Source of the DNA: a virus
Length of the DNA: 61,188 nt
Virus record (IMG/VR): IMGVR_UViG_3300021088_000012
Location: 1 to 61,188 of that record
Reading direction: 5' to 3' (one strand)
In this document: in pieces, positions 1 through 61,188 of the stretch
How the letters are laid out: each line of letters begins with the position of its first letter
Numbering within the stretch: the stretch's first letter is position 1
Translations under genes and position numbers: made by a program
The notes under the pieces: model-generated
What the model was told of the DNA's origin: nothing
Database searches by the model: none
The model's input: the letters and a program-made list of their open reading frames with translations, nothing else

Positions 1-185
1 ATTGTAGAGGCTGCAGCGAGTGCAGCGATTGCAGCGGTTGCCGCGGTTGCGGCGGTTGCAGCGATTGCAGCGGTTGCAGCGATTGCAGCGATTGCAGCGA
101 TTGCCGCGGTTGCAGCGGTTGCAGCGGTTGCCGCGGTTGCAGCGATTGCAGCGGTTGCCGCGGTTGCAGCGGTTGCAGCGGTTGT
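1..185 (+). repeat. 9-bp coding microrepeat array (left contig end)
   Basis: Tandem 9-bp units of the form TGC-AGC-GAT, TGC-AGC-GGT or TGC-CGC-GGT, occasionally diverged (an AGA-GGC unit and an AGC-GAG unit at the left edge). It is the same array as 60999-61188 and explains why the assembly broke here. Confidence 0.9.
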
Positions 186-572
186 TATTACCAAACTAAT
201 CTTGAAGGCGAGAAAGACGCCACAGGAACAGGTGAGACTTTGGAACAAATAGGATTCCCCAATGTACCAGTAATTGAAAATATTCATCAGAAAATATTTG
301 AGGCTGCTTCCGGTCCTAAGGCATTGAATATGGGTAATTGGCATACCTGCGATACAACACATTGCCGGGCTGGATGGGTGGAATTCCTGGCGGGTGAGGA
401 AGGAAAGGTGCTCGCTACTAAGACCTCTACACTTTTCGCGGCGATGCAGATCTATAAGAAATCTTCTCCCGAAATAAGGGTATGGCCTCCGAGATTCTTT
501 GAGGACAATGAAACGGCATTGGCTGACATGAAAAAATGCGCTGAACTGGAGAAGGAAAAACAAAAAGCATGA
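1..572 (+). CDS. Cys-x-x repeat protein, C-terminal part (gene continues from the other contig end)
   Basis: The window opens inside a reading frame with Cys at every third codon: 21 Cys codons spaced exactly 9 bp from position 3 to 183, separated by Ser/Arg then Asp/Gly. The frame runs without a stop through 240 (where a TTG could be mistaken for a start) to the stop at 570-572. After the repeats come a short linker and a globular C-terminal domain with W-H-T-C and T-H-C-R-A-G-W motifs (around 350-380). The gene starts at 60873 near the other contig end; a direct join keeps the frame and gives about 295 residues with some 42 Cys. Repeat plus Trp/Cys domain is a combination I know from phage genomes, but its function is unknown; metal binding or a Cys-lined solenoid are possible. 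The next gene overlaps by ATGA. Confidence 0.8.
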   Translation, partial: CRGCSECSDCSGCRGCGGCSDCSGCSDCSDCSDCRGCSGCSGCRGCSDCSGCRGCSGCSGCYYQTNLEGEKDATGTGETLEQIGFPNVPVIENIHQKIFEAASGPKALNMGNWHTCDTTHCRAGWVEFLAGEEGKVLATKTSTLFAAMQIYKKSSPEIRVWPPRFFEDNETALADMKKCAELEKEKQKA

Positions 573-949
573 GCAAAGACATCTTACATCCGATCTTCGA
601 AAAAGAGGAGCTGAAAGCAATCTCCCCTGAATGGCTGGAAGCCCACGGATTTGCCCTGGTGACCCCTGGAGTGCAAGAAAAATGGGAATATTTTCCAGCC
701 GTCTTCGATGTGCCAGGTGACCCGGAGGACGGGGACCTCTGCTATTTGGAAAAAAAGTTAGACCGAAAGCAATTCTGCATTGTGCTAAGTCCTAATAAAT
801 ATTCCACCGGAGAAAAATACTTTAGGTTCGAAATATACATTCAGGAAGACATCGGTTGCGGATTCGTAAATATTCCCAATCAATTCACCGAGATGACGGA
901 ATATCACTTCAGCCTTCTTTATGAGGCAATAAGGAGGGAAAAGCTATGA
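569..949 (+). CDS. Hypothetical phage protein (126 aa)
   Basis: Start ATG overlaps the stop of the Cys-repeat gene (ATGA), and its own stop overlaps the next start, so it belongs to a coupled operon. The protein is acidic, soluble, with no signal peptide or membrane segment. The C-terminal part ending in a tyrosine/leucine-rich helix resembles short conserved proteins of Bacteroidota phages. I do not recognise a function. Confidence 0.75.
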   Translation: MSKDILHPIFEKEELKAISPEWLEAHGFALVTPGVQEKWEYFPAVFDVPGDPEDGDLCYLEKKLDRKQFCIVLSPNKYSTGEKYFRFEIYIQEDIGCGFVNIPNQFTEMTEYHFSLLYEAIRREKL

Positions 950-1323
950 TCAGGACAACCGAATTGCGCATCGGCAACCGTCTTTGGCCTTTTCGCGTCC
1001 TAAACCCGAAAAACATTCCACTGATGGGATATTCTATATGCGTTAGGCATCTTGCCTATTCGGATGAGGAATTGAACGGTGATTGGGAAGGCATCCCCCT
1101 GACTCCTGAGATCATGGAAAAGTGCGGGTTTGATGTCAATGGAAGGCGATACCACCAAGATCCATTATTGGTATTCGATTACAACGACAAGATGGCTATT
1201 ATGGAGATATGTGATAAACAGGAATGGGAGCATTCAGAAATTGAAATTTCCTGTAAATATCTTCACCAACTTCAAAATCTTTTCTTCGCCCTTACCGGGG
1301 AAGAGCTAAAAATACAGATATGA
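946..1323 (+). CDS. Conserved Bacteroidota phage protein of the 'RIGN ... LTGEEL' type (125 aa)
   Basis: Soluble protein with three motifs I associate with a frequent small protein of Bacteroidota phages and prophages: E-L-R-I-G-N near the N terminus, I-P-L-T-P-E-I near residue 50, and a C-terminal Y-L-H-Q-L-Q-N-L-F-F-A-L-T-G-E-E-L. The family has no known function as far as I know. Overlaps both neighbours by ATGA. Confidence 0.85.
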   Translation: MIRTTELRIGNRLWPFRVLNPKNIPLMGYSICVRHLAYSDEELNGDWEGIPLTPEIMEKCGFDVNGRRYHQDPLLVFDYNDKMAIMEICDKQEWEHSEIEISCKYLHQLQNLFFALTGEELKIQI

Positions 1324-1586
1324 ATGATATACGCCTAGAACGAGATAAGGCAATTGCCGATTTTGTGCAGATAACGGCTGTGAGAGTAATAGAACAATCG
1401 AAACGTATATCTATGTTAACAGATCAGTTAAAGGCAACATCATGGTGGCGATTTAGGATGCGTCGGAGATTGAAAAGAGCCATTCGGTTTGAGGGGGCTT
1501 TCACTGCTACAATCGCCAGTAGGGCGGCTTCTCGAATAGCTATCGAAATATCTACTCCAATACCAACTGATTATAAAAACAGATAA
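1320..1586 (+). CDS. Small basic helical protein (88 aa)
   Basis: Starts inside the previous stop (ATGA). Predicted all-helical, with an Arg-rich centre (R-M-R-R-R-L-K-R) and an Ala/Ser-rich C-terminal half. No family recognised. Coupling to the upstream genes supports it as real. Confidence 0.6.
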   Translation: MNDIRLERDKAIADFVQITAVRVIEQSKRISMLTDQLKATSWWRFRMRRRLKRAIRFEGAFTATIASRAASRIAIEISTPIPTDYKNR

Positions 1587-1588
1587 TC

Positions 1589-1684
1589 ATGAAAAAGTAC
1601 GCAACCCTAATCATCATAATTATCCGCTCCCTGGTCATCGGCGCGGCCCTTGCTTATGCCCTTTACGTTTTAACTCATAAATAA
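1589..1684 (+). CDS. Single-span membrane peptide (31 aa)
   Basis: ATG two bases after the previous stop. The peptide has a Lys-containing N terminus and one hydrophobic stretch of about 22 residues, so it is probably a tiny inner-membrane protein. Its stop abuts the convergent minus-strand methyltransferase gene (stop at 1685). Supported by position and hydrophobicity only. Confidence 0.55.
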   Translation: MKKYATLIIIIIRSLVIGAALAYALYVLTHK

Positions 1685-2317
1685 TCACTTCCGCCGAAAC
1701 CCGCACGAAAGTATGTTCCAGTCAGTATCACGGCGCCTTACGATGTCCTCATGCTTCGAGTAGGCCACCATGCGCCAGCCCATCTTCCACATCCATTTAC
1801 GCATTGACTCCAAGGTAAAATGGTGCAAATGTTCCCCTGGCTTCCTATGCGGCCATGTACTGAATTTATCCGTTCCCGGGAAGAATGGTAGGCTCAGAAC
1901 GATCGTCTCGCAGCGGAGGTCCTTAACAAACTGAATATTAGGGTAGTGCTCTAAAACGTCCCAGAAACAAAGGACGTCCACTACCAGGTTTATATCCTCG
2001 ATAAAGTCGCAGCCGGCAGGAACCGGGACGCCGGAAATGTCATGCCCATAGACCACGGGGATTTGCTTCTTAGCGAACTTCATAAAGGCCCCGTTCCCGT
2101 AGCCTACATCTGTGATGGATTGAATCGGCTTTCCATGGACCCCGACTGCAAATGCCAGGCGCATGCCCTGTAAAAGCTCATTTTGACGAACATATTCCGG
2201 GGTGTCATAGGTTGCACAATAATTCCCATCATACAAATAAGGCTCAGGGTTAACCTGGTGGACGACACCATAACGGTCTGTCTTGTATTCGGCTCCGTCG
2301 ATCTCAAATTTTCTCAT
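1685..2317 (-). CDS. Class I SAM-dependent methyltransferase (210 aa)
   Basis: Rossmann-type methyltransferase: motif I D-V-G-Y-G-N-G-A-F (about residues 70-78) would bind S-adenosylmethionine, and C-F-W-D-V-L-E-H (about 118-125) matches the post-strand-4 motif of Methyltransf_11/23-type enzymes. These commonly methylate small molecules or sugars. It is the last gene of the minus-strand cluster that also holds glycosyltransferase-like genes, which suggests action on a glycan rather than on DNA (inference). The start ATG overlaps the stop of the upstream gene. Confidence 0.8.
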   Translation of the reverse strand: MRKFEIDGAEYKTDRYGVVHQVNPEPYLYDGNYCATYDTPEYVRQNELLQGMRLAFAVGVHGKPIQSITDVGYGNGAFMKFAKKQIPVVYGHDISGVPVPAGCDFIEDINLVVDVLCFWDVLEHYPNIQFVKDLRCETIVLSLPFFPGTDKFSTWPHRKPGEHLHHFTLESMRKWMWKMGWRMVAYSKHEDIVRRRDTDWNILSCGFRRK

Positions 2318-2586
2318 CTTCTGCGATTTAGTTTTTTATTGCTGAGTGTGTTTTTTCGGCGAACTTTCGGAGCAACCAAGCGAGGGGCTTTCATCATGAT
2401 GACAACGGCACTTAGTTGATTATGAACGAAGTCATCACCTGAAATACCTATTCTTAATGTCCGGGAATCTCCTATCCATCCCTTATCATAGGAAATAATC
2501 TGCTTTTTGACGAAAGGCATACCAAATGCCTCCAGGAATTCATTGGTGAACTTCATCATTTTGCGCCTGGATTTAGTCCTTTTCAT
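2314..2586 (-). CDS. Small basic hypothetical protein (90 aa)
   Basis: I place the start at 2586, overlapping the stop of the upstream GT9-like gene (ATGA); the longer open frame upstream is a shadow of that gene. Both ends are rich in Lys/Arg (N-terminal K-R-T-K-S-R-R-K, C-terminal N-K-K-L-N-R-R-R) around a neutral core. No family recognised; nucleic-acid or polyanion binding is possible from charge alone. Confidence 0.6.
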   Translation of the reverse strand: MKRTKSRRKMMKFTNEFLEAFGMPFVKKQIISYDKGWIGDSRTLRIGISGDDFVHNQLSAVVIMMKAPRLVAPKVRRKNTLSNKKLNRRR

Positions 2587-3293
2587 AGTAATGCATGCTC
2601 CCATTTCGTATAGAGCCGGACGTTTGTTTTCTGTTTTTTGAAGGCGCAATAATAATCTTTCCCAATACCCTGAGCAAGGGCTACGGCCGGCCCTTGGTTG
2701 CAATATAGTGCCCGGCAATCCCGTATAATCCTGACCATTTCCATGAAATCCTTTGTAAAGACGTAATCGATGTGACCGACTTCCTCGCAGAAGGCTTGCC
2801 AATCCTGCTCAAATCCAATGAATATTTTATTCCCTTTCACCGATTCGAAACCTTTTTTCCAATCGTAATCGGAGAACCGCCAGCGCGGTGAAAGGAACCA
2901 AACCGTATAATCCTGGCCGGTTAAATCGGTAGGAATGGTATCCAGGGTCAGCCAGGGGGCCCTATGATCGCGCCGGGCCACTCGCCAGTATTTAGCCATT
3001 GAAAGCCCGATATAGTCCCGGCCACGCCCCCTGCAGTTCCTCCAGGCATCCATATTGATATCGTAGCTGATAGCCGGATCGAACCGATCGAAGCCAAGGC
3101 CCTCATCTTTGGTCGGTAGAACCCGGAATCCCTGTAGTTCGATCAATTCCTTCAGGCCAGTGTACATAGATCCCCATCCCTCCGGATAGTAGGATTCTTT
3201 GATGTAAAGGGTCGAAATGCCCATCAGTTTCATGATCGGGACGGAGATTATTACATCGCCTGCACCTCCTGACGTTATGGCTATGCGGCCCAT
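2583..3293 (-). CDS. GT9-like glycosyltransferase (236 aa)
   Basis: Resembles family 9 glycosyltransferases (ADP-heptose:LPS heptosyltransferase fold) in a short phage form. The N-terminal S-G-G-A-G-D-V-I-I-S-V-P (residues 8-19) matches the loop after strand 1 of this GT-B fold; a C-terminal C-N-Q-G-P-A-V-A-L-A-Q-G motif (around 200-212) matches the 'G-P-xx-A-xx-G' donor-site motif. Some 100 residues shorter than typical cellular GT9 enzymes. Probable role: transfer of a sugar to a phage or host surface target; substrate unknown. The upstream HNH gene overlaps its start by 13 bp. Confidence 0.7.
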   Translation of the reverse strand: MGRIAITSGGAGDVIISVPIMKLMGISTLYIKESYYPEGWGSMYTGLKELIELQGFRVLPTKDEGLGFDRFDPAISYDINMDAWRNCRGRGRDYIGLSMAKYWRVARRDHRAPWLTLDTIPTDLTGQDYTVWFLSPRWRFSDYDWKKGFESVKGNKIFIGFEQDWQAFCEEVGHIDYVFTKDFMEMVRIIRDCRALYCNQGPAVALAQGIGKDYYCAFKKQKTNVRLYTKWEHALL

Positions 3294-3859
3294 GATTTTC
3301 CATTTTTTACCCGATATATCGTATATCTGGTGATGTTAAATCTCAGGCAAAGGCTATCAACATCCTCGTTACTGGATCTGATTTCATCAGCAATTGCTTG
3401 ATTTATCTTTGCGCGTCTGCTGTTTCTAGAATTTATGGAATGAGGGACCCATCGAATATTATCAAGTTCGTAATTGCCATCATTTTCCATTCTATCCATA
3501 TCGTAGCCCTCGACATATAGATGCTGCACATCGTTAAAAAAATTGTTGAAGGTAAGCCAGCGGGGGCAAACCGTTATCCCCCGGCCTCCCCAATCTTTAT
3601 ATTGAGGATGAGGTTTGTAAAAACATCTTTGCAGCATATTTTTATATACCTGGTACAGTTTTTTGCGCTTCGGATCGTGATAGCATATTTCATAAGTATT
3701 GCTTTGTCGGGTCAAATTGTTGGTTGATCTTATAATCTGCTTACCGCATTCGCAGATACAGACCCAAAATGTTTCTTCACCGACGTTTGGAGCGGGATAT
3801 AATATCGTAATTGTTCCCTTTTTAATGCCCGTAAGATCGCGTCTATGATTTGCCATCAT
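3281..3859 (-). CDS. HNH homing-type endonuclease
   Basis: About 192 residues, starting at the tandem ATG pair (3859 or 3856); the longer open frame reaching 3952 lies in the neighbouring gene. The core has the free-standing phage HNH signature: W/Y-K-N-M-xx-R-C, Y-K-D-W-G-G-R-G-I-T-V-C-P-R-W, then D-R-M-E-N-D-G-N-Y-E-L-D-N-I-R-W and N-S-R-N-S-R. An N-terminal C-x-C-G zinc-knuckle-like motif and a C-terminal helix-turn-helix-like segment may set DNA target choice. It sits between two glycan-cluster genes and is visibly more AT-rich than they are, as expected of an invading homing endonuclease. Confidence 0.85.
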   Translation of the reverse strand: MMANHRRDLTGIKKGTITILYPAPNVGEETFWVCICECGKQIIRSTNNLTRQSNTYEICYHDPKRKKLYQVYKNMLQRCFYKPHPQYKDWGGRGITVCPRWLTFNNFFNDVQHLYVEGYDMDRMENDGNYELDNIRWVPHSINSRNSRRAKINQAIADEIRSSNEDVDSLCLRFNITRYTIYRVKNGKSWAA

Positions 3860-3866
3860 GAATAAA

Positions 3867-4502
3867 TTAAACTGTACAAATGAGGATTCCATCAATAACA
3901 GGGTTTGCAGCCATGGTGAACCGATAATTCGGATTGATCCGAAGCAGGGCATCCTTTATGTCTTGCTTCGAATATCCGACACGGTCCTCATAGAAAATAT
4001 GCCAATCATCAATTATAATCGTGTGGCTCTTTATCGGATGCCTTCCGATTTGCTCCAGCTCCTTCAGAAGGGGGAAGGGATTCGCGCCTGGATCTTCACC
4101 TTCGAAGAATTGCCAATGGCCATCTAAAAAAAGCGTCATTGGTTCCTGAATATCCTTGATGATCTCCAAAAGAAAAATGGCGCTATCCCCGGTCCACAAT
4201 TTCACCGGTTTGGGCTCTCCTTCTGGCCGAGGGATCAAATCGAACCGGTGGCGGCAGAATTTCGTGTTCTCCGGGTCAATGTCGATGGACCGCACTTCGG
4301 AAAAACCAGCGTCAAGGAAGGCTTGAATTCCATCGCCGCGCCAGGATCCAGTTTCAATCCCGATGCGGTTGGGATATTCTTTAAAAAGCGATCTATTTGG
4401 GGGAAGTGACATTTTATTTGATTTTAAAGGTTCATCTGATTCAGCATGGAGGTTTTCAACCATTGTGAAGGCTCCCGCTACTTTTACCAGTTCGCGTTTC
4501 AT
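3867..4502 (-). CDS. SAM-methyltransferase-like protein (211 aa)
   Basis: The segment I-G-I-E-T-G-S-W-R-G-D-G-I-Q (about 47-60), followed by the acidic strand end S-I-D-I-D-P-E and later L-W-T-G-D-S-A and T-I-I-I-D-D-W-H, has the layout of class I methyltransferases that act on sugars or small molecules. The motif I glycines are atypical, so activity is uncertain. Start overlaps the upstream stop (ATGA). Located between an HNH insertion and a GT9-like gene in the minus-strand cluster. Confidence 0.65.
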   Translation of the reverse strand: MKRELVKVAGAFTMVENLHAESDEPLKSNKMSLPPNRSLFKEYPNRIGIETGSWRGDGIQAFLDAGFSEVRSIDIDPENTKFCRHRFDLIPRPEGEPKPVKLWTGDSAIFLLEIIKDIQEPMTLFLDGHWQFFEGEDPGANPFPLLKELEQIGRHPIKSHTIIIDDWHIFYEDRVGYSKQDIKDALLRINPNYRFTMAANPVIDGILICTV

Positions 4503-4870
4503 AATTGCTCCATTTGTCTTTCCAATTCTGAATTATAATGCTTTTCAACCTTGATCGATTTTGCATAATCATTCGCTATTTCCAGAAGCCTTTTCTTCAG
4601 ATCGAAAGAACTTTCATCCCATATTTCCAAGATGCCAGGATTGCCCCCCAATCCATTTTGAAAGCTAAGAACCATTGGATTAAAATGAATCATTATTCTT
4701 TGATCTGGTTTCTCTTCAATAATTGCAGGATCTGGCCTTAATTCAAAGTGAAACCTGTAAGGGTAGATGTCATTCCAAAAAAGGAAAGACCTTTTTTGAA
4801 GGACGCTTTCAATGCACCCGTCTTTAAAATTTACTTTATGTCGGACCCCGGGCCAATAATTTATAATCAT
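4499..4870 (-). CDS. Hypothetical protein in the glycan cluster (123 aa)
   Basis: Overlaps both neighbours by ATGA, so it is translated with the flanking transferase genes. Soluble, mixed alpha/beta, Phe/Tyr-rich N-terminal half, helical C terminus. I do not recognise it. Confidence 0.65.
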   Translation of the reverse strand: MIINYWPGVRHKVNFKDGCIESVLQKRSFLFWNDIYPYRFHFELRPDPAIIEEKPDQRIMIHFNPMVLSFQNGLGGNPGILEIWDESSFDLKKRLLEIANDYAKSIKVEKHYNSELERQMEQL

Positions 4871-5726
4871 AACTTAGATTTTAGATCATAAACATCTTTT
4901 ACCCAATCAAATATCTGTTTTGGAGTGCAGAAAAAACACTCCTTAAAGGTGCCTGAATCAATCAATTCAGGATCGCACCAGGTCCGCGGGAGTTTCGGCA
5001 GGCTCTTTTCGGGATAAAACATGACCCCGGGCCGGTGAAGCAATCCGCACAAAATTCCCAACCCAGAAGGGAAATAGAACCCATAGGAAAGCCTTTTCAT
5101 CATTTCGATCACATACCCCAAGGGTTTACCGATCGTTGAAATATAGCTGATGTGGTTCGCCTGCAGGAGGTTTCGGAGATTCAATGCAAGTTCCGCGTCC
5201 CATTCAGCCCCGATTTGTACAAAGGTCGCTTCCGGGATAAGACCTCGGAGCATTTTGATAAGTTCCAGCCAGCCCTGCTCGGTCCAAAAACCCCAATTGC
5301 GTGCCGTACTATAAGCACTTGCGTAGATCCCTATGTAAGGCCCTCTCGGGAAATCACTTTTTACCACTTCCTCCCACTCTGCTGTTTGAAAGGGCAAAGA
5401 ATAGCTGGTAGGAAGATCCGGCAGGAAGTTTTCGATCCGATTGCCGGCTTCTAGGAATTCGTTAGCAGAGAGGAAGAAATCCTGCTCCGTTATCTGGCTC
5501 CAATGCTTTTTGGTTCGCTGAATGTTTCGGGGGCCAACGACCGAATAAGGAAGGCCCGGGACATATTCGCAGGAGGCAAAATACTGCGGAAGCAAATCAA
5601 CTACTTGTCGACCTCTTTGAGGCAAACCATTATGCATCTGGATATTAAAACGCTCTTTGCTACTTCCCAGCTTCATAGCGAGCCACAAAAATCCCCTATG
5701 CCCGGATTGGTTTTAATTATTCTCAT
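4867..5726 (-). CDS. GT9-like glycosyltransferase with a -1 frame break near the N terminus
   Basis: The downstream frame (4867-5688) encodes a GT9-like GT-B enzyme: N-I-Q-M-H-N-G-L-P-Q-R-G-R, a central strand-loop Y-I-G-I-Y-A-S-A-Y-S-T-A-R-N-W with the 'x-S-A-xx-R-x-W' acceptor of this fold, and a C-terminal F-Y-F-P-S-G-L-G-I-L-C-G-L. It lacks a proper N terminus. The correct N terminus, starting at an ATG (5726) that overlaps the upstream stop, is present one frame away (M-R-I-I-K-T-N-P-G-I-G-D-F) and ends after 17 codons. One extra T in the T5 run (5687-5691, read on the minus strand) would join the two exactly at D-F-L-W-L-A-M. Either a homopolymer sequencing error, a real inactivating deletion, or slippage. 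Confidence 0.7.
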
Positions 5727-6202
5727 TTTAAAAATCCTTTATATAATAATAATACCTCTTTAGGCTCCATTTGTGGCCTTATTAAAGAATGATTAATAAT
5801 ATTCAACATATCTTCGTCCGACCAATTGATTTCACTTCCTCGCTTATAAATATGCCATCCGTTGGGAACGGTCACTTTGCAATCATTCGAATATTTACTA
5901 TGCTCAACATCAAAAAATTTTTCCTCAATTACTTTATTGCTATCTGAAACAGGTGCCTTTTCAAATTTCACCAGCTTTTTGCAGATCTGATCGTATCGTT
6001 CATGCAAGTCTTTGATTTGCTGATAAACACTTTCCTTGAAGGCCTTTTGCTCTTCATCCCGGACGGCTTCGGCATGAGATGAATTGTTTAATCTTTTTGT
6101 CAATTCTGTTGCTGCTAGATTGAAAAGCGGTGCGGGAATCATTCCCATAGAGCTATTGACAATTGTTATAAGCTCCTGATTTGTAAATTCATTTATTGAC
6201 AT
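5723..6202 (-). CDS. Hypothetical protein (159 aa)
   Basis: Start chosen at 6202 because its ATG begins a conserved-looking N terminus (M-S-I-N-E-F) and overlaps the upstream gene by only 14 bp. Mostly helical with a central coiled-coil-like stretch (about 50-95); the end ...Y-K-G-F-L-K is directly coupled to the GT9-like gene by ATGA. No family recognised. Confidence 0.65.
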   Translation of the reverse strand: MSINEFTNQELITIVNSSMGMIPAPLFNLAATELTKRLNNSSHAEAVRDEEQKAFKESVYQQIKDLHERYDQICKKLVKFEKAPVSDSNKVIEEKFFDVEHSKYSNDCKVTVPNGWHIYKRGSEINWSDEDMLNIINHSLIRPQMEPKEVLLLYKGFLK

Positions 6203-6416
6203 TATCTTGCGTTTTTGGTTTCTCATTAAAAATCCGCTTGCCGGCCATCCATATTCCGTGGCCGCCCAACACCAGGGGCCAGAACAACGCCACTCCAATA
6301 TTGCGGATATCGAAGAAAGAATCCTTGCTCACCTCTACCTCATTGGTGCAGATCAGAAAAAGGGCTATCCCGCAGGTGAGGGCATAAAGGATGCAGGCGG
6401 TGATTATCCAGATCAT
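6189..6416 (-). CDS. Small membrane protein (75 aa)
   Basis: Two hydrophobic segments (about residues 2-22 and 40-58) joined by an acidic loop, with a basic C-terminal tail; predicted inner-membrane hairpin. Starts inside the stop of the GIY-YIG gene. It may anchor products of the surrounding glycan cluster at the membrane (inference). Confidence 0.6.
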   Translation of the reverse strand: MIWIITACILYALTCGIALFLICTNEVEVSKDSFFDIRNIGVALFWPLVLGGHGIWMAGKRIFNEKPKTQDNVNK

Positions 6417-7165
6417 AGTGAAATTGTTTTAACATATGTTATTTTACCATCTACTATAACCTTTTTTCTTCCTTTACCAGCCAACCCGATCTTCTTTTTA
6501 TGCTCATCACTAAAAACTCTTCCCTTTCCCGCTTCGCTCATATTTCTTCTCGCCTCATCAGTTACGGGAAGCTTATTTTTCTGTGCTAGGCTCATTCTGG
6601 CCCTTGATTCCGATGATCTTTTTAGGCCCAGTTGATTATTGGGCTTACCTTTTTTTGAATCGCTCAGTTTCTTCTTAGTTGCATCGCTCATAATGCGATT
6701 TTTTGAACTTGCGCTCATTTTTTGCCTTGTCTCTTCAGAAAAATTAACTCCTAATCTGGTTTTTAATTTTGGATTCCCTTTAAGTGCTTTGCTTATTTTT
6801 TCTCTTGTTTCCTGAGAAACAAATCTGCCTTTGAAAGCTATGCTCAATTTTCTCTTCTCTTCTTCTCCCAATTTACCGCGCGTCCCACCTTCTTTCAAAT
6901 TCAACAATTTAACACCGCAATCTTTATATAATTTCATGTATAAGCATTCATATTCATTTAATATTGATTGCGTTATATCATCGGGAAGTTCGTGAATTAT
7001 CTCAAAGCAATGATTATTTGACCCATACTTATTGAAAGACTTCATAAGTAATGTGGTTTTCTTTTTAGAGGGCTTACGATGGTCATGCCATCTTTGCTTC
7101 ATATTTCTCGATTGTCCAATATAAATCGAATTGGAAGGTGAAATTATTCTGTAAATTCCAGTCAT
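6413..7165 (-). CDS. GIY-YIG homing endonuclease with NUMOD3 repeats (250 aa)
   Basis: N terminus M-T-G-I-Y-R-I-x-S-P-S-N-S-I-Y-I-G-Q-S-x-N gives the GIY...YIG pair, with Arg and Glu residues further on as in the GIY-YIG nuclease domain. The C-terminal two thirds consist of repeated NUMOD3 DNA-binding modules (E-E-x-R-x-K-x-S-x-x-x-K-G-x), at least five from about residue 100 to 235. AT-rich compared with neighbours. It is fused into the cluster by ATGA overlaps on both sides, so it behaves as a cargo gene between the membrane protein and the Stealth-like transferase. Confidence 0.92.
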   Translation of the reverse strand: MTGIYRIISPSNSIYIGQSRNMKQRWHDHRKPSKKKTTLLMKSFNKYGSNNHCFEIIHELPDDITQSILNEYECLYMKLYKDCGVKLLNLKEGGTRGKLGEEEKRKLSIAFKGRFVSQETREKISKALKGNPKLKTRLGVNFSEETRQKMSASSKNRIMSDATKKKLSDSKKGKPNNQLGLKRSSESRARMSLAQKNKLPVTDEARRNMSEAGKGRVFSDEHKKKIGLAGKGRKKVIVDGKITYVKTISL

Positions 7166-7824
7166 ATTTCGAATTTAGATTTTTTAGGATATATTTTATC
7201 CATCAAAGGAATACATTTATCAATAACGCCATCCGCAGTACTAAACCAATCTCTTCCTTTCAAGTCTTTTAAAATAAATGGAGTTCTAAATTTACAATCT
7301 TCCATTTGCCTCCCTTTAATTCCGGCAAACTGTGAAAAAATCGATTTTACGCATAGTCCCCAAGGCAGATCCCATCGGCAACTACGCATCCGGTAAAGCA
7401 GAGATCGTTGCATGGTCATGGGCACGTGTATATCAAAATTGTTCCCTTTAGGTGCCACGCGGATCGTATTGGCTACCGTCTTTTTATAGTTAGAGTTTCT
7501 GGAAAGGCTGTAGAATTTATTAAGCAGGCTTACATCCCAGCCATATTGCTCCTGCCAGGGAGCCATCAAAAAGTGATCATCATGCGCCATCAAAAATTCA
7601 TCCTCCGGGCATAAAAGGAGCTTTTCGAACATATTCCGCTCCCGTTGGTGCGCTTCTGGCCGGTCGGTCGCCGTGATGTGCTCAACCCCTTGAATCCACC
7701 CCGGCATTCCCCCTATAACGTAAATTTTATCTGGCTTAACGTAAATTTCGAATCCGCGGAGAGCGAATCGAAGATCAAGGTAATCATTATTCGTTTCGGA
7801 TGCCAAAGGGATGCAAATTGTCAT
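7162..7824 (-). CDS. Stealth-like/GT-A-like glycosyl or glycosyl-phosphate transferase (220 aa)
   Basis: First gene of the minus-strand cluster. Begins with a hydrophobic strand and S-E-T-N-N-D-Y-L-D-L-R-F-A-L-R, as in GT-A-type proteins that act on surface polysaccharide, and has E-F-L-M-A-H-D-D-H-F-L (about 77-87), resembling the D-D-D-x-F metal site of Stealth capsule phosphotransferases. Arg-rich R-S-C-R-W-D-L-P follows near 145. Likely transfers a sugar or sugar phosphate; substrate unknown. Its ATG faces the divergent promoter region. Confidence 0.6.
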   Translation of the reverse strand: MTICIPLASETNNDYLDLRFALRGFEIYVKPDKIYVIGGMPGWIQGVEHITATDRPEAHQRERNMFEKLLLCPEDEFLMAHDDHFLMAPWQEQYGWDVSLLNKFYSLSRNSNYKKTVANTIRVAPKGNNFDIHVPMTMQRSLLYRMRSCRWDLPWGLCVKSIFSQFAGIKGRQMEDCKFRTPFILKDLKGRDWFSTADGVIDKCIPLMDKIYPKKSKFEI

Positions 7825-7927
7825 TAATCAGGATTAAAAGTTACAAAATACGCTTAAAAACGAAATAATGATTCGGTTAAACGAAAATAATTAATAGTTC
7901 CACATGAAACACTTTTATTTTTAAATC
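7825..7927. promoter_or_regulatory. Divergent intergenic region with parS-like palindrome
   Basis: AT-rich gap between the minus-strand glycan cluster and the late plus-strand operon, so it should hold promoters for both. On the minus strand a TATTTTG stands upstream of the Stealth-like gene. The palindrome AGTTCCACATGAAACA (7896-7911) is in the middle. Confidence 0.6.
7896..7911. promoter_or_regulatory. parS-like 16-bp palindrome / candidate operator
   Basis: AGTTCCACATGAAACA matches the bacterial parS consensus TGTTTCACGTGAAACA at 13 of 16 positions and has dyad symmetry. It could be a binding site for host ParB, for a phage repressor or activator, or chance. The phage's own ParB-domain protein lacks an evident ParB helix-turn-helix, so it is a less likely ligand. 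Confidence 0.4.
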
Positions 7928-8059
7928 GTGGAAAAGCCTACAAACCAACAGAGTAAAAAACAAGGAGGCAATCAGGGTCAATCATATCAGGACCGGCTGA
8001 ACCTTCAAAGGAAAGAAGTTGGCACTAAAAAAGTAGCCAAGAAAAAGGCAAAAAAATAA
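7928..8059 (+). CDS. Small Lys-rich protein, GTG start (43 aa)
   Basis: GTG start followed by a Gln/Lys-rich peptide ending K-K-V-A-K-K-K-A-K-K, very basic. It lies just before the portal gene in the late operon. A short basic protein here could bind DNA, but this is charge-based inference only. Confidence 0.5.
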   Translation: MEKPTNQQSKKQGGNQGQSYQDRLNLQRKEVGTKKVAKKKAKK

Positions 8060-8062
8060 TTC

Positions 8063-9502
8063 ATGGGGAATACGCTCGCTATAGCCGGCCAGAAATTAAT
8101 TCGGGGTATTTCCCAGAAATTCATTGGTGACCCCTATATCGCAGAAGCTGCTGTAATTGTTCCTTCGCAGTTCCGGAATAACCCAGGGAATCCGAATTGG
8201 TTCTTCGGGCCGAATGGGATTGATTACCGGTTTATTTTTGACGGGGCTACCTCTGCCAGCAAAGCCTATCTTCAATGTCCTCCGCTTGCTGCTATCATTA
8301 ACCGGAAGGCGCAGGCTTATATCAATGGCAAGACAGTGATCTTGAATAGCCAGGGAAAACCAGCTAGTGGGGATCATGCCGGCAGGATCATGAAACTGCT
8401 GCGCAAACCGAACCTTTTACAGTCCTGGCGACAATTCGAGGCCCAACATTATACTTATTGTCAATTATTCGGGTTCTGCATCACCTTGCCTATTTACCCG
8501 GCAGGTTTCGAAGCGTTGGGTGATCCTTCCCAGGCCAGTAGTCTCTGGAATATTCCACCCTATATGATCGCGGTTGAGGAAACCAATAAACTATGGTTCC
8601 AGGCGAAGGATATGAGCGATATCGTAAAAAGAATCGTCATAAAATATAAGGATGTTCATTTTGAACTCCAAATTGATGACGTTTTCATTTTTAAGGATTT
8701 CGCCCCCAATTTCGATAGTCAGGTATTTCCTACTTCTCGTATCCGGCCTTTGGCGATGCCAATTAATAATATCATTGCCTCTTTGGAGTCGCGTAATGAG
8801 TTGATCAACTATGCAGGTAGTCAGGGTATATTAACCCCTGAGAGTGATACCATGGGCGCCATTCCGCTGAAAGAAAGTGAGAAGGATCAACTTCAAGCGG
8901 ATTTTAAACGTCAATACGGCATCAAAAAAGGCCAATCCCGCTATATCATTTCACCGGCAGCTATGAAATGGCAACCAATGGGAAAGGCGACACGTGACTT
9001 GATGCTCTTTGAAGAAATCGCCGATGATATCATGCGGTTATGCGATGGATTCAGTTATCCTTCCCCTTTACTGAACTCCGAAAAAGGCCCATCTGTCAGT
9101 AATACCAGGGAATTCAAAGCCCAGGTTTATCAAGACGGAGTCATGCCGGAATCGCTGGACATGTATGAGCAATGGGAGAGCTTCTTCCATTTAGAGGAAA
9201 CAAACCTGAATCTGACTAAAAATTACGATCACATCCCGGTATTAAAATCCGATCAGGTAGACGATGGCAAAGCCCAGCTTTCCCGGAACCAGGCCCTCCT
9301 GATCGCTTATCAGAATGATGTAATCACTTTGAACGACTGGCGGGAAAAGATGGGTTATGATAAAACGCCGGACGGGGATGTTTTTTTCAGCCAATCCAAC
9401 CAGAAAAAACAAGCCGATGCCCATGCTGTGACATTGGCCATAAATAGCAATCAAAATTCTAATTCACAAAACGAGGACGACGATCCTAAAGATGATCAAT
9501 AA
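8063..9502 (+). CDS. Portal protein (479 aa)
   Basis: Portal of HK97-type tailed phages: forms the dodecameric ring at one capsid vertex through which the terminase packages DNA. Length and position (before prohead protease and capsid) fit. Features: N-terminal hydrophobic helix, C-P-P-L-A-A-I-I-N-R-K-A-x-A (about 73-87) as in the portal core, L-R-K-P-N near 112, a long stem-helix region around 240-270, and a C-terminal acidic tail (E-D-D-D-P-K-D-D-Q). Its stop overlaps the GIY-YIG start by one base (TAATG). Confidence 0.9.
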   Translation: MGNTLAIAGQKLIRGISQKFIGDPYIAEAAVIVPSQFRNNPGNPNWFFGPNGIDYRFIFDGATSASKAYLQCPPLAAIINRKAQAYINGKTVILNSQGKPASGDHAGRIMKLLRKPNLLQSWRQFEAQHYTYCQLFGFCITLPIYPAGFEALGDPSQASSLWNIPPYMIAVEETNKLWFQAKDMSDIVKRIVIKYKDVHFELQIDDVFIFKDFAPNFDSQVFPTSRIRPLAMPINNIIASLESRNELINYAGSQGILTPESDTMGAIPLKESEKDQLQADFKRQYGIKKGQSRYIISPAAMKWQPMGKATRDLMLFEEIADDIMRLCDGFSYPSPLLNSEKGPSVSNTREFKAQVYQDGVMPESLDMYEQWESFFHLEETNLNLTKNYDHIPVLKSDQVDDGKAQLSRNQALLIAYQNDVITLNDWREKMGYDKTPDGDVFFSQSNQKKQADAHAVTLAINSNQNSNSQNEDDDPKDDQ

Positions 9503-10224
9503 TGGCAATAGTTTATCAACATAGAACCGCTGATACAAACGAACTTTTCTATATAGGAATAGGAAAAAAGGAAGAACGAGCCCATTTTAATTCGCCTCGG
9601 TCCGAATTTTGGAAAAGGGTAGTGGGTAAACACGGTCGGATAGTTGAAATATTATTTAAAGACATTTCATGGGAAGAGGCTTGCCAAATTGAAACCTACC
9701 TGATCCGTTTTTACGGAAGAAGTGATCAGGGCGGAATTCTTATAAATAGGACCGATGGAGGTAATGGGGCAGTTGGATATGTGCCATCTGCCGAGGCCAG
9801 AGCTAAAATATCTAAAGCCAAAAAAGGAATTCCACGTTCTGCAGAAACAAGAGCAAAATTAGCTTTTGCGCAAACGGGCAAAAAACTTTCAGATGAGATA
9901 AAGGCTAAGATGAGTAAGTCCGGAAAAGGAAAAAAGGTGACTCCTGAAACTATAGCTAAACGAATTGCAAAGACTACCGGGAAAAAGAGATCTGAGGAAA
10001 TGAAAGAACGATGTAGACAACGTCGCCACACTGCCGAATCAAAGGAGAAAATGAGGCTTGCAAAAATTGGTAAAAAAACAGGTCCCTGTTCCGAAGAAAA
10101 AAAGAAAGCAATCAGTGCCGCACAAAAGGGAATTCCAAAGCCAAGTAGCAAAAATAGCAAAACATTATTTAAAAAGGGTCATTCAAAAAATGTACAACAT
10201 GCGAACGAAAAAAAACAAATATGA
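9502..10224 (+). CDS. GIY-YIG homing endonuclease with NUMOD3 repeats (240 aa)
   Basis: Inserted between the portal and prohead protease genes. N-terminal V-Y-Q-H-R and F-Y-I-G-I-G stand for the GIY and YIG elements; W-E-E-A-C-Q-I-E-T-Y-L-I (about 53-64) carries the conserved Glu helix. From about residue 95 to 215 it is a chain of NUMOD3 modules (S-A-E-x-R-A-K-I-S-x-A-x-K-G and variants). The end overlaps the protease start by 35 bp, so the insertion is neatly built into the operon. AT- and A-rich. Confidence 0.92.
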   Translation: MAIVYQHRTADTNELFYIGIGKKEERAHFNSPRSEFWKRVVGKHGRIVEILFKDISWEEACQIETYLIRFYGRSDQGGILINRTDGGNGAVGYVPSAEARAKISKAKKGIPRSAETRAKLAFAQTGKKLSDEIKAKMSKSGKGKKVTPETIAKRIAKTTGKKRSEEMKERCRQRRHTAESKEKMRLAKIGKKTGPCSEEKKKAISAAQKGIPKPSSKNSKTLFKKGHSKNVQHANEKKQI

Positions 10225-11182
10225 TAGGCCAATTTTGCCTGTCAACTTCAAATCGCTGATTGATCAAAAGTATACCGTCACGGAAGGAAGTAGGACAGTA
10301 AGCGGATATCTTTCAATATTCAATGTTGTTGATAGTGATAGCGATATGATTATCAAAGGGGCGTTTGCAAAATCTATTACAGAACGTGGACCAGATAGCG
10401 ACACTCATAGAAAAATAGCATTCCTGTGGCAACATGATATGAAACAGCCTTTGGGTAAAATGACCGTTCTAAAGGAGGATAATATAGGATTGTATTTTGA
10501 AGCAAAATTGGATGATATTCCAGAAGCCGATAGAGCATTAACGCAATTACTTTCTGGTACGCTCGATAATTTTTCCATTGGTTTTCAATACGTATGGGAT
10601 AAGATGGAGTATGATGAAGAAATGGAAGCCTTTATTTGCAAGGAAATCAATTTATTCGAAGGAAGTGTCGTTACTCTCGGAGCGAATGAATATACATTTT
10701 TTGACGGTATGAAATCTTCAACCATGAAAGACGCAAAACAAAAATTACTCCGCGAGACGGAAGTTTTTATCAAATCGCTCCCTGCAGCCCAGCAATATGA
10801 ATGCCGACAGATAATTATGAAAAACGCGCAGATGGCATTAGCTAAGGCCGCAACCGTTCCCCAGGACCCAGAAGAAAACGAAGACGATACCCAGGAAGAC
10901 ACCGATCAGAACCTGGAATTTATTCACAAATGCCTGCCCGTCCATGCGAAGGGACTGGAAATGATCGACGCCTATCAGGGAGCGGTGGATAATGATGAAT
11001 TACAGGATTGTATGAAATCTATGCAGGATGTGCATACCGATTGTATGTCCAAAATGCTCGATATCAAAGCAGATATAAAAGGAACTGAAAAATCACTCCC
11101 GGAGCCGCGTCGGAAGCACTCTCAGGAGCCGGTGACAGAACTTAAAAAACTGCTGAATGAAACCAATTTTTTCACCAGTTAA
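10190..11182 (+). CDS. HK97-type prohead protease (U35/S78), with C-terminal extension
   Basis: Start taken at 10190 (or the second ATG at 10199); the open frame upstream belongs to the endonuclease. Protease core: S-G-Y-L-S-I-F-N-V-V-D-S-D-x-D-x-I-x-K-G-A-F, then F-L-W-Q-H-D with the catalytic His, and L-D-N-F-S-I-G-F-Q with the catalytic Ser. It cleaves the delta domain of the major capsid protein and itself during maturation. About 130 C-terminal residues after E-G-S-V-V-T-L-G-A-N are extra, helical and acidic, and may act as internal scaffold. Confidence 0.9.
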   Translation: MYNMRTKKNKYDRPILPVNFKSLIDQKYTVTEGSRTVSGYLSIFNVVDSDSDMIIKGAFAKSITERGPDSDTHRKIAFLWQHDMKQPLGKMTVLKEDNIGLYFEAKLDDIPEADRALTQLLSGTLDNFSIGFQYVWDKMEYDEEMEAFICKEINLFEGSVVTLGANEYTFFDGMKSSTMKDAKQKLLRETEVFIKSLPAAQQYECRQIIMKNAQMALAKAATVPQDPEENEDDTQEDTDQNLEFIHKCLPVHAKGLEMIDAYQGAVDNDELQDCMKSMQDVHTDCMSKMLDIKADIKGTEKSLPEPRRKHSQEPVTELKKLLNETNFFTS

Positions 11183-11191
11183 CCATTTTGT

Positions 11192-12511
11192 ATGTTAACA
11201 AAAGACGAATTAAAGGAGATCAAAGAAAAGGTCTCCTCCGACGCGGCCGGCATCTTCGAAAAACAAAATACGGAGTTGCAGGGCAAAGTCGAAGAAAAGG
11301 TAAATGCCGCCTTCGAGAAACTAGAAAAGGGCATGATCAAAAGGGATGAATTTCAAGGTTTGGTCGATGAGGCGTTAAAAGAATACGGCATCAAAGCGAC
11401 CAATCTGGAAACCGTTCTCCGGCAGCAGGGTGAAATCATCAACGGTCTTAAAGAAACCATTACGGTTCAAAAGGGCCAGACCAATCTGAAAGAAATCCTG
11501 GAACCGCATATGGGCAAGATCAAGCAGATGCAGAAGGACGGTCCCGGAGCTGGTTTTATCAGGATCGATTTCAAGGATATTGCCAATCTTAAGACGGTCA
11601 CTGGCATTGGAACGAGCGTTCAGCCGATGACCGCCCCTCCAACATCTCCCTATGCCCCTGGCATCAGCAATGAGGCATTGAGTATTTACGATATCATCCG
11701 GAACCCGCTCTTTGTGAGCAATTTTGTTGATACGGCAAGTACCGATCTCTCCCGGATGGCATGGATCAATGAAACCTCTCTGAATGGGTTACCGCAACTC
11801 GTTTTGGAAGGAGCCGCTAAACCTAGTTCTTACCGTACATTTCAGGTAGAATTCAGCCAGGCTAAAAAGATTGCCGATTACATTCAGATCACGGAAGAAT
11901 TCGACAAGGATCTGAATTATCTGGCGAACCTGGTCAAGAATCTGTTGCAGATGGACGTAGCCCGCGCTTACGATCTACAGATACAGGCGGACCTCATTGC
12001 AGCGGCGACGCAATTGAACTTCACGACTCCGCTGGGACCCAATGCATTGACGCTGGCTCCGATGAAGGGCTCTATCCTGGATGCGACCTATTGGGATGCT
12101 CTCTTTACAATGGGTATTGCGGTTCGGCTGGCCAACTTCGTGCCAAACGTGAGCCTGTTGAACCCGATCACCTTCGGTAAAATGGTGATGACCAAAGATC
12201 TGTACGGCCGCTATAATACGCCGCCGGAAGAAATGGTCGTACAGATCAATCCGAAGCAGGGTAACAACGTCTTTGCTGATTATGCACTGGTGGGTGATCT
12301 GAAACAGTTCAAGGTCTTCATTTACGAGGATTTCAGCCTGAAGATCGGCTGGATTAATGATGACCTGATCCGCAACCAGTTCACCATTGTCTCGGAGGTT
12401 CGTTTCCATGATTTTATCAGCAACGCGCGTAAAAATGCGATCATGTATGCCGATGCAAAATATATTGCTGAACAACTGAACACGAATAGTGCACCAATCA
12501 TTGGTAGCTAA
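11192..12511 (+). CDS. HK97-fold major capsid protein (439 aa)
   Basis: Main shell protein. N-terminal about 110 residues are a charged, helical delta/scaffold domain (K-E-I-K-E-K-V ... F-E-K-L-E-K-G) expected to be removed by the upstream protease. The remainder has HK97-fold hallmarks: N-terminal arm, E-loop region with E-G-A-A-K-P-S-S-Y (about 208-216) followed by A-K-K-I-A-D-Y-I-Q-I-T-E-E, and C-terminal P-domain strands ending F-I-S-N-A-R-K-N-A-I-M-Y-A-D. Ten bases after the protease gene. Confidence 0.92.
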   Translation: MLTKDELKEIKEKVSSDAAGIFEKQNTELQGKVEEKVNAAFEKLEKGMIKRDEFQGLVDEALKEYGIKATNLETVLRQQGEIINGLKETITVQKGQTNLKEILEPHMGKIKQMQKDGPGAGFIRIDFKDIANLKTVTGIGTSVQPMTAPPTSPYAPGISNEALSIYDIIRNPLFVSNFVDTASTDLSRMAWINETSLNGLPQLVLEGAAKPSSYRTFQVEFSQAKKIADYIQITEEFDKDLNYLANLVKNLLQMDVARAYDLQIQADLIAAATQLNFTTPLGPNALTLAPMKGSILDATYWDALFTMGIAVRLANFVPNVSLLNPITFGKMVMTKDLYGRYNTPPEEMVVQINPKQGNNVFADYALVGDLKQFKVFIYEDFSLKIGWINDDLIRNQFTIVSEVRFHDFISNARKNAIMYADAKYIAEQLNTNSAPIIGS

Positions 12512-12531
12512 TTAATTGCGTCAACAATTTT

Positions 12532-13452
12532 ATGAGCCTGATAGATTCATCATATTTCATTGGTCCGCTGACGATTTCACAGATCGGGCAGCCTGCGGTG
12601 GCGAACAATCTCAATTTGTTCATCAACCGGGCTGAACCACAGCTATTGGAAGCAGCCCTAGGATATGATCTTTGGCAGGATTTTATGACGGGTCTTTCTC
12701 AGTCGGTGATCGCTCCGCAATGGTTGGCTCTTCGGGATGGGGTGACGTTTAAATCCGTCAGCACATGGCCTGGATGGTATTGGGGTTTTACCTGGTTCAA
12801 CCGGTATTACTGGTTGAATTCGCAGCGTTCCATGCACTTCCCTGGATTCGCGTCCTCGCTGAATTTTACCGTTCAAACGGGACCGGTTCCGCAGGTAAAC
12901 CTGATCGCAGGGAATCCTTTAGGAACTCCTACGCCGAAATGGCCCAATCCAGTTCCATTGACGAACACATATACATATTCTGGATTAGCCAATGCGATTT
13001 ATACGATCAACCGCAGAGGATTCGGACCGTTGATCCTTGGAATAGACTATTCGCTCTCTAATAATAATCAGACTTTTACATTACTGAAACCTGGGGATGT
13101 CTTCGCTAATCAGGAGGTATTTATTATCAATTTTATCTCCGCCGTTCAATCCGGGGCCCCTTCGACCAGCTATGTAAGTCCGATTGCTGGATATGTCTAC
13201 TATCAATGGGTACGGGATCAGATCAGCATGAATACGGGGGCCGGAATCGTTCAACCCAATCCGGAGAATGCGGAGCGGGCGAATCCTTCCTGGCGCATGG
13301 TGGATGCCTGGACGCAAATGGCACTCGACATCTTCAAACTCTGGCAATATTTGGAAGCAACGTGGAATACAAATCCCGCGCTCTACCCGAGTTATGACAG
13401 GACGAAGATTGATTATGCCTTTTTCCAACCTATCAATCCTTTTAATATATGA
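12532..13452 (+). CDS. Head-tail connector / neck protein (306 aa)
   Basis: Directly after the capsid gene, where adaptor proteins sit. The N terminus (A-V-A-N-N-L-N-L-F-I-N-R-A-E-P-Q-L-L-E-A-A-L-G) resembles the helical head-completion proteins of Bacteroidota phages (DUF6712-like). A central insertion rich in aromatic residues and strands (about 85-220) separates it from a C-terminal helical part. Next gene overlaps by 4 bp. Confidence 0.65.
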   Translation: MSLIDSSYFIGPLTISQIGQPAVANNLNLFINRAEPQLLEAALGYDLWQDFMTGLSQSVIAPQWLALRDGVTFKSVSTWPGWYWGFTWFNRYYWLNSQRSMHFPGFASSLNFTVQTGPVPQVNLIAGNPLGTPTPKWPNPVPLTNTYTYSGLANAIYTINRRGFGPLILGIDYSLSNNNQTFTLLKPGDVFANQEVFIINFISAVQSGAPSTSYVSPIAGYVYYQWVRDQISMNTGAGIVQPNPENAERANPSWRMVDAWTQMALDIFKLWQYLEATWNTNPALYPSYDRTKIDYAFFQPINPFNI

Positions 13453-14054
13453 CAAAACAACCAATGACCACTCAACCTGTCTACATTGTCGATATTATAG
13501 GGGCCTGCGTTCAGGCGGTCACTGCGAAAGTGCTTTCTCAGATTCAGGCGGCAGAGACCGCGGCATTAGGTCAGACGGGTATCACGACGATCAATTACCA
13601 GTATGGTCACTTCCGGGAATTAATCGTCACCCTGGGCCAATGGGACACTGATCCTACCCTCCGAGTGCAGAAATATCCAATGATCTACCTCGTGCAGGAT
13701 TTCGTAGAACATCGCGGGAAAGGGGCCGGCGTTTATGCTGACTTAAATTTACAGGTAATTATCTGTCATCAGACGGCGGACGATTATAAGATCACTGATC
13801 GGTATGCAAATGTTTTTAAGCCTGTGCTTTACCCGATTTACCTGGAATTTATGAACCAGCTCGCTAAGAGTCCCATGACCTTCCCGGCTTCCGCTGATCT
13901 TATCCCGCATGACAAATGGGATCGTTCTTTCTGGGGAACCAGCAAGGTAGTGGGATCCGGTGGAACCGATCGCTCAGTGCTCAATGATTTTGTTGACGCA
14001 ATTGATATTCAGAACCTTCAGATAAAAATTGATTATCAACCCTGCTATCAATAG
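13449..14054 (+). CDS. Probable tail completion / neck protein (201 aa)
   Basis: Mixed alpha/beta protein of a size typical for tail terminator or tail completion proteins; it lies between the connector and tail tube genes. Segments such as Y-P-M-I-Y-L-V-Q-D and N-L-Q-V-I-I-C-H-Q-T form beta strands. No diagnostic motif, so the assignment is from position and size. Confidence 0.55.
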   Translation: MTKQPMTTQPVYIVDIIGACVQAVTAKVLSQIQAAETAALGQTGITTINYQYGHFRELIVTLGQWDTDPTLRVQKYPMIYLVQDFVEHRGKGAGVYADLNLQVIICHQTADDYKITDRYANVFKPVLYPIYLEFMNQLAKSPMTFPASADLIPHDKWDRSFWGTSKVVGSGGTDRSVLNDFVDAIDIQNLQIKIDYQPCYQ

Positions 14055-14072
14055 CAGACAAATTTTTTCACA

Positions 14073-15023
14073 ATGGCAATCATACACGAATTAAACTGTG
14101 CAACTACCCGTCGCAATGTTGGGTTTGGCGCGGGATGTCCGTTGGATTGGAAGCTCATGCAAGGCATGATATTATGGGATCAACCCATGATATTTGAGGC
14201 TGGCTGGCTGGCTAATCTTCAGACCTTTCTTCAGACGAACGCCTGGCAGGATAGCGCTGCCGGCCGTGGTTATCCGATCAGTAATTTTCTGAATCCGGAA
14301 GATGCTACGGAAAAACCAACCATTCAGACGTTTTCTGATGGTTCTAAGGCAAAGGTCCGGGATGGGACTTATGATTGGACCTTTCAATTCACCCAGGGCG
14401 GATTCCCGCTGCTGCAAGCCTTACAAACCCATGATGGGAATAGCACGGAGTACGCTATTTTTTATGATCGAAACAATAATGTGCTTGGTTACAACAACAA
14501 CGGAAAGTTTGCGGCTATTCCCCTGCAGATCTTCGATGCAGAGCCCTGGATGATGAATGATGGTTCAAAGACAGCTGCCTATAAAGTACATGCCGTCTTC
14601 GCAAAGAAATATGCGAATGATATCGCTGATTACTTTAATGCTGGATTTGATCTTTCGCAAATTGTCGGGCTGCAGGACATTCGGATAGTTGTCAACGGAT
14701 TCAACCCGGCCACAGGAATGGCAAACGTGACATTTATCACAGAGAATGGGGGATTGAATCTTTATAGCCTCTTTTCGGCTGATTTCAACAATACCACCGT
14801 GAAGGCATCTAACGCCGACAACGGGGCAGCGGTTGCAATCACGACCATTACGCCACTGGTGGCAAGCCAGACTTGGAATATTCAACTGAACCATTCCGAT
14901 CCGAATTATCCTTCGGATGGCAACCTGGCTATTACGCTGGCCGCTCCATCTGTGCTGACTGCAAATGGTATGGCAGGGTTCGCTGGCGAAGGCGCCGTAT
15001 TGCTGGAAGTTACAAGTTCCTAA
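14073..15023 (+). CDS. Major tail tube protein with Ig-like C-terminal domain (316 aa)
   Basis: Beta-rich protein preceding a strong terminator and upstream of the tape measure gene, the usual place of the tail tube subunit. N-terminal two thirds are tube-like (D-G-T-Y-D-W-T-F-Q-F-T-Q-G motif about 97-109); the last about 100 residues (from D-I-R-I-V-V-N-G-F) look like an added Ig-like domain that would decorate the tail surface. The terminator after it suggests extra read-out of this abundant product. Confidence 0.7.
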   Translation: MAIIHELNCATTRRNVGFGAGCPLDWKLMQGMILWDQPMIFEAGWLANLQTFLQTNAWQDSAAGRGYPISNFLNPEDATEKPTIQTFSDGSKAKVRDGTYDWTFQFTQGGFPLLQALQTHDGNSTEYAIFYDRNNNVLGYNNNGKFAAIPLQIFDAEPWMMNDGSKTAAYKVHAVFAKKYANDIADYFNAGFDLSQIVGLQDIRIVVNGFNPATGMANVTFITENGGLNLYSLFSADFNNTTVKASNADNGAAVAITTITPLVASQTWNIQLNHSDPNYPSDGNLAITLAAPSVLTANGMAGFAGEGAVLLEVTSS

Positions 15024-15030
15024 AATAAGG

Positions 15031-15056
15031 GCCGGCCCCGTAAGACCGGCTTTTTT
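15031..15056 (+). terminator. Rho-independent terminator after tail tube gene
   Basis: Stem GCCGG / CCGGC with a 10-nt loop followed by six Ts. Confidence 0.85.
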
Positions 15057-15068
15057 AAACTTTTTCGC

Positions 15069-15479
15069 ATGCATTACGAAGGCGTGAGCTTTAATGAAGA
15101 TTGGATTAGATCCCAGACAGAGGAGGAATTTATCTCCAATCCGCTGAATGCTATTCATTGGACCCAACCTGGATTCACTGTTTCCGAAAAAGTCAGACAG
15201 GAACGTCTCCGGGAATTATACCGTCTTTTGGTTCCCAGGCAATCCCCGCATGATTGGTTATTCAAAAAAGATTCCAATGAGGACACTCAACAGCATGATT
15301 CAGGCGACCAACAGGCTAAACCTGGAGGATATTCTACTGAAATCGATGGAACAGAACACCGAGACATACCTGAGCCAGCAAAAGGAGCAGATGAGCTTCG
15401 CAGTGAACGCAAAGGGACAGACCATCGGAAAATATCGGAGCGCGTCCTACGCTCAGAAGAAAAACCAGATGAATCCTGA
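15069..15479 (+). CDS. Hypothetical tail-region protein (136 aa), heavily overlapping the next gene
   Basis: The first about 65 residues (M-H-Y-E-G-V-S-F-N-E-D-W-I-R-S-x-T-E-E-E-F ... L-R-E-L-Y) look like a known type of small Bacteroidota phage protein near tail genes. The remaining 70 residues are a low-complexity charged tail read from sequence that also encodes the next gene in another frame. Either the long overlap is real, or a frameshift hides an earlier stop. Confidence 0.6.
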   Translation: MHYEGVSFNEDWIRSQTEEEFISNPLNAIHWTQPGFTVSEKVRQERLRELYRLLVPRQSPHDWLFKKDSNEDTQQHDSGDQQAKPGGYSTEIDGTEHRDIPEPAKGADELRSERKGTDHRKISERVLRSEEKPDES

Positions 15480-15714
15480 TGCCGGATTCGGGAATGTTGA
15501 TCTTCGGTTGACTGGATCATTTTACGCAGGCATGGAGGCCACGGCTGAGGCATCCGGGATGAACATTGATAGTACCGATCAGAAAAGCCAAATGCTTCAG
15601 CAAAAGTACGGGGCAAGTATTTTCGGCCTCTTCGGGGAATGGAAAGAACCTTTTTTACAGGATCTACAGATTAGCGGGATCGAAATATTAACCAGTGAAT
15701 TGAACGCAAAATGA
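15250..15714 (+). CDS. Tail/neck accessory protein (about 154 aa)
   Basis: Start at 15250 or 15277; the longer open frame overlaps the upstream gene fully. The product has Q-M-S-F-A-V-N-A-K-G-Q-T-I-G-K-Y-R-S and N-V-D-L-R-L-T-G-S-F-Y-A-G-M, a pattern I associate with small structural proteins between tail tube and tape measure in Bacteroidota phages. Function not established. Stop overlaps the next ATG. Confidence 0.65.
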   Translation: MIGYSKKIPMRTLNSMIQATNRLNLEDILLKSMEQNTETYLSQQKEQMSFAVNAKGQTIGKYRSASYAQKKNQMNPDAGFGNVDLRLTGSFYAGMEATAEASGMNIDSTDQKSQMLQQKYGASIFGLFGEWKEPFLQDLQISGIEILTSELNAK

Positions 15715-15911
15715 GCTGCGAAGGATGCAATGATAAATTGATCCTAATGGATAGTAAAAAGGAAGCGGCTAAAAAAATAGCGAATGAAAAAAGGCAAGCG
15801 CAAGCCATCTGCAAAGAAGATTCGACCGGGGAAACCTTTATCACTTCCGCCGCTACGGCCTTCCAGCAGCGTTTCCATATCCTACAAATTGTATCGGGAT
15901 ATCAGGATTGA
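15711..15911 (+). CDS. Small protein with N-terminal C-xx-C (66 aa)
   Basis: Begins M-S-C-E-G-C, then an Ala/Lys-rich helix and a short strand region ending in F-H-I-L-Q-I-V. This is the pattern of a recurring small phage protein of unknown role. Its last 128 bp overlap the next gene in a different frame. Confidence 0.6.
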   Translation: MSCEGCNDKLILMDSKKEAAKKIANEKRQAQAICKEDSTGETFITSAATAFQQRFHILQIVSGYQD

Positions 15912-16473
15912 GCTTGACCGGTTTTTAGACGTGCTCATTGATAAGGATTACCGCAGGCTAATTATTGAGGGAGAGGCCCCTGAGAACATCCTGAAGGAGG
16001 CATGGGCGTCTATTTACCTGCAATATTGTGAGTTACAACAGGATGGAACCTATAATGAGCTTTTTGACAAGACGAAAAAGATTCAGGAGATGAATGGCCG
16101 GATTACCCTACTCGATGGGATTGTGCAGCATCTGCAATTATGTTTTGATCCACTTCTGGTGAAGATAGTGAATGAAATGGGGATTGGCCTGGAACTGCAA
16201 GCCGCCGAAGATCCGATGAAGAAATTAAAAATGGTTCAGGGCCGGATCAAGCGCATGATCATGGACATGCAGAATATGGAGCGGGACATCGAGGGCTTGC
16301 AGATGGAGAAAAAAGAAAGCAATGGAATTGAGTATTATGAAGATTGGTTGGGAGCCATGAGTCGGGCCTACGGATACGCTGTCCGAGCAAAAGATATCAG
16401 CGTTATGCAGTTCGTTCGGAATCAGAAAAAATTGAATGAACAAAGTTTAAAACAGCAAAAGGATGCCACTTGA
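15784..16473 (+). CDS. Helical protein before the tape measure (229 aa), tail assembly chaperone candidate
   Basis: Ends 11 bp inside the tape measure gene, the position of tail assembly chaperones. Lys/Arg-rich N terminus, then long helices with I-Y-L-Q-Y-C-E-L and a coiled-coil from about 135 to 185. No slippery site typical of a chaperone frameshift was found, so the role is inferred from position. The exact start is uncertain because of the overlap with the C-xx-C gene. Confidence 0.55.
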   Translation: MKKGKRKPSAKKIRPGKPLSLPPLRPSSSVSISYKLYRDIRIELDRFLDVLIDKDYRRLIIEGEAPENILKEAWASIYLQYCELQQDGTYNELFDKTKKIQEMNGRITLLDGIVQHLQLCFDPLLVKIVNEMGIGLELQAAEDPMKKLKMVQGRIKRMIMDMQNMERDIEGLQMEKKESNGIEYYEDWLGAMSRAYGYAVRAKDISVMQFVRNQKKLNEQSLKQQKDAT

Positions 16474-19400
16474 TAGAATTGATTCATATTTTGACGTTCC
16501 TGCTATTCAAGCCGAGTTTGCGGCTATAAAAGCTGGCCTGGCTGAATCGCAAACGAATCTGGTCGGGCTCTATTCAGTCATTAAATCCTTCAAGGATACT
16601 TCAATAAGCAGTCTGGCTCAGAATACCGATAATCTCAGTCAGGCCATTGTCGGGACCGTGCAGGCCACCACAAAGGCAAAGATTTCATACGATGAACTCA
16701 CCCAGCGGATCGCCGCCCAGGTGAAGACAGTGAACGAAAGTATTACCTCCGTTAATCAGAATACGGTTGCCTATGACAAACTCATTCAGCAGGCTGTCAG
16801 AAATAAAATAGCCAATGATGACCTGGCTGCCTCGGCTTCGGCTCTAAAAAAAAGTTATGATTCAGGACAAAGCACCTTGGAACAATATACGGCTTCACTG
16901 GCCGATATTAAGACTGCACAACAATCCTTAAAGGTTTCAAATCAGGATGTTACCAAGACATTAAATTCCCTTGAAAAGCAGGCGCAATCCTCTGCCGGTT
17001 CAACGGATCAACTCAGGGCCCGGTTGGCTGAACTTCAATCAGCCTATGACAAATTGAATGAAGTAGAACGAGCATCCGAGGGCGGACAAGGGCTATTAAA
17101 AACAATTCAGACTACTGATCAGGCTGTAAAGAGCCTGGAAGGAACAACTGGCCGCTTTAAAAGTAATGTGGGTAATTACTCAGAGGCTTTCGGAGAAGGA
17201 TTTGCAGTACTAAAAGAACAACTGGCAGGGGTAAATAAGCAATTGTCTGAGATAGAGACGCGCGGAAAAACTGCAGTTAACAATTTGGGGGGAGGAAATC
17301 CTATTGGCTTCGATAGCAGCAGACATAAAGGTCCAACAGATTCATTTGGAAGTACAGGATCCACTTCCAGCATATTGAATGAAGATAGCGTCGCCTATCA
17401 AAAACTAACGCTTGAACAAAAAATATTAGAAGGATCATTGAGTAGGCAGCAAATTGGCTTTAAAACATTCAACCAAGAGGCGCGAAATGTAAAACTGACA
17501 CTAGATGCATTGGCTCTGGCCGGCCTGCAAAATACGGAAGGATTTGAGAAATTGAATGCATCGTATACATCCGCAGAGCAAAAAGTCAAAGATTTGCATA
17601 AAGAGCAGGCTATATTAACTTCGGATGCGCCGGCCCTTACCGCTCTTACTGGAATCGCTCGTGGATTAGGCGGAGTTTATGCCTTTGGAGCTGGAGCAGC
17701 AGGAATTTTTGCAGACGGAAATGAGAAACTGGAAAAGGAACTTAATAAATTGGTTGCTATTATGACCTTTCTTCAGGGACTTGAAGAGGCGGTCACAGCA
17801 CTTAAAGATAGAAACGCAATAGCGACTGCATTGCAGACAGAAGGTACTAAGGCATTAAACGTGGTTAGAAAAATAGAGGCGGCAATTTTTGGGACTACAA
17901 CAATAACAACCGAAGAAAATACGGTAGCCAAGGAAGCAAACGCGGCCGCCTCTGTTTTAAATACGGAGGCCTTGGCTGAAAATGCGGCTGGAGCCGAGGT
18001 ACAGGCGGCAGCTGTTGAAGGCGTAACTATCGCTGAAGGGGCAGCCACGGTTGCGACTATCAGTTTTAGGACGGCACTGATATCAACCGGTATAGGAGCA
18101 ATCATTATCGGGCTAATATACGGAATAACAAAACTTGTGGGTGCGATAAGCGATTGGGTTGGTGAAGACGAACGTGCAGAAAAGGCGCAGGCTGCTTTGG
18201 CTGAATCCAATTCAAAACTGTTGGCTACATTCAAAGAACTTAAAGAAGTATATGAAATAGTCGGAAAAGAAAGAATTGAACAACTCATGCGGGAATCTCA
18301 ATTAACTAAGGATGCTGGCAAGAACCAATTTTTACAATTGGCTGATGAACAAAAAATTGCAGATAAGCGTGTTGAGAACGCAAAAAAGTTTGTCGAACAA
18401 TATAGTATTTCCGAAAAAACGGTTTCAGACCTGAATGAAAAAAGAAAGTTCGATCTCCAAACTTTGCAGGGGTTCCAAGAATCATTAAGTAATGCACAAC
18501 AAAAATTAAGAAAAGATAACAGCAGCGCCAATAAAAAAGAGGTGGAAAGTCTGGAAAAACTTACAGAACAATCGGAAAAGGATGCAAAAAACTCGACTAC
18601 TAAATATCAGATAGCAGCGGATGGTTATAAAGAAAGTCTTGAATCGCAGAATGATGCTGATGGGGTCAGGTTACGCACCGCTAAGGCGGCTGCCGATGAG
18701 TTGGCGAAGCTCACAACTGACGCTGCACAGCGTAGGTATGACACAGAAAAGAATGCCGCTGACCGAATTTTGAATTTGCCAACCAGCACCGAAAGCCAGA
18801 AGCTGGCAGCAATAAAGTCTGGCTATGAGGCTGAAGATATGTTGGCTCAATCTAGGATAAAAGATATCATAAAGCAAATTAAGGCCGAAACTATTACAAG
18901 GAAGGATGGAGAGGATCAAATTTCGAATATTAGTACAGCGCTCAGAATGAAACAAATAAAAGCGCAGGATGACGACATTGCGATCAAGAGAGAGTATTAC
19001 GAACGCGATCGTGATGCGGCTCTGGCTGCTTCCAAAGCAAAACTGGAAGATCAGATTAAACTCGCCCAGGATCTTCAGCAGGGTAAGAATCAGAATAATC
19101 CCAATTCTCTACAGCCGGCCGAACCCGTTGGATTGGATCAGCGTTTAAAAGGACTCTCCGATGAATACGCCGCCAGGAAGGAAATGCTCAATGAGGAATT
19201 AAAGGTAGAACTTGATAAAGAAGGACTCACCGCTGAAGAAAAAACTGCTATTTATACAAAATATACCAGCAACATCACCCAACTGAATCGGGATTTTCAA
19301 AAAACATACCTGGAATTAGAGGAGGAAGCCCGGCAGAAATCTCTACAGGATTGGAATAAATATTATACCCGACGAAAAGAGCAGATTACTGAGAATCAGA

Positions 19401-20455
19401 ACCAGGAACTCATTTCCCTCAATACTTCCAGTGAACGAGGTAAAAAGTACACCCGGGATAAGCAAAAGATCGATGACAATGCGAATATTGCCCAGGCCCA
19501 GGCGGATGCCCAAAATGCCGAAGTACAACGAAATGCCACGCGGGAAGGTACTCAGGACCGTATTGATGCCGATAAAAGGCTAACGGATTCGGCTCTGAAA
19601 TTGAGCGAGACTATCCGCCAAAAGAAACAAGATGGCATTGATGCTACCCGGGAACAAGCCGAACAGGGGATGCAGGAAGTACAGCTCGTAGGGGATGCAC
19701 TTATCAGCCTCTCCTCAATAGCCTATAACGTTCAGAAACAGCACCTCGCTGACCTGGAAATTATGGAACAACGGTCCTATGACCGACAGGCGAAAAATAT
19801 TCAGGATTCGACGGCATCACAGGAACAGCAGGCCGTACGCATGAAGATACTAGACGATCAGCGGGCAAATCAGAAATTGCTCAATGACAGGAAGCAGCGG
19901 CAACTGGATATTCAGAAGGCAGAATTCGACAAGGCGAAGGCTATCATGGATATTATTCTGAATACGGCGGCCTCTGTTACAAAAGCCCTTGATGTTCCGG
20001 TTCTAGCCGCTGCGATAGCAATTGCCGGCGCCGCGGAACTTGCCCTGGCAATTGCCACACCTATCCCGAAGTACCGGGCAGGTACAAAGGATCACCCTGG
20101 CGGCCCTGCTATAGTCGGAGATGCCTATGAGAAGGAACTTATCCTGGAGCCCGGGAAAGAGGCCCGTTGGTCTTCTGACCGGCCAACGGTTGAATCTCTT
20201 ATGAAGCATACAAAGGTCATTCCCCGGGCAAAGATTGAACAGTGGGCTATGTCGGGTATGTTCGTCAATCAGCAGGGAATATTGATTCAGGGGCAAATCG
20301 ACAATAAAAAAGAACTGAGGGATTTAAGGGATGCGATTGTCTGGCAGACGCAACGCCTGGAAGGAGCCGCGGCTAAAAACAACCGGAAAGTGGTGGTAGT
20401 GAATAAAATAGATCATTCCTGGGGAGATTATATTCAAAGTAAAGTTTTTCAATAA
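16463..20455 (+). CDS. Tape measure protein (1330 aa)
   Basis: Sets tail length and helps DNA entry. Very long, Ala/Gln/Lys-rich and mostly coiled-coil (about 1-300, 600-960, 1080-1200). A hydrophobic stretch G-I-G-A-I-I-I-G-L-I-Y-G-I near residue 545 is the membrane-spanning part expected in tape measures, and a second Ala-rich one lies near 1190. C-terminal residues H-P-G-G-P-A-I-V-G-D form a small conserved-looking domain. At about 0.15 nm per residue the tail would be near 200 nm, so a siphovirus. Confidence 0.92.
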   Translation: MPLDRIDSYFDVPAIQAEFAAIKAGLAESQTNLVGLYSVIKSFKDTSISSLAQNTDNLSQAIVGTVQATTKAKISYDELTQRIAAQVKTVNESITSVNQNTVAYDKLIQQAVRNKIANDDLAASASALKKSYDSGQSTLEQYTASLADIKTAQQSLKVSNQDVTKTLNSLEKQAQSSAGSTDQLRARLAELQSAYDKLNEVERASEGGQGLLKTIQTTDQAVKSLEGTTGRFKSNVGNYSEAFGEGFAVLKEQLAGVNKQLSEIETRGKTAVNNLGGGNPIGFDSSRHKGPTDSFGSTGSTSSILNEDSVAYQKLTLEQKILEGSLSRQQIGFKTFNQEARNVKLTLDALALAGLQNTEGFEKLNASYTSAEQKVKDLHKEQAILTSDAPALTALTGIARGLGGVYAFGAGAAGIFADGNEKLEKELNKLVAIMTFLQGLEEAVTALKDRNAIATALQTEGTKALNVVRKIEAAIFGTTTITTEENTVAKEANAAASVLNTEALAENAAGAEVQAAAVEGVTIAEGAATVATISFRTALISTGIGAIIIGLIYGITKLVGAISDWVGEDERAEKAQAALAESNSKLLATFKELKEVYEIVGKERIEQLMRESQLTKDAGKNQFLQLADEQKIADKRVENAKKFVEQYSISEKTVSDLNEKRKFDLQTLQGFQESLSNAQQKLRKDNSSANKKEVESLEKLTEQSEKDAKNSTTKYQIAADGYKESLESQNDADGVRLRTAKAAADELAKLTTDAAQRRYDTEKNAADRILNLPTSTESQKLAAIKSGYEAEDMLAQSRIKDIIKQIKAETITRKDGEDQISNISTALRMKQIKAQDDDIAIKREYYERDRDAALAASKAKLEDQIKLAQDLQQGKNQNNPNSLQPAEPVGLDQRLKGLSDEYAARKEMLNEELKVELDKEGLTAEEKTAIYTKYTSNITQLNRDFQKTYLELEEEARQKSLQDWNKYYTRRKEQITENQNQELISLNTSSERGKKYTRDKQKIDDNANIAQAQADAQNAEVQRNATREGTQDRIDADKRLTDSALKLSETIRQKKQDGIDATREQAEQGMQEVQLVGDALISLSSIAYNVQKQHLADLEIMEQRSYDRQAKNIQDSTASQEQQAVRMKILDDQRANQKLLNDRKQRQLDIQKAEFDKAKAIMDIILNTAASVTKALDVPVLAAAIAIAGAAELALAIATPIPKYRAGTKDHPGGPAIVGDAYEKELILEPGKEARWSSDRPTVESLMKHTKVIPRAKIEQWAMSGMFVNQQGILIQGQIDNKKELRDLRDAIVWQTQRLEGAAAKNNRKVVVVNKIDHSWGDYIQSKVFQ

Positions 20456-23400
20456 ATGGGGATTCAACGTAGATACTGGCTTTTTTTCTTGCAGGACGCT
20501 CCGTCTCAGATGTGCTATTATATTGACTCAATGGGCAATATCCAGAAAGGGAATGTACTGCTCGGTGATGATCTTTCTCTTCCTCAGTCTCCTGGCGGAT
20601 GGGATGAAATACAGCTTTCGTTTGGACGAAATGCCCATTATTGGGGTATCAACAGGACCTTTACCATTCCGCTGAAATTCATCGGAGATGGAGCGAAGAT
20701 TATCCGGCATCTTTTTTATACTGGCCGCGGCATTGAATCTCCGGTAAACCTAGTGATTTGTAAATGGGATGATGTTACCGGTGTTTTCCGTCTTTATTAT
20801 TCGGGCCAGTTGGATCTCATCAAAATAGAGGATGAGGTCGCCGAAGGGGTCAAAGTCAATATCATGCAGGGAGGTATCCTGCAGGCATTGAAAGCGTATG
20901 AGAATACCGTCTTTGAGATTCCCTGCGACGGATCTATACCAGAAAACATAAAGGTGAATTGTGATGGAATATTGCTCAACGATGTATTTCATTATCAGAT
21001 ACTTAATTGCATTGTTCCTTATCCAGGAGAATTACCACTTCCATGTGGATTTCTTAATAATGATGGTGATAATATAGGGATAACTAGGAATAATCCAGTC
21101 CTGGAGCAACCGTATACTGGCTATTATCAAAAATCTACAAACTTCCTTTTTTCATCTGAGGAGGCGATAACTGTGCGAATTCAGGGGAATATTACCATCC
21201 TTCCGGATTGGCGTGTGAATAATACCGGTTTTTATTTGTTCATAGCAACGAGTCTATCCCAACCAAGAGCAGGCGGGATTGATCATGCTGCGGGATTAAT
21301 TCGGCCTTATCATCCGATATCCACAATATGGGAGCCTTTGAATAGCCAGCTTAATGTAATAGGACAAATACAATTTCATTTTGATGCTACGATTAATTTA
21401 GCAGCTAAAGAAAATCTCTTTCTTTTATTTTTCAATGATTTCGCAGCTTTTCCTCTTACAATAATAGGCGGTTCGTTCAGTTTGACTTTCAGTTCTAGAT
21501 ATAAGGCTTCCCGGGTATGGGGGATACGCCCTTATGATTTGGGAAAATTGATAATTAAGCAAATGAATGCTCTTTCATCAAATTTTGTTCAGACGTTCAA
21601 TTATCTGTTCGATTCAATGCTTTTGCAGAATAATCCGAACCTGGTGGTAACATCCGGGGATGCACTCAGAGCAAGCACCGATCCGAATTATTTTCAGTAT
21701 TACAACCAGGCAACGCTGAATCCAGCGAATCCAAACAATCAGTTCTACAATCAATTCGCCAGCCAGGGTCCCGTCATAAAGACAACTATCAGCGATTTCT
21801 TCGATAGTTTCAATGCCATCCTGAATGCGGCGCTGAGTAATCAGCAGTTGCCAGGAGAGGCTGAGAGCTTGTTCATTGAATCGAAAAATTATGTAATGGA
21901 TCCGTCCTTTACAACTATGACCCTGACCAAAATTGCGAACTTCAGAATTAGTATCGCACTGGAGTATTTCTTCAACTGGCTGAAAGTAGGCTATACACCC
22001 CAACAATATGATGAAAAAGCGGGTAAGTATGAATACAACACCCTTATTCAATGGCAGGCACCGATAAAGACCCTCGCGAAGGTTCTTGAACTTATGTGTA
22101 AATACCGGGCTGATAGCTATGGGATAGAGTATACCCGTTATAATACCCAGGGGGGAAAGTCATCTACCTTTAATCAGTCTGACAATAGCGTTTTCCTATT
22201 GAATACAGACTTCAGCGCTTCGATAGCTGATTTTTATAATGCGTATTTTATCTCCGGGGTTCCACTGGCTTCCTCTATTACCAATACAGATCAGAAACTC
22301 ACCCCGAATCAATCCTATTTACCTGTATATCTTGATACATTGGATGGGGAGTATTTCACAGCCTTGAATGATTTCTCCATCTTCATGTTCAATCAGCCGG
22401 CACCCGGAACGCAATCTATTTCTGTCAGCACTCCAACGCCTGCGCTGTTAAATGGGTTGATTGGGGATTCGGCTACGATCAATATGTATATTAATGGAAT
22501 TTTAATTCAAAGTTGGAGCCAATTGGTCAGCGGGGTAAATACGCCCTTCAATATCGTTTATTCTTCTTCCAGGGCATTCGCGAAAGGGGATAATATTTAC
22601 TTTACGGTATCCACGGTCCGAACCTGCACAGTGGAAATTACTGATTTTATCATTGCCATTGGTTCTGGATACTGGTCAGCGGAAACCAGCGGTCCGATCA
22701 ATATTTCAGCCGGATCCACACAGCAGACCATTTCCCTGCCAAATATTGTGGCCACCATGATCACCATCGGGGGAATACAGATTCCAGTTGTCAGTTCTGG
22801 CTTTCAATATTTTACCTTCCTGTCTAATGTTCACAATAAAAACTTCAATTGGTCATTTGGGGTCTCTGTCTATCATCAGGGTAATTCCAGCGAAACGGCT
22901 ACTTTCGATGTGTGGAAAAACGGGGTAAATATCGGCACGGTGTCCTTCAACGGTAATTCGAATATCCTGACCTGGTTCAACCCGCCGGTCGTCACGGGCG
23001 GATTTTCGCTGCCACCGGTCAACTTCAGCGGTAATATTACCTTCAACCTTTATGATATCGTATGGATCACCGGGTCGGACACGAACATCAATACCTATAT
23101 TACGAACTGCCAACTTCTTTTTGACTCTACCGGAGTAGATGCTTATAAACTTTTACGGTTGACCTATTCGAATGTTTCGGGTATTCCGAATCCGCAGACA
23201 GCTTTCAACCTGGAGCAATTGACTCCAAAGAGAATGCTAAATTCGAATAGCAATCTTCTTTCACCCGTCCTATTCAACCAGGCGCCCGGAAGCCTTAAAT
23301 TCCAGACCTCAGACAAAAATCAATTTTTGAGTACAACGCTGGCAGGAGTTACCGTTACCGAGAATACGAATGTGGATATTCATGATCTTGCGCCTCCTCT

Positions 23401-24583
23401 CTACTATCCGCTTCTTTTCGAATTCGATACGGAGGTGCCGATCAATTTTGCCGATCTATTCAATAATGCCGCAAACGGTCATATTGAGTTCATTTATAAC
23501 GGGATATCATTCTGGGGTTTCCCTATTCAGGTAACTGCAAAACCCGCCTTTAATGAATCTCAGACCTGGAAACTCCTTTGTTCACCCAAAACGAACCTGT
23601 CCGATCTGGTGAACCTGGATTGGACCGGGCTGCAAGCACTTATGCCTTTAGATATTTCCATCCCGATTATCAGCCCGATTCATTTCGTTCCCCTGGGTTA
23701 TGTTAAACCAGACGTATACAAGAACAACACGATGGACCAGGATCTTTATAGGAACCGGATACTCGCCTGGATCGATACGAGCGATTATACAGCACCCCGG
23801 CAGAATGATGAGCCGATCCCTTTACAATTTCAATCCGGGGCACTGAGCCCTGCCACCGTGCAGGTATTGAACAATTTAGGACAGGATGTGGGGGCGCCGA
23901 TCAATATCCCCAGCATTACGGACCCGGCCATCAATGTACCACAGTTGCTTTTCCAGGGTTTAATTTCGCTGAACGCTTTACCGGATGGGATTTACTATTT
24001 TCTTCTCTCCGTGGGGACGGGTCCGGCAACCGGTCAGTTTATTTCCGAAGGGATTTATATAAAGGCTAATTGGGACTATAATACCATTCGCCTGGATTAT
24101 TCGAATACTACCAATAAATTGGCCACGGTATTTACGGCAAATCCTGGATTCAATATCCGGGTTCACGGGCAGATCAACCGGTATACTCCGAAAAGCAAGT
24201 TCACAACGTTCGTGGACCAGCCGCAGGATATTGACCTGCTGAACGCGATACCTTACGATACCTGGCGGCTGGAGATCGGGCGGTCCTCAGGGATCCCGGA
24301 CTATATGATGCGCAAGATTGCCCGCATATTCGATCTGGATACCGTTTTTATCGATGGGGATCAGTATACGAGGGATGGGGAAGCTCAATGGGAAAAACAG
24401 AACTTCCCAGGGCAACCGAAGGAATATTTGAGTTTAGAGATCCGCAGGGCAAAAAACATCGATGCGATCACCCTGAATACGTCCGGACAGTTGACGAGTG
24501 ATATGGAGGGGGGTTATGTTTTGGATCCACAGGCATTTGGAGCTGGACCGACGCAACCTTTGATCGAAGTAAATGGCAGTTAA
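20456..24583 (+). CDS. Tail tip / distal tail and baseplate-hub protein (1375 aa)
   Basis: Follows the tape measure with no gap. N-terminal about 180 residues resemble a distal-tail (Dit-like) start: R-R-Y-W-L-F-F-L-Q-D and L-S-F-G-R-N-A-H-Y-W-G-I-N-R-T-F-T-I-P-L. The rest is a long beta-rich multidomain protein with repeated jelly-roll-like segments and a C-terminal domain ending in E-V-N-G-S. It probably forms the tail tip that contacts the cell surface before the fibres. No enzymatic motif seen. Confidence 0.75.
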   Translation: MGIQRRYWLFFLQDAPSQMCYYIDSMGNIQKGNVLLGDDLSLPQSPGGWDEIQLSFGRNAHYWGINRTFTIPLKFIGDGAKIIRHLFYTGRGIESPVNLVICKWDDVTGVFRLYYSGQLDLIKIEDEVAEGVKVNIMQGGILQALKAYENTVFEIPCDGSIPENIKVNCDGILLNDVFHYQILNCIVPYPGELPLPCGFLNNDGDNIGITRNNPVLEQPYTGYYQKSTNFLFSSEEAITVRIQGNITILPDWRVNNTGFYLFIATSLSQPRAGGIDHAAGLIRPYHPISTIWEPLNSQLNVIGQIQFHFDATINLAAKENLFLLFFNDFAAFPLTIIGGSFSLTFSSRYKASRVWGIRPYDLGKLIIKQMNALSSNFVQTFNYLFDSMLLQNNPNLVVTSGDALRASTDPNYFQYYNQATLNPANPNNQFYNQFASQGPVIKTTISDFFDSFNAILNAALSNQQLPGEAESLFIESKNYVMDPSFTTMTLTKIANFRISIALEYFFNWLKVGYTPQQYDEKAGKYEYNTLIQWQAPIKTLAKVLELMCKYRADSYGIEYTRYNTQGGKSSTFNQSDNSVFLLNTDFSASIADFYNAYFISGVPLASSITNTDQKLTPNQSYLPVYLDTLDGEYFTALNDFSIFMFNQPAPGTQSISVSTPTPALLNGLIGDSATINMYINGILIQSWSQLVSGVNTPFNIVYSSSRAFAKGDNIYFTVSTVRTCTVEITDFIIAIGSGYWSAETSGPINISAGSTQQTISLPNIVATMITIGGIQIPVVSSGFQYFTFLSNVHNKNFNWSFGVSVYHQGNSSETATFDVWKNGVNIGTVSFNGNSNILTWFNPPVVTGGFSLPPVNFSGNITFNLYDIVWITGSDTNINTYITNCQLLFDSTGVDAYKLLRLTYSNVSGIPNPQTAFNLEQLTPKRMLNSNSNLLSPVLFNQAPGSLKFQTSDKNQFLSTTLAGVTVTENTNVDIHDLAPPLYYPLLFEFDTEVPINFADLFNNAANGHIEFIYNGISFWGFPIQVTAKPAFNESQTWKLLCSPKTNLSDLVNLDWTGLQALMPLDISIPIISPIHFVPLGYVKPDVYKNNTMDQDLYRNRILAWIDTSDYTAPRQNDEPIPLQFQSGALSPATVQVLNNLGQDVGAPINIPSITDPAINVPQLLFQGLISLNALPDGIYYFLLSVGTGPATGQFISEGIYIKANWDYNTIRLDYSNTTNKLATVFTANPGFNIRVHGQINRYTPKSKFTTFVDQPQDIDLLNAIPYDTWRLEIGRSSGIPDYMMRKIARIFDLDTVFIDGDQYTRDGEAQWEKQNFPGQPKEYLSLEIRRAKNIDAITLNTSGQLTSDMEGGYVLDPQAFGAGPTQPLIEVNGS

Positions 24584-24596
24584 ATAACTGATTATT

Positions 24597-26084
24597 ATGA
24601 CACTTTCAATTTTTCAACAGACGAATCCAGTGGGGGCAGGTAATACCTTGGTTGCGGGTATTTATAAAGCTTCTGCCCCATCAGTGCTGATTGCTTTTTA
24701 TGAATTTCCAGGGCCTTATACCGGTGCTACCCAGTTGCATACCTTCCCTGGCCTGGCTAATGTTGTCTATAATTATGTTCTGTACGAATCTCCTGATCAC
24801 CTGGCGGATGGAACGGTCCGTAATAGTTTCAGCGTTCAACCGAATGCAAATGCCTTCAATTTCCGGGATCCTCTTTACCTGGAAGCTAATACAAGTCCTT
24901 TCTTCGCTTCAGGGACTAATTTTTATGGTCAGGATAGTTCTCTGATAGGATGGAATTGGTATCTTGAACAAGTCGCATCAGGGACCCAGCATTATGCAGA
25001 AATATGGACAAAAACAATTGCTGGAGTGCCAACCACCCAGGACGATACTACGGCTGATGGCTGGAAATTGACTCAGGTAGGGAATATCATAGCCCCTGAT
25101 GAAAGATGGGTTATTCATTTTCTTCCTCAATTGGGAGCGATATCCTCACCTGCCAGCGGAACATTTATTTCAGGAACCACCCTTTTGACAGCCAATACGA
25201 TCCTGGATGCCTCTGCGGTAGGCCAAGCCTTCATTCTACAAGGCGGGGGCGGCTATTTAAATATCACTTTGCCCGATATTAATACAGTACCGGATAATGA
25301 GCCCATTTTTTTAAATAGTAATGGAGGTTCTCATATAAATGCTGGGATTACCTGTTTCAGCGGACAGTTTTTTCAATGGTTCAATAATCAGAGCAATCTT
25401 CCGAGCACGTATGCTTCATCCATTTATTTAGGTCAAGAGGAAGACATTTTCGTTTATAGGTTCACTTTCCCTGGCGGCGCTAAAAGATGGATTGTTTGCG
25501 GAGATAAATCAGGCATGCGCATGGTTGGGGAAACTATTTATGATTATTCTCAACTTCCATTCAATACACTATTTGCGAATGGACAATATTTATCAAGAAC
25601 CAATTATGCTCGTTTATGGGCATGGGTTCAGGCTACCCCGAATATTCTGATAGCAAATAGCACATTTGACAATACAAGCATAATTCATGGAACCTCTTAC
25701 TTTATCAATCACGGTAAATTTTCCGATGGGGATGGATCGACAACCTTCAGACTTCCTATTTTGTGGCAATATGGATATCAACGCGCTAAGTCTGGAGTAG
25801 TTGGATCTCATTCTAATAATGGTTATCCTGGCGATCTGGATGCTCAATCTGTTGGAACGCATACCCAGCCGACACATGCCTTCGGAGCGATTACAGGAGC
25901 TGGCCATAACTGGTTTTTATCGAATTCGTCAGGAGGGAGATATTCTGCCGGTGGTGGTGATACTTTTGGTGGAAAAATGGATGCAATAGATACCGAGATG
26001 AAAACCGGTTATCCAGATAATACGAATATTGATGGGGAGAATCTTCCCACTTCGACAGGAATTTACGCATTAATAAGATGTTAA
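24597..26084 (+). CDS. Tail fibre with phage tail collar domain (495 aa)
   Basis: The C-terminal half carries the collar-type fold: a start of repeat M-V-G-E-T-I-Y-D-Y, F-S-D-G-D-G-S-T-T-F-R-L-P (about 375-387), H-T-Q-P-T-H-A-F-G, and the end N-L-P-T-S-T-G-I-Y-A-L-I-R-C, where Cys is terminal. The N-terminal half is beta-rich and glycine-poor. Likely a receptor-binding fibre. Unlike its downstream neighbours it has no signal peptide. Confidence 0.8.
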   Translation: MTLSIFQQTNPVGAGNTLVAGIYKASAPSVLIAFYEFPGPYTGATQLHTFPGLANVVYNYVLYESPDHLADGTVRNSFSVQPNANAFNFRDPLYLEANTSPFFASGTNFYGQDSSLIGWNWYLEQVASGTQHYAEIWTKTIAGVPTTQDDTTADGWKLTQVGNIIAPDERWVIHFLPQLGAISSPASGTFISGTTLLTANTILDASAVGQAFILQGGGGYLNITLPDINTVPDNEPIFLNSNGGSHINAGITCFSGQFFQWFNNQSNLPSTYASSIYLGQEEDIFVYRFTFPGGAKRWIVCGDKSGMRMVGETIYDYSQLPFNTLFANGQYLSRTNYARLWAWVQATPNILIANSTFDNTSIIHGTSYFINHGKFSDGDGSTTFRLPILWQYGYQRAKSGVVGSHSNNGYPGDLDAQSVGTHTQPTHAFGAITGAGHNWFLSNSSGGRYSAGGGDTFGGKMDAIDTEMKTGYPDNTNIDGENLPTSTGIYALIRC

Positions 26085-26095
26085 TTTTGTAGAAC

Positions 26096-29000
26096 ATGAA
26101 AAAAATATTTCTCTTCGCCCTGATTATTTATAGTTTTTCAGCTTTCGCGCAATATCCATCGCCGGTATTTACGAAACCAAATAATTCTTATGGAACTATT
26201 TTAAATGGATTTTCTCCGGATAGTGTATTTTACTTTCCAACAGGATGCGGAGTGCCGACGGATACTACTTTCCTGCATGCTCAACAAAATGGAGGTAAAG
26301 CGCAGAAATTGAGAAAGTGGGCGATTTATGGTGATACTTGTGGGCATAATTCTTATCTATGGGAACCGACTTTACAAATATGGTTCCTGATAAAAACAAA
26401 AGGAGTTGATTCAATTTTTAGAACGCCTGGGATTGATTCTATTTGTTATATATTAAATGGAAGGCAGCATTGCTTTTTGGATAGCGCTGGAGGTGGTGGC
26501 GGCGGAATTGATTCAACACTTCTTACAGGGCTTTGGATAAAAAGAAATTCTGTCGGAACAATCATTACAATCTATGCCGATAGCGCGGCAATGGCCTCTT
26601 ATTTTCTTCGCCGGGCGGACAGTGGCACTAATTATGTAACAGCTGCCCAATTAGGAAAAAAATTGGATACCTCCGTTCACTTCAATATCTACGTGCGAAG
26701 ATTGGGTGCCCCTGGAGATACGCTCCTCACAGCTTCAGACAGTACCTTACACGTAGCAGCCCAGCGAGACAGCATTGATGCGCATCATGTCATAAATCCA
26801 GATCTATCCTGGACGTGGTATGTGCAGGCGCATGATAGCACTTCCGCCAATGCCTTGGAGACCGAGTATGGGGCTGATACTGCGCGACTGGCGGTAAATG
26901 CAGCTTTAGCCAATAAAGTAACAAATGGAGGCGCTTCCAAAAGCTTTACTACGGGACTACTTTCAAGCCGGCCAGCAGCATCGAACTGTCAGTGCTATTA
27001 TGGCTCAACAACAGATTCGGTTCTCTATTACGATAATGGCGCATGGATTCCTATGGGAAGAGCAGGATCGGGGAGTAGCCTACTATTGAACAATCTTCTT
27101 TCTATCAATGGAGGCATAGGCCAATTGGGAGGCACATCAGCGAAGCCTAATACAACGCTTGGCTTTCATAATACCGATACTCTTACATACGACAGTCTAA
27201 AGAACCTCATTATCAGGGGCATGCCCTTATTGACCTCCTCTGCCGGGGCCTATGTAGTAGTGAGAGACAGCATCACCGGAAAATTATACGATATACCGGC
27301 ACAGCAGACTGACACTACCGGAGTAGCAGCAGGCATAGCCGCCGGAAATCTCATGATCGCTGTTTGGAATGGGGTGACGAATAAAGTTGTTTTTCAGGCA
27401 CTTCCATTAGGGCCATTCATTGTGAATAATAACTGGGTGGTGGCCAGTAATGTTTTAGATAGCGTGTGTATAAATTGCAAAGTCGCCCAAGCCCCTCTTA
27501 CGGATAGCGGAACTTTTGCTTTGAACGGTTTTCTGGGAGGAACGAATACCGTTACCACTAACCATGACTCTACGCAGACTCGTTATATAGTTGTGAACTA
27601 CCAGGGATCTGCTAAAATAGCTAATCAGTTAGATGTCACCTTAAATCAAGGGGCCACAACTGATACTACCTCTATGAATGTTATCGATATTAATTTACAT
27701 GATAACAATCAATCAAAACATGCTTCCATAAATGGCATTAATTTCAATATCCGAAAACAAACTGTCGGCGGCACTTTGGAAAATTTCACCGGAATTAATA
27801 TATCGTTGGTTCCTTCAGCCGGGGATTCTTTGGGAGGACTAAATTCTATTTTTCATCCGAATATTTTCAACCCATCCGGGTATGTTGGCACGATCGCTGC
27901 ATTCGATGCGGGGTTCCCGGCAGGTAGTTACAGCAACATAAACAAGATCATCGGTCTAAACTTCGGTAGTGGAGGAACAGCAACAGCCCAAAATGGAATC
28001 ATAGGAGTAAATGTTGGTGTTAGTGCAGCAGCTAACAATTATGGGATTAATTCTTTTGGGACTGCTAACAATCTTATGAATGGCCCATTGATCTTGAATA
28101 ATGTATTAGGGTCGTCTGGAACGCCAAAATTATTAGTGCATGCAAGCGATAGCAGTGCGAAGGAGATAAAACTAGGTTCTGGATTTTCTGTGTCTAATGA
28201 TACCTTGAATGTAACAGGAGGGGGAGGCGGGTCTACACTTCCATTAAAAGCTATTGGTTTTGGGAATGCCTCAAATACCTTGACAGGGGATACTACTAAA
28301 ATAAAATTCGATTCATCTGGGCAAGGGCATACTTATTTATACGTTAATAATGGCCCTGTAGCAACCGGCGACATTTCTGGTTTTGGCAATAGCATTACGT
28401 TTGGATTAAATGCCAACCCTCAAAATGTTAATGACTGGATTGCGCAATTAGCGTACAACTTAGGAACAACTCCAAATAATCTAGGACTAAGCTCTTCTAC
28501 TCTTGAAAAACAAACACCCCTAAACCCATTTGGGGCAGCGAATGCGATAGATAGAGTAGCCGGAACTATTCCCACAAAAGATGCTACTCATCGATTATTG
28601 GTAATCATGTATGGTATTAATGATGTACGGTATAATGGAGCTAACTACACGACTACTAATTTTGCGCTGGATTATGATACTGTGCTTACTTCCATTTACG
28701 CCAAAGGATGGGATAGCACAACTGTTATAATGACGAGCACTACCTATGTGGATTCAGCAAGCGCTTTCGTCTCTTTTTCCGGGAATCCTATCGCCACTTA
28801 TGCAAGGCAAGCAAGTTTTGATTCGACGATTCAGGCAAGGGCGGCATTTCATCATGTTAAATATGTTGACGTAAAAACGCCAATGATATTGGCAGGTAAA
28901 AAGGATGTATTAAGTTCTGATGGACTTCATCCTTCGAATGCTGGCCATAGGATTATTGCATTGGCGATAGCAAAAGCATTGGATTCCGCTAGAATTGATA

Positions 29001-30916
29001 CAAATTATAGATTTATAGTCAATGGAAACGCTAAGTTTGATGGCATCATACGATATAGAAATATGCCAGTCTTGGCAGAAAGTTCAATGCCTTTACATTT
29101 TGACAGCGTAGGGAATTTAGGTTATTCCATAAATGAAAACATATTTGGCAAAGCTTTGATTGGTGGCGCAATCAATAGTGATACGGCCAATTTAATAGTC
29201 AGTGGACAAATTCTGGCAGACGGATTGAAATTAGCTGCAAATGTTAGTTACCCAAACCCTACTACAGGTAATGGATTGTGGTTTAATAGATTTCCGACAA
29301 CGCAAGATTACCGCATAAATAACGAAGATTGGAGCACCTTAACACCACATGGGATTGCTATTAATGATGGGGGAGGGCCAGTAACTGTAGGAGGGACAAC
29401 ATTTGACCCAAATGGATCTAAATTGTTTGTACCCACCACTGGGATCAATACCGGGAACATGTATATAACAGGATTCAATCCGCCTTCCGTAGGTACAGGA
29501 ATGGAAATTGGGTGGAATGGCACTAACGGGTATATATATTGCTCTCAAATAGGAGTGGCGGCTAAACCTCTTATTTTAGGATACGGGGGATCTCCTACTT
29601 TAATAGGTGGAACCGGAGATGATGGCGTAAATGGATTTCAGGTTAACAGAACTCTATCCAGATTTTATGGAACGGTTGGTATTAATACAAATGCGGTGGC
29701 ACAAGCCCATCTTAAATTAGCGGCGGGTACAACACTTATTGCCCCATTAAAATTTGATACAACAGGGAATGTTTTGACTACCGTACCAAAGCCGTTCAAT
29801 CTGGAAATGTTAGCTGATAGTCTTTATTTCACTGGTTATAGTGGAACAAGATATAAGGTTTATCCTCAATCTTCGTCAGGTGTAACAGCAGTGGGGGCAT
29901 TCTCGGGAAGTTCTCAAACGAATGGAGCCTCTATATCTGGAAGCACTATTACTTTTGGGCCGGCAGATGCGACTAATCCGGGCATGGTAACGACAGGAGC
30001 ACAAACATTTGCCGGGGTAAAGACTCATAGCAATACTATAATCTCATCAGGCGGTTTTTATAACAGCGTTCCAGGCGCTCAGTTTGCAGGACAAGCTTCT
30101 ACAATCAACAATGCTATAACTGCTGCCAGCGGAACGGTAAGCAATTTCTCGAATTATGCTTTCCTTGCGCCGACTGTAACAAGCACGAACACTGGAGTGG
30201 TCTATAATAATCCAGCAACGTTGAGAATAAACAATGCTCCAACAATGGGAACAAATTCATCATCGACTGGATTTCTTTATGCACTCGATGTGGCAGCAGG
30301 CTTATCCCATTTCGGGTTAGGATCTTCCTCTATATCTGCGATATTCGACGGATCAGTTTCTCTCGGCACGAGTGGAAATGGTTCTTATTTCGTGAATGTA
30401 GGGGCATCCACTAGCAGCATAACGGCAATGAATCTATCTCCGGGCGTCAACCCTTCCTCAGCAACAGTTTCGGGAGATTTATGGTACAATGGCACCAATC
30501 TTTATTTTGGAGATGGGGGTGGTGTTAAAAGAGATTTATTAGCTCCTGCTACGGCACTTAAAGCGGAGGCATATATTTCTTCGCAGACTGCTACCAATAA
30601 CAATTTTACAACTTACGCCACGCCAGCATCGGACGGCATGTATGAAATAGGGGGTTACGTGAACGTCAGTTCTGTAACAGTTGACGTGTTGCAATTGCAA
30701 GTCAGCTATACAGATGAAACAAATACCTCAAGAACGGTGTCTTTTGTTAATCAGGGGGCTACCTCTGCGAATATAACAGCCACCGGACCCAGTCAATTCC
30801 CCCCAATGCGTATACGAGTAAAGGCGTCAACAACTATTAATATCAGTGCAGTGTTAACAACCGGAACCGGAAGCATCAACTATAATGCTGAAGGAGCTAT
30901 TACCTTGATAAAATGA
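26096..30916 (+). CDS. Very large fibre-like protein with Sec signal peptide and SGNH hydrolase domain (1606 aa)
   Basis: N terminus is a clean signal peptide (M-K-K-I-F-L-F-A-L, cleavage after F-A, Gln at +1). Next come Ser/Asp/Gly-rich beta repeats with poly-Gly linkers (about 130 and 705). An SGNH/GDSL esterase domain lies at about 755-965: block I G-F-G-N-S-I with Ser766, block III G-I-N-D with Asn842, block V D-G-L-H with Asp942 and His945. The C-terminal about 130 residues (from A-P-A-T-A-L-K-A-E-A-Y) form a trimeric-fibre-like end. Probably de-acetylates or cleaves a surface glycan ester. A signal peptide is unexpected for a virion fibre, so it may be secreted from the infected cell. 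Confidence 0.8.
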   Translation: MKKIFLFALIIYSFSAFAQYPSPVFTKPNNSYGTILNGFSPDSVFYFPTGCGVPTDTTFLHAQQNGGKAQKLRKWAIYGDTCGHNSYLWEPTLQIWFLIKTKGVDSIFRTPGIDSICYILNGRQHCFLDSAGGGGGGIDSTLLTGLWIKRNSVGTIITIYADSAAMASYFLRRADSGTNYVTAAQLGKKLDTSVHFNIYVRRLGAPGDTLLTASDSTLHVAAQRDSIDAHHVINPDLSWTWYVQAHDSTSANALETEYGADTARLAVNAALANKVTNGGASKSFTTGLLSSRPAASNCQCYYGSTTDSVLYYDNGAWIPMGRAGSGSSLLLNNLLSINGGIGQLGGTSAKPNTTLGFHNTDTLTYDSLKNLIIRGMPLLTSSAGAYVVVRDSITGKLYDIPAQQTDTTGVAAGIAAGNLMIAVWNGVTNKVVFQALPLGPFIVNNNWVVASNVLDSVCINCKVAQAPLTDSGTFALNGFLGGTNTVTTNHDSTQTRYIVVNYQGSAKIANQLDVTLNQGATTDTTSMNVIDINLHDNNQSKHASINGINFNIRKQTVGGTLENFTGINISLVPSAGDSLGGLNSIFHPNIFNPSGYVGTIAAFDAGFPAGSYSNINKIIGLNFGSGGTATAQNGIIGVNVGVSAAANNYGINSFGTANNLMNGPLILNNVLGSSGTPKLLVHASDSSAKEIKLGSGFSVSNDTLNVTGGGGGSTLPLKAIGFGNASNTLTGDTTKIKFDSSGQGHTYLYVNNGPVATGDISGFGNSITFGLNANPQNVNDWIAQLAYNLGTTPNNLGLSSSTLEKQTPLNPFGAANAIDRVAGTIPTKDATHRLLVIMYGINDVRYNGANYTTTNFALDYDTVLTSIYAKGWDSTTVIMTSTTYVDSASAFVSFSGNPIATYARQASFDSTIQARAAFHHVKYVDVKTPMILAGKKDVLSSDGLHPSNAGHRIIALAIAKALDSARIDTNYRFIVNGNAKFDGIIRYRNMPVLAESSMPLHFDSVGNLGYSINENIFGKALIGGAINSDTANLIVSGQILADGLKLAANVSYPNPTTGNGLWFNRFPTTQDYRINNEDWSTLTPHGIAINDGGGPVTVGGTTFDPNGSKLFVPTTGINTGNMYITGFNPPSVGTGMEIGWNGTNGYIYCSQIGVAAKPLILGYGGSPTLIGGTGDDGVNGFQVNRTLSRFYGTVGINTNAVAQAHLKLAAGTTLIAPLKFDTTGNVLTTVPKPFNLEMLADSLYFTGYSGTRYKVYPQSSSGVTAVGAFSGSSQTNGASISGSTITFGPADATNPGMVTTGAQTFAGVKTHSNTIISSGGFYNSVPGAQFAGQASTINNAITAASGTVSNFSNYAFLAPTVTSTNTGVVYNNPATLRINNAPTMGTNSSSTGFLYALDVAAGLSHFGLGSSSISAIFDGSVSLGTSGNGSYFVNVGASTSSITAMNLSPGVNPSSATVSGDLWYNGTNLYFGDGGGVKRDLLAPATALKAEAYISSQTATNNNFTTYATPASDGMYEIGGYVNVSSVTVDVLQLQVSYTDETNTSRTVSFVNQGATSANITATGPSQFPPMRIRVKASTTINISAVLTTGTGSINYNAEGAITLIK

Positions 30917-32874
30917 GACTATTGATCCTCATACTACTGTTTCCTCTGTTCACCTCTGGTGCGGATTATTACTTCGCCAATGCTGGTAATGATGCAAACC
31001 CAGGGACTCAACTATCCCCCAAGCAGCACTTATCAGCAGCAGATGTATTATTGCAGACTGCCGGAACCAGGATCTTTCTGAATCGCGGAGATGTTTTTAT
31101 AGGTAATCTTCATTTCAATGCCAATTCTGGAAGTCTATTAGCCTACGGATCAGGGGCCAATCCTATCATAACTGGTTTCATTCAACTAACTTCCTGGACT
31201 AGCCGGGGAAGCAATCTCTACCAGGCTTATTGCCCCACCTGCCAGGCTATTACCAGCGTAGTTCAGTTCAATAACTACGATCAGCCGATGGGACGATTCC
31301 CGGATACTACGGCTATCAATGGCGGCTACCTTACCTATACAAGTCCTACCAGCACATCTATCGTTGCCGATGTAACCGATCCCACTACCAATTGGGCAGG
31401 TGCAACTATCGTAGTGCGGGTGAATAACTTTTCCATGGACCCGGCAACAATAACAAGCGAATCGGGAGGGGTTATTAATTTCACTCCTGCATTGGTAGGT
31501 GTTCCTATTACAGGTTATGGATATTTTATTCAGAATGATATTCGTACGCTTTCCACAGTCGGGGAATGGTTCTGGAAAAGTTCTGTTGATAGTTTGATAA
31601 TGGACTTCGCTGGCACTACCCCTTCAGCGAATCAGGTCTCCGTATCTTCGGGCGATACATTAATAAGCATAGGAGCCAGTAATATCAAGATCGATGGAGT
31701 GGACCTGAAAGGTTGCAATAAGTTTCTAGTTGCTTTCACCTCCGCCAGTTCGAATGATACTATCCGGAACGATACTTTATCTTATGCAGGTATAGATGCT
31801 ATCAACATTCCGAATGCTTCAGCTACTATCGTAAAGGATTGTTCGTTCGATCATATAAACTTCTTGAACATCCATAACAATGGAATTACTGCGGTTTATC
31901 CCGCCGAAATAGACAGTACTCAAATCACTGATAATTCATTCACCAATATGGCCATTATCCCCGGTGCCGGCCTGGGAGGGAATGCTTACTATGTTGCTAT
32001 TACTCACTATGGAAATAGAGATTCTATCTTAAGAAATACCTTCTACAATATAGGAGGGGTGTGCTGCCAAATTTTTGGAGGAGATAACAACTGTTACCGA
32101 TACAATTATTTTCATCATTTCAACACAATCTTATGTGATGCAGGAGCAATTTATGCTTCTGTGCATGATGGTTTACCAAATTACATCTTAGACAATATTT
32201 GTATTGACGGAGTGGGGCAACATTCCGGAACAACTCTACCAGCAAACACATATAGCACTGGTATTTATCTGGACAATGGAGCGCAGAATTGGGATGTTGA
32301 ACGAAACACAGCCGCCTATTGCAGCTATAACGGTCTCTTTGACCACTTCACCAAAAATTGCATAGAACTGAATAACACCTGTTTCAAAAATACGGGCTCG
32401 CAGTTCTATTTCCAGGAGGACAACTCTGGGACTATTATGCGCGGAAATATCTTTAAGTATAACAAATTAATCAGCGGGGACAGCTCCTCGTTAATTATTG
32501 CCTATTACATAGCAAGCAATAACGATCTAAACCTAATTGGCACACTGGATTCAAATATCCTTACCCGGCCAGTACGGAAAACGACACCTTTTAAAAATAA
32601 TGGAGGTGGTGGATCGGTTTTCAATTTACAGAAATGGCAGAGCCTAACAGGCCAGGATGCCCACTCAAAAGACTTACCAACAGCTATTAATAATGACTCC
32701 CAGATGCTACTATTCTATAACGCAACGATGTTGCCATCAGTTGTGAGCTTGCCTCAAGGATACTGTGACGCGACTGGACTGCCCTATGCTCCTGGCAATT
32801 TCACGTTACAGCCGTTCCAGAGTCTGGTGCTGATTCAATTACCCATCTATTCATATTTTGGTCTAAGCAAATGA
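30913..32874 (+). CDS. Secreted right-handed beta-helix protein, candidate depolymerase (653 aa)
   Basis: Signal peptide (L-L-I-L-I-L-L-F-P-L-F-T-S-G, cleaved before A-D-Y-Y-F). Mature start Y-Y-F-A-N-A-G-N-D-A-N-P-G-T is the classic entry of pectate-lyase-like parallel beta-helices, with T-S-x-S-x-x-D-T-I-R-N-x-T ladder-type rungs from about 210 to 530 (N-N-G-I, D-N-S-F, R-N-T-F, N-C-Y-R-Y-N). Such folds in phage bind or cleave polysaccharides. Overlaps both neighbours by ATGA. Catalytic residues cannot be assigned from sequence alone. Confidence 0.75.
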   Translation: MRLLILILLFPLFTSGADYYFANAGNDANPGTQLSPKQHLSAADVLLQTAGTRIFLNRGDVFIGNLHFNANSGSLLAYGSGANPIITGFIQLTSWTSRGSNLYQAYCPTCQAITSVVQFNNYDQPMGRFPDTTAINGGYLTYTSPTSTSIVADVTDPTTNWAGATIVVRVNNFSMDPATITSESGGVINFTPALVGVPITGYGYFIQNDIRTLSTVGEWFWKSSVDSLIMDFAGTTPSANQVSVSSGDTLISIGASNIKIDGVDLKGCNKFLVAFTSASSNDTIRNDTLSYAGIDAINIPNASATIVKDCSFDHINFLNIHNNGITAVYPAEIDSTQITDNSFTNMAIIPGAGLGGNAYYVAITHYGNRDSILRNTFYNIGGVCCQIFGGDNNCYRYNYFHHFNTILCDAGAIYASVHDGLPNYILDNICIDGVGQHSGTTLPANTYSTGIYLDNGAQNWDVERNTAAYCSYNGLFDHFTKNCIELNNTCFKNTGSQFYFQEDNSGTIMRGNIFKYNKLISGDSSSLIIAYYIASNNDLNLIGTLDSNILTRPVRKTTPFKNNGGGGSVFNLQKWQSLTGQDAHSKDLPTAINNDSQMLLFYNATMLPSVVSLPQGYCDATGLPYAPGNFTLQPFQSLVLIQLPIYSYFGLSK

Positions 32875-34592
32875 AAAAACTTCTTACCATATTATTTTTT
32901 ATTCCTTTGTTCGCTCATGCGCAAACATATCAATGGACGGATATCATTTACGATGGTTGCGGGGAGTATGCCCATGCGAACATTGCGGCTTCTACCTTAT
33001 TCCTTTATGGAATTTCTGGCAATCCGGCCTTAATGGGCACCAATAATACAGGAACGCCGGGTATACCAGGGCATGCAATAACAAGCCCAACGAATTTACA
33101 GTTCCTGTCTACGTGGGGGGCCCTTCATGGTTATTACGCCATCGATAATACTGTCAATCACTATGCCTGGGTGATTGGTGATAATTCGGACGGACAGTAT
33201 GGCGATGGCACTTCGACAGCAACGTTGGTGGCAAATAAAATTGCTACGGATAGTGCCGGAAATGCCTTTACCGGGCTCGTGGAAATCGCTTTCTTTTTCA
33301 CCGGCAATGCTCACAATGGCGCCCTGGGACTTAAGTCAGACGGGACGGTCTGGGTATGGGGAAACCTTACGGATAACATGCGCGGCAATGGTACCGGTGG
33401 ATCCACATTTGTGAAGCCGGTCCAGGTTATAATTCCAGGGGGGCGTACCGCAATTCAGGTACTTGCAGGATACATAGCTCTGGTATTATGTTCGGATGGC
33501 ACGGTCTGGTCGTGGGGCAGTGGCGCAGGAACTTACCTGAGTCTTGGCTATGCGGGCTCAGGCTCACAATGGGCGACCATCCGTCAGGTGACGGGGCTAA
33601 CAGGGATCACCCAAATAGCCGGGGGGCTGCATTGGTCCTACGGGTATAATGCGACCACAAATAAACTCTATCGCTGGGGCTATGCGGGCAATTATATCGG
33701 GAAATCGGGCGGAGGCACTTCCGGGGCCGGTGTAGGAGTCGGTATCCCGGAAGAGGCGACTGAATTGGAGAGTGCCTTAGGTATGCCGGCCTTATCCCTG
33801 AAACAAATCGTAACGAACTATGATGCCACCGCCTGCATAATGTCAGATGGCACCCTCCATGCCTGGGGGGATGCTGTTGAAGGTTGCGTAGGAAATGGAG
33901 TGGAAGAGAATTGGGCTACCTACTCAACGCCCTATGCCAATAATCTGGGAACGCTGGGACAATTGTTGCAGATCACCCCAGTCCAGTTGGGCTACAAAAC
34001 TGATTGGAAGGCCGTGTATGGGGGTGGGCCATTTGTGTGCTATTTTGTCGCAAGGGATGCGGCTGGGAACGAATATGTGTGGGGCCGCAATAAGGGATTG
34101 GTGATTGCTCCTTTCGGGCTGGCCAGCTCCAACCTGGTAGGTACCTACCCGAACTCAACGGATATTTTGGAGCCGACTAAAATAAATCCTTACGCCGCAA
34201 CGAAGGTCTGGGCCGTGACGAGCCCCTGGTGCCTGTCAAATCCCGCGGCGACATATTGCTCTGATTTTACACATGGGGCTTATGGGGCGCTGACCGTCAA
34301 CGCCGGTTCCAATCAATCGGTAACTACCAATGTTGCTTTATTATCTGGAACCATTTCTGATACGGCTATTTACCGGCATTGGGATATTGTATCTGGCCCC
34401 GGGTCTCCTCATATTCGTTCGGCTACAGATAGCAGCTCAACGGTTTTTAACCTGTCGCCGGGATCAACGACGATCAGATATATGGGGACAAACAACGGCT
34501 TTGCGACTTACTCGAATACTGTAACCATTACCTATATACCAACAAATTGTAATTGCACCATTCAATCACATGTTCCAATAAAACTTCATTAA
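32871..34592 (+). CDS. Secreted RCC1-like beta-propeller with PKD/Ig-like domain (573 aa)
   Basis: Signal peptide ends F-A-H-A, cleaved before Gln. Residues about 60-440 contain RCC1-type blades: G-L-K-S-D-G-T-V-W-V-W-G, L-C-S-D-G-T-V-W-S-W-G, I-M-S-D-G-T-L-H-A-W-G and A-A-G-N-E-Y-V-W-G. From about 465 a PKD/Ig-like domain follows (N-A-G-S-N-Q-S-V-T ... S-P-G-S-T-T-I-R-Y). RCC1 propellers are interaction scaffolds; a phage-encoded secreted one is unusual. Possibly binds a surface ligand. Confidence 0.75.
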   Translation: MKKLLTILFFIPLFAHAQTYQWTDIIYDGCGEYAHANIAASTLFLYGISGNPALMGTNNTGTPGIPGHAITSPTNLQFLSTWGALHGYYAIDNTVNHYAWVIGDNSDGQYGDGTSTATLVANKIATDSAGNAFTGLVEIAFFFTGNAHNGALGLKSDGTVWVWGNLTDNMRGNGTGGSTFVKPVQVIIPGGRTAIQVLAGYIALVLCSDGTVWSWGSGAGTYLSLGYAGSGSQWATIRQVTGLTGITQIAGGLHWSYGYNATTNKLYRWGYAGNYIGKSGGGTSGAGVGVGIPEEATELESALGMPALSLKQIVTNYDATACIMSDGTLHAWGDAVEGCVGNGVEENWATYSTPYANNLGTLGQLLQITPVQLGYKTDWKAVYGGGPFVCYFVARDAAGNEYVWGRNKGLVIAPFGLASSNLVGTYPNSTDILEPTKINPYAATKVWAVTSPWCLSNPAATYCSDFTHGAYGALTVNAGSNQSVTTNVALLSGTISDTAIYRHWDIVSGPGSPHIRSATDSSSTVFNLSPGSTTIRYMGTNNGFATYSNTVTITYIPTNCNCTIQSHVPIKLH

Positions 34593-34595
34593 TAT

Positions 34596-34817
34596 ATGAG
34601 ACTTATCATCTTCTTGTTGCTTCTCAGCCTTGGCGCCCGGGCGCAGGTAAAGCCGAACTATAAGGACTCGGCCTCCAAATACTACCGGATCTCTGTGGCT
34701 TATATGGATTCCTCTATTACCGCTCTGAGGGAGAAGAACATGCTTCACTACAAGTTTTACCGGAGGAAGCAGGAAGAGGCCTGGCGCAAATCATCTTTTT
34801 ATGTCGAAAAACAATAA
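34596..34817 (+). CDS. Small secreted helical protein (73 aa)
   Basis: Signal peptide (I-I-F-L-L-L-L-S-L-G-A-R-A, then Gln at +1) followed by about 55 charged, helical residues with many Lys, Arg and Tyr. Between the RCC1-like and hydrolase genes. No family recognised; periplasmic or extracellular. Confidence 0.65.
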   Translation: MRLIIFLLLLSLGARAQVKPNYKDSASKYYRISVAYMDSSITALREKNMLHYKFYRRKQEEAWRKSSFYVEKQ

Positions 34818-34820
34818 TTT

Positions 34821-35882
34821 ATGAAAAAGATCTTATTAGCGGTTTCGTTTTTTATTTGCGTGGCTTGTTCCGGGCAAAATATTTATTCTGGAAAAATTGC
34901 CGGTCTCAATGCCATATTCTACACATCACCGGGTTTGGATACCACACAACCGGTGAATTTATTGCTCTTTACCCCGGGCGCCGGGGAGCAGGGGACGGAT
35001 ATAACGAAATTGCTGATCCACGGCCCTTTTCAATTCCTGAAGGCAACGGTTGATATTAAGGTTCCTCTCCTGGTGGTCGCGGTCCAGAATATCAATGCCA
35101 ATCCGCAGCCTCTTGAATATCAGTCATATATTGATGGAATCAGGAAACTATACAAGATCAATAAGATCGTGCTGACGGGGCTTTCACGGGGGGGCCAGAA
35201 TGCGGAATGGTTCGCCAATTATTCGGAAGCTCACCTGGCGGAGATAGCAGGGATGATAGTATTCAGCTCCCAGGGAACGGTATCGGATTACCCTGGTGTT
35301 CCTGGGACGCTCAATCCTTCTCTTTACCTGAAGTATAATATTCCGATCTGGCGAGGGGTAGGGGACCAGGATTTCACCTGGCCTATTAACCAGGGATTGA
35401 ATAATGCTCTTTCTTCCGCCGCTCCTAAGCTGGCCATATGGACGACCTGGCCCGGCGCCGGGCATGGCGATCCAGTCTGGGTACAGGGCTATGAACCCTT
35501 TCCTACGCCTACCAATCCGATTTACGTCACCATGAAAATGTCCATCTATCAATGGGCGTCAAGTATCATGGGAAGTCCGCCGGCCCCTCCTGTGGTAATC
35601 ACCTATAAGAGCGCTGCGGAAAGTCAAGTTTTCACGCGCAATTGTGTCTGCGGGACCCCGGTTCCTGTGATCTATACTGTGCCGGCCGGGAAATATACAA
35701 GCACTGTCAGCCAGGCGGCTGCTGATCAGTTCGCCATGTCTGACTTATCGGCTAATGGACAGGCATATGCGAACGCGAATGGCATATGTATCCCGATCCT
35801 GGTGTATATATTGAAACATTATTCCGATGGAACGATAATAAAAATTAATCCTGCAGGTGATTCTGTAGTAATTAAGCCATGA
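34821..35882 (+). CDS. Secreted alpha/beta hydrolase with DUF5977-like C-terminal domain (353 aa)
   Basis: Signal peptide, with C-S-G before Gln +1 (a lipoprotein reading of the V-A-C is possible but poor). Serine-hydrolase core: nucleophile elbow G-L-S-R-G-G (Ser122), acid in G-D-Q-D-F (Asp182 or Asp184), and G-A-G-H-G (His215), as in poly-ester/carboxyl-esterase-type hydrolases. From about 265, S-A-A-E-S-Q-V-F-T-R-N-C and Y-T-V-P-A-G-K-Y-T-S-T match the DUF5977 domain of Bacteroidota secreted proteins. Likely an extracellular esterase. Confidence 0.8.
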   Translation: MKKILLAVSFFICVACSGQNIYSGKIAGLNAIFYTSPGLDTTQPVNLLLFTPGAGEQGTDITKLLIHGPFQFLKATVDIKVPLLVVAVQNINANPQPLEYQSYIDGIRKLYKINKIVLTGLSRGGQNAEWFANYSEAHLAEIAGMIVFSSQGTVSDYPGVPGTLNPSLYLKYNIPIWRGVGDQDFTWPINQGLNNALSSAAPKLAIWTTWPGAGHGDPVWVQGYEPFPTPTNPIYVTMKMSIYQWASSIMGSPPAPPVVITYKSAAESQVFTRNCVCGTPVPVIYTVPAGKYTSTVSQAAADQFAMSDLSANGQAYANANGICIPILVYILKHYSDGTIIKINPAGDSVVIKP

Positions 35883-36196
35883 AAAATAAAGTACACCATT
35901 ATGATATTTTAGAGGAAATGATCCGGGCCAGAGATCGGGAACATTTAATTCAGGCGACAGAAATAGAGCGTAGAATGCAAGGATTGAATGGGGAAGGTGA
36001 CAGAATTCAGGAAATTTTAAAAGAGACTATTCCGCGGGAAGTTTTTGACCGCACGATTGATACTTTGCGTACACGAATTCAGGCCGTGGAGACAGCCATT
36101 ATAAAACAAGAAGGAAGACATCAGCTTTTACAATATATTCCATGGGCATTAACAGCTATTTCGTTGATATTTATGTATCTTATGTACAAAAAATAA
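35879..36196 (+). CDS. Coiled-coil protein with C-terminal membrane anchor (105 aa)
   Basis: Long N-terminal coiled coil (R-A-R-D-R-E ... I-Q-A-V-E-T-A-I), then one membrane span (I-P-W-A-L-T-A-I-S-L-I-F-M-Y-L-M-Y) and a short basic end. This XhlA-like layout is typical of lysis-cassette accessory proteins. Starts inside the previous stop region (ATGA). Confidence 0.65.
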   Translation: MKNKVHHYDILEEMIRARDREHLIQATEIERRMQGLNGEGDRIQEILKETIPREVFDRTIDTLRTRIQAVETAIIKQEGRHQLLQYIPWALTAISLIFMYLMYKK

Positions 36197-36232
36197 TGTG
36201 CTTAATTCACATTGACTGCAATACTCTACCAT

Positions 36233-36574
36233 ATGAATCAAGAAGAAAGCAACGAAAGAGAAGCCCGGGAGGAGCGATATAGGGGATCTCAGGAAGACAT
36301 TATGATCATTCGAAAAGAATTGAATAAACTCACAGGAGAAGTGGGGAAACTGGTTACGGCCTTTAAGGGAAATGACCTGGGAACTGAAGGAATGGTAGCA
36401 CAAGTACGGCAAGTTATTGAAGAACAAGCAAAAATGAAGCGACGACTAGATGAAATTGAACGAATCGCAAAAATTAATCAAAAATATCTTTTTGCCTTCA
36501 TTGGGACATTGGGGGTAGTATTGGGCTCCATTGCCAAAACAGTTATTGATCATTTATTTACAAAAAAACCATAA
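36233..36574 (+). CDS. Second coiled-coil/membrane protein, XhlA-like (113 aa)
   Basis: Start taken at the ATG 36233 (M-N-Q-E-E-S-N) rather than the TTG at 36212. Charged coiled coil up to about residue 85, then one span (Y-L-F-A-F-I-G-T-L-G-V-V-L-G) and a Lys tail. Paralogous layout to the preceding gene; together with the following holin candidate this is a lysis module. Confidence 0.65.
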   Translation: MNQEESNEREAREERYRGSQEDIMIIRKELNKLTGEVGKLVTAFKGNDLGTEGMVAQVRQVIEEQAKMKRRLDEIERIAKINQKYLFAFIGTLGVVLGSIAKTVIDHLFTKKP

Positions 36575-36576
36575 AT

Positions 36577-36975
36577 ATGCAACCCTCCAATCCTTTAATT
36601 AATTTCCTGCGGGAGAGTCTGAACCGGCTGAAGACGAAAAAACCGAAATATTTCATTTGGTGGCAATATATCACCGGGGCTATGGCACTGATCACCTGGC
36701 TGCCTACTCTGCTGACAAACTTGGGAGTCACCCTGCCGGCAGCGGCTACAAGTATTATGGTGAAACTGGTGGCCGCATGCACCACTGGTGTGTTATTCAC
36801 AAGCCAACTCACCACCTCAAGCCCCGTCCAGGCGGTCACCAAGGATGGCGCCGTGCTGAAGCAGACAGATGCGCAGGTTTTGCCTTTCACCGCTGCTAAT
36901 GAGGTTAAACGGGCGCAAGATGCAAGAGTACCCAATACATCCACTACTTTGGCCGAAGTAAAGGCAATCAAGTGA
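36577..36975 (+). CDS. Holin-like membrane protein (132 aa)
   Basis: Basic N terminus, two hydrophobic segments (about residues 26-50, I-T-G-A-M-A-L-I-T-W-L-P-T-L-L, and 56-82) and a hydrophilic C-terminal tail. Class II holin topology, just upstream of the endolysin. It would form the membrane lesion that releases or triggers the lysin. Confidence 0.65.
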   Translation: MQPSNPLINFLRESLNRLKTKKPKYFIWWQYITGAMALITWLPTLLTNLGVTLPAAATSIMVKLVAACTTGVLFTSQLTTSSPVQAVTKDGAVLKQTDAQVLPFTAANEVKRAQDARVPNTSTTLAEVKAIK

Positions 36976-37064
36976 CACGAAATGACATCAAATTGATTCT
37001 TTTATACCTCGCGGCCTTTATTGTATTTTTGGCGGTCATGATCCTCATTTCACAATTTAAATAA
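36972..37064 (+). CDS. Single-span peptide, GTG start (30 aa)
   Basis: GTG overlaps the stop of the holin candidate (GTGA). Short polar N terminus, then one hydrophobic segment (L-I-L-L-Y-L-A-A-F-I-V-F-L-A-V-M-I-L-I). May be a holin regulator (antiholin-like) by position. Confidence 0.5.
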   Translation: MTRNDIKLILLYLAAFIVFLAVMILISQFK

Positions 37065-37069
37065 TCAAC

Positions 37070-37558
37070 ATGAAAATTCTCTATTTGCTCCTCGTTTTAT
37101 CGATGGCGGTTTCGACGGCTTTTTCTCAGAGCATTTTTGAACCACTCCCAACGCATGGATTCGCCCCTCCCAACAAGCCATCCATTCGAGCACGGGCAAC
37201 CGTTATTACCGCAGTGGGTGATTCCATTTTTAGCGGATTCCGAATAGGTGGTATTTCTGCCCTGGTTGCCATCGGAACGAATAGTACTTCAGCTATTTAT
37301 GCCGGGTTCACGGCCGGATATGAGCATGACACAAAGAAAGTATCAACCGGCAGATGGACCACCGATTATGCCATTGAGGGGGGCATATATGGCGGGGCCG
37401 GTAAGCAGGCCCCAACGAACTGGCAAACCACTGGAGCTATCGGCTTATCGGTAGTTCTGCTAAATAAGCATCTGGTATTAGGTATACTGTATGATTTTGT
37501 AATAAGAAAGCCACTGGCCGCTACGGGTCCGAATGGGTACTTAACGCCAACAAATTAA
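37070..37558 (+). CDS. Outer-membrane-like secreted protein (162 aa)
   Basis: Signal peptide with cleavage before Gln (T-A-F-S then Q-S-I-F). The mature part has alternating hydrophobic strands with Gly/Ala and terminal aromatic residues (I-G-G-I-S-A-L-V-A-I-G, A-I-Y-A-G-F-T-A-G-Y), as in small beta-barrels. In the lysis block it could act on the outer membrane at lysis or alter the surface against superinfection. Inference only. Confidence 0.65.
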   Translation: MKILYLLLVLSMAVSTAFSQSIFEPLPTHGFAPPNKPSIRARATVITAVGDSIFSGFRIGGISALVAIGTNSTSAIYAGFTAGYEHDTKKVSTGRWTTDYAIEGGIYGGAGKQAPTNWQTTGAIGLSVVLLNKHLVLGILYDFVIRKPLAATGPNGYLTPTN

Positions 37559-37656
37559 TGACCCCCAGAAGACACATATTCATTATTCTATTTTGGTCCA
37601 TTATCCTTTCTATTGCATTGATATTCATATTAATATTAGTTATTCCAAAGTTATGA
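37558..37656 (+). CDS. Single-span membrane peptide (32 aa)
   Basis: ATG one base inside the previous stop (TAATG) and stop overlapping the endolysin start (ATGA). Basic N terminus (P-R-R-H) and an almost pure Ile/Leu span. Coupling to endolysin suggests a lysis accessory role. Confidence 0.55.
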   Translation: MTPRRHIFIILFWSIILSIALIFILILVIPKL

Positions 37657-38099
37657 GCTCACAACAGGAACTTCTGAAGAAATATGGTCCCCCCGCCGGC
37701 GGATATATAGCCAAATATTGTGTTACCTGGGCAGTGCAGCAGGCCTTCCCCTGGTTCCCGGTGAGCCACTTCCTGATAAATAGCGACTTCATGCGGGTTC
37801 TATTTAAGGCGTTTACCGAACTGCAGGCAGCGGGCTTGCATACCGAAATAAATACCTTTGATGGGTGCTATAATGACCGGGATGTAAGAGGGAGCACTTC
37901 TACTTCCCTTCATGCCTGGGCAGCAGCTATTGACCTGAATGCGGCATCCAATGGTATGATTGTCGGTCCAACGCCGGAACAGCGGAAAGGATCTTGGTCT
38001 GATGGCTTTATAAGTACTATGAAGACGGCCGGGGTATTTTACGGGGGTGATTTCATTCATAGGGCCGACCCGATGCATTGGGCACTTCTGGATGGCTGA
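37653..38099 (+). CDS. Endolysin, M15-family L-Ala-D-Glu/D-Ala-D-Ala peptidase (148 aa)
   Basis: Cuts peptide cross-bridges of peptidoglycan at lysis. Start at 37653, coupled to the upstream peptide; the open frame further upstream reads that peptide in another frame. Zinc ligands typical of M15: S-L-H-A-W-A-A-A-I-D (His87, Asp94) and D-P-M-H-W (His142). The R-D-V-R-G-S-T-S-T segment precedes the first His as in phage VanY-like lysins. No signal peptide, so export depends on the holin. Confidence 0.9.
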   Translation: MSSQQELLKKYGPPAGGYIAKYCVTWAVQQAFPWFPVSHFLINSDFMRVLFKAFTELQAAGLHTEINTFDGCYNDRDVRGSTSTSLHAWAAAIDLNAASNGMIVGPTPEQRKGSWSDGFISTMKTAGVFYGGDFIHRADPMHWALLDG

Positions 38100-38127
38100 T
38101 ACACGATAATTTTATGCCTTAACCTTT

Positions 38128-38157
38128 GCCCCTGGGTTTCTACCCGGGGCTTTTTAT
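38128..38157 (+). terminator. Terminator after the late operon
   Basis: GCCCC-T-GGGT / ACCC-GGGGC hairpin with TTTC loop and five following Ts. Ends the structural/lysis block. Confidence 0.85.
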
Positions 38158-38283
38158 TGCCTTTTATATCAACAAGTTGTATTAAATGTACAAAATTAAT
38201 TAAAAAATGTACGTAAAATATTATGAAGTTAACAAATAATGACGTAATATTACATCAGCAACAAAGCAAACAAATCCAACTTT
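38158..38283 (+). promoter_or_regulatory. Early-region control segment with paired AAATGTAC boxes
   Basis: No coding sequence that I trust. Two identical AAATGTAC boxes at 38184-38191 and 38205-38212, start to start 21 bp (two helical turns), and the palindrome GTAATATTAC at 38244-38253. This is what a repressor or activator site in front of early genes would look like. Confidence 0.5.
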
Positions 38284-38379
38284 ATGAAAAAGGAAACCAT
38301 TTTTGCCCTGGCAAACTACTTTTTACCCATCTTAATCTTTACAGCAATCGGACTTTTGATCTTTTCTTTTATAAAATAA
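38284..38379 (+). CDS. Single-span membrane peptide (31 aa)
   Basis: M-K-K-E-T start and one span (L-P-I-L-I-F-T-A-I-G-L-L-I-F). First probable gene after the control segment. A GCCCGGGT / ACCCGGGGC hairpin (38394-38433) follows it. Confidence 0.5.
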   Translation: MKKETIFALANYFLPILIFTAIGLLIFSFIK

Positions 38380-38449
38380 TCACGGACGGTCATAAGCCCG
38401 GGTACTACTCGAAAGACATAGACCCGGGGCTTTCTACAAACTTTCAATT

Positions 38450-38695
38450 ATGCAAATACCGAAGGAGCTTTTGGAAAAATGGAAGAGTCTTAGAAGCCGG
38501 GGAGACACGGCAGGCATTTTGCAGATCATGGGATTGAAGCCAGATAAAAAAGACTCTGTAATTTCTGCTATTTCCAGGACTTTCAAGGATGAAAGACGCC
38601 GTTGTCCTGATCACCTTTTCATGGCACTCCGGACCTTCTATGAAGGAAAGGAAAAAAAATTATTCACCAACAAAAACGATGAAAATGGAAAATGA
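38450..38695 (+). CDS. Small regulator-like protein (81 aa)
   Basis: W-K-S-L-R-S-R-G-D-T-A-G-I-L-Q-I-M-G-L-K followed by a second helix pair and F-Y-E-G-K-E-K-K resembles the helix-turn-helix layout of small XRE-type phage regulators. The recognition helix is not clear-cut. Located at the head of the early region, which fits a regulator. Confidence 0.6.
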   Translation: MQIPKELLEKWKSLRSRGDTAGILQIMGLKPDKKDSVISAISRTFKDERRRCPDHLFMALRTFYEGKEKKLFTNKNDENGK

Positions 38696-38978
38696 TATCG
38701 AACTCGCCCCCCAGGACGTGGCCATGCAGGCATTCCTGACCCGGTTCCCAGTCCCTCTCACCCGGGTAAGGATCTCCGATGATGGAAAGAAGATGATCTA
38801 CCGCTTGCGGGGCTCAAAGATGGTGGAGCAATATCTTCAGGTGGCCCGGTGGACCATTGTGGGATTCAACCTTCCATTAGTTGCCAAAAGGGACCGATTT
38901 TTAATCGGAGACTTAGTTCTTCAGGATGATATTGAAATTAGTTACTCACCAGCAGCGGAGGCTCTCCCCTGCTACTAA
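38679..38978 (+). CDS. Hypothetical protein (99 aa)
   Basis: Start at 38679 (or 38685), overlapping the upstream gene by 17 bp. Soluble, alpha/beta, with V-R-I-S-D-D-G-K-K-M-I-Y-R-L-R-G-S-K. No family recognised. Confidence 0.6.
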   Translation: MKMENDIELAPQDVAMQAFLTRFPVPLTRVRISDDGKKMIYRLRGSKMVEQYLQVARWTIVGFNLPLVAKRDRFLIGDLVLQDDIEISYSPAAEALPCY

Positions 38979-38989
38979 ACCCCATTCTC

Positions 38990-39196
38990 ATGAAAATAAT
39001 TCTTTGGATGCTCTTTTTTGTCACGGTAGCTCTCCTGGCTGGGGATCTGATCTATATGGTCAAATTCGCCACTTTTACCCGGAATGCTTTCTTTTGGCTG
39101 GCTATAATTGCATTTTTGGAATGTCTGGTTTTTATCTGCGTAATTATATGGAATAAGGAAATTAGCGAAAATACGACCCCCTATGAACCATTTTGA
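38990..39196 (+). CDS. Two-span membrane protein (68 aa)
   Basis: Hydrophobic segments about 3-24 and 34-56 with an acidic C-terminal tail. No family recognised. Confidence 0.6.
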   Translation: MKIILWMLFFVTVALLAGDLIYMVKFATFTRNAFFWLAIIAFLECLVFICVIIWNKEISENTTPYEPF

Positions 39197-39290
39197 GGCC
39201 TGCGTGCTAGCCGGGGTAATTGTATTTGGCTTCTATTGGATCCTGGCCCGCTATGCTGGCGGTGATCCGGAAGATAAAAACGGGAGGTAA
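39183..39290 (+). CDS. Small membrane peptide (35 aa)
   Basis: Overlaps the previous gene by 14 bp. One hydrophobic segment (C-V-L-A-G-V-I-V-F-G-F-Y-W-I-L) then a charged tail. A CGGGAGG/CCTCCCG-type hairpin (39281-39302) covers the stop but has no T run. Confidence 0.5.
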   Translation: MNHFEACVLAGVIVFGFYWILARYAGGDPEDKNGR

Positions 39291-39339
39291 TCACTCCTCC
39301 CGTCCAACGTGTCAACAATCAAATTCAAACAAAATTTCT

Positions 39340-39681
39340 ATGTCAGAACGAATTTACAGAAAAACTATTACTTTCAGTTTTTCTATCCCGATAACTTCAT
39401 TGGAGAAAAACAAATCCCTGTTTTCATCGGTCAATGTTGGGGAAATAACCGTCTATGGAAAAGGTAAAGTCCTCAAAGAACCCGCCACGGATAGCCCCTA
39501 TGCCTTCCAGACGGAGGAGGAGCGCGGCTGGGTGGAGATCAATCTGACCGGCGTGTTTTTCAAGGATGTGGATATCCTGCCCGTATTTCAGAATATGAAG
39601 GAATGCCGGGACGTGCGCCGGGCTCTCCTGGAAGCCAGCGCCAATAATTGTCTGACCATTTATTTTGAAAATCACAAATAA
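39340..39681 (+). CDS. Hypothetical protein (113 aa)
   Basis: Start at 39340 (M-S-E-R-I-Y), preceded by an A-rich leader; the open frame upstream is non-coding in style. Beta-rich N-terminal two thirds (F-S-F-S-I-P, G-E-I-T-V-Y-G-K-G-K) and helical C terminus. No family recognised. Confidence 0.65.
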   Translation: MSERIYRKTITFSFSIPITSLEKNKSLFSSVNVGEITVYGKGKVLKEPATDSPYAFQTEEERGWVEINLTGVFFKDVDILPVFQNMKECRDVRRALLEASANNCLTIYFENHK

Positions 39682-39715
39682 TTCGTATTTTGTCTGTGCT
39701 TATTCACGTTCAATC

Positions 39716-39820
39716 ATGAAATTATTAAAATTCAAACGCTCGCAGCCGAATGCACTTCCTCCCTTCCGGGTTGATCGTGATAAGCCTTTTGGTTGCGGGC
39801 CTTTGTTTTTATGGAACTGA
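39716..39820 (+). CDS. Short basic peptide (34 aa)
   Basis: M-K-L-L-K-F-K-R-S then a Pro-rich region. Its end overlaps the HNH-AP2 gene start by 10 bp, so it may be a short real gene or what is left of a gene cut by that insertion: the AAGCCTTTTGGT in it recurs just inside the endonuclease gene. Confidence 0.4.
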   Translation: MKLLKFKRSQPNALPPFRVDRDKPFGCGPLFLWN

Positions 39821-40296
39821 TAATTAATTCAAAGCCTTTTGGTATCAAGGTTGTTTTTTATGATGATCAATTTGACGGTTTTATAAAATCAAAGAATTGG
39901 ACCATTGTAAAAAGAGATGAAATATTCTATGCCGTCAGCAGAATAAAAGAAAATGGAGTTGTAAAGGTAAAGTACTTACATACTGTTTTATTTAAATGCC
40001 CGAAAGGAAAAATAATAGATCATCGTGACGGCAATGGATTAAATAATAAATCATCAAATATTCGTTTTGTTAGTGAATCTCAAAATTTAATGAACCGCGG
40101 TGCTCCACTTTCAAATACTACAGGATTCAAGGGAGTGCACAAACGCAGAGATACAGGTAAATTTGATGTACGTATAAGTGCGCATGGGATTCAATATTAT
40201 GGCGGTTGTTTTGATTCTCTTATTGAAGCGGCCAAACGATATAATGAGCTTGCAATTATTCATCACGGCGAATTTGCCAAATTAAATGTAATATAA
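39811..40296 (+). CDS. HNH homing endonuclease with AP2 DNA-binding domain (161 aa)
   Basis: Start at 39811. HNH part: Y-L-H-T-V-L, then I-D-H-R-D-G-N-G-L-N-N-K-S-S-N-I-R and S-Q-N-L-M-N. C-terminal AP2 domain: G-F-K-G-V-H-K-R-R-D-T-G-K-F-D-V-R-I, Y-G-G-C-F-D-S-L-I-E-A-A-K-R-Y-N. A frequent mobile gene type in phages. AT-rich. Immediately upstream of the GHKL-like gene. Confidence 0.92.
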   Translation: MELIINSKPFGIKVVFYDDQFDGFIKSKNWTIVKRDEIFYAVSRIKENGVVKVKYLHTVLFKCPKGKIIDHRDGNGLNNKSSNIRFVSESQNLMNRGAPLSNTTGFKGVHKRRDTGKFDVRISAHGIQYYGGCFDSLIEAAKRYNELAIIHHGEFAKLNVI

Positions 40297-40297
40297 A

Positions 40298-41578
40298 ATG
40301 CGCTATTTAAAAATTGAAAACAACGGAATATTAGATATTAGATTAGTTGCCTTAATGGGAGGCACAACCAAGTCTAATCAGGAATTCAAAATAGGACATT
40401 TTGGATCCGGCCTTAAATATTCTCTGGCTTTTTTTTTCCGTCATAATCTGGATTTCAAAATATTTGCCGGTACCGAAGAAATAAAGATTTCATTAGATAC
40501 CGAAATTATTCGTGAGGAAAATTTCGACATAATTTGTATCAATGGTCATAGGACCAGTATTACGACCAAAATGGGCGAGGATTGGAAAGCCTGGATGGTA
40601 ATTCGTGAACTTTGGTCGAATGCCCTGGATGAAGGTGGAGAATCAAAATATGTCACATCTAAAATTGAGGCAACTGAAGGAAAGACCACTTTTTATATTC
40701 AGGTTGATCAACAAATTCAGGAAGTTTTAGACCATTGGACGAAATACTTTATTCACGGGATTGAACCTATGAGCAGTACACAACAATACGATATTTATCC
40801 TGGCGGTCCTACTCTTAGGATTTATAAAAATGGCGTTCTCATTCAGGAATCCGATAAAACAAAAAGCCTTTTTTCCTACGATATAAAAAATGCCTCTCTA
40901 AATGAGTTGAGGGAATTTAAAGGATCAACTGGTTATGAGGTCACGCACGCAATTTTCGGCGCTAACGAAAAAGTTGCTGATTATTTTCTTCAGCATATTC
41001 AGGATGACCACTATGAGGGCGGTGATCTTTCTTATGACTGGTATACCGACTCATGGGGGGAACCTTGGAAAAAGGCATTGGGCAGCGCAAAATTAATTCA
41101 TCAAAAGGCCCTGGAATCCATTCGGCAATCGGGGGTGCAAATTCCTGATGATAAATACGTCATTGTTCCAAAAAGCGTTTTTGCATCGATGACCAAACAA
41201 TTCGAGCATGTAAGTGCCCTCCGGATCGCCTCTAAGGTTGGGGAGTTCTTTGAGGATCATAGCCAGGAAGCTGAAAGCAAAATCAAACAGGGACTTGTGA
41301 TCTTGGAGGCATGCGGCTACCACATTCATCCGGAATTAACCTTTGTATTCGGATATTTCGGGGATAAGAAAGTACAAGCCAGGGTATCCTTGGATGAAAA
41401 AAAGGTATATATCAGTAATACCTTGGTTCAGGCTTCCCTCCATGCTATTGTTGCCACTCTTTTGGAGGAAAATGAGCATTTTACAACTGGCATGCAAGAT
41501 TGCAGCAGGGAGTTTCAACAGCATTTCATAAATCTCTATGCGCGTGAATTGCTTGCAAAAAATAAGATTGAAATTTAG
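40298..41578 (+). CDS. GHKL-type ATPase-like protein with permuted motif order (426 aa)
   Basis: The N terminus has a lid/G-box-like stretch: G-G-T-T-K-S (21-26) and I-G-H-F-G-S-G-L-K (32-40), followed by strands and only then an N-box-like helix, I-R-E-L-W-S-N-A-L-D-E (Glu104, Asn108, Asp111). In Hsp90/gyrase/MutL ATPases the N-box comes first, so the order looks circularly permuted. Near the C terminus E-E-N-E-H-F-T-T-G-x-x-D (390-401) resembles a degenerate H-E-xx-H helix. Probably ATP-binding; partner and function unknown. Next to recombination genes. Confidence 0.6.
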   Translation: MRYLKIENNGILDIRLVALMGGTTKSNQEFKIGHFGSGLKYSLAFFFRHNLDFKIFAGTEEIKISLDTEIIREENFDIICINGHRTSITTKMGEDWKAWMVIRELWSNALDEGGESKYVTSKIEATEGKTTFYIQVDQQIQEVLDHWTKYFIHGIEPMSSTQQYDIYPGGPTLRIYKNGVLIQESDKTKSLFSYDIKNASLNELREFKGSTGYEVTHAIFGANEKVADYFLQHIQDDHYEGGDLSYDWYTDSWGEPWKKALGSAKLIHQKALESIRQSGVQIPDDKYVIVPKSVFASMTKQFEHVSALRIASKVGEFFEDHSQEAESKIKQGLVILEACGYHIHPELTFVFGYFGDKKVQARVSLDEKKVYISNTLVQASLHAIVATLLEENEHFTTGMQDCSREFQQHFINLYARELLAKNKIEI

Positions 41579-41587
41579 TCCGTACCC

Positions 41588-41618
41588 TTTCATATATCAG
41601 CAAAAACAATTATCTTTC
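41588..41618 (+). promoter_or_regulatory. Bacteroidota-type promoter of the recombination operon
   Basis: TTTC (41588-41591), 19-bp spacer, TATCTTTC (41611-41618), close to the Bacteroidota pattern TTTG-n19-TAnnTTTG, 26 bp before the annealing protein start. Confidence 0.55.
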
Positions 41619-41643
41619 AGACTCAACGTAAAATCAATCAAAC

Positions 41644-42363
41644 ATGTCAGAAAACCTCCCCGCCAAACAGGGAAAAGTGTCCCTGCCAACACTCCAGGAT
41701 CTCTACGATGATAAGGAACTGGCTACCAAGCTCAACGACCTAAATAAGTTGCTCAATGCCCAACCTCGGGCCGAATGGGTTAAGATCAATGCTTTCGCCA
41801 ACAATTCAAAGTACTTGCCTATTGAGCGGGTTGAATACCTGCTGACCTCAATTTACATTAAATGGCGGGTGGAAATAAAATCCTGTCAGGTGATTGCGAA
41901 TAGTTGCGTAACCATTCTCCGGCTCTTTGTTTTGGACCCGATTACCGGGGAATGGGATTGGCAGGACGGTATCGGAGCCTCTCCTATTCAGACCGCTAAA
42001 GGGGCTGCGGCTACCGATTTCACACAGGTTAATACGGCCGCCGTTCAGATGGCAGCACCGGCCAGCGAGTCGATGGCATTTAAGGATGCGGCTGAGAAAT
42101 TTGGTAAATTATTTGGAAAAGACCTGAACCGGAAGGATGAAATAAATTATGCTCCCATGCAGGAAGCTAAGTTCAAGAGTTCTGATCCGGACCCTGTTAT
42201 CCCCATCCCGCAGGAATTAAGGGACGCAATATCCCTGGCAGACGTTCCTAACCTGAGTGCCATATTCAATACGAATAAGGGGGAATTCGGTAGCAATCCG
42301 GAATTTATGCAGTTACTCACTGCCAGGAAAATTGAATTACGTACCCCTAAATCCGAAGAATAA
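41644..42363 (+). CDS. Single-strand annealing protein, Rad52/Sak-like (239 aa)
   Basis: Binds single-stranded DNA and anneals complementary strands in phage recombination. Motifs: I-K-W-R-V-E-I-K ... V-T-I-L-R-L-F-V-L-D, D-G-I-G-A-S, and A-S-E-S-M-A-F-K-D-A-A-E-K-F-G-K-L-F-G-K-D-L-N (about 138-160), the hallmark of the Sak/Rad52-type core. One-base overlap with the exonuclease gene fits the exonuclease-annealase pair. Confidence 0.8.
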   Translation: MSENLPAKQGKVSLPTLQDLYDDKELATKLNDLNKLLNAQPRAEWVKINAFANNSKYLPIERVEYLLTSIYIKWRVEIKSCQVIANSCVTILRLFVLDPITGEWDWQDGIGASPIQTAKGAAATDFTQVNTAAVQMAAPASESMAFKDAAEKFGKLFGKDLNRKDEINYAPMQEAKFKSSDPDPVIPIPQELRDAISLADVPNLSAIFNTNKGEFGSNPEFMQLLTARKIELRTPKSEE

Positions 42364-43241
42364 TGGAAGCCATTGTAAGCCGCCAGGATCAGATTGATGC
42401 TATCATTAGAAAACTGATTCACGGCGAAGATCACCTATCCTTTACGTCTTTAAATGCCTTCCGCCGGTGTCCCGTGAGCTTCATTGATTATAAACTCCAT
42501 AAGATTCAGGAGACTGAGGAAGAGAGTGCAGCCATGAAATTCGGAGCAATGTTGCACGTTCTGGTGCTGGAGCCACATGATTTTGACAATCGATTTTATA
42601 CATTCGATGATTCGGATAAATGCCAAGAGCTTATTGCCGGCGGCGCGAAGTCTCCCAGGGCGACCAAACAGTATAAGGAATGGTATGCCACGCAAGCGGG
42701 ATCCGCCGGGGACAGAACCATCGTGAAACCGCAGGAGGCTGCGCATGCTCGCCTGGTGGCCTATAATCTTAAGAATAACCGTGCCGCTCGCCGTGTAATG
42801 GATATGTGCCCGGTCCATGAAAAAAAGATTTCCTGGCAGCATAAAAACTTCAATTTTAAGGGATTCATTGACGGAGATGGGGAACATGCGATGTTTGACC
42901 TTAAAAGCATGGCCGATGCCGAAAAAAGGAAAGCGCAGCGGGCAATCACTGACAAAGGTATGTATATACAGGCAGCATGCTACCAGTACGGATCCGGCCT
43001 AACCAAAATGAAACAGCACTATATTATCGCAGTGGATAAAATGAGTGGGGTTTCCGTACATGAACTTCATCCTCGATTGCTTGAAAAGGGATTGGAAGAT
43101 TATATGCAGTTGGTGGACTATTTCAATGTCTGTATAGCTGAGGATGCTTTTGAAGAGTCCTTCGATTTTTGGGCAAAGTATCGGGAAGAGCGTTGGACGG
43201 GAATATTCTCAGCCGAATTACCTGGTTACATGCTTTGGTAG
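42363..43241 (+). CDS. PD-(D/E)xK exonuclease, RecE-like (292 aa)
   Basis: Resects DNA ends to feed the annealing protein. N-terminal L-S-F-T-S-L-N-A-F-R-R-C-P and A-M-K-F-G-A-M-L-H-V-L-V-L-E are the entry motifs of the DUF3799/YqaJ-RecE group; catalytic core F-K-G-F-I-D-G-D ... M-F-D-L-K-S (Asp179, Lys181), then the Q-A-A-C-Y-Q-Y motif. About 290 residues is usual for the nuclease domain alone. Confidence 0.85.
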   Translation: MEAIVSRQDQIDAIIRKLIHGEDHLSFTSLNAFRRCPVSFIDYKLHKIQETEEESAAMKFGAMLHVLVLEPHDFDNRFYTFDDSDKCQELIAGGAKSPRATKQYKEWYATQAGSAGDRTIVKPQEAAHARLVAYNLKNNRAARRVMDMCPVHEKKISWQHKNFNFKGFIDGDGEHAMFDLKSMADAEKRKAQRAITDKGMYIQAACYQYGSGLTKMKQHYIIAVDKMSGVSVHELHPRLLEKGLEDYMQLVDYFNVCIAEDAFEESFDFWAKYREERWTGIFSAELPGYMLW

Positions 43242-43268
43242 CTTTTTTTAACCTTTAAATTTTCACCC

Positions 43269-43562
43269 ATGTACGATCAAATAATTGCCAACCGCCCATC
43301 AATCATGAAGGGCCGCGCAGTGATCAGGGCAATCCACAATCCATTACGATTGAAGATTATTGAAATTCTTCATAAAAATGGGAAAATGACGGTTACGGAA
43401 ATTTTCGTAAAACTTCGGTTGGAACAATGCGTTGCCTCGACGGCCCTTGCCATACTTTTAAAAGCCGGCCTCGTTAAAAAGGAGGCCTCCGGAAAGTTGC
43501 GGTATTATTCACTCAATGACCAGGCTATCGGGCATGTGCTGGAAACCCTAGCAAAATTATAG
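43269..43562 (+). CDS. ArsR-like winged-helix regulator (97 aa)
   Basis: I-H-N-P-L-R-L-K-I-I-E-I-L followed by M-T-V-T-E-I-F-V-K-L, S-T-A-L-A-I-L-L-K-A-G-L-V and wing residues K-L-R-Y-Y-S-L is the ArsR winged-helix pattern. No metal-ligand Cys pair. Likely a dimeric transcription regulator of this region. Confidence 0.8.
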   Translation: MYDQIIANRPSIMKGRAVIRAIHNPLRLKIIEILHKNGKMTVTEIFVKLRLEQCVASTALAILLKAGLVKKEASGKLRYYSLNDQAIGHVLETLAKL

Positions 43563-43564
43563 GG

Positions 43565-43996
43565 ATGTTGAAAATAGAAATATACGGGACTATCCAGGAT
43601 CACAAGCTTACCCTTTCGAATAGAAAAAAGCTTCAGGAGGATTTGAATCAGTGTAATGATTGTGAGGTAATTGTTGTCATAAAAAAAAGGGGAAAGCGGT
43701 CTAATCAGCAGAACCGTTTTTTGTGGGGGATAATTTACGCCGAATGTAAATTAGCCTTTTTGAATCTTGGCCATCGGTTGGAAATTGACGATATTCACCA
43801 ATATTTCAAACAGAAGTTTCTTTCGAGGCCCCTGGCCAATCATGATGGAACTGTGATAGCGGAGATATCTGGATCTACAACTGAATTGAACAAGGAAGAG
43901 TTTTCAAATTATGTGGAAAATATCCGCCAATTCGCTTCGATGAATTTGGGGATCGATATTCCGGACGCCGATAGTTCACTGGCAATGAATTTTTAA
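43565..43996 (+). CDS. NinB-like recombination protein (143 aa)
   Basis: R-S-N-Q-Q-N-R-F-L-W-G-I-I-Y (about 39-52) and T-T-E-L-N-K-E-E-F-S-N-Y-V-E-N-I-R-Q-F-A with the closing G-I-D-I-P-D-A-D are the NinB/YbcN signatures. NinB (lambda Orf) binds single-stranded DNA and helps strand exchange, consistent with the upstream exonuclease-annealase pair. Confidence 0.85.
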   Translation: MLKIEIYGTIQDHKLTLSNRKKLQEDLNQCNDCEVIVVIKKRGKRSNQQNRFLWGIIYAECKLAFLNLGHRLEIDDIHQYFKQKFLSRPLANHDGTVIAEISGSTTELNKEEFSNYVENIRQFASMNLGIDIPDADSSLAMNF

Positions 43997-44014
43997 CACT
44001 CAAAAATAAATATT

Positions 44015-44215
44015 ATGCCACGAAATTCAGACCCATTTGCACCTTGGAATGATCCAATGTACAAAAATGATCCTTTTGCTCCTCATAATGAACCTCACCA
44101 AAAAGATGATCCGACTAAACCGTGGAATGATCCTTCAGGTAGTGAGAGAGATTTGAGCAGGCAGGAAAAGGAAAGATATGGCAGGAGGCAATCGGCCTGG
44201 GAAGATGATGAATGA
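44015..44215 (+). CDS. Small protein with D-P-F-A-P-W-N-D-P repeats (66 aa)
   Basis: Three to four copies of D-P-x-x-P-x-N-D/E-P in the N-terminal 45 residues, then a charged tail. Low complexity, likely disordered. Repeats of this style occur in phage proteins of unknown role. Confidence 0.65.
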   Translation: MPRNSDPFAPWNDPMYKNDPFAPHNEPHQKDDPTKPWNDPSGSERDLSRQEKERYGRRQSAWEDDE

Positions 44216-44242
44216 TGTTTTCATAGGCAGAGTTAGGTTTGG

Positions 44243-44275
44243 CAAGCCGGCGGGGTGGTTCCTGCCGGCAATTTT
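44243..44275 (+). terminator. Hairpin with short T run
   Basis: GCCGGC / GCCGGC stem with 12-nt loop followed by AATTTT; candidate terminator for the recombination operon. Confidence 0.55.
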
Positions 44276-44442
44276 GAAAAGTTCTTAAGTGCTGGCGGGT
44301 AAGCCGCGGGAGCCGCAATCCCTCCCAATTGCTTCGGCAAGCTGGACAAACTGCGATGGCATCATGGAAAATCAGAAAAAACGTACATGAACGGTCGGTT
44401 GATCGGACGCAGATCAATGACACCTCGGAAAGACGGGGAACT

Positions 44443-44531
44443 GGGCCGATAGTACAAGGGTAGTACATTGCAGGAAAGAAAATAGTAGAATCGGGCCTGC
44501 AAGGATGAGGGTTCAACCCCCTTTCGGTCCA
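44443..44531 (+). tRNA. tRNA-like gene with enlarged anticodon loop
   Basis: Acceptor GGGCCGA (44443-44449) pairs with TCGGTCC (44524-44530), one G-T pair. D arm GTAC-AAGGGTA-GTAC (44452-44466). T arm GAGGG-TTCAACC-CCCTT (44507-44523). Four-base variable loop. The anticodon stem TTGCA/TGCAA can extend to 7 bp (TTGCAGG/CCTGCAA), but the loop is 25 nt (21 nt if extended) instead of 7, so no anticodon can be assigned. No encoded CCA. Either a tRNA with an insertion, a decayed gene, or a tRNA mimic. Confidence 0.6.
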
Positions 44532-44621
44532 CAGTTTGTTGGATAGGATAAGTCTCTCCCTTTTCAGGCCGTGAGACTTCATTTAGTGATCGATATTTTT
44601 TTTCATAGGATTCAAAGGTTT

Positions 44622-44657
44622 AAAAAGGCCCGGCTTTTCCATGTTGGGCCATTTTTT
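44622..44657. terminator. Bidirectional terminator
   Basis: A5-GGCCC / GGGCC-A-T6 hairpin, U-rich on either strand. Confidence 0.7.
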
Positions 44658-44670
44658 AAAGAGAGCAAAA

Positions 44671-45024
44671 ATGGGGAAAATAAAGCAAAAAAAGAAATTG
44701 GAAAGGGCCTTTAAGTCTAGTCACAATCTTATCTTTGAGCAAGCCCCTTATGAATATGATCCTCAGTTTCACCGGTTCAGAATAGGCACCTGCGGGGGCC
44801 TTTGGGGAGTAGAGGGAAAGTCTTATATTATCTTAGCAATTATCAATGAGCAACCAGGGAATGGACATTTACAGGATGTTTTCGAATGGTTTGAGCGATC
44901 CTGCCGCCGGGAAGGGTATTCCCTCAAAATCATTGAATTTTTCAATGAGCAATTCAGGAGGCACCTTATTGATAAACTAGGGTTCAAGGAAATTAGTAAC
45001 GGAGTCGAAAAACATTTTTCATAA
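44671..45024 (+). CDS. GNAT-like protein (117 aa)
   Basis: Start at 44671, because the earlier ATG (44641) lies inside the terminator hairpin. C-terminal part (Y-S-L-K-I-I-E-F-F-N-E-Q-F-R-R-H-L-I-D-K-L-G-F-K-E) looks like the end of an acetyltransferase fold, where the helix and L-G-F precede the final strand. The acetyl-CoA loop is not clear. Weak assignment. Confidence 0.55.
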   Translation: MGKIKQKKKLERAFKSSHNLIFEQAPYEYDPQFHRFRIGTCGGLWGVEGKSYIILAIINEQPGNGHLQDVFEWFERSCRREGYSLKIIEFFNEQFRRHLIDKLGFKEISNGVEKHFS

Positions 45025-45037
45025 TAAAATAAATATC

Positions 45038-45712
45038 ATGGCAGAAATTAAGATCTTAAAGGCTAAGATCGTAAAAAAGGAAACCCTTTCGGTGGAATAT
45101 TCCCGGGAGGAAAAAGACAAAAGCATTACGATTGTCAGTGAGGAGCATCGGGCACCGATTCACCAGGATCTGAAGAATGCCTTTATCGGCCTTCATATCC
45201 ATTTTGCGATCCTTTCTGATTATGTCCGTGTGAAACAGGTCAAGGACATTGATTCCTTCGATTCTGATCTGATCGAAGGATTTTCCGTCTCCTGCCTTCA
45301 TAAGGGAGGGACAGAAGATGAAAGCTACATTATCCTGACCGGTTCGAAGATCACCGCCTCCGGCCGCGCCGTGACGATCAATACGCCCATTTTAAAGATC
45401 GAGGAAGAATCTGAAAAAGGATATAAATATCTTGACGAACTTTTGGAACGGGTTGAGCATGTGGAAAATGAAGTTAAAGAATATCTTCGCGGAAAGCATG
45501 CCCCGGAGACTCAGACTTCCCTAAACTTTGATGAACCCATCACCAAGGCAAAGATCGTCCCGTCTGCGCACCTGGATCCCTCCATGAACTCCCCGGAAGG
45601 AATCGCTGCAGCCATCGTGGCAGAGACGAACGGCGGAATCAAGAAAAGCCATGGCCGTCCTAAAAAGGTGCCACAGTCGAGTAAGCATCCATCAGGGGAG
45701 GTGCACGAATGA
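45038..45712 (+). CDS. Hypothetical protein (224 aa)
   Basis: Alpha/beta N-terminal domain to about 130, helical acidic middle (L-L-E-R-V-E-H-V-E-N-E-V), basic disordered end (K-S-H-G-R-P-K-K-V-P). Position before the helicase, and ATGA overlap with it, suggest a role in DNA metabolism. A similar small protein often accompanies recombination genes in Bacteroidota phages, but I cannot name it. Confidence 0.65.
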   Translation: MAEIKILKAKIVKKETLSVEYSREEKDKSITIVSEEHRAPIHQDLKNAFIGLHIHFAILSDYVRVKQVKDIDSFDSDLIEGFSVSCLHKGGTEDESYIILTGSKITASGRAVTINTPILKIEEESEKGYKYLDELLERVEHVENEVKEYLRGKHAPETQTSLNFDEPITKAKIVPSAHLDPSMNSPEGIAAAIVAETNGGIKKSHGRPKKVPQSSKHPSGEVHE

Positions 45713-47073
45713 ACTACCAGGAATTTATTGAAAGTAAAAGGCACTCCATTGGAAACTTCGGGATAGAACAAGGCATATCCTTAGATGGAATGTTTGATTA
45801 TCAAAAGTATGTTGCAGGGTATGCCATAAAAAAGGGACGTTGTGCTGTTTTCCTTGATACAGGGCTTGGTAAAACGCTGATAGAATTGATTATAGCTCAG
45901 AACTATATTCAGCATACAAATAAGCCGGTTCTTATTATCACTCCATTAGCAGTAGCCTTTCAGTTTATAAAAGAAGCGGAAAAGTTTGGCATTGATGATA
46001 TTGAATATTCAAAGATCGGAAAGTATACAAAAAAGATAGTCATTGCAAATTATGAACGGCTGCATTATTTTGATCCGGCTGATTTTGATTGTGTTATTCT
46101 GGATGAAAGTTCTATACTTAAAAACTTTGATGGGGCAATTCGTGGTGAAATAACTGCCTTTCTGAAGAAAGTAAAATACCGTTACCTATTCACGGCCACC
46201 CCATCCCCGAATGATTTTATTGAATTGGGTACAAGCAGCGAGGCTTTGGGATATTTGGGGTATACCGACATGCTGACCAGGTTCTTTACCAATAACGAGG
46301 ACACTGTAAGCCCTATGAATATAGGTACAGAGTGGATATTAAAGGGGCATGCCAAAGAAAACTTTTTTAAATGGGTATCCGGTTGGTCTATTTCAATGCG
46401 CAAGCCTTCTGATCTTGGATTTGACGACAGCAAACATATCCTTCCAGAATTAAAGGTTAATTACCATTCTGTTAAGAATGAAAAAAATATGATCATTAAC
46501 GGACAGATACAACTATTCAATCAGATAGCCAGGACCAATACGGAAGTTCACGAAGAAAGAAAGTTGACCATTGAACAAAGGTGCGAAAAGGCAGTAGAAT
46601 TAACCAGTGGACATAAGACTTCTGTTTATTGGTGCAATCTAAATCCTGAAGGTGATTTGATAAACCACCTTGATAAAAATGCTTATCAAATTAAAGGAAG
46701 CATGGATATAGATAAGAAGGAAGAATTACTTATTGCTTTCTTCAAGGGAGATATTAAAAAGCTCATCACAAAGCCAAAGATGACAGCCTTTGGCCTCAAT
46801 TGGCAACATTGTAATCATACAGTTTATTTCCCTACTTTCTCTTATGAGCAGTATTACCAGGCGATAAGAAGATTTTGGAGATTCGGGCAGCAAAGATCCG
46901 TTACCGTGGATCTCGTTTATTCAGATGGTCAAAAAAGAGTTTTAGATTCTTTATTGGCAAAAACAGAGAAAGCTAACGAACTTTTTAGTAAATTGAATAG
47001 CAATCTTCACCAGGATTTCAATATCACAAAAAAGGATTTCAACAAAACAATCAATCTTCCAAAATTCTTATAA
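45709..47073 (+). CDS. SNF2-like superfamily 2 helicase/ATPase (454 aa)
   Basis: Single-chain SF2 motor: F-D-Y-Q-K-Y (Q-motif-like), Walker A D-T-G-L-G-K-T (50-56), V-L-I-I-T-P-L (Ia), Walker B variant V-I-L-D-E-S-S, motif III F-T-A-T-P-S-P-N-D, and motif VI Q-A-I-R-R-F-W-R-F-G-Q, as in SNF2 proteins. No nuclease domain. Its stop overlaps the methyltransferase start by one base (TAATG); the pair reads more AT-rich than its neighbours, which hints at joint acquisition. Confidence 0.85.
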   Translation: MNYQEFIESKRHSIGNFGIEQGISLDGMFDYQKYVAGYAIKKGRCAVFLDTGLGKTLIELIIAQNYIQHTNKPVLIITPLAVAFQFIKEAEKFGIDDIEYSKIGKYTKKIVIANYERLHYFDPADFDCVILDESSILKNFDGAIRGEITAFLKKVKYRYLFTATPSPNDFIELGTSSEALGYLGYTDMLTRFFTNNEDTVSPMNIGTEWILKGHAKENFFKWVSGWSISMRKPSDLGFDDSKHILPELKVNYHSVKNEKNMIINGQIQLFNQIARTNTEVHEERKLTIEQRCEKAVELTSGHKTSVYWCNLNPEGDLINHLDKNAYQIKGSMDIDKKEELLIAFFKGDIKKLITKPKMTAFGLNWQHCNHTVYFPTFSYEQYYQAIRRFWRFGQQRSVTVDLVYSDGQKRVLDSLLAKTEKANELFSKLNSNLHQDFNITKKDFNKTINLPKFL

Positions 47074-48059
47074 TGATCAAAGAACAAGTTATTACAGATC
47101 AATACGCTTTGTATTGCAGCGATTGCATGTATGTTTTGCCTACCTTGGCAGATGCAAGCATTGACCTTAGTGTTTATAGCCCTCCCTTCGCAGGACTTTA
47201 TAATTATTCCAGTTCAGAAAATGACTTCAGTAATTGTGAAACAAAAGATCAATTTTTGAAGCAATATGATTTTCTGATATCTGAAATAGCCAGGGTAACA
47301 AAGCCGGGCCGAATAACCGCGGTTCATTGTACTGATATCATGGACAGTAAGACAGATCAGCTATGGGATTTTCCACACGAAATAATTAAGCTGCATGAAA
47401 AGTACGGGTTTAAAAATAGAAATAGAATCATCATTTGGAAGGAACCGTTGAAGGTCCGTATGCGTACGATGGTGCGAAGTTTGATGCATAAATTGATTGT
47501 GGAGGATAGCACTGAGTGTTTTACAGCTATGCCGGATTATGTGCTGATCTTTAAAAAAAACGGAGAGAATGAAGTCCCTGTTACTCATCCTGTCGGGCTT
47601 ACCTATTACGCTGGATCAAATCCTATTCTGCCGGAAATGTCAGAGAAGTACGGCACTTTCGAACAATTGATTTCTAAGTACAAAGACTGGAAGGACCCAA
47701 AAACAAATAAACTCAGTCATATCATTTGGCAGCGATATGCCTCTTCTGTTTGGGATGATATCCGAATTGATGAGGTTTTGCAATATAAGGAAGGGAAGGA
47801 TGAGGACGATGAAAAGCACGTTCACCCGCTTCAATTGGATGTTATTGATAGGATTGTAGAATTATATTCCAATCCTGGAGAAATTGTGCTCACTCCTTTC
47901 ATGGGGGTAGGAAGTGAGGTTTTTTCTCCGGTATCAATGGGACGAAAGGCAATCGGAATTGAACTTAAAGATTCTTATTTCAAACAGGCTATTAAGAATA
48001 TGAAAGATGTGAATAGTAGGTTTACCGATAACAATATGCCAAAATTATCTTTCACATGA
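47073..48059 (+). CDS. DNA methyltransferase, N6-adenine/N4-cytosine class beta (328 aa)
   Basis: Catalytic S-P-P-F (36-39) near the N terminus and the SAM motif T-P-F-M-G-V-G-S-E-V (about 275-284) followed by G-I-E-L near the C terminus: the motif IV ... motif I order of beta-class enzymes. Would methylate phage DNA, most likely to evade host restriction. Coupled to the helicase gene on one side and the ASCH gene (ATGA) on the other. Confidence 0.88.
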   Translation: MIKEQVITDQYALYCSDCMYVLPTLADASIDLSVYSPPFAGLYNYSSSENDFSNCETKDQFLKQYDFLISEIARVTKPGRITAVHCTDIMDSKTDQLWDFPHEIIKLHEKYGFKNRNRIIIWKEPLKVRMRTMVRSLMHKLIVEDSTECFTAMPDYVLIFKKNGENEVPVTHPVGLTYYAGSNPILPEMSEKYGTFEQLISKYKDWKDPKTNKLSHIIWQRYASSVWDDIRIDEVLQYKEGKDEDDEKHVHPLQLDVIDRIVELYSNPGEIVLTPFMGVGSEVFSPVSMGRKAIGIELKDSYFKQAIKNMKDVNSRFTDNNMPKLSFT

Positions 48060-48559
48060 GCCTTTGCATTTCACTATCTCAGCCCTACGCCAGCCTTCTG
48101 ATCTCCGGGATTAAGACATTCGAGACCCGATCTTGGAAGCCTGGAGCGCGGAACATGGAGATTATAAAGCGGGAGGGGCTTTTGATCCACGCGAGCCAAT
48201 CTAAAAAGTACGCTCATCTCGCTGGGCAGGCCCCTTTCTGGCAGCATCTTTCCAAAATGGGACGCATACCTTATGGCTGCATCATCGGGCATGTAAGGGT
48301 AGGTAGGGTCATCAAGACGGAAGATTTTTTGGTGGAAGGAATGAATGCTGCTGGTACGGATGAAGAAAAGAACAGAGCCTTTGTTGAAGAAGTAGCTTTT
48401 GGAAATTATTCGCCTGGTCGTTGGGCGTGGGAATTGATTGCACCGGTCGAATTCCCCGAGCCGATCCCGGTGAAGGGGAAACTTTCCTTATGGTCCTGGA
48501 CTCCTCCGAATCCTTCCTATTCACGGATTGCCCGGAAACCTTTAATTTTCGCACCTTGA
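48056..48559 (+). CDS. ASCH-domain protein (167 aa)
   Basis: S-L-S-Q-P-Y-A-S-L-L-I-S-G-I-K-T-F-E-T-R-S-W (N-terminal) is the ASCH/PUA-like signature; G-L-L-I-H-A-S-Q and G-C-I-I-G-H-V-R-V continue the barrel. ASCH proteins bind RNA or modified nucleosides, and some are amidohydrolases on acetylated cytidine. Coupled to the DNA methyltransferase. A second ASCH protein is at 56861. Confidence 0.85.
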   Translation: MSLCISLSQPYASLLISGIKTFETRSWKPGARNMEIIKREGLLIHASQSKKYAHLAGQAPFWQHLSKMGRIPYGCIIGHVRVGRVIKTEDFLVEGMNAAGTDEEKNRAFVEEVAFGNYSPGRWAWELIAPVEFPEPIPVKGKLSLWSWTPPNPSYSRIARKPLIFAP

Positions 48560-48735
48560 ATCAGCAATACACCTACCTGGGGGATAAACTTACGGATGAG
48601 AAGTATCGGGGAGCGATCTGCGAGGCGGTCCGGCGCCCGGACGGTCTTTGCATTCGTGGGCGGGGCTCGATGCTGGTGAGCTTCGGAGGGGTGAAGGTGG
48701 TGGTTATTGCCAGGCTCTTGCGGAAGGTGGTGTAA
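48490..48735 (+). CDS. Hypothetical phage protein (81 aa)
   Basis: Likely start ATG 48490, inside the 3' end of the ASCH gene in another frame; a TTG at 48556 is possible. The conserved-looking core is Y-T-Y-L-G-D-K-L-T-D, A-V-R-R-P-D-G-x-C-I-R-G-R-G-S-M-L-V-S-F, V-V-V-I-A-R-x-L-R-K, a short beta-rich protein I have seen in Bacteroidota phages without function. Confidence 0.65.
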   Translation: MVLDSSESFLFTDCPETFNFRTLNQQYTYLGDKLTDEKYRGAICEAVRRPDGLCIRGRGSMLVSFGGVKVVVIARLLRKVV

Positions 48736-48776
48736 AATTACACAGGTTATTTTAAAACTGCATAAAATGCTTGACG

Positions 48777-49037
48777 ATGCCTAATCAGCAAGAATACGAA
48801 GACTGGGATGACGATATTTACGAAAATGGCACTTGCCCTATCTGCGGTCATTCCCCAGTACAATCCCGAAAATGTGACCAAATACAATGCGAGGATGGAT
48901 TTATTGATGAATCGGATGAGGATTATCTACTTCCAGGAACGGCCATGGTTGCCTGCTCTGAATGCAAAGGGACTGGATTTATAATGTGGTGTCCGGGTTG
49001 CGGGACTGATTTAACGGGCAAGAAATTAGCTTCATGA
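48777..49037 (+). CDS. Zinc-ribbon protein (86 aa)
   Basis: Acidic protein with C-P-I-C-G (N-terminal), C-S-E-C-K-G-T-G (middle) and C-P-G-C-G-T-D-L (C-terminal): Cys pairs for one or two zinc sites. Start at ATG 48777. Confidence 0.75.
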   Translation: MPNQQEYEDWDDDIYENGTCPICGHSPVQSRKCDQIQCEDGFIDESDEDYLLPGTAMVACSECKGTGFIMWCPGCGTDLTGKKLAS

Positions 49038-49198
49038 AGATATTCACCAGTAACCGCCCAAAGGGCAGCAAGGGGCCCGGAAGGCTTTCCAGGGGTCCTC
49101 CCGACTCAGGACCGGGGATTTGGTCCGATGGGCGGCCAAACAATTTAATGAAGGATTTCCCGCCCATTGGCCATTTCCGGAAAAGTTCTGAAAAATAA
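49034..49198 (+). CDS. Small Gly/Pro/Arg-rich protein (54 aa)
   Basis: ATGA overlap with the zinc-ribbon gene. Basic, rich in Gly, Pro and Ser; likely unstructured. Supported by coupling only. Confidence 0.5.
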   Translation: MKIFTSNRPKGSKGPGRLSRGPPDSGPGIWSDGRPNNLMKDFPPIGHFRKSSEK

Positions 49199-49252
49199 AT
49201 GAAAAATATTTGGAAGTAACGGTTATGAAGAGTAAATTCGCGAATCATTATT

Positions 49253-49269
49253 ATATACGATTTGTCAAT
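49253..49269. repeat. Direct repeat copy 1, ATATACGATTTGTCAAT
   Basis: Sixteen of 17 bases recur at 49796-49812; an AGTAAC-GTT block lies upstream of both copies (here near 49215). Probably a duplicated promoter or operator element. Confidence 0.65.
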
Positions 49270-49313
49270 ATTTATAACGGGGATAATGACAAATCTTTCT
49301 TAACAGAAAAGAT

Positions 49314-49341
49314 TGGCCACTCCGTTATAGTGGTCATTTTT
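49314..49341 (+). terminator. Terminator
   Basis: GGCCACT / AGTGGTC stem (one G-T) with 7-nt loop, followed by ATTTTTATTTT. Confidence 0.75.
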
Positions 49342-49348
49342 ATTTTAT

Positions 49349-49714
49349 ATGGTTACAGTTTACCAGGTTTCTGCAAAATATGCATTAAATAATAATCTTC
49401 CTCCTTTTAGCCGCCATCAACTTTCTGACATTGGAAATTTTATTTCGACTCATTTTAAACATTTTTGGGCTCCAAACCAAACCGATGAGATTATAACTCA
49501 GGCTGGGTTTGTTAGGACTAAAGAAGATGGGAAAAATTATTTGGTATGCGGCTATCCTGATTGCTTTGAAGGCGAGATGATAGCCAGAATTGACGTTTTT
49601 ATAGCCCAAAAAAAAGAGGCAATTGAAAAATTGGCCACTAAAACTTCAGTTATAAGGAAAGGAATTAAAGAGGTTCCCGAAAAGCCAAAACGTAAGCGCA
49701 TTCCGATAAAATAG
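49349..49714 (+). CDS. Hypothetical protein with basic tail (121 aa)
   Basis: Stands alone between a terminator and a long gap, flanked by the ATATACGATTTG repeats. Mixed alpha/beta core with C-G-Y-P-D-C, and a Lys/Arg/Pro-rich C terminus (K-P-K-R-K-R-I-P-I-K) that could bind nucleic acid. No family recognised. Confidence 0.6.
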   Translation: MVTVYQVSAKYALNNNLPPFSRHQLSDIGNFISTHFKHFWAPNQTDEIITQAGFVRTKEDGKNYLVCGYPDCFEGEMIARIDVFIAQKKEAIEKLATKTSVIRKGIKEVPEKPKRKRIPIK

Positions 49715-49795
49715 TAAAAGATAGGAAATAGGTTCTTTCCCGGTTCTACCCATTCGAAGGCAGGTATTGAAAAATAGTAACCGTTGATAATTCAC

Positions 49796-49812
49796 ATATA
49801 CGATTTGGCAAT
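49796..49812. repeat. Direct repeat copy 2, ATATACGATTTGGCAAT
   Basis: Second copy of the element at 49253; together with the upstream AGTAACCGTT (from about 49777) it frames the 49349 gene. Confidence 0.65.
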
Positions 49813-49914
49813 TAGTCCGGGCTCTGGCACAACCCCTTTACAACCCGGGACCTCAGATTCGAAAACTGGCCAATTACCCGTAAGGAAGGCGGAGGAAGGT
49901 GAAGGTTATCAATG

Positions 49915-49949
49915 AAAAAAGGGTCTGTATGTCACCAAACCCCTTTTTT
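49915..49949. terminator. Bidirectional terminator hairpin
   Basis: A6-GGGT ... ACCC-C-T6 inverted repeat. Confidence 0.6.
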
Positions 49950-50061
49950 AGTTCACTCAGAATGGAAAGAGTATAATTGCCTTGAGAATGCAAAGATACC
50001 AAAAATTCCTTCTGAGGGAAGAAGGTGGGGTAATTAATTATAGAGAAAAAAGAGGACAAAA

Positions 50062-50367
50062 ATGACCGATATCACCCAAGGGTTTATCGAACTGGGCATC
50101 AAGCAGGCATCTCTCTGCCGGGAGAATCCAACGGCTTATATAAATACCCTGGTCACCGCCAACAGTCAGAGATTGGTCTTAATGAACGTATACGGATCCA
50201 TGGTGAGGCAGGGCCTTTTAAAAAAGATAGAGGACATGGAGGAATCTGAAAAGCGATCTTACTGGCAAATGGCGAAAGCCGATGCCGGCGGCAGGTTGCC
50301 GGAGGATAAACTGAAAATGCTGTGCCGGTGCCTTTATTGCCTGGATCACCTTTTATCAAATTATTGA
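50062..50367 (+). CDS. Hypothetical helical protein (101 aa)
   Basis: First gene of the replication block. All-helical, C-terminal C-R-C-L-Y-C. No family recognised. Confidence 0.65.
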   Translation: MTDITQGFIELGIKQASLCRENPTAYINTLVTANSQRLVLMNVYGSMVRQGLLKKIEDMEESEKRSYWQMAKADAGGRLPEDKLKMLCRCLYCLDHLLSNY

Positions 50368-50369
50368 AA

Positions 50370-50798
50370 ATGCCTATATTAAATTATACTACTAAAATTG
50401 ATCCATGGAAGACTGTAAATGAAGTAGAGCAGATCATGTCAAAGCACAATGTCAGCCATTTCTCGATAAAGAATGAAGGTAGTTGGCCGGTTGCCTTGTC
50501 TTTTACGATCAATCATTTGAATCAGCCTCTTAATTTCTTGCTGCCATGTAATCACGAAGGAGTACTTGAATGTATGAAGAGGGATAGAAAGATTCCAAAA
50601 TCCAGCAAGACGCGGGAACAGGCATTGCGCACAAGTTGGAGAATTATAAAGGATTGGGTAGAGGCCCAACTTGCAATTGTTGATGCCGAGATAATGCCAA
50701 TACAAGAAGTATTTATGTCAAGACTTATAATAAATTCTTCCGGAGAAACCTTATCTGATCATATTCTTCATGGAAATGGGATGAAACTTTTAAATTAA
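50370..50798 (+). CDS. Conserved phage protein of the 'W-R-I-x-K-D-W-V-E-A-Q' type (142 aa)
   Basis: Start at 50370. The C-terminal helix T-S-W-R-I-I-K-D-W-V-E-A-Q-L-A-I-V-D followed by I-M-P-I-Q-E-V-F is a signature I associate with a widespread phage protein of unknown function near replication and recombination genes. N-terminal part is a small beta sheet. Overlaps the next start by one base. Confidence 0.75.
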   Translation: MPILNYTTKIDPWKTVNEVEQIMSKHNVSHFSIKNEGSWPVALSFTINHLNQPLNFLLPCNHEGVLECMKRDRKIPKSSKTREQALRTSWRIIKDWVEAQLAIVDAEIMPIQEVFMSRLIINSSGETLSDHILHGNGMKLLN

Positions 50799-51418
50799 TG
50801 GCAAAATCAACTAAACCCCGGGCTGCGTTTCAGATCCCCACCATGCAGGAGGTTATTAAATTCATGGATAAGACCATGAAAGACTGGCCAACTTTGTTTT
50901 GCGAATTTTACGCAAACAAATTTTGGAATTCCTACCAAAGCAAGGGATGGGAAATATCTCGCGGAGTACGCATGAAAGATTGGAAGGCTGCTTTTTTTGC
51001 TCAGTGGAAAGATGTAAAATATAAAGAAGATCGGGAAATGCTAGATAAGTGTCTCCGATCCCTCACCCACCGCTTTCACTTAGACGAACAGAAACGGGCC
51101 TCCGCTGGCATGTTCGCGGAACAGGAGACGGTAGGGGACGTGAAACCCTTTGAGAGGGTCCTACAGTTCCTGGATGGGATACAGGCGGCTTTCTTCGAAG
51201 GAACGGCCACGGAGGCCCAACTCAGGAATGCTTGCGAAACATTGCGGGGATGGAAAATGCTCCGACTTCGAAAGGAGCAGATTGAAAAAATAGTGGTGGA
51301 TCAGGGGAATAACGCCGATTTTGGCAAGCTTCTGGCGATCCGGGCCTTTTTCGGGAATCTGAAGGCATCTGGGCAAACGGTATCCCAGTTTGTGAAAAGT
51401 AAAATGGAAAAAGCATGA
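50798..51418 (+). CDS. Replisome organiser / initiator-like protein (206 aa)
   Basis: F-W-N-S-Y-Q-S-K-G-W-E-I-S-R-G-V-R-M-K-D-W-K-A-A-F (about 43-67) matches the W-K-xx-K-M-K-D-W-K-A-A motif at the end of phage replisome organisers and DnaD/DnaB-type loaders. The C-terminal half is helical. It probably recruits host replication proteins to the origin, since no polymerase is encoded. Confidence 0.65.
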   Translation: MAKSTKPRAAFQIPTMQEVIKFMDKTMKDWPTLFCEFYANKFWNSYQSKGWEISRGVRMKDWKAAFFAQWKDVKYKEDREMLDKCLRSLTHRFHLDEQKRASAGMFAEQETVGDVKPFERVLQFLDGIQAAFFEGTATEAQLRNACETLRGWKMLRLRKEQIEKIVVDQGNNADFGKLLAIRAFFGNLKASGQTVSQFVKSKMEKA

Positions 51419-51624
51419 GCAAAGTATATAGACTGGAAGATGATCTGCTCAGAAAGAGTCGCCCAAAATGGCATTCCAAAAGATATGCTAGGCTATCGGC
51501 TGCACTTCATGCGGCTGGCATCCGAAGCGTAATGGTCAAATGCGAAATATGCGGAACGAGCCTTTTGAATCCTCAATCAATTCTTATCCATCAGGGCGGT
51601 CATTGTCAAAAAAAACAATCATGA
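51415..51624 (+). CDS. Small zinc-finger protein (69 aa)
   Basis: Basic N-terminal half, then C-E-I-C-G ... H-Q-G-G-H-C: Cys2-His-Cys zinc site. Overlaps both neighbours by ATGA. Confidence 0.7.
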   Translation: MSKVYRLEDDLLRKSRPKWHSKRYARLSAALHAAGIRSVMVKCEICGTSLLNPQSILIHQGGHCQKKQS

Positions 51625-52079
51625 AACGAAATAGCCGTGGATACACCGTAAATGTAGCCGACAACCGGATCATCACTGATGAGGACCGGGTTCATCAGCA
51701 GGTGGTAAAATGGCTGCAGCTAGTTCACAAAGATGTTATGTTCCACTCTGATGCCGCCGGCGAGCTAATGACGGAATCCATGCGAATCCGGCAATCTAAG
51801 GTAAATATGCCAGGAATCAGCTTTCCGGATCTCCAGATCCTGGAGGCCAGGGGGGGGTACTTTGGGATGCTGGTAGAGATAAAAAGGGAGGACGAAACTA
51901 TTTTTAATGGGGCCGGCATGTTCAAAAACGATCATTTAAAGCGCCAGGGGCTCACCCTTATGATGCTGAAGGATCGAAATTACAAGGCCATATTCTCAAA
52001 GGGCTTGGACAACATAATCCGGGAGATCGGTCTTTATTTAGCGATGCCTCCAACTAAATTCAAAAAACATAAGCTTTGA
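51621..52079 (+). CDS. VRR-NUC-like nuclease (152 aa)
   Basis: Start at 51621. H-Q-Q-V-V-K-W-L, then F-H-S-D-A-A-G, G-I-S-F-P-D-L-Q-I and L-V-E-I-K-R-E: the Q..W, P-D and E-x-K elements of VRR-NUC (PD-(D/E)xK superfamily), as in phage Holliday-junction-resolvase-like nucleases. Small stand-alone form. Role in replication or recombination intermediates is likely. Confidence 0.82.
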   Translation: MKRNSRGYTVNVADNRIITDEDRVHQQVVKWLQLVHKDVMFHSDAAGELMTESMRIRQSKVNMPGISFPDLQILEARGGYFGMLVEIKREDETIFNGAGMFKNDHLKRQGLTLMMLKDRNYKAIFSKGLDNIIREIGLYLAMPPTKFKKHKL

Positions 52080-52192
52080 AATATTTACTCATCATTTTTC
52101 TCTTTGCGTCCTGTGGACCTTCCAGGGATGCCTCCGGGCATTACTGGAAAGCAAAACAGGTATGGCGAAGGATAACCGCAAAAAAAGACACC

Positions 52193-52474
52193 ATGAACAC
52201 CCCACAACACTACGAGCCGGAAGATCTTGAATTTATCAAAAAGAACGCCGAAACGATGACCGTTCCCGAAATAGCCTTTGAATTGGGCTTGGGGAAAACG
52301 GTAATCTACAATATCGGAAATCGCTATGGGTTGACTTTCAAGGGCGCCCAACCGAAGGCAAAGCCGAAAAAGTACATGAAACACACCTCCTTTGTTCCGG
52401 ATGCGGAGAAGCCTAAAATAGTTCACGTTAAAGGAGAATATAGTAATCATTCCCCTTGGGGATTTGCTTCTTAA
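52193..52474 (+). CDS. Helix-turn-helix protein (93 aa), possibly with an upstream lipoprotein extension from 52076
   Basis: From ATG 52193: N-A-E-T-M-T-V-P-E-I-A-F-E-L-G-L-G-K-T-V-I-Y-N-I-G is a clear helix-turn-helix, followed by a Lys/Pro-rich tail, probably a DNA-binding regulator. The same frame is open back to a TTG at 52076 (overlapping the nuclease stop), and that stretch encodes a lipoprotein signal (L-F-A-S-C). Either two overlapping starts in one gene, or a small lipoprotein gene fused in frame. Confidence 0.65.
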   Translation: MNTPQHYEPEDLEFIKKNAETMTVPEIAFELGLGKTVIYNIGNRYGLTFKGAQPKAKPKKYMKHTSFVPDAEKPKIVHVKGEYSNHSPWGFAS

Positions 52475-52486
52475 ATCGTAAATTGT

Positions 52487-52918
52487 ATGACTTACCTGGA
52501 TTACAGACGGGCTCTAAAACTGGGACAGAAGCCATCTGAGAGCGCAAAGGGTGGAAAGAGCCCTGAAAAGCCCGAAAATGGGGAAGAGGAAGCTAAACCG
52601 GTGAAGCCAGCAAAAAAGACCTATCCGAAGCGAATTGCTAACACTTCAAAGAAAAGGGCGAAGCAGAACCGAAAGTATACACCCATTAAGAAAAAGTTCC
52701 TGGCTGATAACCCGACCTGCCAAGCTCGGTTAGACGGTTGCACCGGACAAAGTACCGACCTTCACCACGCGGCAGGACGCTCTGGGAAGCAACTTCTGAA
52801 GGTGGATGATTTCATAGCTCTCTGCCGGAATTGCCATGATAAAATGGAAATATTGGACAAAGAGGCCCGTGCTGCCGGACTGAAGAAAACCCGATTAGGG
52901 AAACCAAATAAAACGTAA
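52487..52918 (+). CDS. HNH endonuclease-domain protein (143 aa)
   Basis: Lys/Pro-rich disordered N-terminal 65 residues, then a zinc-bound HNH core: C-Q-A-R-L-D-G-C, D-L-H-H-A-A-G-R, F-I-A-L-C-R-N-C-H (four Cys ligands). This form occurs as a phage packaging- or replication-associated nuclease rather than only as a homing type. Confidence 0.8.
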   Translation: MTYLDYRRALKLGQKPSESAKGGKSPEKPENGEEEAKPVKPAKKTYPKRIANTSKKRAKQNRKYTPIKKKFLADNPTCQARLDGCTGQSTDLHHAAGRSGKQLLKVDDFIALCRNCHDKMEILDKEARAAGLKKTRLGKPNKT

Positions 52919-52921
52919 ATT

Positions 52922-53095
52922 ATGCTAAGTTGCCACGGCTGCACCCCAACGAACTGCCCCTATTACCGGGAATGCTCCAACCTTAATCCAAAAGTAATGC
53001 AGGTCGAAAGGGATCACGCCCCAGGCCCTGAATTTCCTGAAGAGAAACAAAATTCCAGTGGTTGGCCTGAATGGCCGGAAGATTCTGAACTTTAA
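52922..53095 (+). CDS. Small Cys-rich protein (57 aa)
   Basis: C-H-G-C and C-P-Y-Y-R-E-C pairs in the first 18 residues, acidic C-terminal tail. Probable zinc-binding mini-protein. Confidence 0.6.
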   Translation: MLSCHGCTPTNCPYYRECSNLNPKVMQVERDHAPGPEFPEEKQNSSGWPEWPEDSEL

Positions 53096-53130
53096 CCATT
53101 AATTCACCAATAACAATAACTAGCTATTTT

Positions 53131-53361
53131 ATGAGTTACTTTTCTTGCAGGAGGCCGGACGAACATCTAAGGGAAGGCCGGGAAGAACGTAGAGAAGAGG
53201 AAAGACGCGAAGAACAGCGTTATGAGCGCCTGCGGATTGAATCCAGACGACAACGTGAACAAGATGAGGAAGATTATTGGGCACAACAGTTTGAAACGCA
53301 GCCTGAATTACAACATCCCGAACAAATCGAACCGGGGCTAATAAGTGATTTACCATTTTAA
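53131..53361 (+). CDS. Arg/Glu-rich helical protein (76 aa)
   Basis: Residues 8-50 are almost only Arg, Glu, Gln and Tyr, forming a single charged helix. No family recognised. Confidence 0.6.
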   Translation: MSYFSCRRPDEHLREGREERREEERREEQRYERLRIESRRQREQDEEDYWAQQFETQPELQHPEQIEPGLISDLPF

Positions 53362-53367
53362 ACCCTC

Positions 53368-53383
53368 TTACCAATGGAAAGTA
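53368..53383. repeat. Direct repeat copy 1 (TTACCAATGGAAAGTA)
   Basis: Sixteen bases spanning the start codon of the 53374 gene; identical copy at 53738-53753. Confidence 0.85.
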
Positions 53384-53754
53384 GACAGATAACCCCAGTA
53401 AGCCTAACGGTGGCTGAAGCCATTGAGCAGGGATATAAATATTTTACAGGGAAGGATTACGAAAGCATGTGGACCCTATCAGACGCAAAGGGGATAGAAG
53501 ATTTTGATAAATTTGAATGGTATCTATGTGCTAAGGAGCCAACCATCCTAACCGTTGAACCGTCAGATATTTACGAGGATTTAGCGGAGAACTTTGCCCT
53601 CAATAACGAAGTGGCAGACGACGACGAAAGTTTCCGAGACTTGATAATCGGTGCTGTTGACTGGGATGAAGTTTCCACGATGATTAACGCTGCTCTTAAA
53701 TGCCGCCCGGTATATTTCCCCACTAAAATAAAACTGATTACCAATGGAAAGTAA
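53374..53754 (+). CDS. Hypothetical protein bounded by direct repeats (126 aa)
   Basis: Acidic alpha/beta protein with no recognised family. Its start and its stop both lie in copies of the same 16-bp sequence, read in different frames (M-E-S at the start, N-G-K-stop at the end). Confidence 0.65.
   Translation: MESRQITPVSLTVAEAIEQGYKYFTGKDYESMWTLSDAKGIEDFDKFEWYLCAKEPTILTVEPSDIYEDLAENFALNNEVADDDESFRDLIIGAVDWDEVSTMINAALKCRPVYFPTKIKLITNGK
53738..53753. repeat. Direct repeat copy 2 (TTACCAATGGAAAGTA)
   Basis: The ATG inside this copy (53744) opens a six-codon frame M-E-S-K-E-I whose stop overlaps the next gene's ATG (53761). Confidence 0.85.
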
Positions 53755-53760
53755 AGAGAT

Positions 53761-54222
53761 ATGATCCCGCTGATTGAAAAATACCCTTTCAAAAAATTCT
53801 GGGATGCCTTCATGAGGCAGTCTCGGTATTCCTCTCATTGGGATGAAAAAAGAACAGATCAGGATGTTTTCATTCGCAGAACGCTTGGTAAATGGTTTGA
53901 AGGCAAATACTTTCAGGTCATTTTTGATGAATATATTCCTGGCGATCCATTTCCGCTTACCCGAACTGAGCCCTATCGATTCGTGCATACAAAATACGTA
54001 CTTATCGTAAATATTAGGTTTGGCTATACGGCTTACTTTGATCAAATAGTTATACGATTCGTGGAACCGCATTCAACAAAATTACAAGAAATATGGATTA
54101 AGTCCAGTGATTGGTACAATCTATCTATCGAGGAAGACAAGGAAAGCTTCACAATACTTCGGCGCTTTTATCCAATTGAAAAAAAGGAAATTAAACTTCC
54201 GCAATTGTTAACCAGTAAATGA
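53761..54222 (+). CDS. Hypothetical protein (153 aa)
   Basis: Alpha/beta, Arg/Phe/Tyr-rich, soluble. No family recognised. Confidence 0.65.
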   Translation: MIPLIEKYPFKKFWDAFMRQSRYSSHWDEKRTDQDVFIRRTLGKWFEGKYFQVIFDEYIPGDPFPLTRTEPYRFVHTKYVLIVNIRFGYTAYFDQIVIRFVEPHSTKLQEIWIKSSDWYNLSIEEDKESFTILRRFYPIEKKEIKLPQLLTSK

Positions 54223-54228
54223 GTAACC

Positions 54229-54426
54229 ATGAATCATCCCGAAGACATCCAACACTGGATCGATACGACCCATTTGGCTAAAAAACTTTCTGAGAATAAG
54301 ACCTTTGAGGAAGGGCTGGAAGAATTAGCCGAAGTGACCTCCCGGGAGACCGGCTTCCGTCTGGAAGAATGCAGGCGCATGATCCGGTCCCTGGAAAAGG
54401 TCATTGAGCGCCAGGATGGATTCTAG
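54229..54426 (+). CDS. Small helical protein (65 aa)
   Basis: All-helical, acidic N terminus, Arg/Glu-rich C terminus. Ends where the RNA ligase remnant begins. Confidence 0.6.
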   Translation: MNHPEDIQHWIDTTHLAKKLSENKTFEEGLEELAEVTSRETGFRLEECRRMIRSLEKVIERQDGF

Positions 54427-54713
54427 TAGATGATATTACTCCTGAAGATAAATGGTTCCGGGAGGGATTCGTAAATGCAGAGAATTTATTCGAAGGCACT
54501 TATGAACTTATCGGCCCCCGGATAAATGGCAATCCAGAAAAAGAATTAGTTCATCGATTAATTCCTCATGGTGATTATATATTGGAAGCTCCGCGAACCT
54601 TTAATGAATTAAAAGAATGGTTCAAGGATCAGGACATTGAGGGCATTGTCTGGCATCACCCGGACGGAAGAATGATAAAACTGAAAAAACGTGATTTCGG
54701 CTATAAACGGTAA
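54408..54713 (+). pseudogene. 5'-truncated RNA ligase remnant (DUF5565-type)
   Basis: The frame opens after a TGA at 54405-54407, has no usable start codon, and encodes the C-terminal third of a phage RNA ligase: P-G-W-I-L-V-D, E-D-K-W-F-R-E, G-T-Y-E-L-I-G-P, N-P-E, L-I-P-H-G, P-R-T-F, then E-G-I-V-W-H-H-P-D-G-R and the closing K-L-K-K-R-D-F-G. The motif E-G-I-V and the last K-x-K correspond to nucleotidyltransferase motifs IV and V. The catalytic-lysine part is absent: a deletion has joined the remnant to the end of the 54229 gene in another frame. Confidence 0.8.
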
Positions 54714-54774
54714 AAAATAACAATTCCTTTCCCTCACCCTTCCTTACCTTTACTTCACCTTTTAAAAATCTACC

Positions 54775-55329
54775 ATGCACGAAAACCAGAGAGAAGCCCG
54801 CGAGAAAACTGAGATCATTGAACTGATGGCGTTGCTGGGCAATAGAATGGCCGTTCTTTCTCAAACCCTGGCAAATACGCTGGAAAAGGTCCTGGAAAAA
54901 CATCCAGGGCACAAAATTTGCCCGATATTAGTCTTTAACATTTTCGAAAATAACAAAAACTTTAACTTTATGGCAGTAGTAAAAACTCTTACGCTTACTT
55001 CTACGGCGCCGGTGACGCTGAACATGACAGTTACGGACGGCGACGGCGGTCCTGAAATCGCTGGCGTTCTTTCGGGATTAACTTATGCGCCTGCTGATCC
55101 CACGCAGGATATCGCCGTTGTAGACCCTACGGTCGCGACAGAAGTCGATGTGCATGTGGTCAGCAATACTGGAGGAACGACCGTCACGGGCACCGGTACA
55201 TTCGTCAGCACTCTTCTGGGCCCTGATGGAAAAACCCCTGCTTTCAGCGGCCCGGTCACAGGGACATTAGTTTTGGTGAACAACATTCCGGTGAAGGTAC
55301 TCGCCCCGGTCCTGGCGTTCAATCAATAA
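54775..55329 (+). CDS. Ig-like beta protein, with optional N-terminal helical extension
   Basis: From ATG 54970 (after an A/T-rich leader typical of Bacteroidota starts) a 119-residue beta-sandwich follows: V-K-T-L-T-L-T-S, L-N-M-T-V-T-D-G-D-G-G-P, T-G-T-G-T-F-V-S, V-T-G-T-L-V-L-V. Could be a decoration or adhesion protein. The same frame is open from ATG 54775, adding a helical stretch (E-N-Q-R-E-A-R-E-K-T-E) and then a coding-unlike segment, so that part may be a separate gene or an extension. Confidence 0.55.
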   Translation: MHENQREAREKTEIIELMALLGNRMAVLSQTLANTLEKVLEKHPGHKICPILVFNIFENNKNFNFMAVVKTLTLTSTAPVTLNMTVTDGDGGPEIAGVLSGLTYAPADPTQDIAVVDPTVATEVDVHVVSNTGGTTVTGTGTFVSTLLGPDGKTPAFSGPVTGTLVLVNNIPVKVLAPVLAFNQ

Positions 55330-55369
55330 GAATTTTCACGGGTAGTAATTTTTCATGAGTAAGTAGGAA

Positions 55370-55393
55370 CCTCGGAGAAATCCGGGGTTTTTT
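55370..55393 (+). terminator. Terminator after Ig-like gene
   Basis: CCTCGG / CCGGGG stem with AGAAAT loop and six Ts. Confidence 0.85.
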
Positions 55394-55423
55394 GTCAAAA
55401 GTCACTAAAGTTTCCTAATTTAG
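55391..55423 (+). promoter_or_regulatory. Bacteroidota-type promoter of the ParB-PAPS-terminase operon
   Basis: TTTG (55391-55394), 21-bp spacer, TAATTTAG (55416-55423), then the ParB-domain gene ATG 5 bp downstream. The T run of the preceding terminator overlaps the -33 box. Confidence 0.5.
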
Positions 55424-55428
55424 AGATA

Positions 55429-56103
55429 ATGAAAAAAGATGCCATTCAATGGGAACCTAAAAAGGTAAAAGTCGATGATCTTATCGAAAATCCGAAGAAT
55501 CCGAAAACATTGAATGAAATCGGAAAAAAGCGTCTGCAAAAATCGCTCAGTAAATTCGGTCTCGCCGGAACAATTATCTGCAATTCTGATCTGACCATTA
55601 TCGATGGACATTCCAGGAAAACGGAATTACTTGCCGCCGGCATTGAGGAAGTATATGTTAGTATGCCTTCCAGGCCGCTTACCGAATCAGAATACAAAGA
55701 ATTTAACGCAATTATAGATCTCGCCCAGGCAGGCGACCCGAATTTCTTGATGATGGAGGAAATTTTTCAGGATGAATTTTTCGAGGAATGGGATCTGGAT
55801 CAGTCCGGAGAACTAGCCTTTAACGCCGAGCCAGATTCCGTAAAGCGAAACATTGACAAAATAAATGCCATTAAAGCGCAACGGAAAAAGGGCAATCATG
55901 CGGTGATTGACAAAACAGATACAGAAAAATATCTTGTCATCACATTTACATCGCGGGATGAAAAGATAAAATTACTAGAATCTCTCAATCTGCCAGGCGA
56001 CGAACGATATTTGCCTAGCGGCGCTGTTCAAATCAGGTTAACTGGCAAATGGCGGACTGCAGCACGATCAGCCAAGCGCAACAAATCAGGTGCCACCGGA
56101 TGA
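55429..56103 (+). CDS. ParB-domain protein, IbrB-like (224 aa)
   Basis: N-terminal ParB/Srx domain: L-I-E-N-P-K-N-P-K, L-Q-K-S-L-S-K-F-G, and T-I-I-D-G-H-S-R (about 56-63), the ParB box II that binds nucleotide. The rest is a helical segment and a C-terminal strand-rich domain, without an evident ParB helix-turn-helix. A ParB-domain protein followed by a PAPS-reductase-like protein is the IbrB-IbrA arrangement seen in phages and prophages. Overlaps the next gene (ATGA). Confidence 0.85.
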   Translation: MKKDAIQWEPKKVKVDDLIENPKNPKTLNEIGKKRLQKSLSKFGLAGTIICNSDLTIIDGHSRKTELLAAGIEEVYVSMPSRPLTESEYKEFNAIIDLAQAGDPNFLMMEEIFQDEFFEEWDLDQSGELAFNAEPDSVKRNIDKINAIKAQRKKGNHAVIDKTDTEKYLVITFTSRDEKIKLLESLNLPGDERYLPSGAVQIRLTGKWRTAARSAKRNKSGATG

Positions 56104-56780
56104 CAACGCATGAATTTTCAGCACTCAACATTCTGAATGTCGTTCGCCAGCAGACCGACCGCATTGGTATCGGCATCTCTTTCGGGAAGGACAGTCTTAC
56201 GACCCTGGATTTATGCAGCAAAGTCTTTGACAATCTTCACGGCTATTATCTTTATAGGGTTGTAAACCTGCGCATCATTCGCGAATGGCAAAAGTTCACC
56301 GAAGCCCGATGGCCAATTAAAATTCACATGTATCCGCATTTCGATTTATCGAGGTGCTATTCCAATGCCGTCCTACGCCCACATAGTGACCAATCAGGCA
56401 ACGTTCCCAGAATCACCCTTGTAGATATCGAAAATCATTTCAAAAATCAAACCGGCTGCACATGGATGGCCCTGGGATGGCGCCGCAATGACTCTTTTAG
56501 CCGCGCATTGATCATGAAGCAGACCGGCGGCTATGACCCCGCCAACACCCGGGTATTTCCGCTACGGGCATTCAGCCGCCGCCATGTGCTGGAATATCTG
56601 AAAGAGAACAATATTCCCCTTCCGCCTGGGCTAGGTCGCAAAGAACAAGGCGGTCTCGATTTTCACCCTGAAGCCCTTCGAACACTGAAAGAGCTATATC
56701 CGGACGATTATGCCAAGTGGCTCACTGACTTCCCCTTTTCTGACATGCAACTCCTTGATAATCAAAAGGAAGAAAAATGA
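56100..56780 (+). CDS. PAPS-reductase-like / PP-loop enzyme, IbrA-like (226 aa)
   Basis: Start at 56100, ATGA overlap with the ParB-domain gene. PP-loop S-F-G-K-D-S (27-32) of the adenine nucleotide alpha hydrolase fold, then an aromatic, Arg-rich middle and L-G-W-R-R-N-D, R-V-F-P-L-R-A and G-G-L-D-F-H motifs as in the phage PAPS-reductase family. Activates a substrate by adenylation or uses PAPS-like chemistry; substrate unknown. Four-gene run with ParB-domain, ASCH and terminase. Confidence 0.85.
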   Translation: MTTHEFSALNILNVVRQQTDRIGIGISFGKDSLTTLDLCSKVFDNLHGYYLYRVVNLRIIREWQKFTEARWPIKIHMYPHFDLSRCYSNAVLRPHSDQSGNVPRITLVDIENHFKNQTGCTWMALGWRRNDSFSRALIMKQTGGYDPANTRVFPLRAFSRRHVLEYLKENNIPLPPGLGRKEQGGLDFHPEALRTLKELYPDDYAKWLTDFPFSDMQLLDNQKEEK

Positions 56781-56860
56781 GGAATAAATCGTAAATTCCT
56801 TTGATAATTGGCTGATTCTCCCGTACTTAGAAGTATTAATCGACAAAAAACTTTGCATTT

Positions 56861-57205
56861 ATGAAACCACTTTTTATCATTCTCAAAGGCGAATACTTCC
56901 ATCAGATCGCCGGCGGCACCAAGACAGAAGAATATCGCATTGCTTCCGATTACTGGGCGAAAAAGATCATTGATCGCCAATATTCACATATCATCTTTCA
57001 ACTCGGCTACTCAGCAACCGCTCCGAGAATGACCGTTGAATATTTGGGATACAAGAAAAAAATCATACCTTCCATTGTCTATAATGGTCAGGTTGAGGTA
57101 TTTGCGCTGAAACTTGGCAAAATCACCGAAATCTCGAATTATGAACGACACGGGCAAGCCACGCGCAAAGGGAGCAAGCGCACCGGGGAGAAAACCGCCG
57201 CCTGA
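56861..57205 (+). CDS. ASCH-domain protein (114 aa)
   Basis: I-L-K-G-E-Y-F-H-Q-I-A-G-G-T-K-T-E-E-Y-R (about 6-25) is the ASCH signature, followed by I-I-F-Q-L-G-Y and R-M-T-V-E-Y-L-G-Y strands. About the length of small ASCH domains. The basic C-terminal tail overlaps the small terminase gene by 65 bp. Second ASCH protein of the genome. Confidence 0.8.
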   Translation: MKPLFIILKGEYFHQIAGGTKTEEYRIASDYWAKKIIDRQYSHIIFQLGYSATAPRMTVEYLGYKKKIIPSIVYNGQVEVFALKLGKITEISNYERHGQATRKGSKRTGEKTAA

Positions 57206-57557
57206 TTCAGCCAAGTTCACCAGTACAAACCAGCCATCCGGGGAGGCTAAGAGGAATGGACTTCTAAAAAGGAAGACTGGCGTCGAACTTGCTAGGGCCA
57301 TATTACAGCTATCCTTCGAAGGCGCAAAAGATTCTCCATTAAAAAAAGCCGCGGCTGAATATTTTAAAATTCCCGAAAAGGAAATTACCGTGGAGATGAT
57401 GCTCATGTTTCGTCAGGCGGAAAAGGCGGTTCAGAAAGGTGATACACGCGCCTTCGATGCTGTCATGGATCGCGCCTTCGGAAAGCCCAAGCAGGACGTA
57501 AATGCAACCGTTAAGGCGGATGTCAATCTTTCTAATCAGCAGATCAATTTCGAATAA
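57141..57557 (+). CDS. Small terminase-like protein (138 aa)
   Basis: Start at ATG 57141, inside the ASCH gene. N-terminal G-K-P-R-A-K-G-A-S-A-P-G-R-K-P is DUF5681-like; a helical central part (I-T-V-E-M-M-L-M-F-R-Q-A-E-K-A) precedes V-M-D-R-A-F-G-K-P-K. Directly upstream of the large terminase with a one-base overlap, so probably the DNA-recognition subunit. Confidence 0.75.
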   Translation: MNDTGKPRAKGASAPGRKPPPDSAKFTSTNQPSGEAKRNGLLKRKTGVELARAILQLSFEGAKDSPLKKAAAEYFKIPEKEITVEMMLMFRQAEKAVQKGDTRAFDAVMDRAFGKPKQDVNATVKADVNLSNQQINFE

Positions 57558-58942
57558 TGGGCATCACTGTTAAGGCCCTGGAGCCATTTAAAATTCTCTA
57601 TCATCTTCCGAAGGGAACTAATACTGTCGTTCTAATTGGTGGCCGTGGCGGGGCTAAAACCTACGAAGCCAGCAAGTTTATAGCCTTTCAGGCAACTATC
57701 AAGAAAAAAAGGTGTGTTGTTCTTCGGGATGAAAAGGAATTAATCCGGGAATCTATCCTGAATGAGGTTCTCATGCGATACGATACCGCGAATACCTCGG
57801 GTGCTCTTGGTTATTTCTACCAGCGGCTGGATACCGGCATTAAGGATATAAAGACGAATGAAATGCTTGTTTTCACCAAAGGATTCCGGGCAAGCACGCT
57901 GGAAAAGAAAGCCAATCTGAAGAGCATAAGCAATATAGATATGGCTGTAATCGAGGAAGCGGAAGATATCCGGGATGAAGAAAAATTCAATGTTTTCTCC
58001 GATGGGGTGCGCAAAGATGGCGCATTGATCGTAATTATTCTGAATACTCCTGATTTAAGTCACTGGATCGTACGAAGGTGGTTCACCCTGGAAAAGGTCG
58101 AGGATGGCTATTTCGATGTCATCCCAAAGCAGATTCCCGGTCTGGTGGTGATCAAGACAAGCTTTGAGGATAATCCCCATCTGCCGGCGACAATCGTTGA
58201 ACGGTATAAATCCTACGGGGATCCGGCCAGCCACCTGTACAACAAGCATTATTACCTCACGGCTATCCGGGGCTTGGCCAGCACTGGCCGGAAAGGGCAG
58301 ATCTTCAGCGGATGGAAAAGCATCACGAATCAGGAGTTTAATGATATCGATGCCCGGTCAATCTTCGGACAGGACTTCGGAACTACCTCGCCGGCAGCCT
58401 TGGTGGAAGCCAAGATTGTGAATAACAGGATTTATGTCAGGCAGCACAACTACCAGGGAATGACCGAAAAGCAACTCGGACTCCTTTATTGCCGCCTGGG
58501 ACTCAAAGAAGAGATCATTATTGCGGATTCCGCCGAACCGATGGCAATACGCCGCCTGCGCAATGGTTGGTCCGTAGACGAGTTATCGGAGGAAGAGCGG
58601 AAAGATTATACCTCGTGGAAAGAAGGGGCCCTTAAACCGCCTCCAAATGCCCCACACGCGACCGCACAGGAGGTAAAACCGTGGAAATATGCCCAACTCT
58701 TAACTGGGTTTCACATCTATCCGGCTTTCAAAGGCCCCGGGACAGTAATTGCCGGAATCAAAAAGGTGATGGACTATGAGGTGTTCATTACGGAGGATTC
58801 GACCGATCTTTGGTTCGAATATGCAAATTATGTATGGTCCTTGGATAAAAATTCTCAGCCTACTGATGAACCGGAAGACGCCCATAACCACGGGGCTGAT
58901 TCTATACGCTATATAATTTCCGGTAAGGGCCGATATTACTAA
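57557..58942 (+). CDS. terL: Terminase large subunit, PBSX-type (461 aa)
   Basis: DNA packaging motor and nuclease. Walker A G-G-R-G-G-A-K-T (28-35), Walker B M-A-V-I-E-E-A-E-D (129-137), then the RNase-H-like nuclease with G-Q-D-F-G (Asp273), I-I-A-D-S-A (Asp324) and the final N-H-G-A-D-S-I-R-Y. Size is standard. Its genome neighbour across the contig join and a minus-strand cluster is the portal gene. Confidence 0.95.
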   Translation: MGITVKALEPFKILYHLPKGTNTVVLIGGRGGAKTYEASKFIAFQATIKKKRCVVLRDEKELIRESILNEVLMRYDTANTSGALGYFYQRLDTGIKDIKTNEMLVFTKGFRASTLEKKANLKSISNIDMAVIEEAEDIRDEEKFNVFSDGVRKDGALIVIILNTPDLSHWIVRRWFTLEKVEDGYFDVIPKQIPGLVVIKTSFEDNPHLPATIVERYKSYGDPASHLYNKHYYLTAIRGLASTGRKGQIFSGWKSITNQEFNDIDARSIFGQDFGTTSPAALVEAKIVNNRIYVRQHNYQGMTEKQLGLLYCRLGLKEEIIIADSAEPMAIRRLRNGWSVDELSEEERKDYTSWKEGALKPPPNAPHATAQEVKPWKYAQLLTGFHIYPAFKGPGTVIAGIKKVMDYEVFITEDSTDLWFEYANYVWSLDKNSQPTDEPEDAHNHGADSIRYIISGKGRYY

Positions 58943-59238
58943 TTCAGGGAAACAAATGCAATATTTTTTGTCTCGTAATTGGTTATAACCGATTGCGTCC
59001 CGAACCTCCTGGCATCGAACCACCAGATTCCTCCCCCCACAATGCGCCGGCAGCCGCAGGAGATCTCGAACCTATTCGGATCCAGGATCAGCCCCACATC
59101 AACAAAGACATCCCCGCAAAAGCACGCTTTGAGTCCCAGAACCTGGTAGGATTCTCCTTTGATCAGCGGGCAGCCTAGGCGATCTTTCTTAAGTCGCTGA
59201 TCGTGAATGCAAATGATCGTATCTCGGAGCTGAATCAT
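58939..59238 (-). CDS. Small Cys-containing phage protein on the minus strand (99 aa)
   Basis: The only minus-strand gene here, its 3' end overlapping the terminase end. C-P-L-I-K-G-E-S-Y-Q-V-L-G, C-F-C-G, D-V-G-L, C-G-C-R and G-I-W-W-F-D-A-R-R-F match the pattern of a common Bacteroidota phage protein with a Cys-Cys core and an end W-W-F-D-A-xx-F. Function unknown. Confidence 0.75.
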   Translation of the reverse strand: MIQLRDTIICIHDQRLKKDRLGCPLIKGESYQVLGLKACFCGDVFVDVGLILDPNRFEISCGCRRIVGGGIWWFDARRFGTQSVITNYETKNIAFVSLN

Positions 59239-59281
59239 AAGCTAAAAGTAAATAAAAATGCCAAAAAACTCGGGAAAATAC

Positions 59282-59312
59282 TTGCAAATTCGATAAACGT
59301 TTATTATCTTTA
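59282..59312 (+). promoter_or_regulatory. Bacteroidota-type promoter
   Basis: TTGC (59282-59285), 19-bp spacer, TATCTTTA (59305-59312), in the divergent gap before the small-gene operon. Same -7 core TATCTTT as the promoter at 41611. Confidence 0.6.
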
Positions 59313-59357
59313 TATCAGCAATCAGAGATTAATACTAAAAATTAAAAACTTACAATT

Positions 59358-59600
59358 ATGGAAACATACCAGATAATCAATCAGTTAAAGAGCATGGACG
59401 AACACGAGGCTATGCTGACCAATTCAATTAATGCCCTTTTAGCGGCTAATGAAACCACACTTTATGAGGACTTAACCAAAGATGATGCGGATGACTTTAA
59501 CATGTTGTGGAAGCTACGCAGTGAAGTAAGGGGATTTAAATGTCGCATGGCTGCTATCGCTGGTAGTTTTGCTTCTTATTGCACACAAGAATTAGCCTAA
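59358..59600 (+). CDS. Hypothetical helical protein (80 aa)
   Basis: Acidic all-helical protein, two or three helices; no family recognised. First gene after the promoter at 59282. Confidence 0.65.
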   Translation: METYQIINQLKSMDEHEAMLTNSINALLAANETTLYEDLTKDDADDFNMLWKLRSEVRGFKCRMAAIAGSFASYCTQELA

Positions 59601-59642
59601 TCTCTATAACGTTTTGATTAATTAACTGAAAAACAACATTTT

Positions 59643-59825
59643 ATGGAAAATAAAATATTTTTTACCATCCTCCTCTGTAATGAAAAATACGAAGATGAAA
59701 CCAGTACTGGATGTGGAGATCCTTACTCAGCCACCCGGTATAAATCACAGGAACAGGCTCAACAGCAGATTAATACGATGCAATATCCTAACGCTGCAAT
59801 AATTGACTTCAGCGTCGAAGATTAA
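59643..59825 (+). CDS. Hypothetical protein (60 aa)
   Basis: Small alpha/beta protein: strand F-F-T-I-L-L-C, helix Q-E-Q-A-Q-Q-Q-I-N. AT-rich leader (AACATTTT) before the ATG. No family recognised. Confidence 0.6.
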   Translation: MENKIFFTILLCNEKYEDETSTGCGDPYSATRYKSQEQAQQQINTMQYPNAAIIDFSVED

Positions 59826-59858
59826 TCACCTCTTATAATACTTATAAATCAACACATT

Positions 59859-60077
59859 ATGGCTTACTCAGCACTTACAATTGGACAAGAAATAGAACTC
59901 CTCGAAGATATGCATAGCTGTGTATCGGAAGGAAAGCGCGTTATCAGCAAAGGCACAAAGATGCGCTACTACTTTAGCCAGCTTACTTGGGATTACTTCA
60001 AAGATTCCGCGGGCAATACGTTAATAATAATGGGAGGGGCCGGATCTCCCGACTGGGAGCGCGTAAAGGCTAACTGA
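59859..60077 (+). CDS. Hypothetical protein (72 aa)
   Basis: Beta-rich, with I-G-Q-E-I-E-L-L-E and W-D-Y-F-K-D-S. No family recognised. Confidence 0.6.
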   Translation: MAYSALTIGQEIELLEDMHSCVSEGKRVISKGTKMRYYFSQLTWDYFKDSAGNTLIIMGGAGSPDWERVKAN

Positions 60078-60177
60078 AGAGGCTTGAATAGCCGAAACCG
60101 GAGTGGGGATATAGTAAAGTGTTATCTCAGCCGGTCTTAGTCACTTAATTAATCAATCTTAAATACCTTTTTTAGTT

Positions 60178-60402
60178 ATGAAAAAATACACTCAATTAAC
60201 CGCCGGCCAGAAGGCTAATTTCAAGTCATTTTGTGTTGCGCAAAGGTTCGCCTTATATGGAATGGGCGGATTTACCCCCTTATGGTACGCTATGACTGTT
60301 GACGGCGTTCTCATGAATCGCCCTTTATTCCCTTATCAATTCGACAGACCTTATAAGATGGGGGACATATCCGGCAAAAACGGCTCAATGATCAATGTCT
60401 AA
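60178..60402 (+). CDS. Hypothetical protein (74 aa)
   Basis: Aromatic, Gly-rich, soluble; no family recognised. AT-rich leader before the ATG. Confidence 0.6.
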   Translation: MKKYTQLTAGQKANFKSFCVAQRFALYGMGGFTPLWYAMTVDGVLMNRPLFPYQFDRPYKMGDISGKNGSMINV

Positions 60403-60485
60403 TCATTCATTATTAATTAATGTAGGAAGCCCTGCACTCGTAAATGGTGCGGGGATTTCTGGGCAAAAAGATTAAATTTACCATT

Positions 60486-60851
60486 ATGTCGAATTGTTTA
60501 GAATGCGGAGCAGAATTAATTAATACGCCGGGTAAGCGACCAAAGCAATTCTGCAATGTTACACACCGGTCGAATTATTGGCAGAAGCAAAAGCGATTGG
60601 CGGCAAAGGCGGATATTCCCGATCCGGGTCCGGTGATCAGAGAGGCGATTGCCAGCGGGAAGCCGATAATCACGGATGCGGCTATCGAATATATCCCCCT
60701 GGTGCCAGAGCAGGCACAACCGGACCCAATCAACCGGACATTAATACGAAGGTCCCAACCCCCTGTAATGCCCCCAGGATTGTCTCCTTTACAGCAGCAG
60801 GCATGGAAGGCAGAGGAACGAAAAAGACTTCAGGAGGAGAGATTTAAATAA
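60486..60851 (+). CDS. Zinc-ribbon protein (121 aa)
   Basis: Start at ATG 60486. C-L-E-C-G-A-E-L ... F-C-N-V-T-H-R-S-N-Y-W is a C-xx-C ... C-x-x-x-H zinc knuckle as in proteins that recognise nucleic acid. Long Pro-rich tail, Arg/Glu-rich end. Function unknown. Confidence 0.7.
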   Translation: MSNCLECGAELINTPGKRPKQFCNVTHRSNYWQKQKRLAAKADIPDPGPVIREAIASGKPIITDAAIEYIPLVPEQAQPDPINRTLIRRSQPPVMPPGLSPLQQQAWKAEERKRLQEERFK

Positions 60852-60872
60852 ACCAATAACAAAATCATAATC

Positions 60873-61188
60873 ATGATACAAATTTTTGCAAATTATTCAG
60901 AATTCCTTCGCCGAGAAGATAAAGACCTCAACGGGGTTACACAAGAATTCGCAAATTTGCATCCGGACTGGGAGAAAGAAAATGCAACCAATAAGGGCTG
61001 TTGGAATTGCAGCGATTGCCGCGGTTGCAGCGATTGCAGCGATTGCCGCGGTTGCAGCGGTTGCCGCGGTTGCAGCGATTGCAGCGGTTGCAGCGATTGC
61101 AGCGATTGCAGCGGTTGCCGCGGTTGCCGCGGTTGCAGCGATTGCAGCGGTTGCAGCGATTGCAGCGATTGCAGAGATTGCCGCGGTT
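60873..61188 (+). CDS. Cys-x-x repeat protein, N-terminal part (continues at position 1)
   Basis: ATG 60873 after an AT-rich leader. About 42 residues of globular start (M-I-Q-I-F-A-N-Y, W-E-K-E-N-A-T-N-K-G-C-W-N-C), then 21 Cys at exact 9-bp spacing from 60999 to 61179, open to the contig end. Frame and repeat match positions 1-185. See the entry at 1-572. Confidence 0.8.
   Translation, partial: MIQIFANYSEFLRREDKDLNGVTQEFANLHPDWEKENATNKGCWNCSDCRGCSDCSDCRGCSGCRGCSDCSGCSDCSDCSGCRGCRGCSDCSGCSDCSDCRDCRG
60999..61188 (+). repeat. 9-bp coding microrepeat array (right contig end)
   Basis: Same TGC-AGC-GAT / TGC-AGC-GGT / TGC-CGC-GGT units as 1-185. Confidence 0.9.

Follow-up and report, generated by a model that had tools for sequence, protein, structure and literature searches.

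Assembly of tailed phages is, in the textbook account, a cytoplasmic process. In three phages of Cellulophaga, proteins that begin with a signal peptide are annotated as virion components by MS/MS (phi10:1 gp091-094, phi19:1 gp101-104, and phi18:3 gp085-087), labels that presumably derive from Holmfeldt et al. 2013. Phages of Porphyromonas gingivalis (proposed Nixviridae) carry signal-peptide genes that obey the Bacteroidetes Q-rule (Gln at position +1 after cleavage) and were interpreted as genes that might alter the outer membrane of the host (PMC10367356); lyases with signal peptides were noted in phages Ingeline and Nekkels, with a tail location assumed and the compatibility of the two not discussed (PMC8776804); and signal peptides were reported in two rumen Bacteroides phages (PMC5723332). 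A search that covered few subscription papers found no publication joining signal peptides with presence in the virion.

Here, we analyze an entire IMG/VR virus record of 61188 bases (IMGVR_UViG_3300021088_000012, hereafter the window), in which an initial annotation had described six Sec signal-peptide genes in the tail and lysis block (26096-37558), five of them following the Q-rule, and had read them as a phage-encoded secretion program. We consider it somewhat more probable than not that 26096, and probably 30913 and 32871, encode tail fibers or tailspikes that would be exported by Sec, cut, and attached to phage particles at or after lysis.

Methods

Signal peptides were called in the 77 ORFs of the window with a hand-made, rule-based score, and genes scored as lacking one were rechecked for hidden signal peptides upstream. 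Relatives were sought with the distal tail protein of the window; this protein had no match among genome contigs, for which the alignment of the collar protein was used in its place. The same 9-base tandem repeat (GCGRTTGCA type, ~20 copies) occurs at both contig ends (12-184 and 61006-61185), which points to a probably circular or terminally redundant genome whose assembly broke inside one array.

Signal peptides of the tail and lysis block

The block and its flanking genes comprise the following features (a slash marks the predicted cleavage site):

20456-24583, + strand: distal tail protein, 1375 aa, no signal peptide; anchor for finding relatives
24597-26084, + strand: collar or short-tail-fiber protein, 495 aa, no signal peptide; PHROG tail fiber (1.7e-8), sub-threshold Pfam Collar, aligned in 10 genomes
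26096-30916, + strand: candidate long tail fiber or tailspike with signal peptide (MKKIFLFALIIYSFSAFA/Q), 1606 aa; PHROG tail fiber, weak (1e-5), SGNH/GDSL (1.9e-17) at aa 763-953
26096-26149, + strand: predicted fiber signal peptide (rule-based), 18 codons, Gln at +1
26150-26455, + strand: mature fiber head domain, with cysteines C51 and C82
30913-32874, + strand: beta-helix protein with signal peptide, 653 aa, depolymerase-like; Pfam Beta_helix (6e-7)
32871-34592, + strand: RCC1-like propeller with signal peptide (AHA/Q), 573 aa; Pfam RCC1-like (1e-21), sub-threshold PKD
34596-34817, + strand: small signal-peptide protein (ARA/Q), 73 aa, possibly a lysis or envelope factor; homologue at L013:19820-20053
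34821-35882, + strand: putative alpha/beta hydrolase with signal peptide; C-terminal DUF5977 (5e-23)
35879-36975, + strand: three small putative membrane proteins (35879, 36212, and 36577), from hydrophobic segments in the sequence
37070-37558, + strand: glycine-rich protein with signal peptide (AFS/Q), 162 aa, outer-membrane-like by sequence pattern
37593-38099, + strand: endolysin (Peptidase_M15_4), no signal peptide; Pfam 7e-9, PHROG endolysin 1.6e-8

All six signal-peptide genes of the initial annotation were recovered (26096, 30913, 32871, 34596, 34821, and 37070), and they are the only strict calls among the 77 ORFs, lying within a single 9-gene run (hypergeometric P = 3.5e-7). A basic n-region, a hydrophobic core, and small residues at -3/-1 coincide, under the rule-based score, in these six ORFs and nowhere else in the window. 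The Gln at +1 that had been assigned to all but 30913 is clear in four of the six (26096, AFA/Q, along with 32871, 34596, and 37070), the signal peptide of 30913 ending in TSGA/D with Asp at +1, whereas in 34821 the site is ambiguous: ACS/GQ scores best, VACSG/Q would place a Cys at -3, and CVA-C is reminiscent of a weak lipobox, although CVAC is off the usual consensus and SPase I sites lie close by. In Bacteroidetes, the Q-value averages 71% (PMC5837995), with which these counts are consistent. A single further lipobox was called in the window, in a likely lipoprotein encoded far from the tail block (52076-52474, MKYLLIIFLFAS/C).

The starts of 30913, 32871, and 35879 overlap the preceding stop by 4 bp (ATGA), and those of 26096, 34596, and 34821 lie 3-11 nt past it. 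The next in-frame Met is residue 166 in 26096, 126 in 30913, 55 in 32871, 37 in 34596, and 145 in 34821; in 37070, a Met at residue 12 falls within its own signal peptide. With the exception of 37070, the signal-peptide genes form a tightly packed late run that opens with tail proteins, and this packing, together with the distance to the next Met, argues that their starts are not artifacts; wrong start codons were accordingly dropped as an explanation. Chance hydrophobic N-termini were rejected on two controls: 997 internal Met residues taken as starts yielded 7 signal-peptide calls, none with Gln at +1, and shuffling of the first 45 residues gave a pass rate of 1-5% (0.3-1.8% with Gln).

Among the folds proposed in the initial annotation, SGNH, beta-helix, and RCC1 were borne out by the matches listed above. 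The alpha/beta hydrolase call for 34821 was not borne out to the same degree: the protein has a GLSRGG motif, which is kept in its homologue in contig L082, and a sub-threshold DUF1749 match (E = 0.25), whereas Pfam recognizes DUF5977 only and a PDB sequence search gave no match. No family match was found for 37070 or for 35879, 36212, and 36577, the last of which is holin-like and resembles L004:20919-21326 by eye. AlphaFold models of 37070 (pLDDT 36, built from two sequences) and of the 26096 head domain (pLDDT 51) were too poor to use.

Working signal peptides on proteins with enzymatic and adhesive domains are what one would expect if the exported proteins worked apart from the virion, with capsule, outer membrane, or neighboring cells as targets, before or at lysis. 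Type IX export of the signal-peptide proteins of the window was dropped, as no type IX C-terminal sorting domain was among the NCBIfam matches at E <= 0.1; as Sec delivers only to the periplasm, no route across the outer membrane ahead of lysis is apparent.

A signal-peptide fiber in related phages

The distal tail protein matches 10 viral contigs at 34-71% identity and the annotated phage Pan5 at 28%. No direct homologue emerged when viral contigs were scanned with 34821 or with the N-terminal 168 aa of 26096, and tblastn of 26096 and the collar protein against INPHARED gave no match. The gene that follows the collar begins with a Gln+1 signal peptide in the window and in all eight relatives in which it is readable (L004, L005, L006 (Pan5), L011, L013, L014, L015, and L016; that of L015, missed by the rule owing to an Asn in the core, was read by eye), and several relatives have further signal-peptide genes downstream of it. 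The mature heads align over the pattern Q-IF--PN---G---R--PDSTLYFPTGCG-P ... DTCGH--Y--D----W, with the two head cysteines invariant in 8 sequences; the heads of L014 and L006 have diverged and are devoid of the Cys pair. Behind the same head stand different bodies, namely, GDSL in the window, a BNR sialidase-like domain in L005, and sequences with no Pfam match in L004, L011, L015, and L016.

Where the mature heads of two sequences are 39-85% identical, 1-7 of their 18 signal-peptide letters agree. The properties of the signal peptide and the Gln at +1 are thus kept while the letters are lost, which is the pattern of a signal peptide in use and points to selection, so that export of the signal-peptide proteins by Sec and SPase I is well supported by sequence comparison. 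Conservation of the signal peptides in related phages, which the initial annotation had proposed to check, is observed at the fiber position. The location of 26096 behind the collar and tail-tip genes, and its conserved head with an exchangeable body, are those of a tail fiber or tailspike. The usual fiber is cytoplasmic and without an export signal; the Sec signal peptide conserved among the relatives of 26096 accordingly marks a variant of the class rather than an ordinary member.

The fiber signal peptides often have a long n-region (L005, L011, L016, and L057, with long ones also in L004 and L006), and several of the long ones contain an FRD[KRN]YLA-like stretch before the core that recalls the extended signal peptides of large surface proteins. 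Although recorded as infecting Pseudanabaena, Pan5 (ON968456) has tail and collar genes that cluster with those of Chitinophagaceae phages and prophages; its two fiber-position genes have Q-rule signal peptides, the second encoding a polysaccharide lyase, and a Bacteroidota bacterium present in the culture may be its actual host.

Signal-peptide proteins recorded in Cellulophaga virions

The eleven MS/MS-labelled proteins in the fiber position of the Cellulophaga phages, which are analogues of 26096 by position (tblastn of 26096 found no match among phages), all begin with a signal peptide, ten of them with Gln at +1. Across phi10:1, phi19:1, and phi18:3, the virion label is attached to 11 of 12 fiber-block signal-peptide proteins and to none of 6 signal-peptide proteins encoded elsewhere (Fisher P = 4e-4; P = 0.009 when only the three least TM-like non-fiber proteins are counted), the labels being GenBank notes that give neither stoichiometry nor cleavage state; the window phage itself is known from sequence only. 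The argument that virion proteins need no signal peptide, and that the proteins are hence secreted effectors, fails for the fiber class in the face of these eleven proteins. Action outside the virion would predict neither the presence of fiber-position proteins in virion preparations from which other signal-peptide proteins of the same phages are missing, nor signal-peptide heads that behave as exchangeable fiber heads; phi10:1 gp095, which has a signal peptide and no MS label, fits it better.

Exported fibers might instead adhere to virions only once both are in the lysate, bound by their receptor- or glycan-binding domains or carried on membrane vesicles. The GenBank notes, being without stoichiometry, would be compatible with such co-purification, and exported adhesins may bind debris, but other exported phage proteins are unlabelled, the labels are confined to the structural module in the Cellulophaga records read, and the enzyme bodies are common to ordinary virion spikes, so that we regard co-purification as very unlikely.

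Over its pectate-lyase body (aa 117-777), phi10:1 gp093 shares 44-49% identity with phi14:2 gp097 and phi4:1 gp052, both MS-annotated virion proteins without a signal peptide, and the signal peptide and head of gp093 (aa 1-118) are reused on other bodies; phage Nekkels also has signal-peptide heads in common with phi10:1. No signal peptide was called on the tail proteins examined in crAss001, phi14:2, phi4:1, phi40:1, phi18:1, B124-14 (Bacteroides), and FCL-2 (Flavobacterium). A universal feature of Bacteroidota phages is thus refuted (by crAss001, phi14:2, phi18:1, B124-14, and FCL-2), and virion fibers do not generally need a signal peptide (the same phages and phi4:1), which is a point against the export-and-attachment reading. 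Signal-peptide fibers are lineage-specific, even among phages of Cellulophaga baltica. In the comparison with phage lambda, only Lom, S, Rz, and Bor were called.

Near a glycosyl hydrolase gene of phi18:3, an overlapping pair of small membrane or signal-peptide genes (gp094/gp095, L050:18357-18909) may encode spanin-like partners, analogous to 34596; gp095 has a Q-rule signal peptide when read from an earlier start than the annotated one.

Changes of signal-peptide state at Chitinophagaceae collar loci

The collar alignment detects prophage-like loci in Chitinophaga varians, Flavihumibacter petaseus, and Cnuella takakiae. Across 396 genomes of the Chitinophagaceae, the family to which C. varians belongs, it detects loci in 22. 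One of these loci (L059) has the head type of the window, and a member of the Chitinophagaceae is thus the probable host of the window phage. A stretch of ~100 collar residues (about 87-202) has a further match in another tail-module gene, located 11-18 kb upstream (G402-G405 and G003), suggesting a domain common to two tail proteins.

At 13 of the 22 Chitinophagaceae loci with a readable next gene, the gene after the collar begins with a Gln+1 signal peptide, and on the collar tree the signal-peptide state changes at least 5 times. A tail N-terminal mini-domain directly follows the signal peptide in L070, L074, L077, and L079, and the same mini-domain forms the start of the protein, with no signal peptide, in L064, L068, L072, L073, L075, and L078; the two sets cross-match by HMM (5.5e-4 and 8.4e-7) and by hhalign (E = 4e-7). 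Together with the exchange of body and head in gp093, this indicates that the signal peptide is a module added to a fiber head, and not a sign that the protein is something other than a fiber.

The repeated changes of state, and the fact that homologous heads work without a signal peptide, would also suit fibers captured from secreted host adhesins, in which the signal is an unused leftover, the proteins stay in the cytoplasm, and assembly is normal. A leftover signal would not be expected to keep its properties and its Gln at +1 in all readable relatives through near-complete divergence of its letters, and strong hydrophobic signal peptides are generally hard to keep out of Sec; this explanation is, in our view, as improbable as co-purification. 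Homologues lacking a signal peptide, which the initial annotation had treated as evidence against its proposal, do exist, in the pectate-lyase body of phi14:2 and phi4:1, in the prophage mini-domain, and in the L082 hydrolase. At the fiber position, the signal peptide is kept in 8/8 readable relatives.

The other signal-peptide genes

Homologues of 30913 with signal peptides occur in L011 and L013, with a similar signal-peptide beta-helix gene in L083. The RCC1-like protein 32871 has homologues in L013, with a signal peptide, and in L082/L083, where a signal peptide is readable from an ATA start; the latter pair was at one stage taken to be without a signal peptide, a call withdrawn once the upstream frame was read. 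The apparent start of the L083 gene (17860-18003) is an ATA codon that overlaps the preceding stop (ATAA), and gene calling limited to ATG/GTG/TTG drops its signal peptide. The L013 homologue of 34596 is a 77-aa protein with a Gln+1 signal peptide (E = 4e-7), and the homologue of 34821 (L082:1819-2619, E = 1.8e-68) has none.

No collar relative was found in viral contig L082/L083. Its gene set comprises signal-peptide fiber-like genes, a signal-peptide beta-helix gene, RCC1, hydrolase, small membrane proteins, a signal-peptide homologue of 37070, and then a gene at the place of the endolysin, arranged much as in the window; the cassette appears to be exchanged among phages whose tail genes differ. 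The mature part of 37070 is 81% identical to its L082 homologue, with 5 of 19 signal-peptide residues the same, and the retention of this signal peptide in an otherwise different phage favors a role outside the virion, whereas the hydrolase homologue without a signal peptide weighs against one. On balance, the Sec export implied by a secretion program is well supported, an extracellular role before lysis is doubtful, and we consider the program as a whole unlikely. The signal-peptide block is a mixed set, not all of it fibers, in which 37070, and perhaps 34596, may be the better candidates for true envelope proteins and remain candidates for a function of the kind first proposed.

Discussion

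In the export-and-attachment reading, fiber precursors would pass SecYEG during late expression and be cut by SPase I, the new N-terminal Gln cyclizing to pyroglutamate. The fibers would fold in the periplasm, where the conserved Cys pair of the head could form a disulfide, while virions without the signal-peptide fibers would be assembled in the cytoplasm. Holin and endolysin would then open the cell, and fiberless virions would take up fibers through the head domain; 37070 and 34596 may stay in the envelope. The order, with export before attachment, is one that we infer. Attachment after lysis is physically reasonable, given that P22 tailspikes and T4 tail fibers can be added to completed particles in vitro.

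More tentatively, and with somewhat less than even confidence, we propose that several lineages of tailed Bacteroidota phages finish their virions outside the cytoplasm, with fibers exported by Sec, cut under the Q-rule, cyclized and oxidized in the periplasm, and attached to fiberless particles at or after lysis; exported copies could also clear capsule or block receptors before release. If this is true, some virion components mature in a compartment other than the cytoplasm and acquire disulfides and pyroglutamate, as surface proteins of the host do. Annotation and expression of the receptor-binding proteins of Bacteroidota phages would be affected, the true N-terminus being Gln, and the mistaking of such proteins for secreted proteins of the host would be explained.

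Among known systems, the fibers of Cellulophaga phages phi10:1 and phi19:1 (Assiduviridae) and phi18:3 (Pachyviridae) resemble those of the window in being long modular proteins at the distal end of the tail block, in which a signal peptide, mostly with Gln at +1, precedes a head module and an enzyme body that can be exchanged; their head sequences differ from that of 26096, and the MS evidence is theirs alone. The P. gingivalis phages share several Sec signal-peptide genes that follow the Q-rule; the function of theirs is unassigned, whereas those of the window are mostly fiber or enzyme genes coupled to the tail operon. Comparable in Ingeline and Nekkels are pectin or alginate lyase domains within larger proteins that have signal peptides. 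Lom of phage lambda and other phage envelope proteins are Sec-exported, as the signal-peptide proteins of the window would be, and are the nearest analogue for 37070, but differ from 26096 in that they are not virion parts and have neither a fiber head nor coupling to the tail operon. P22 tailspikes and T4 fibers have no signal peptide and fold in the cytoplasm, unlike 26096, but share with the assembly proposed here that they can be added to finished particles outside cells.
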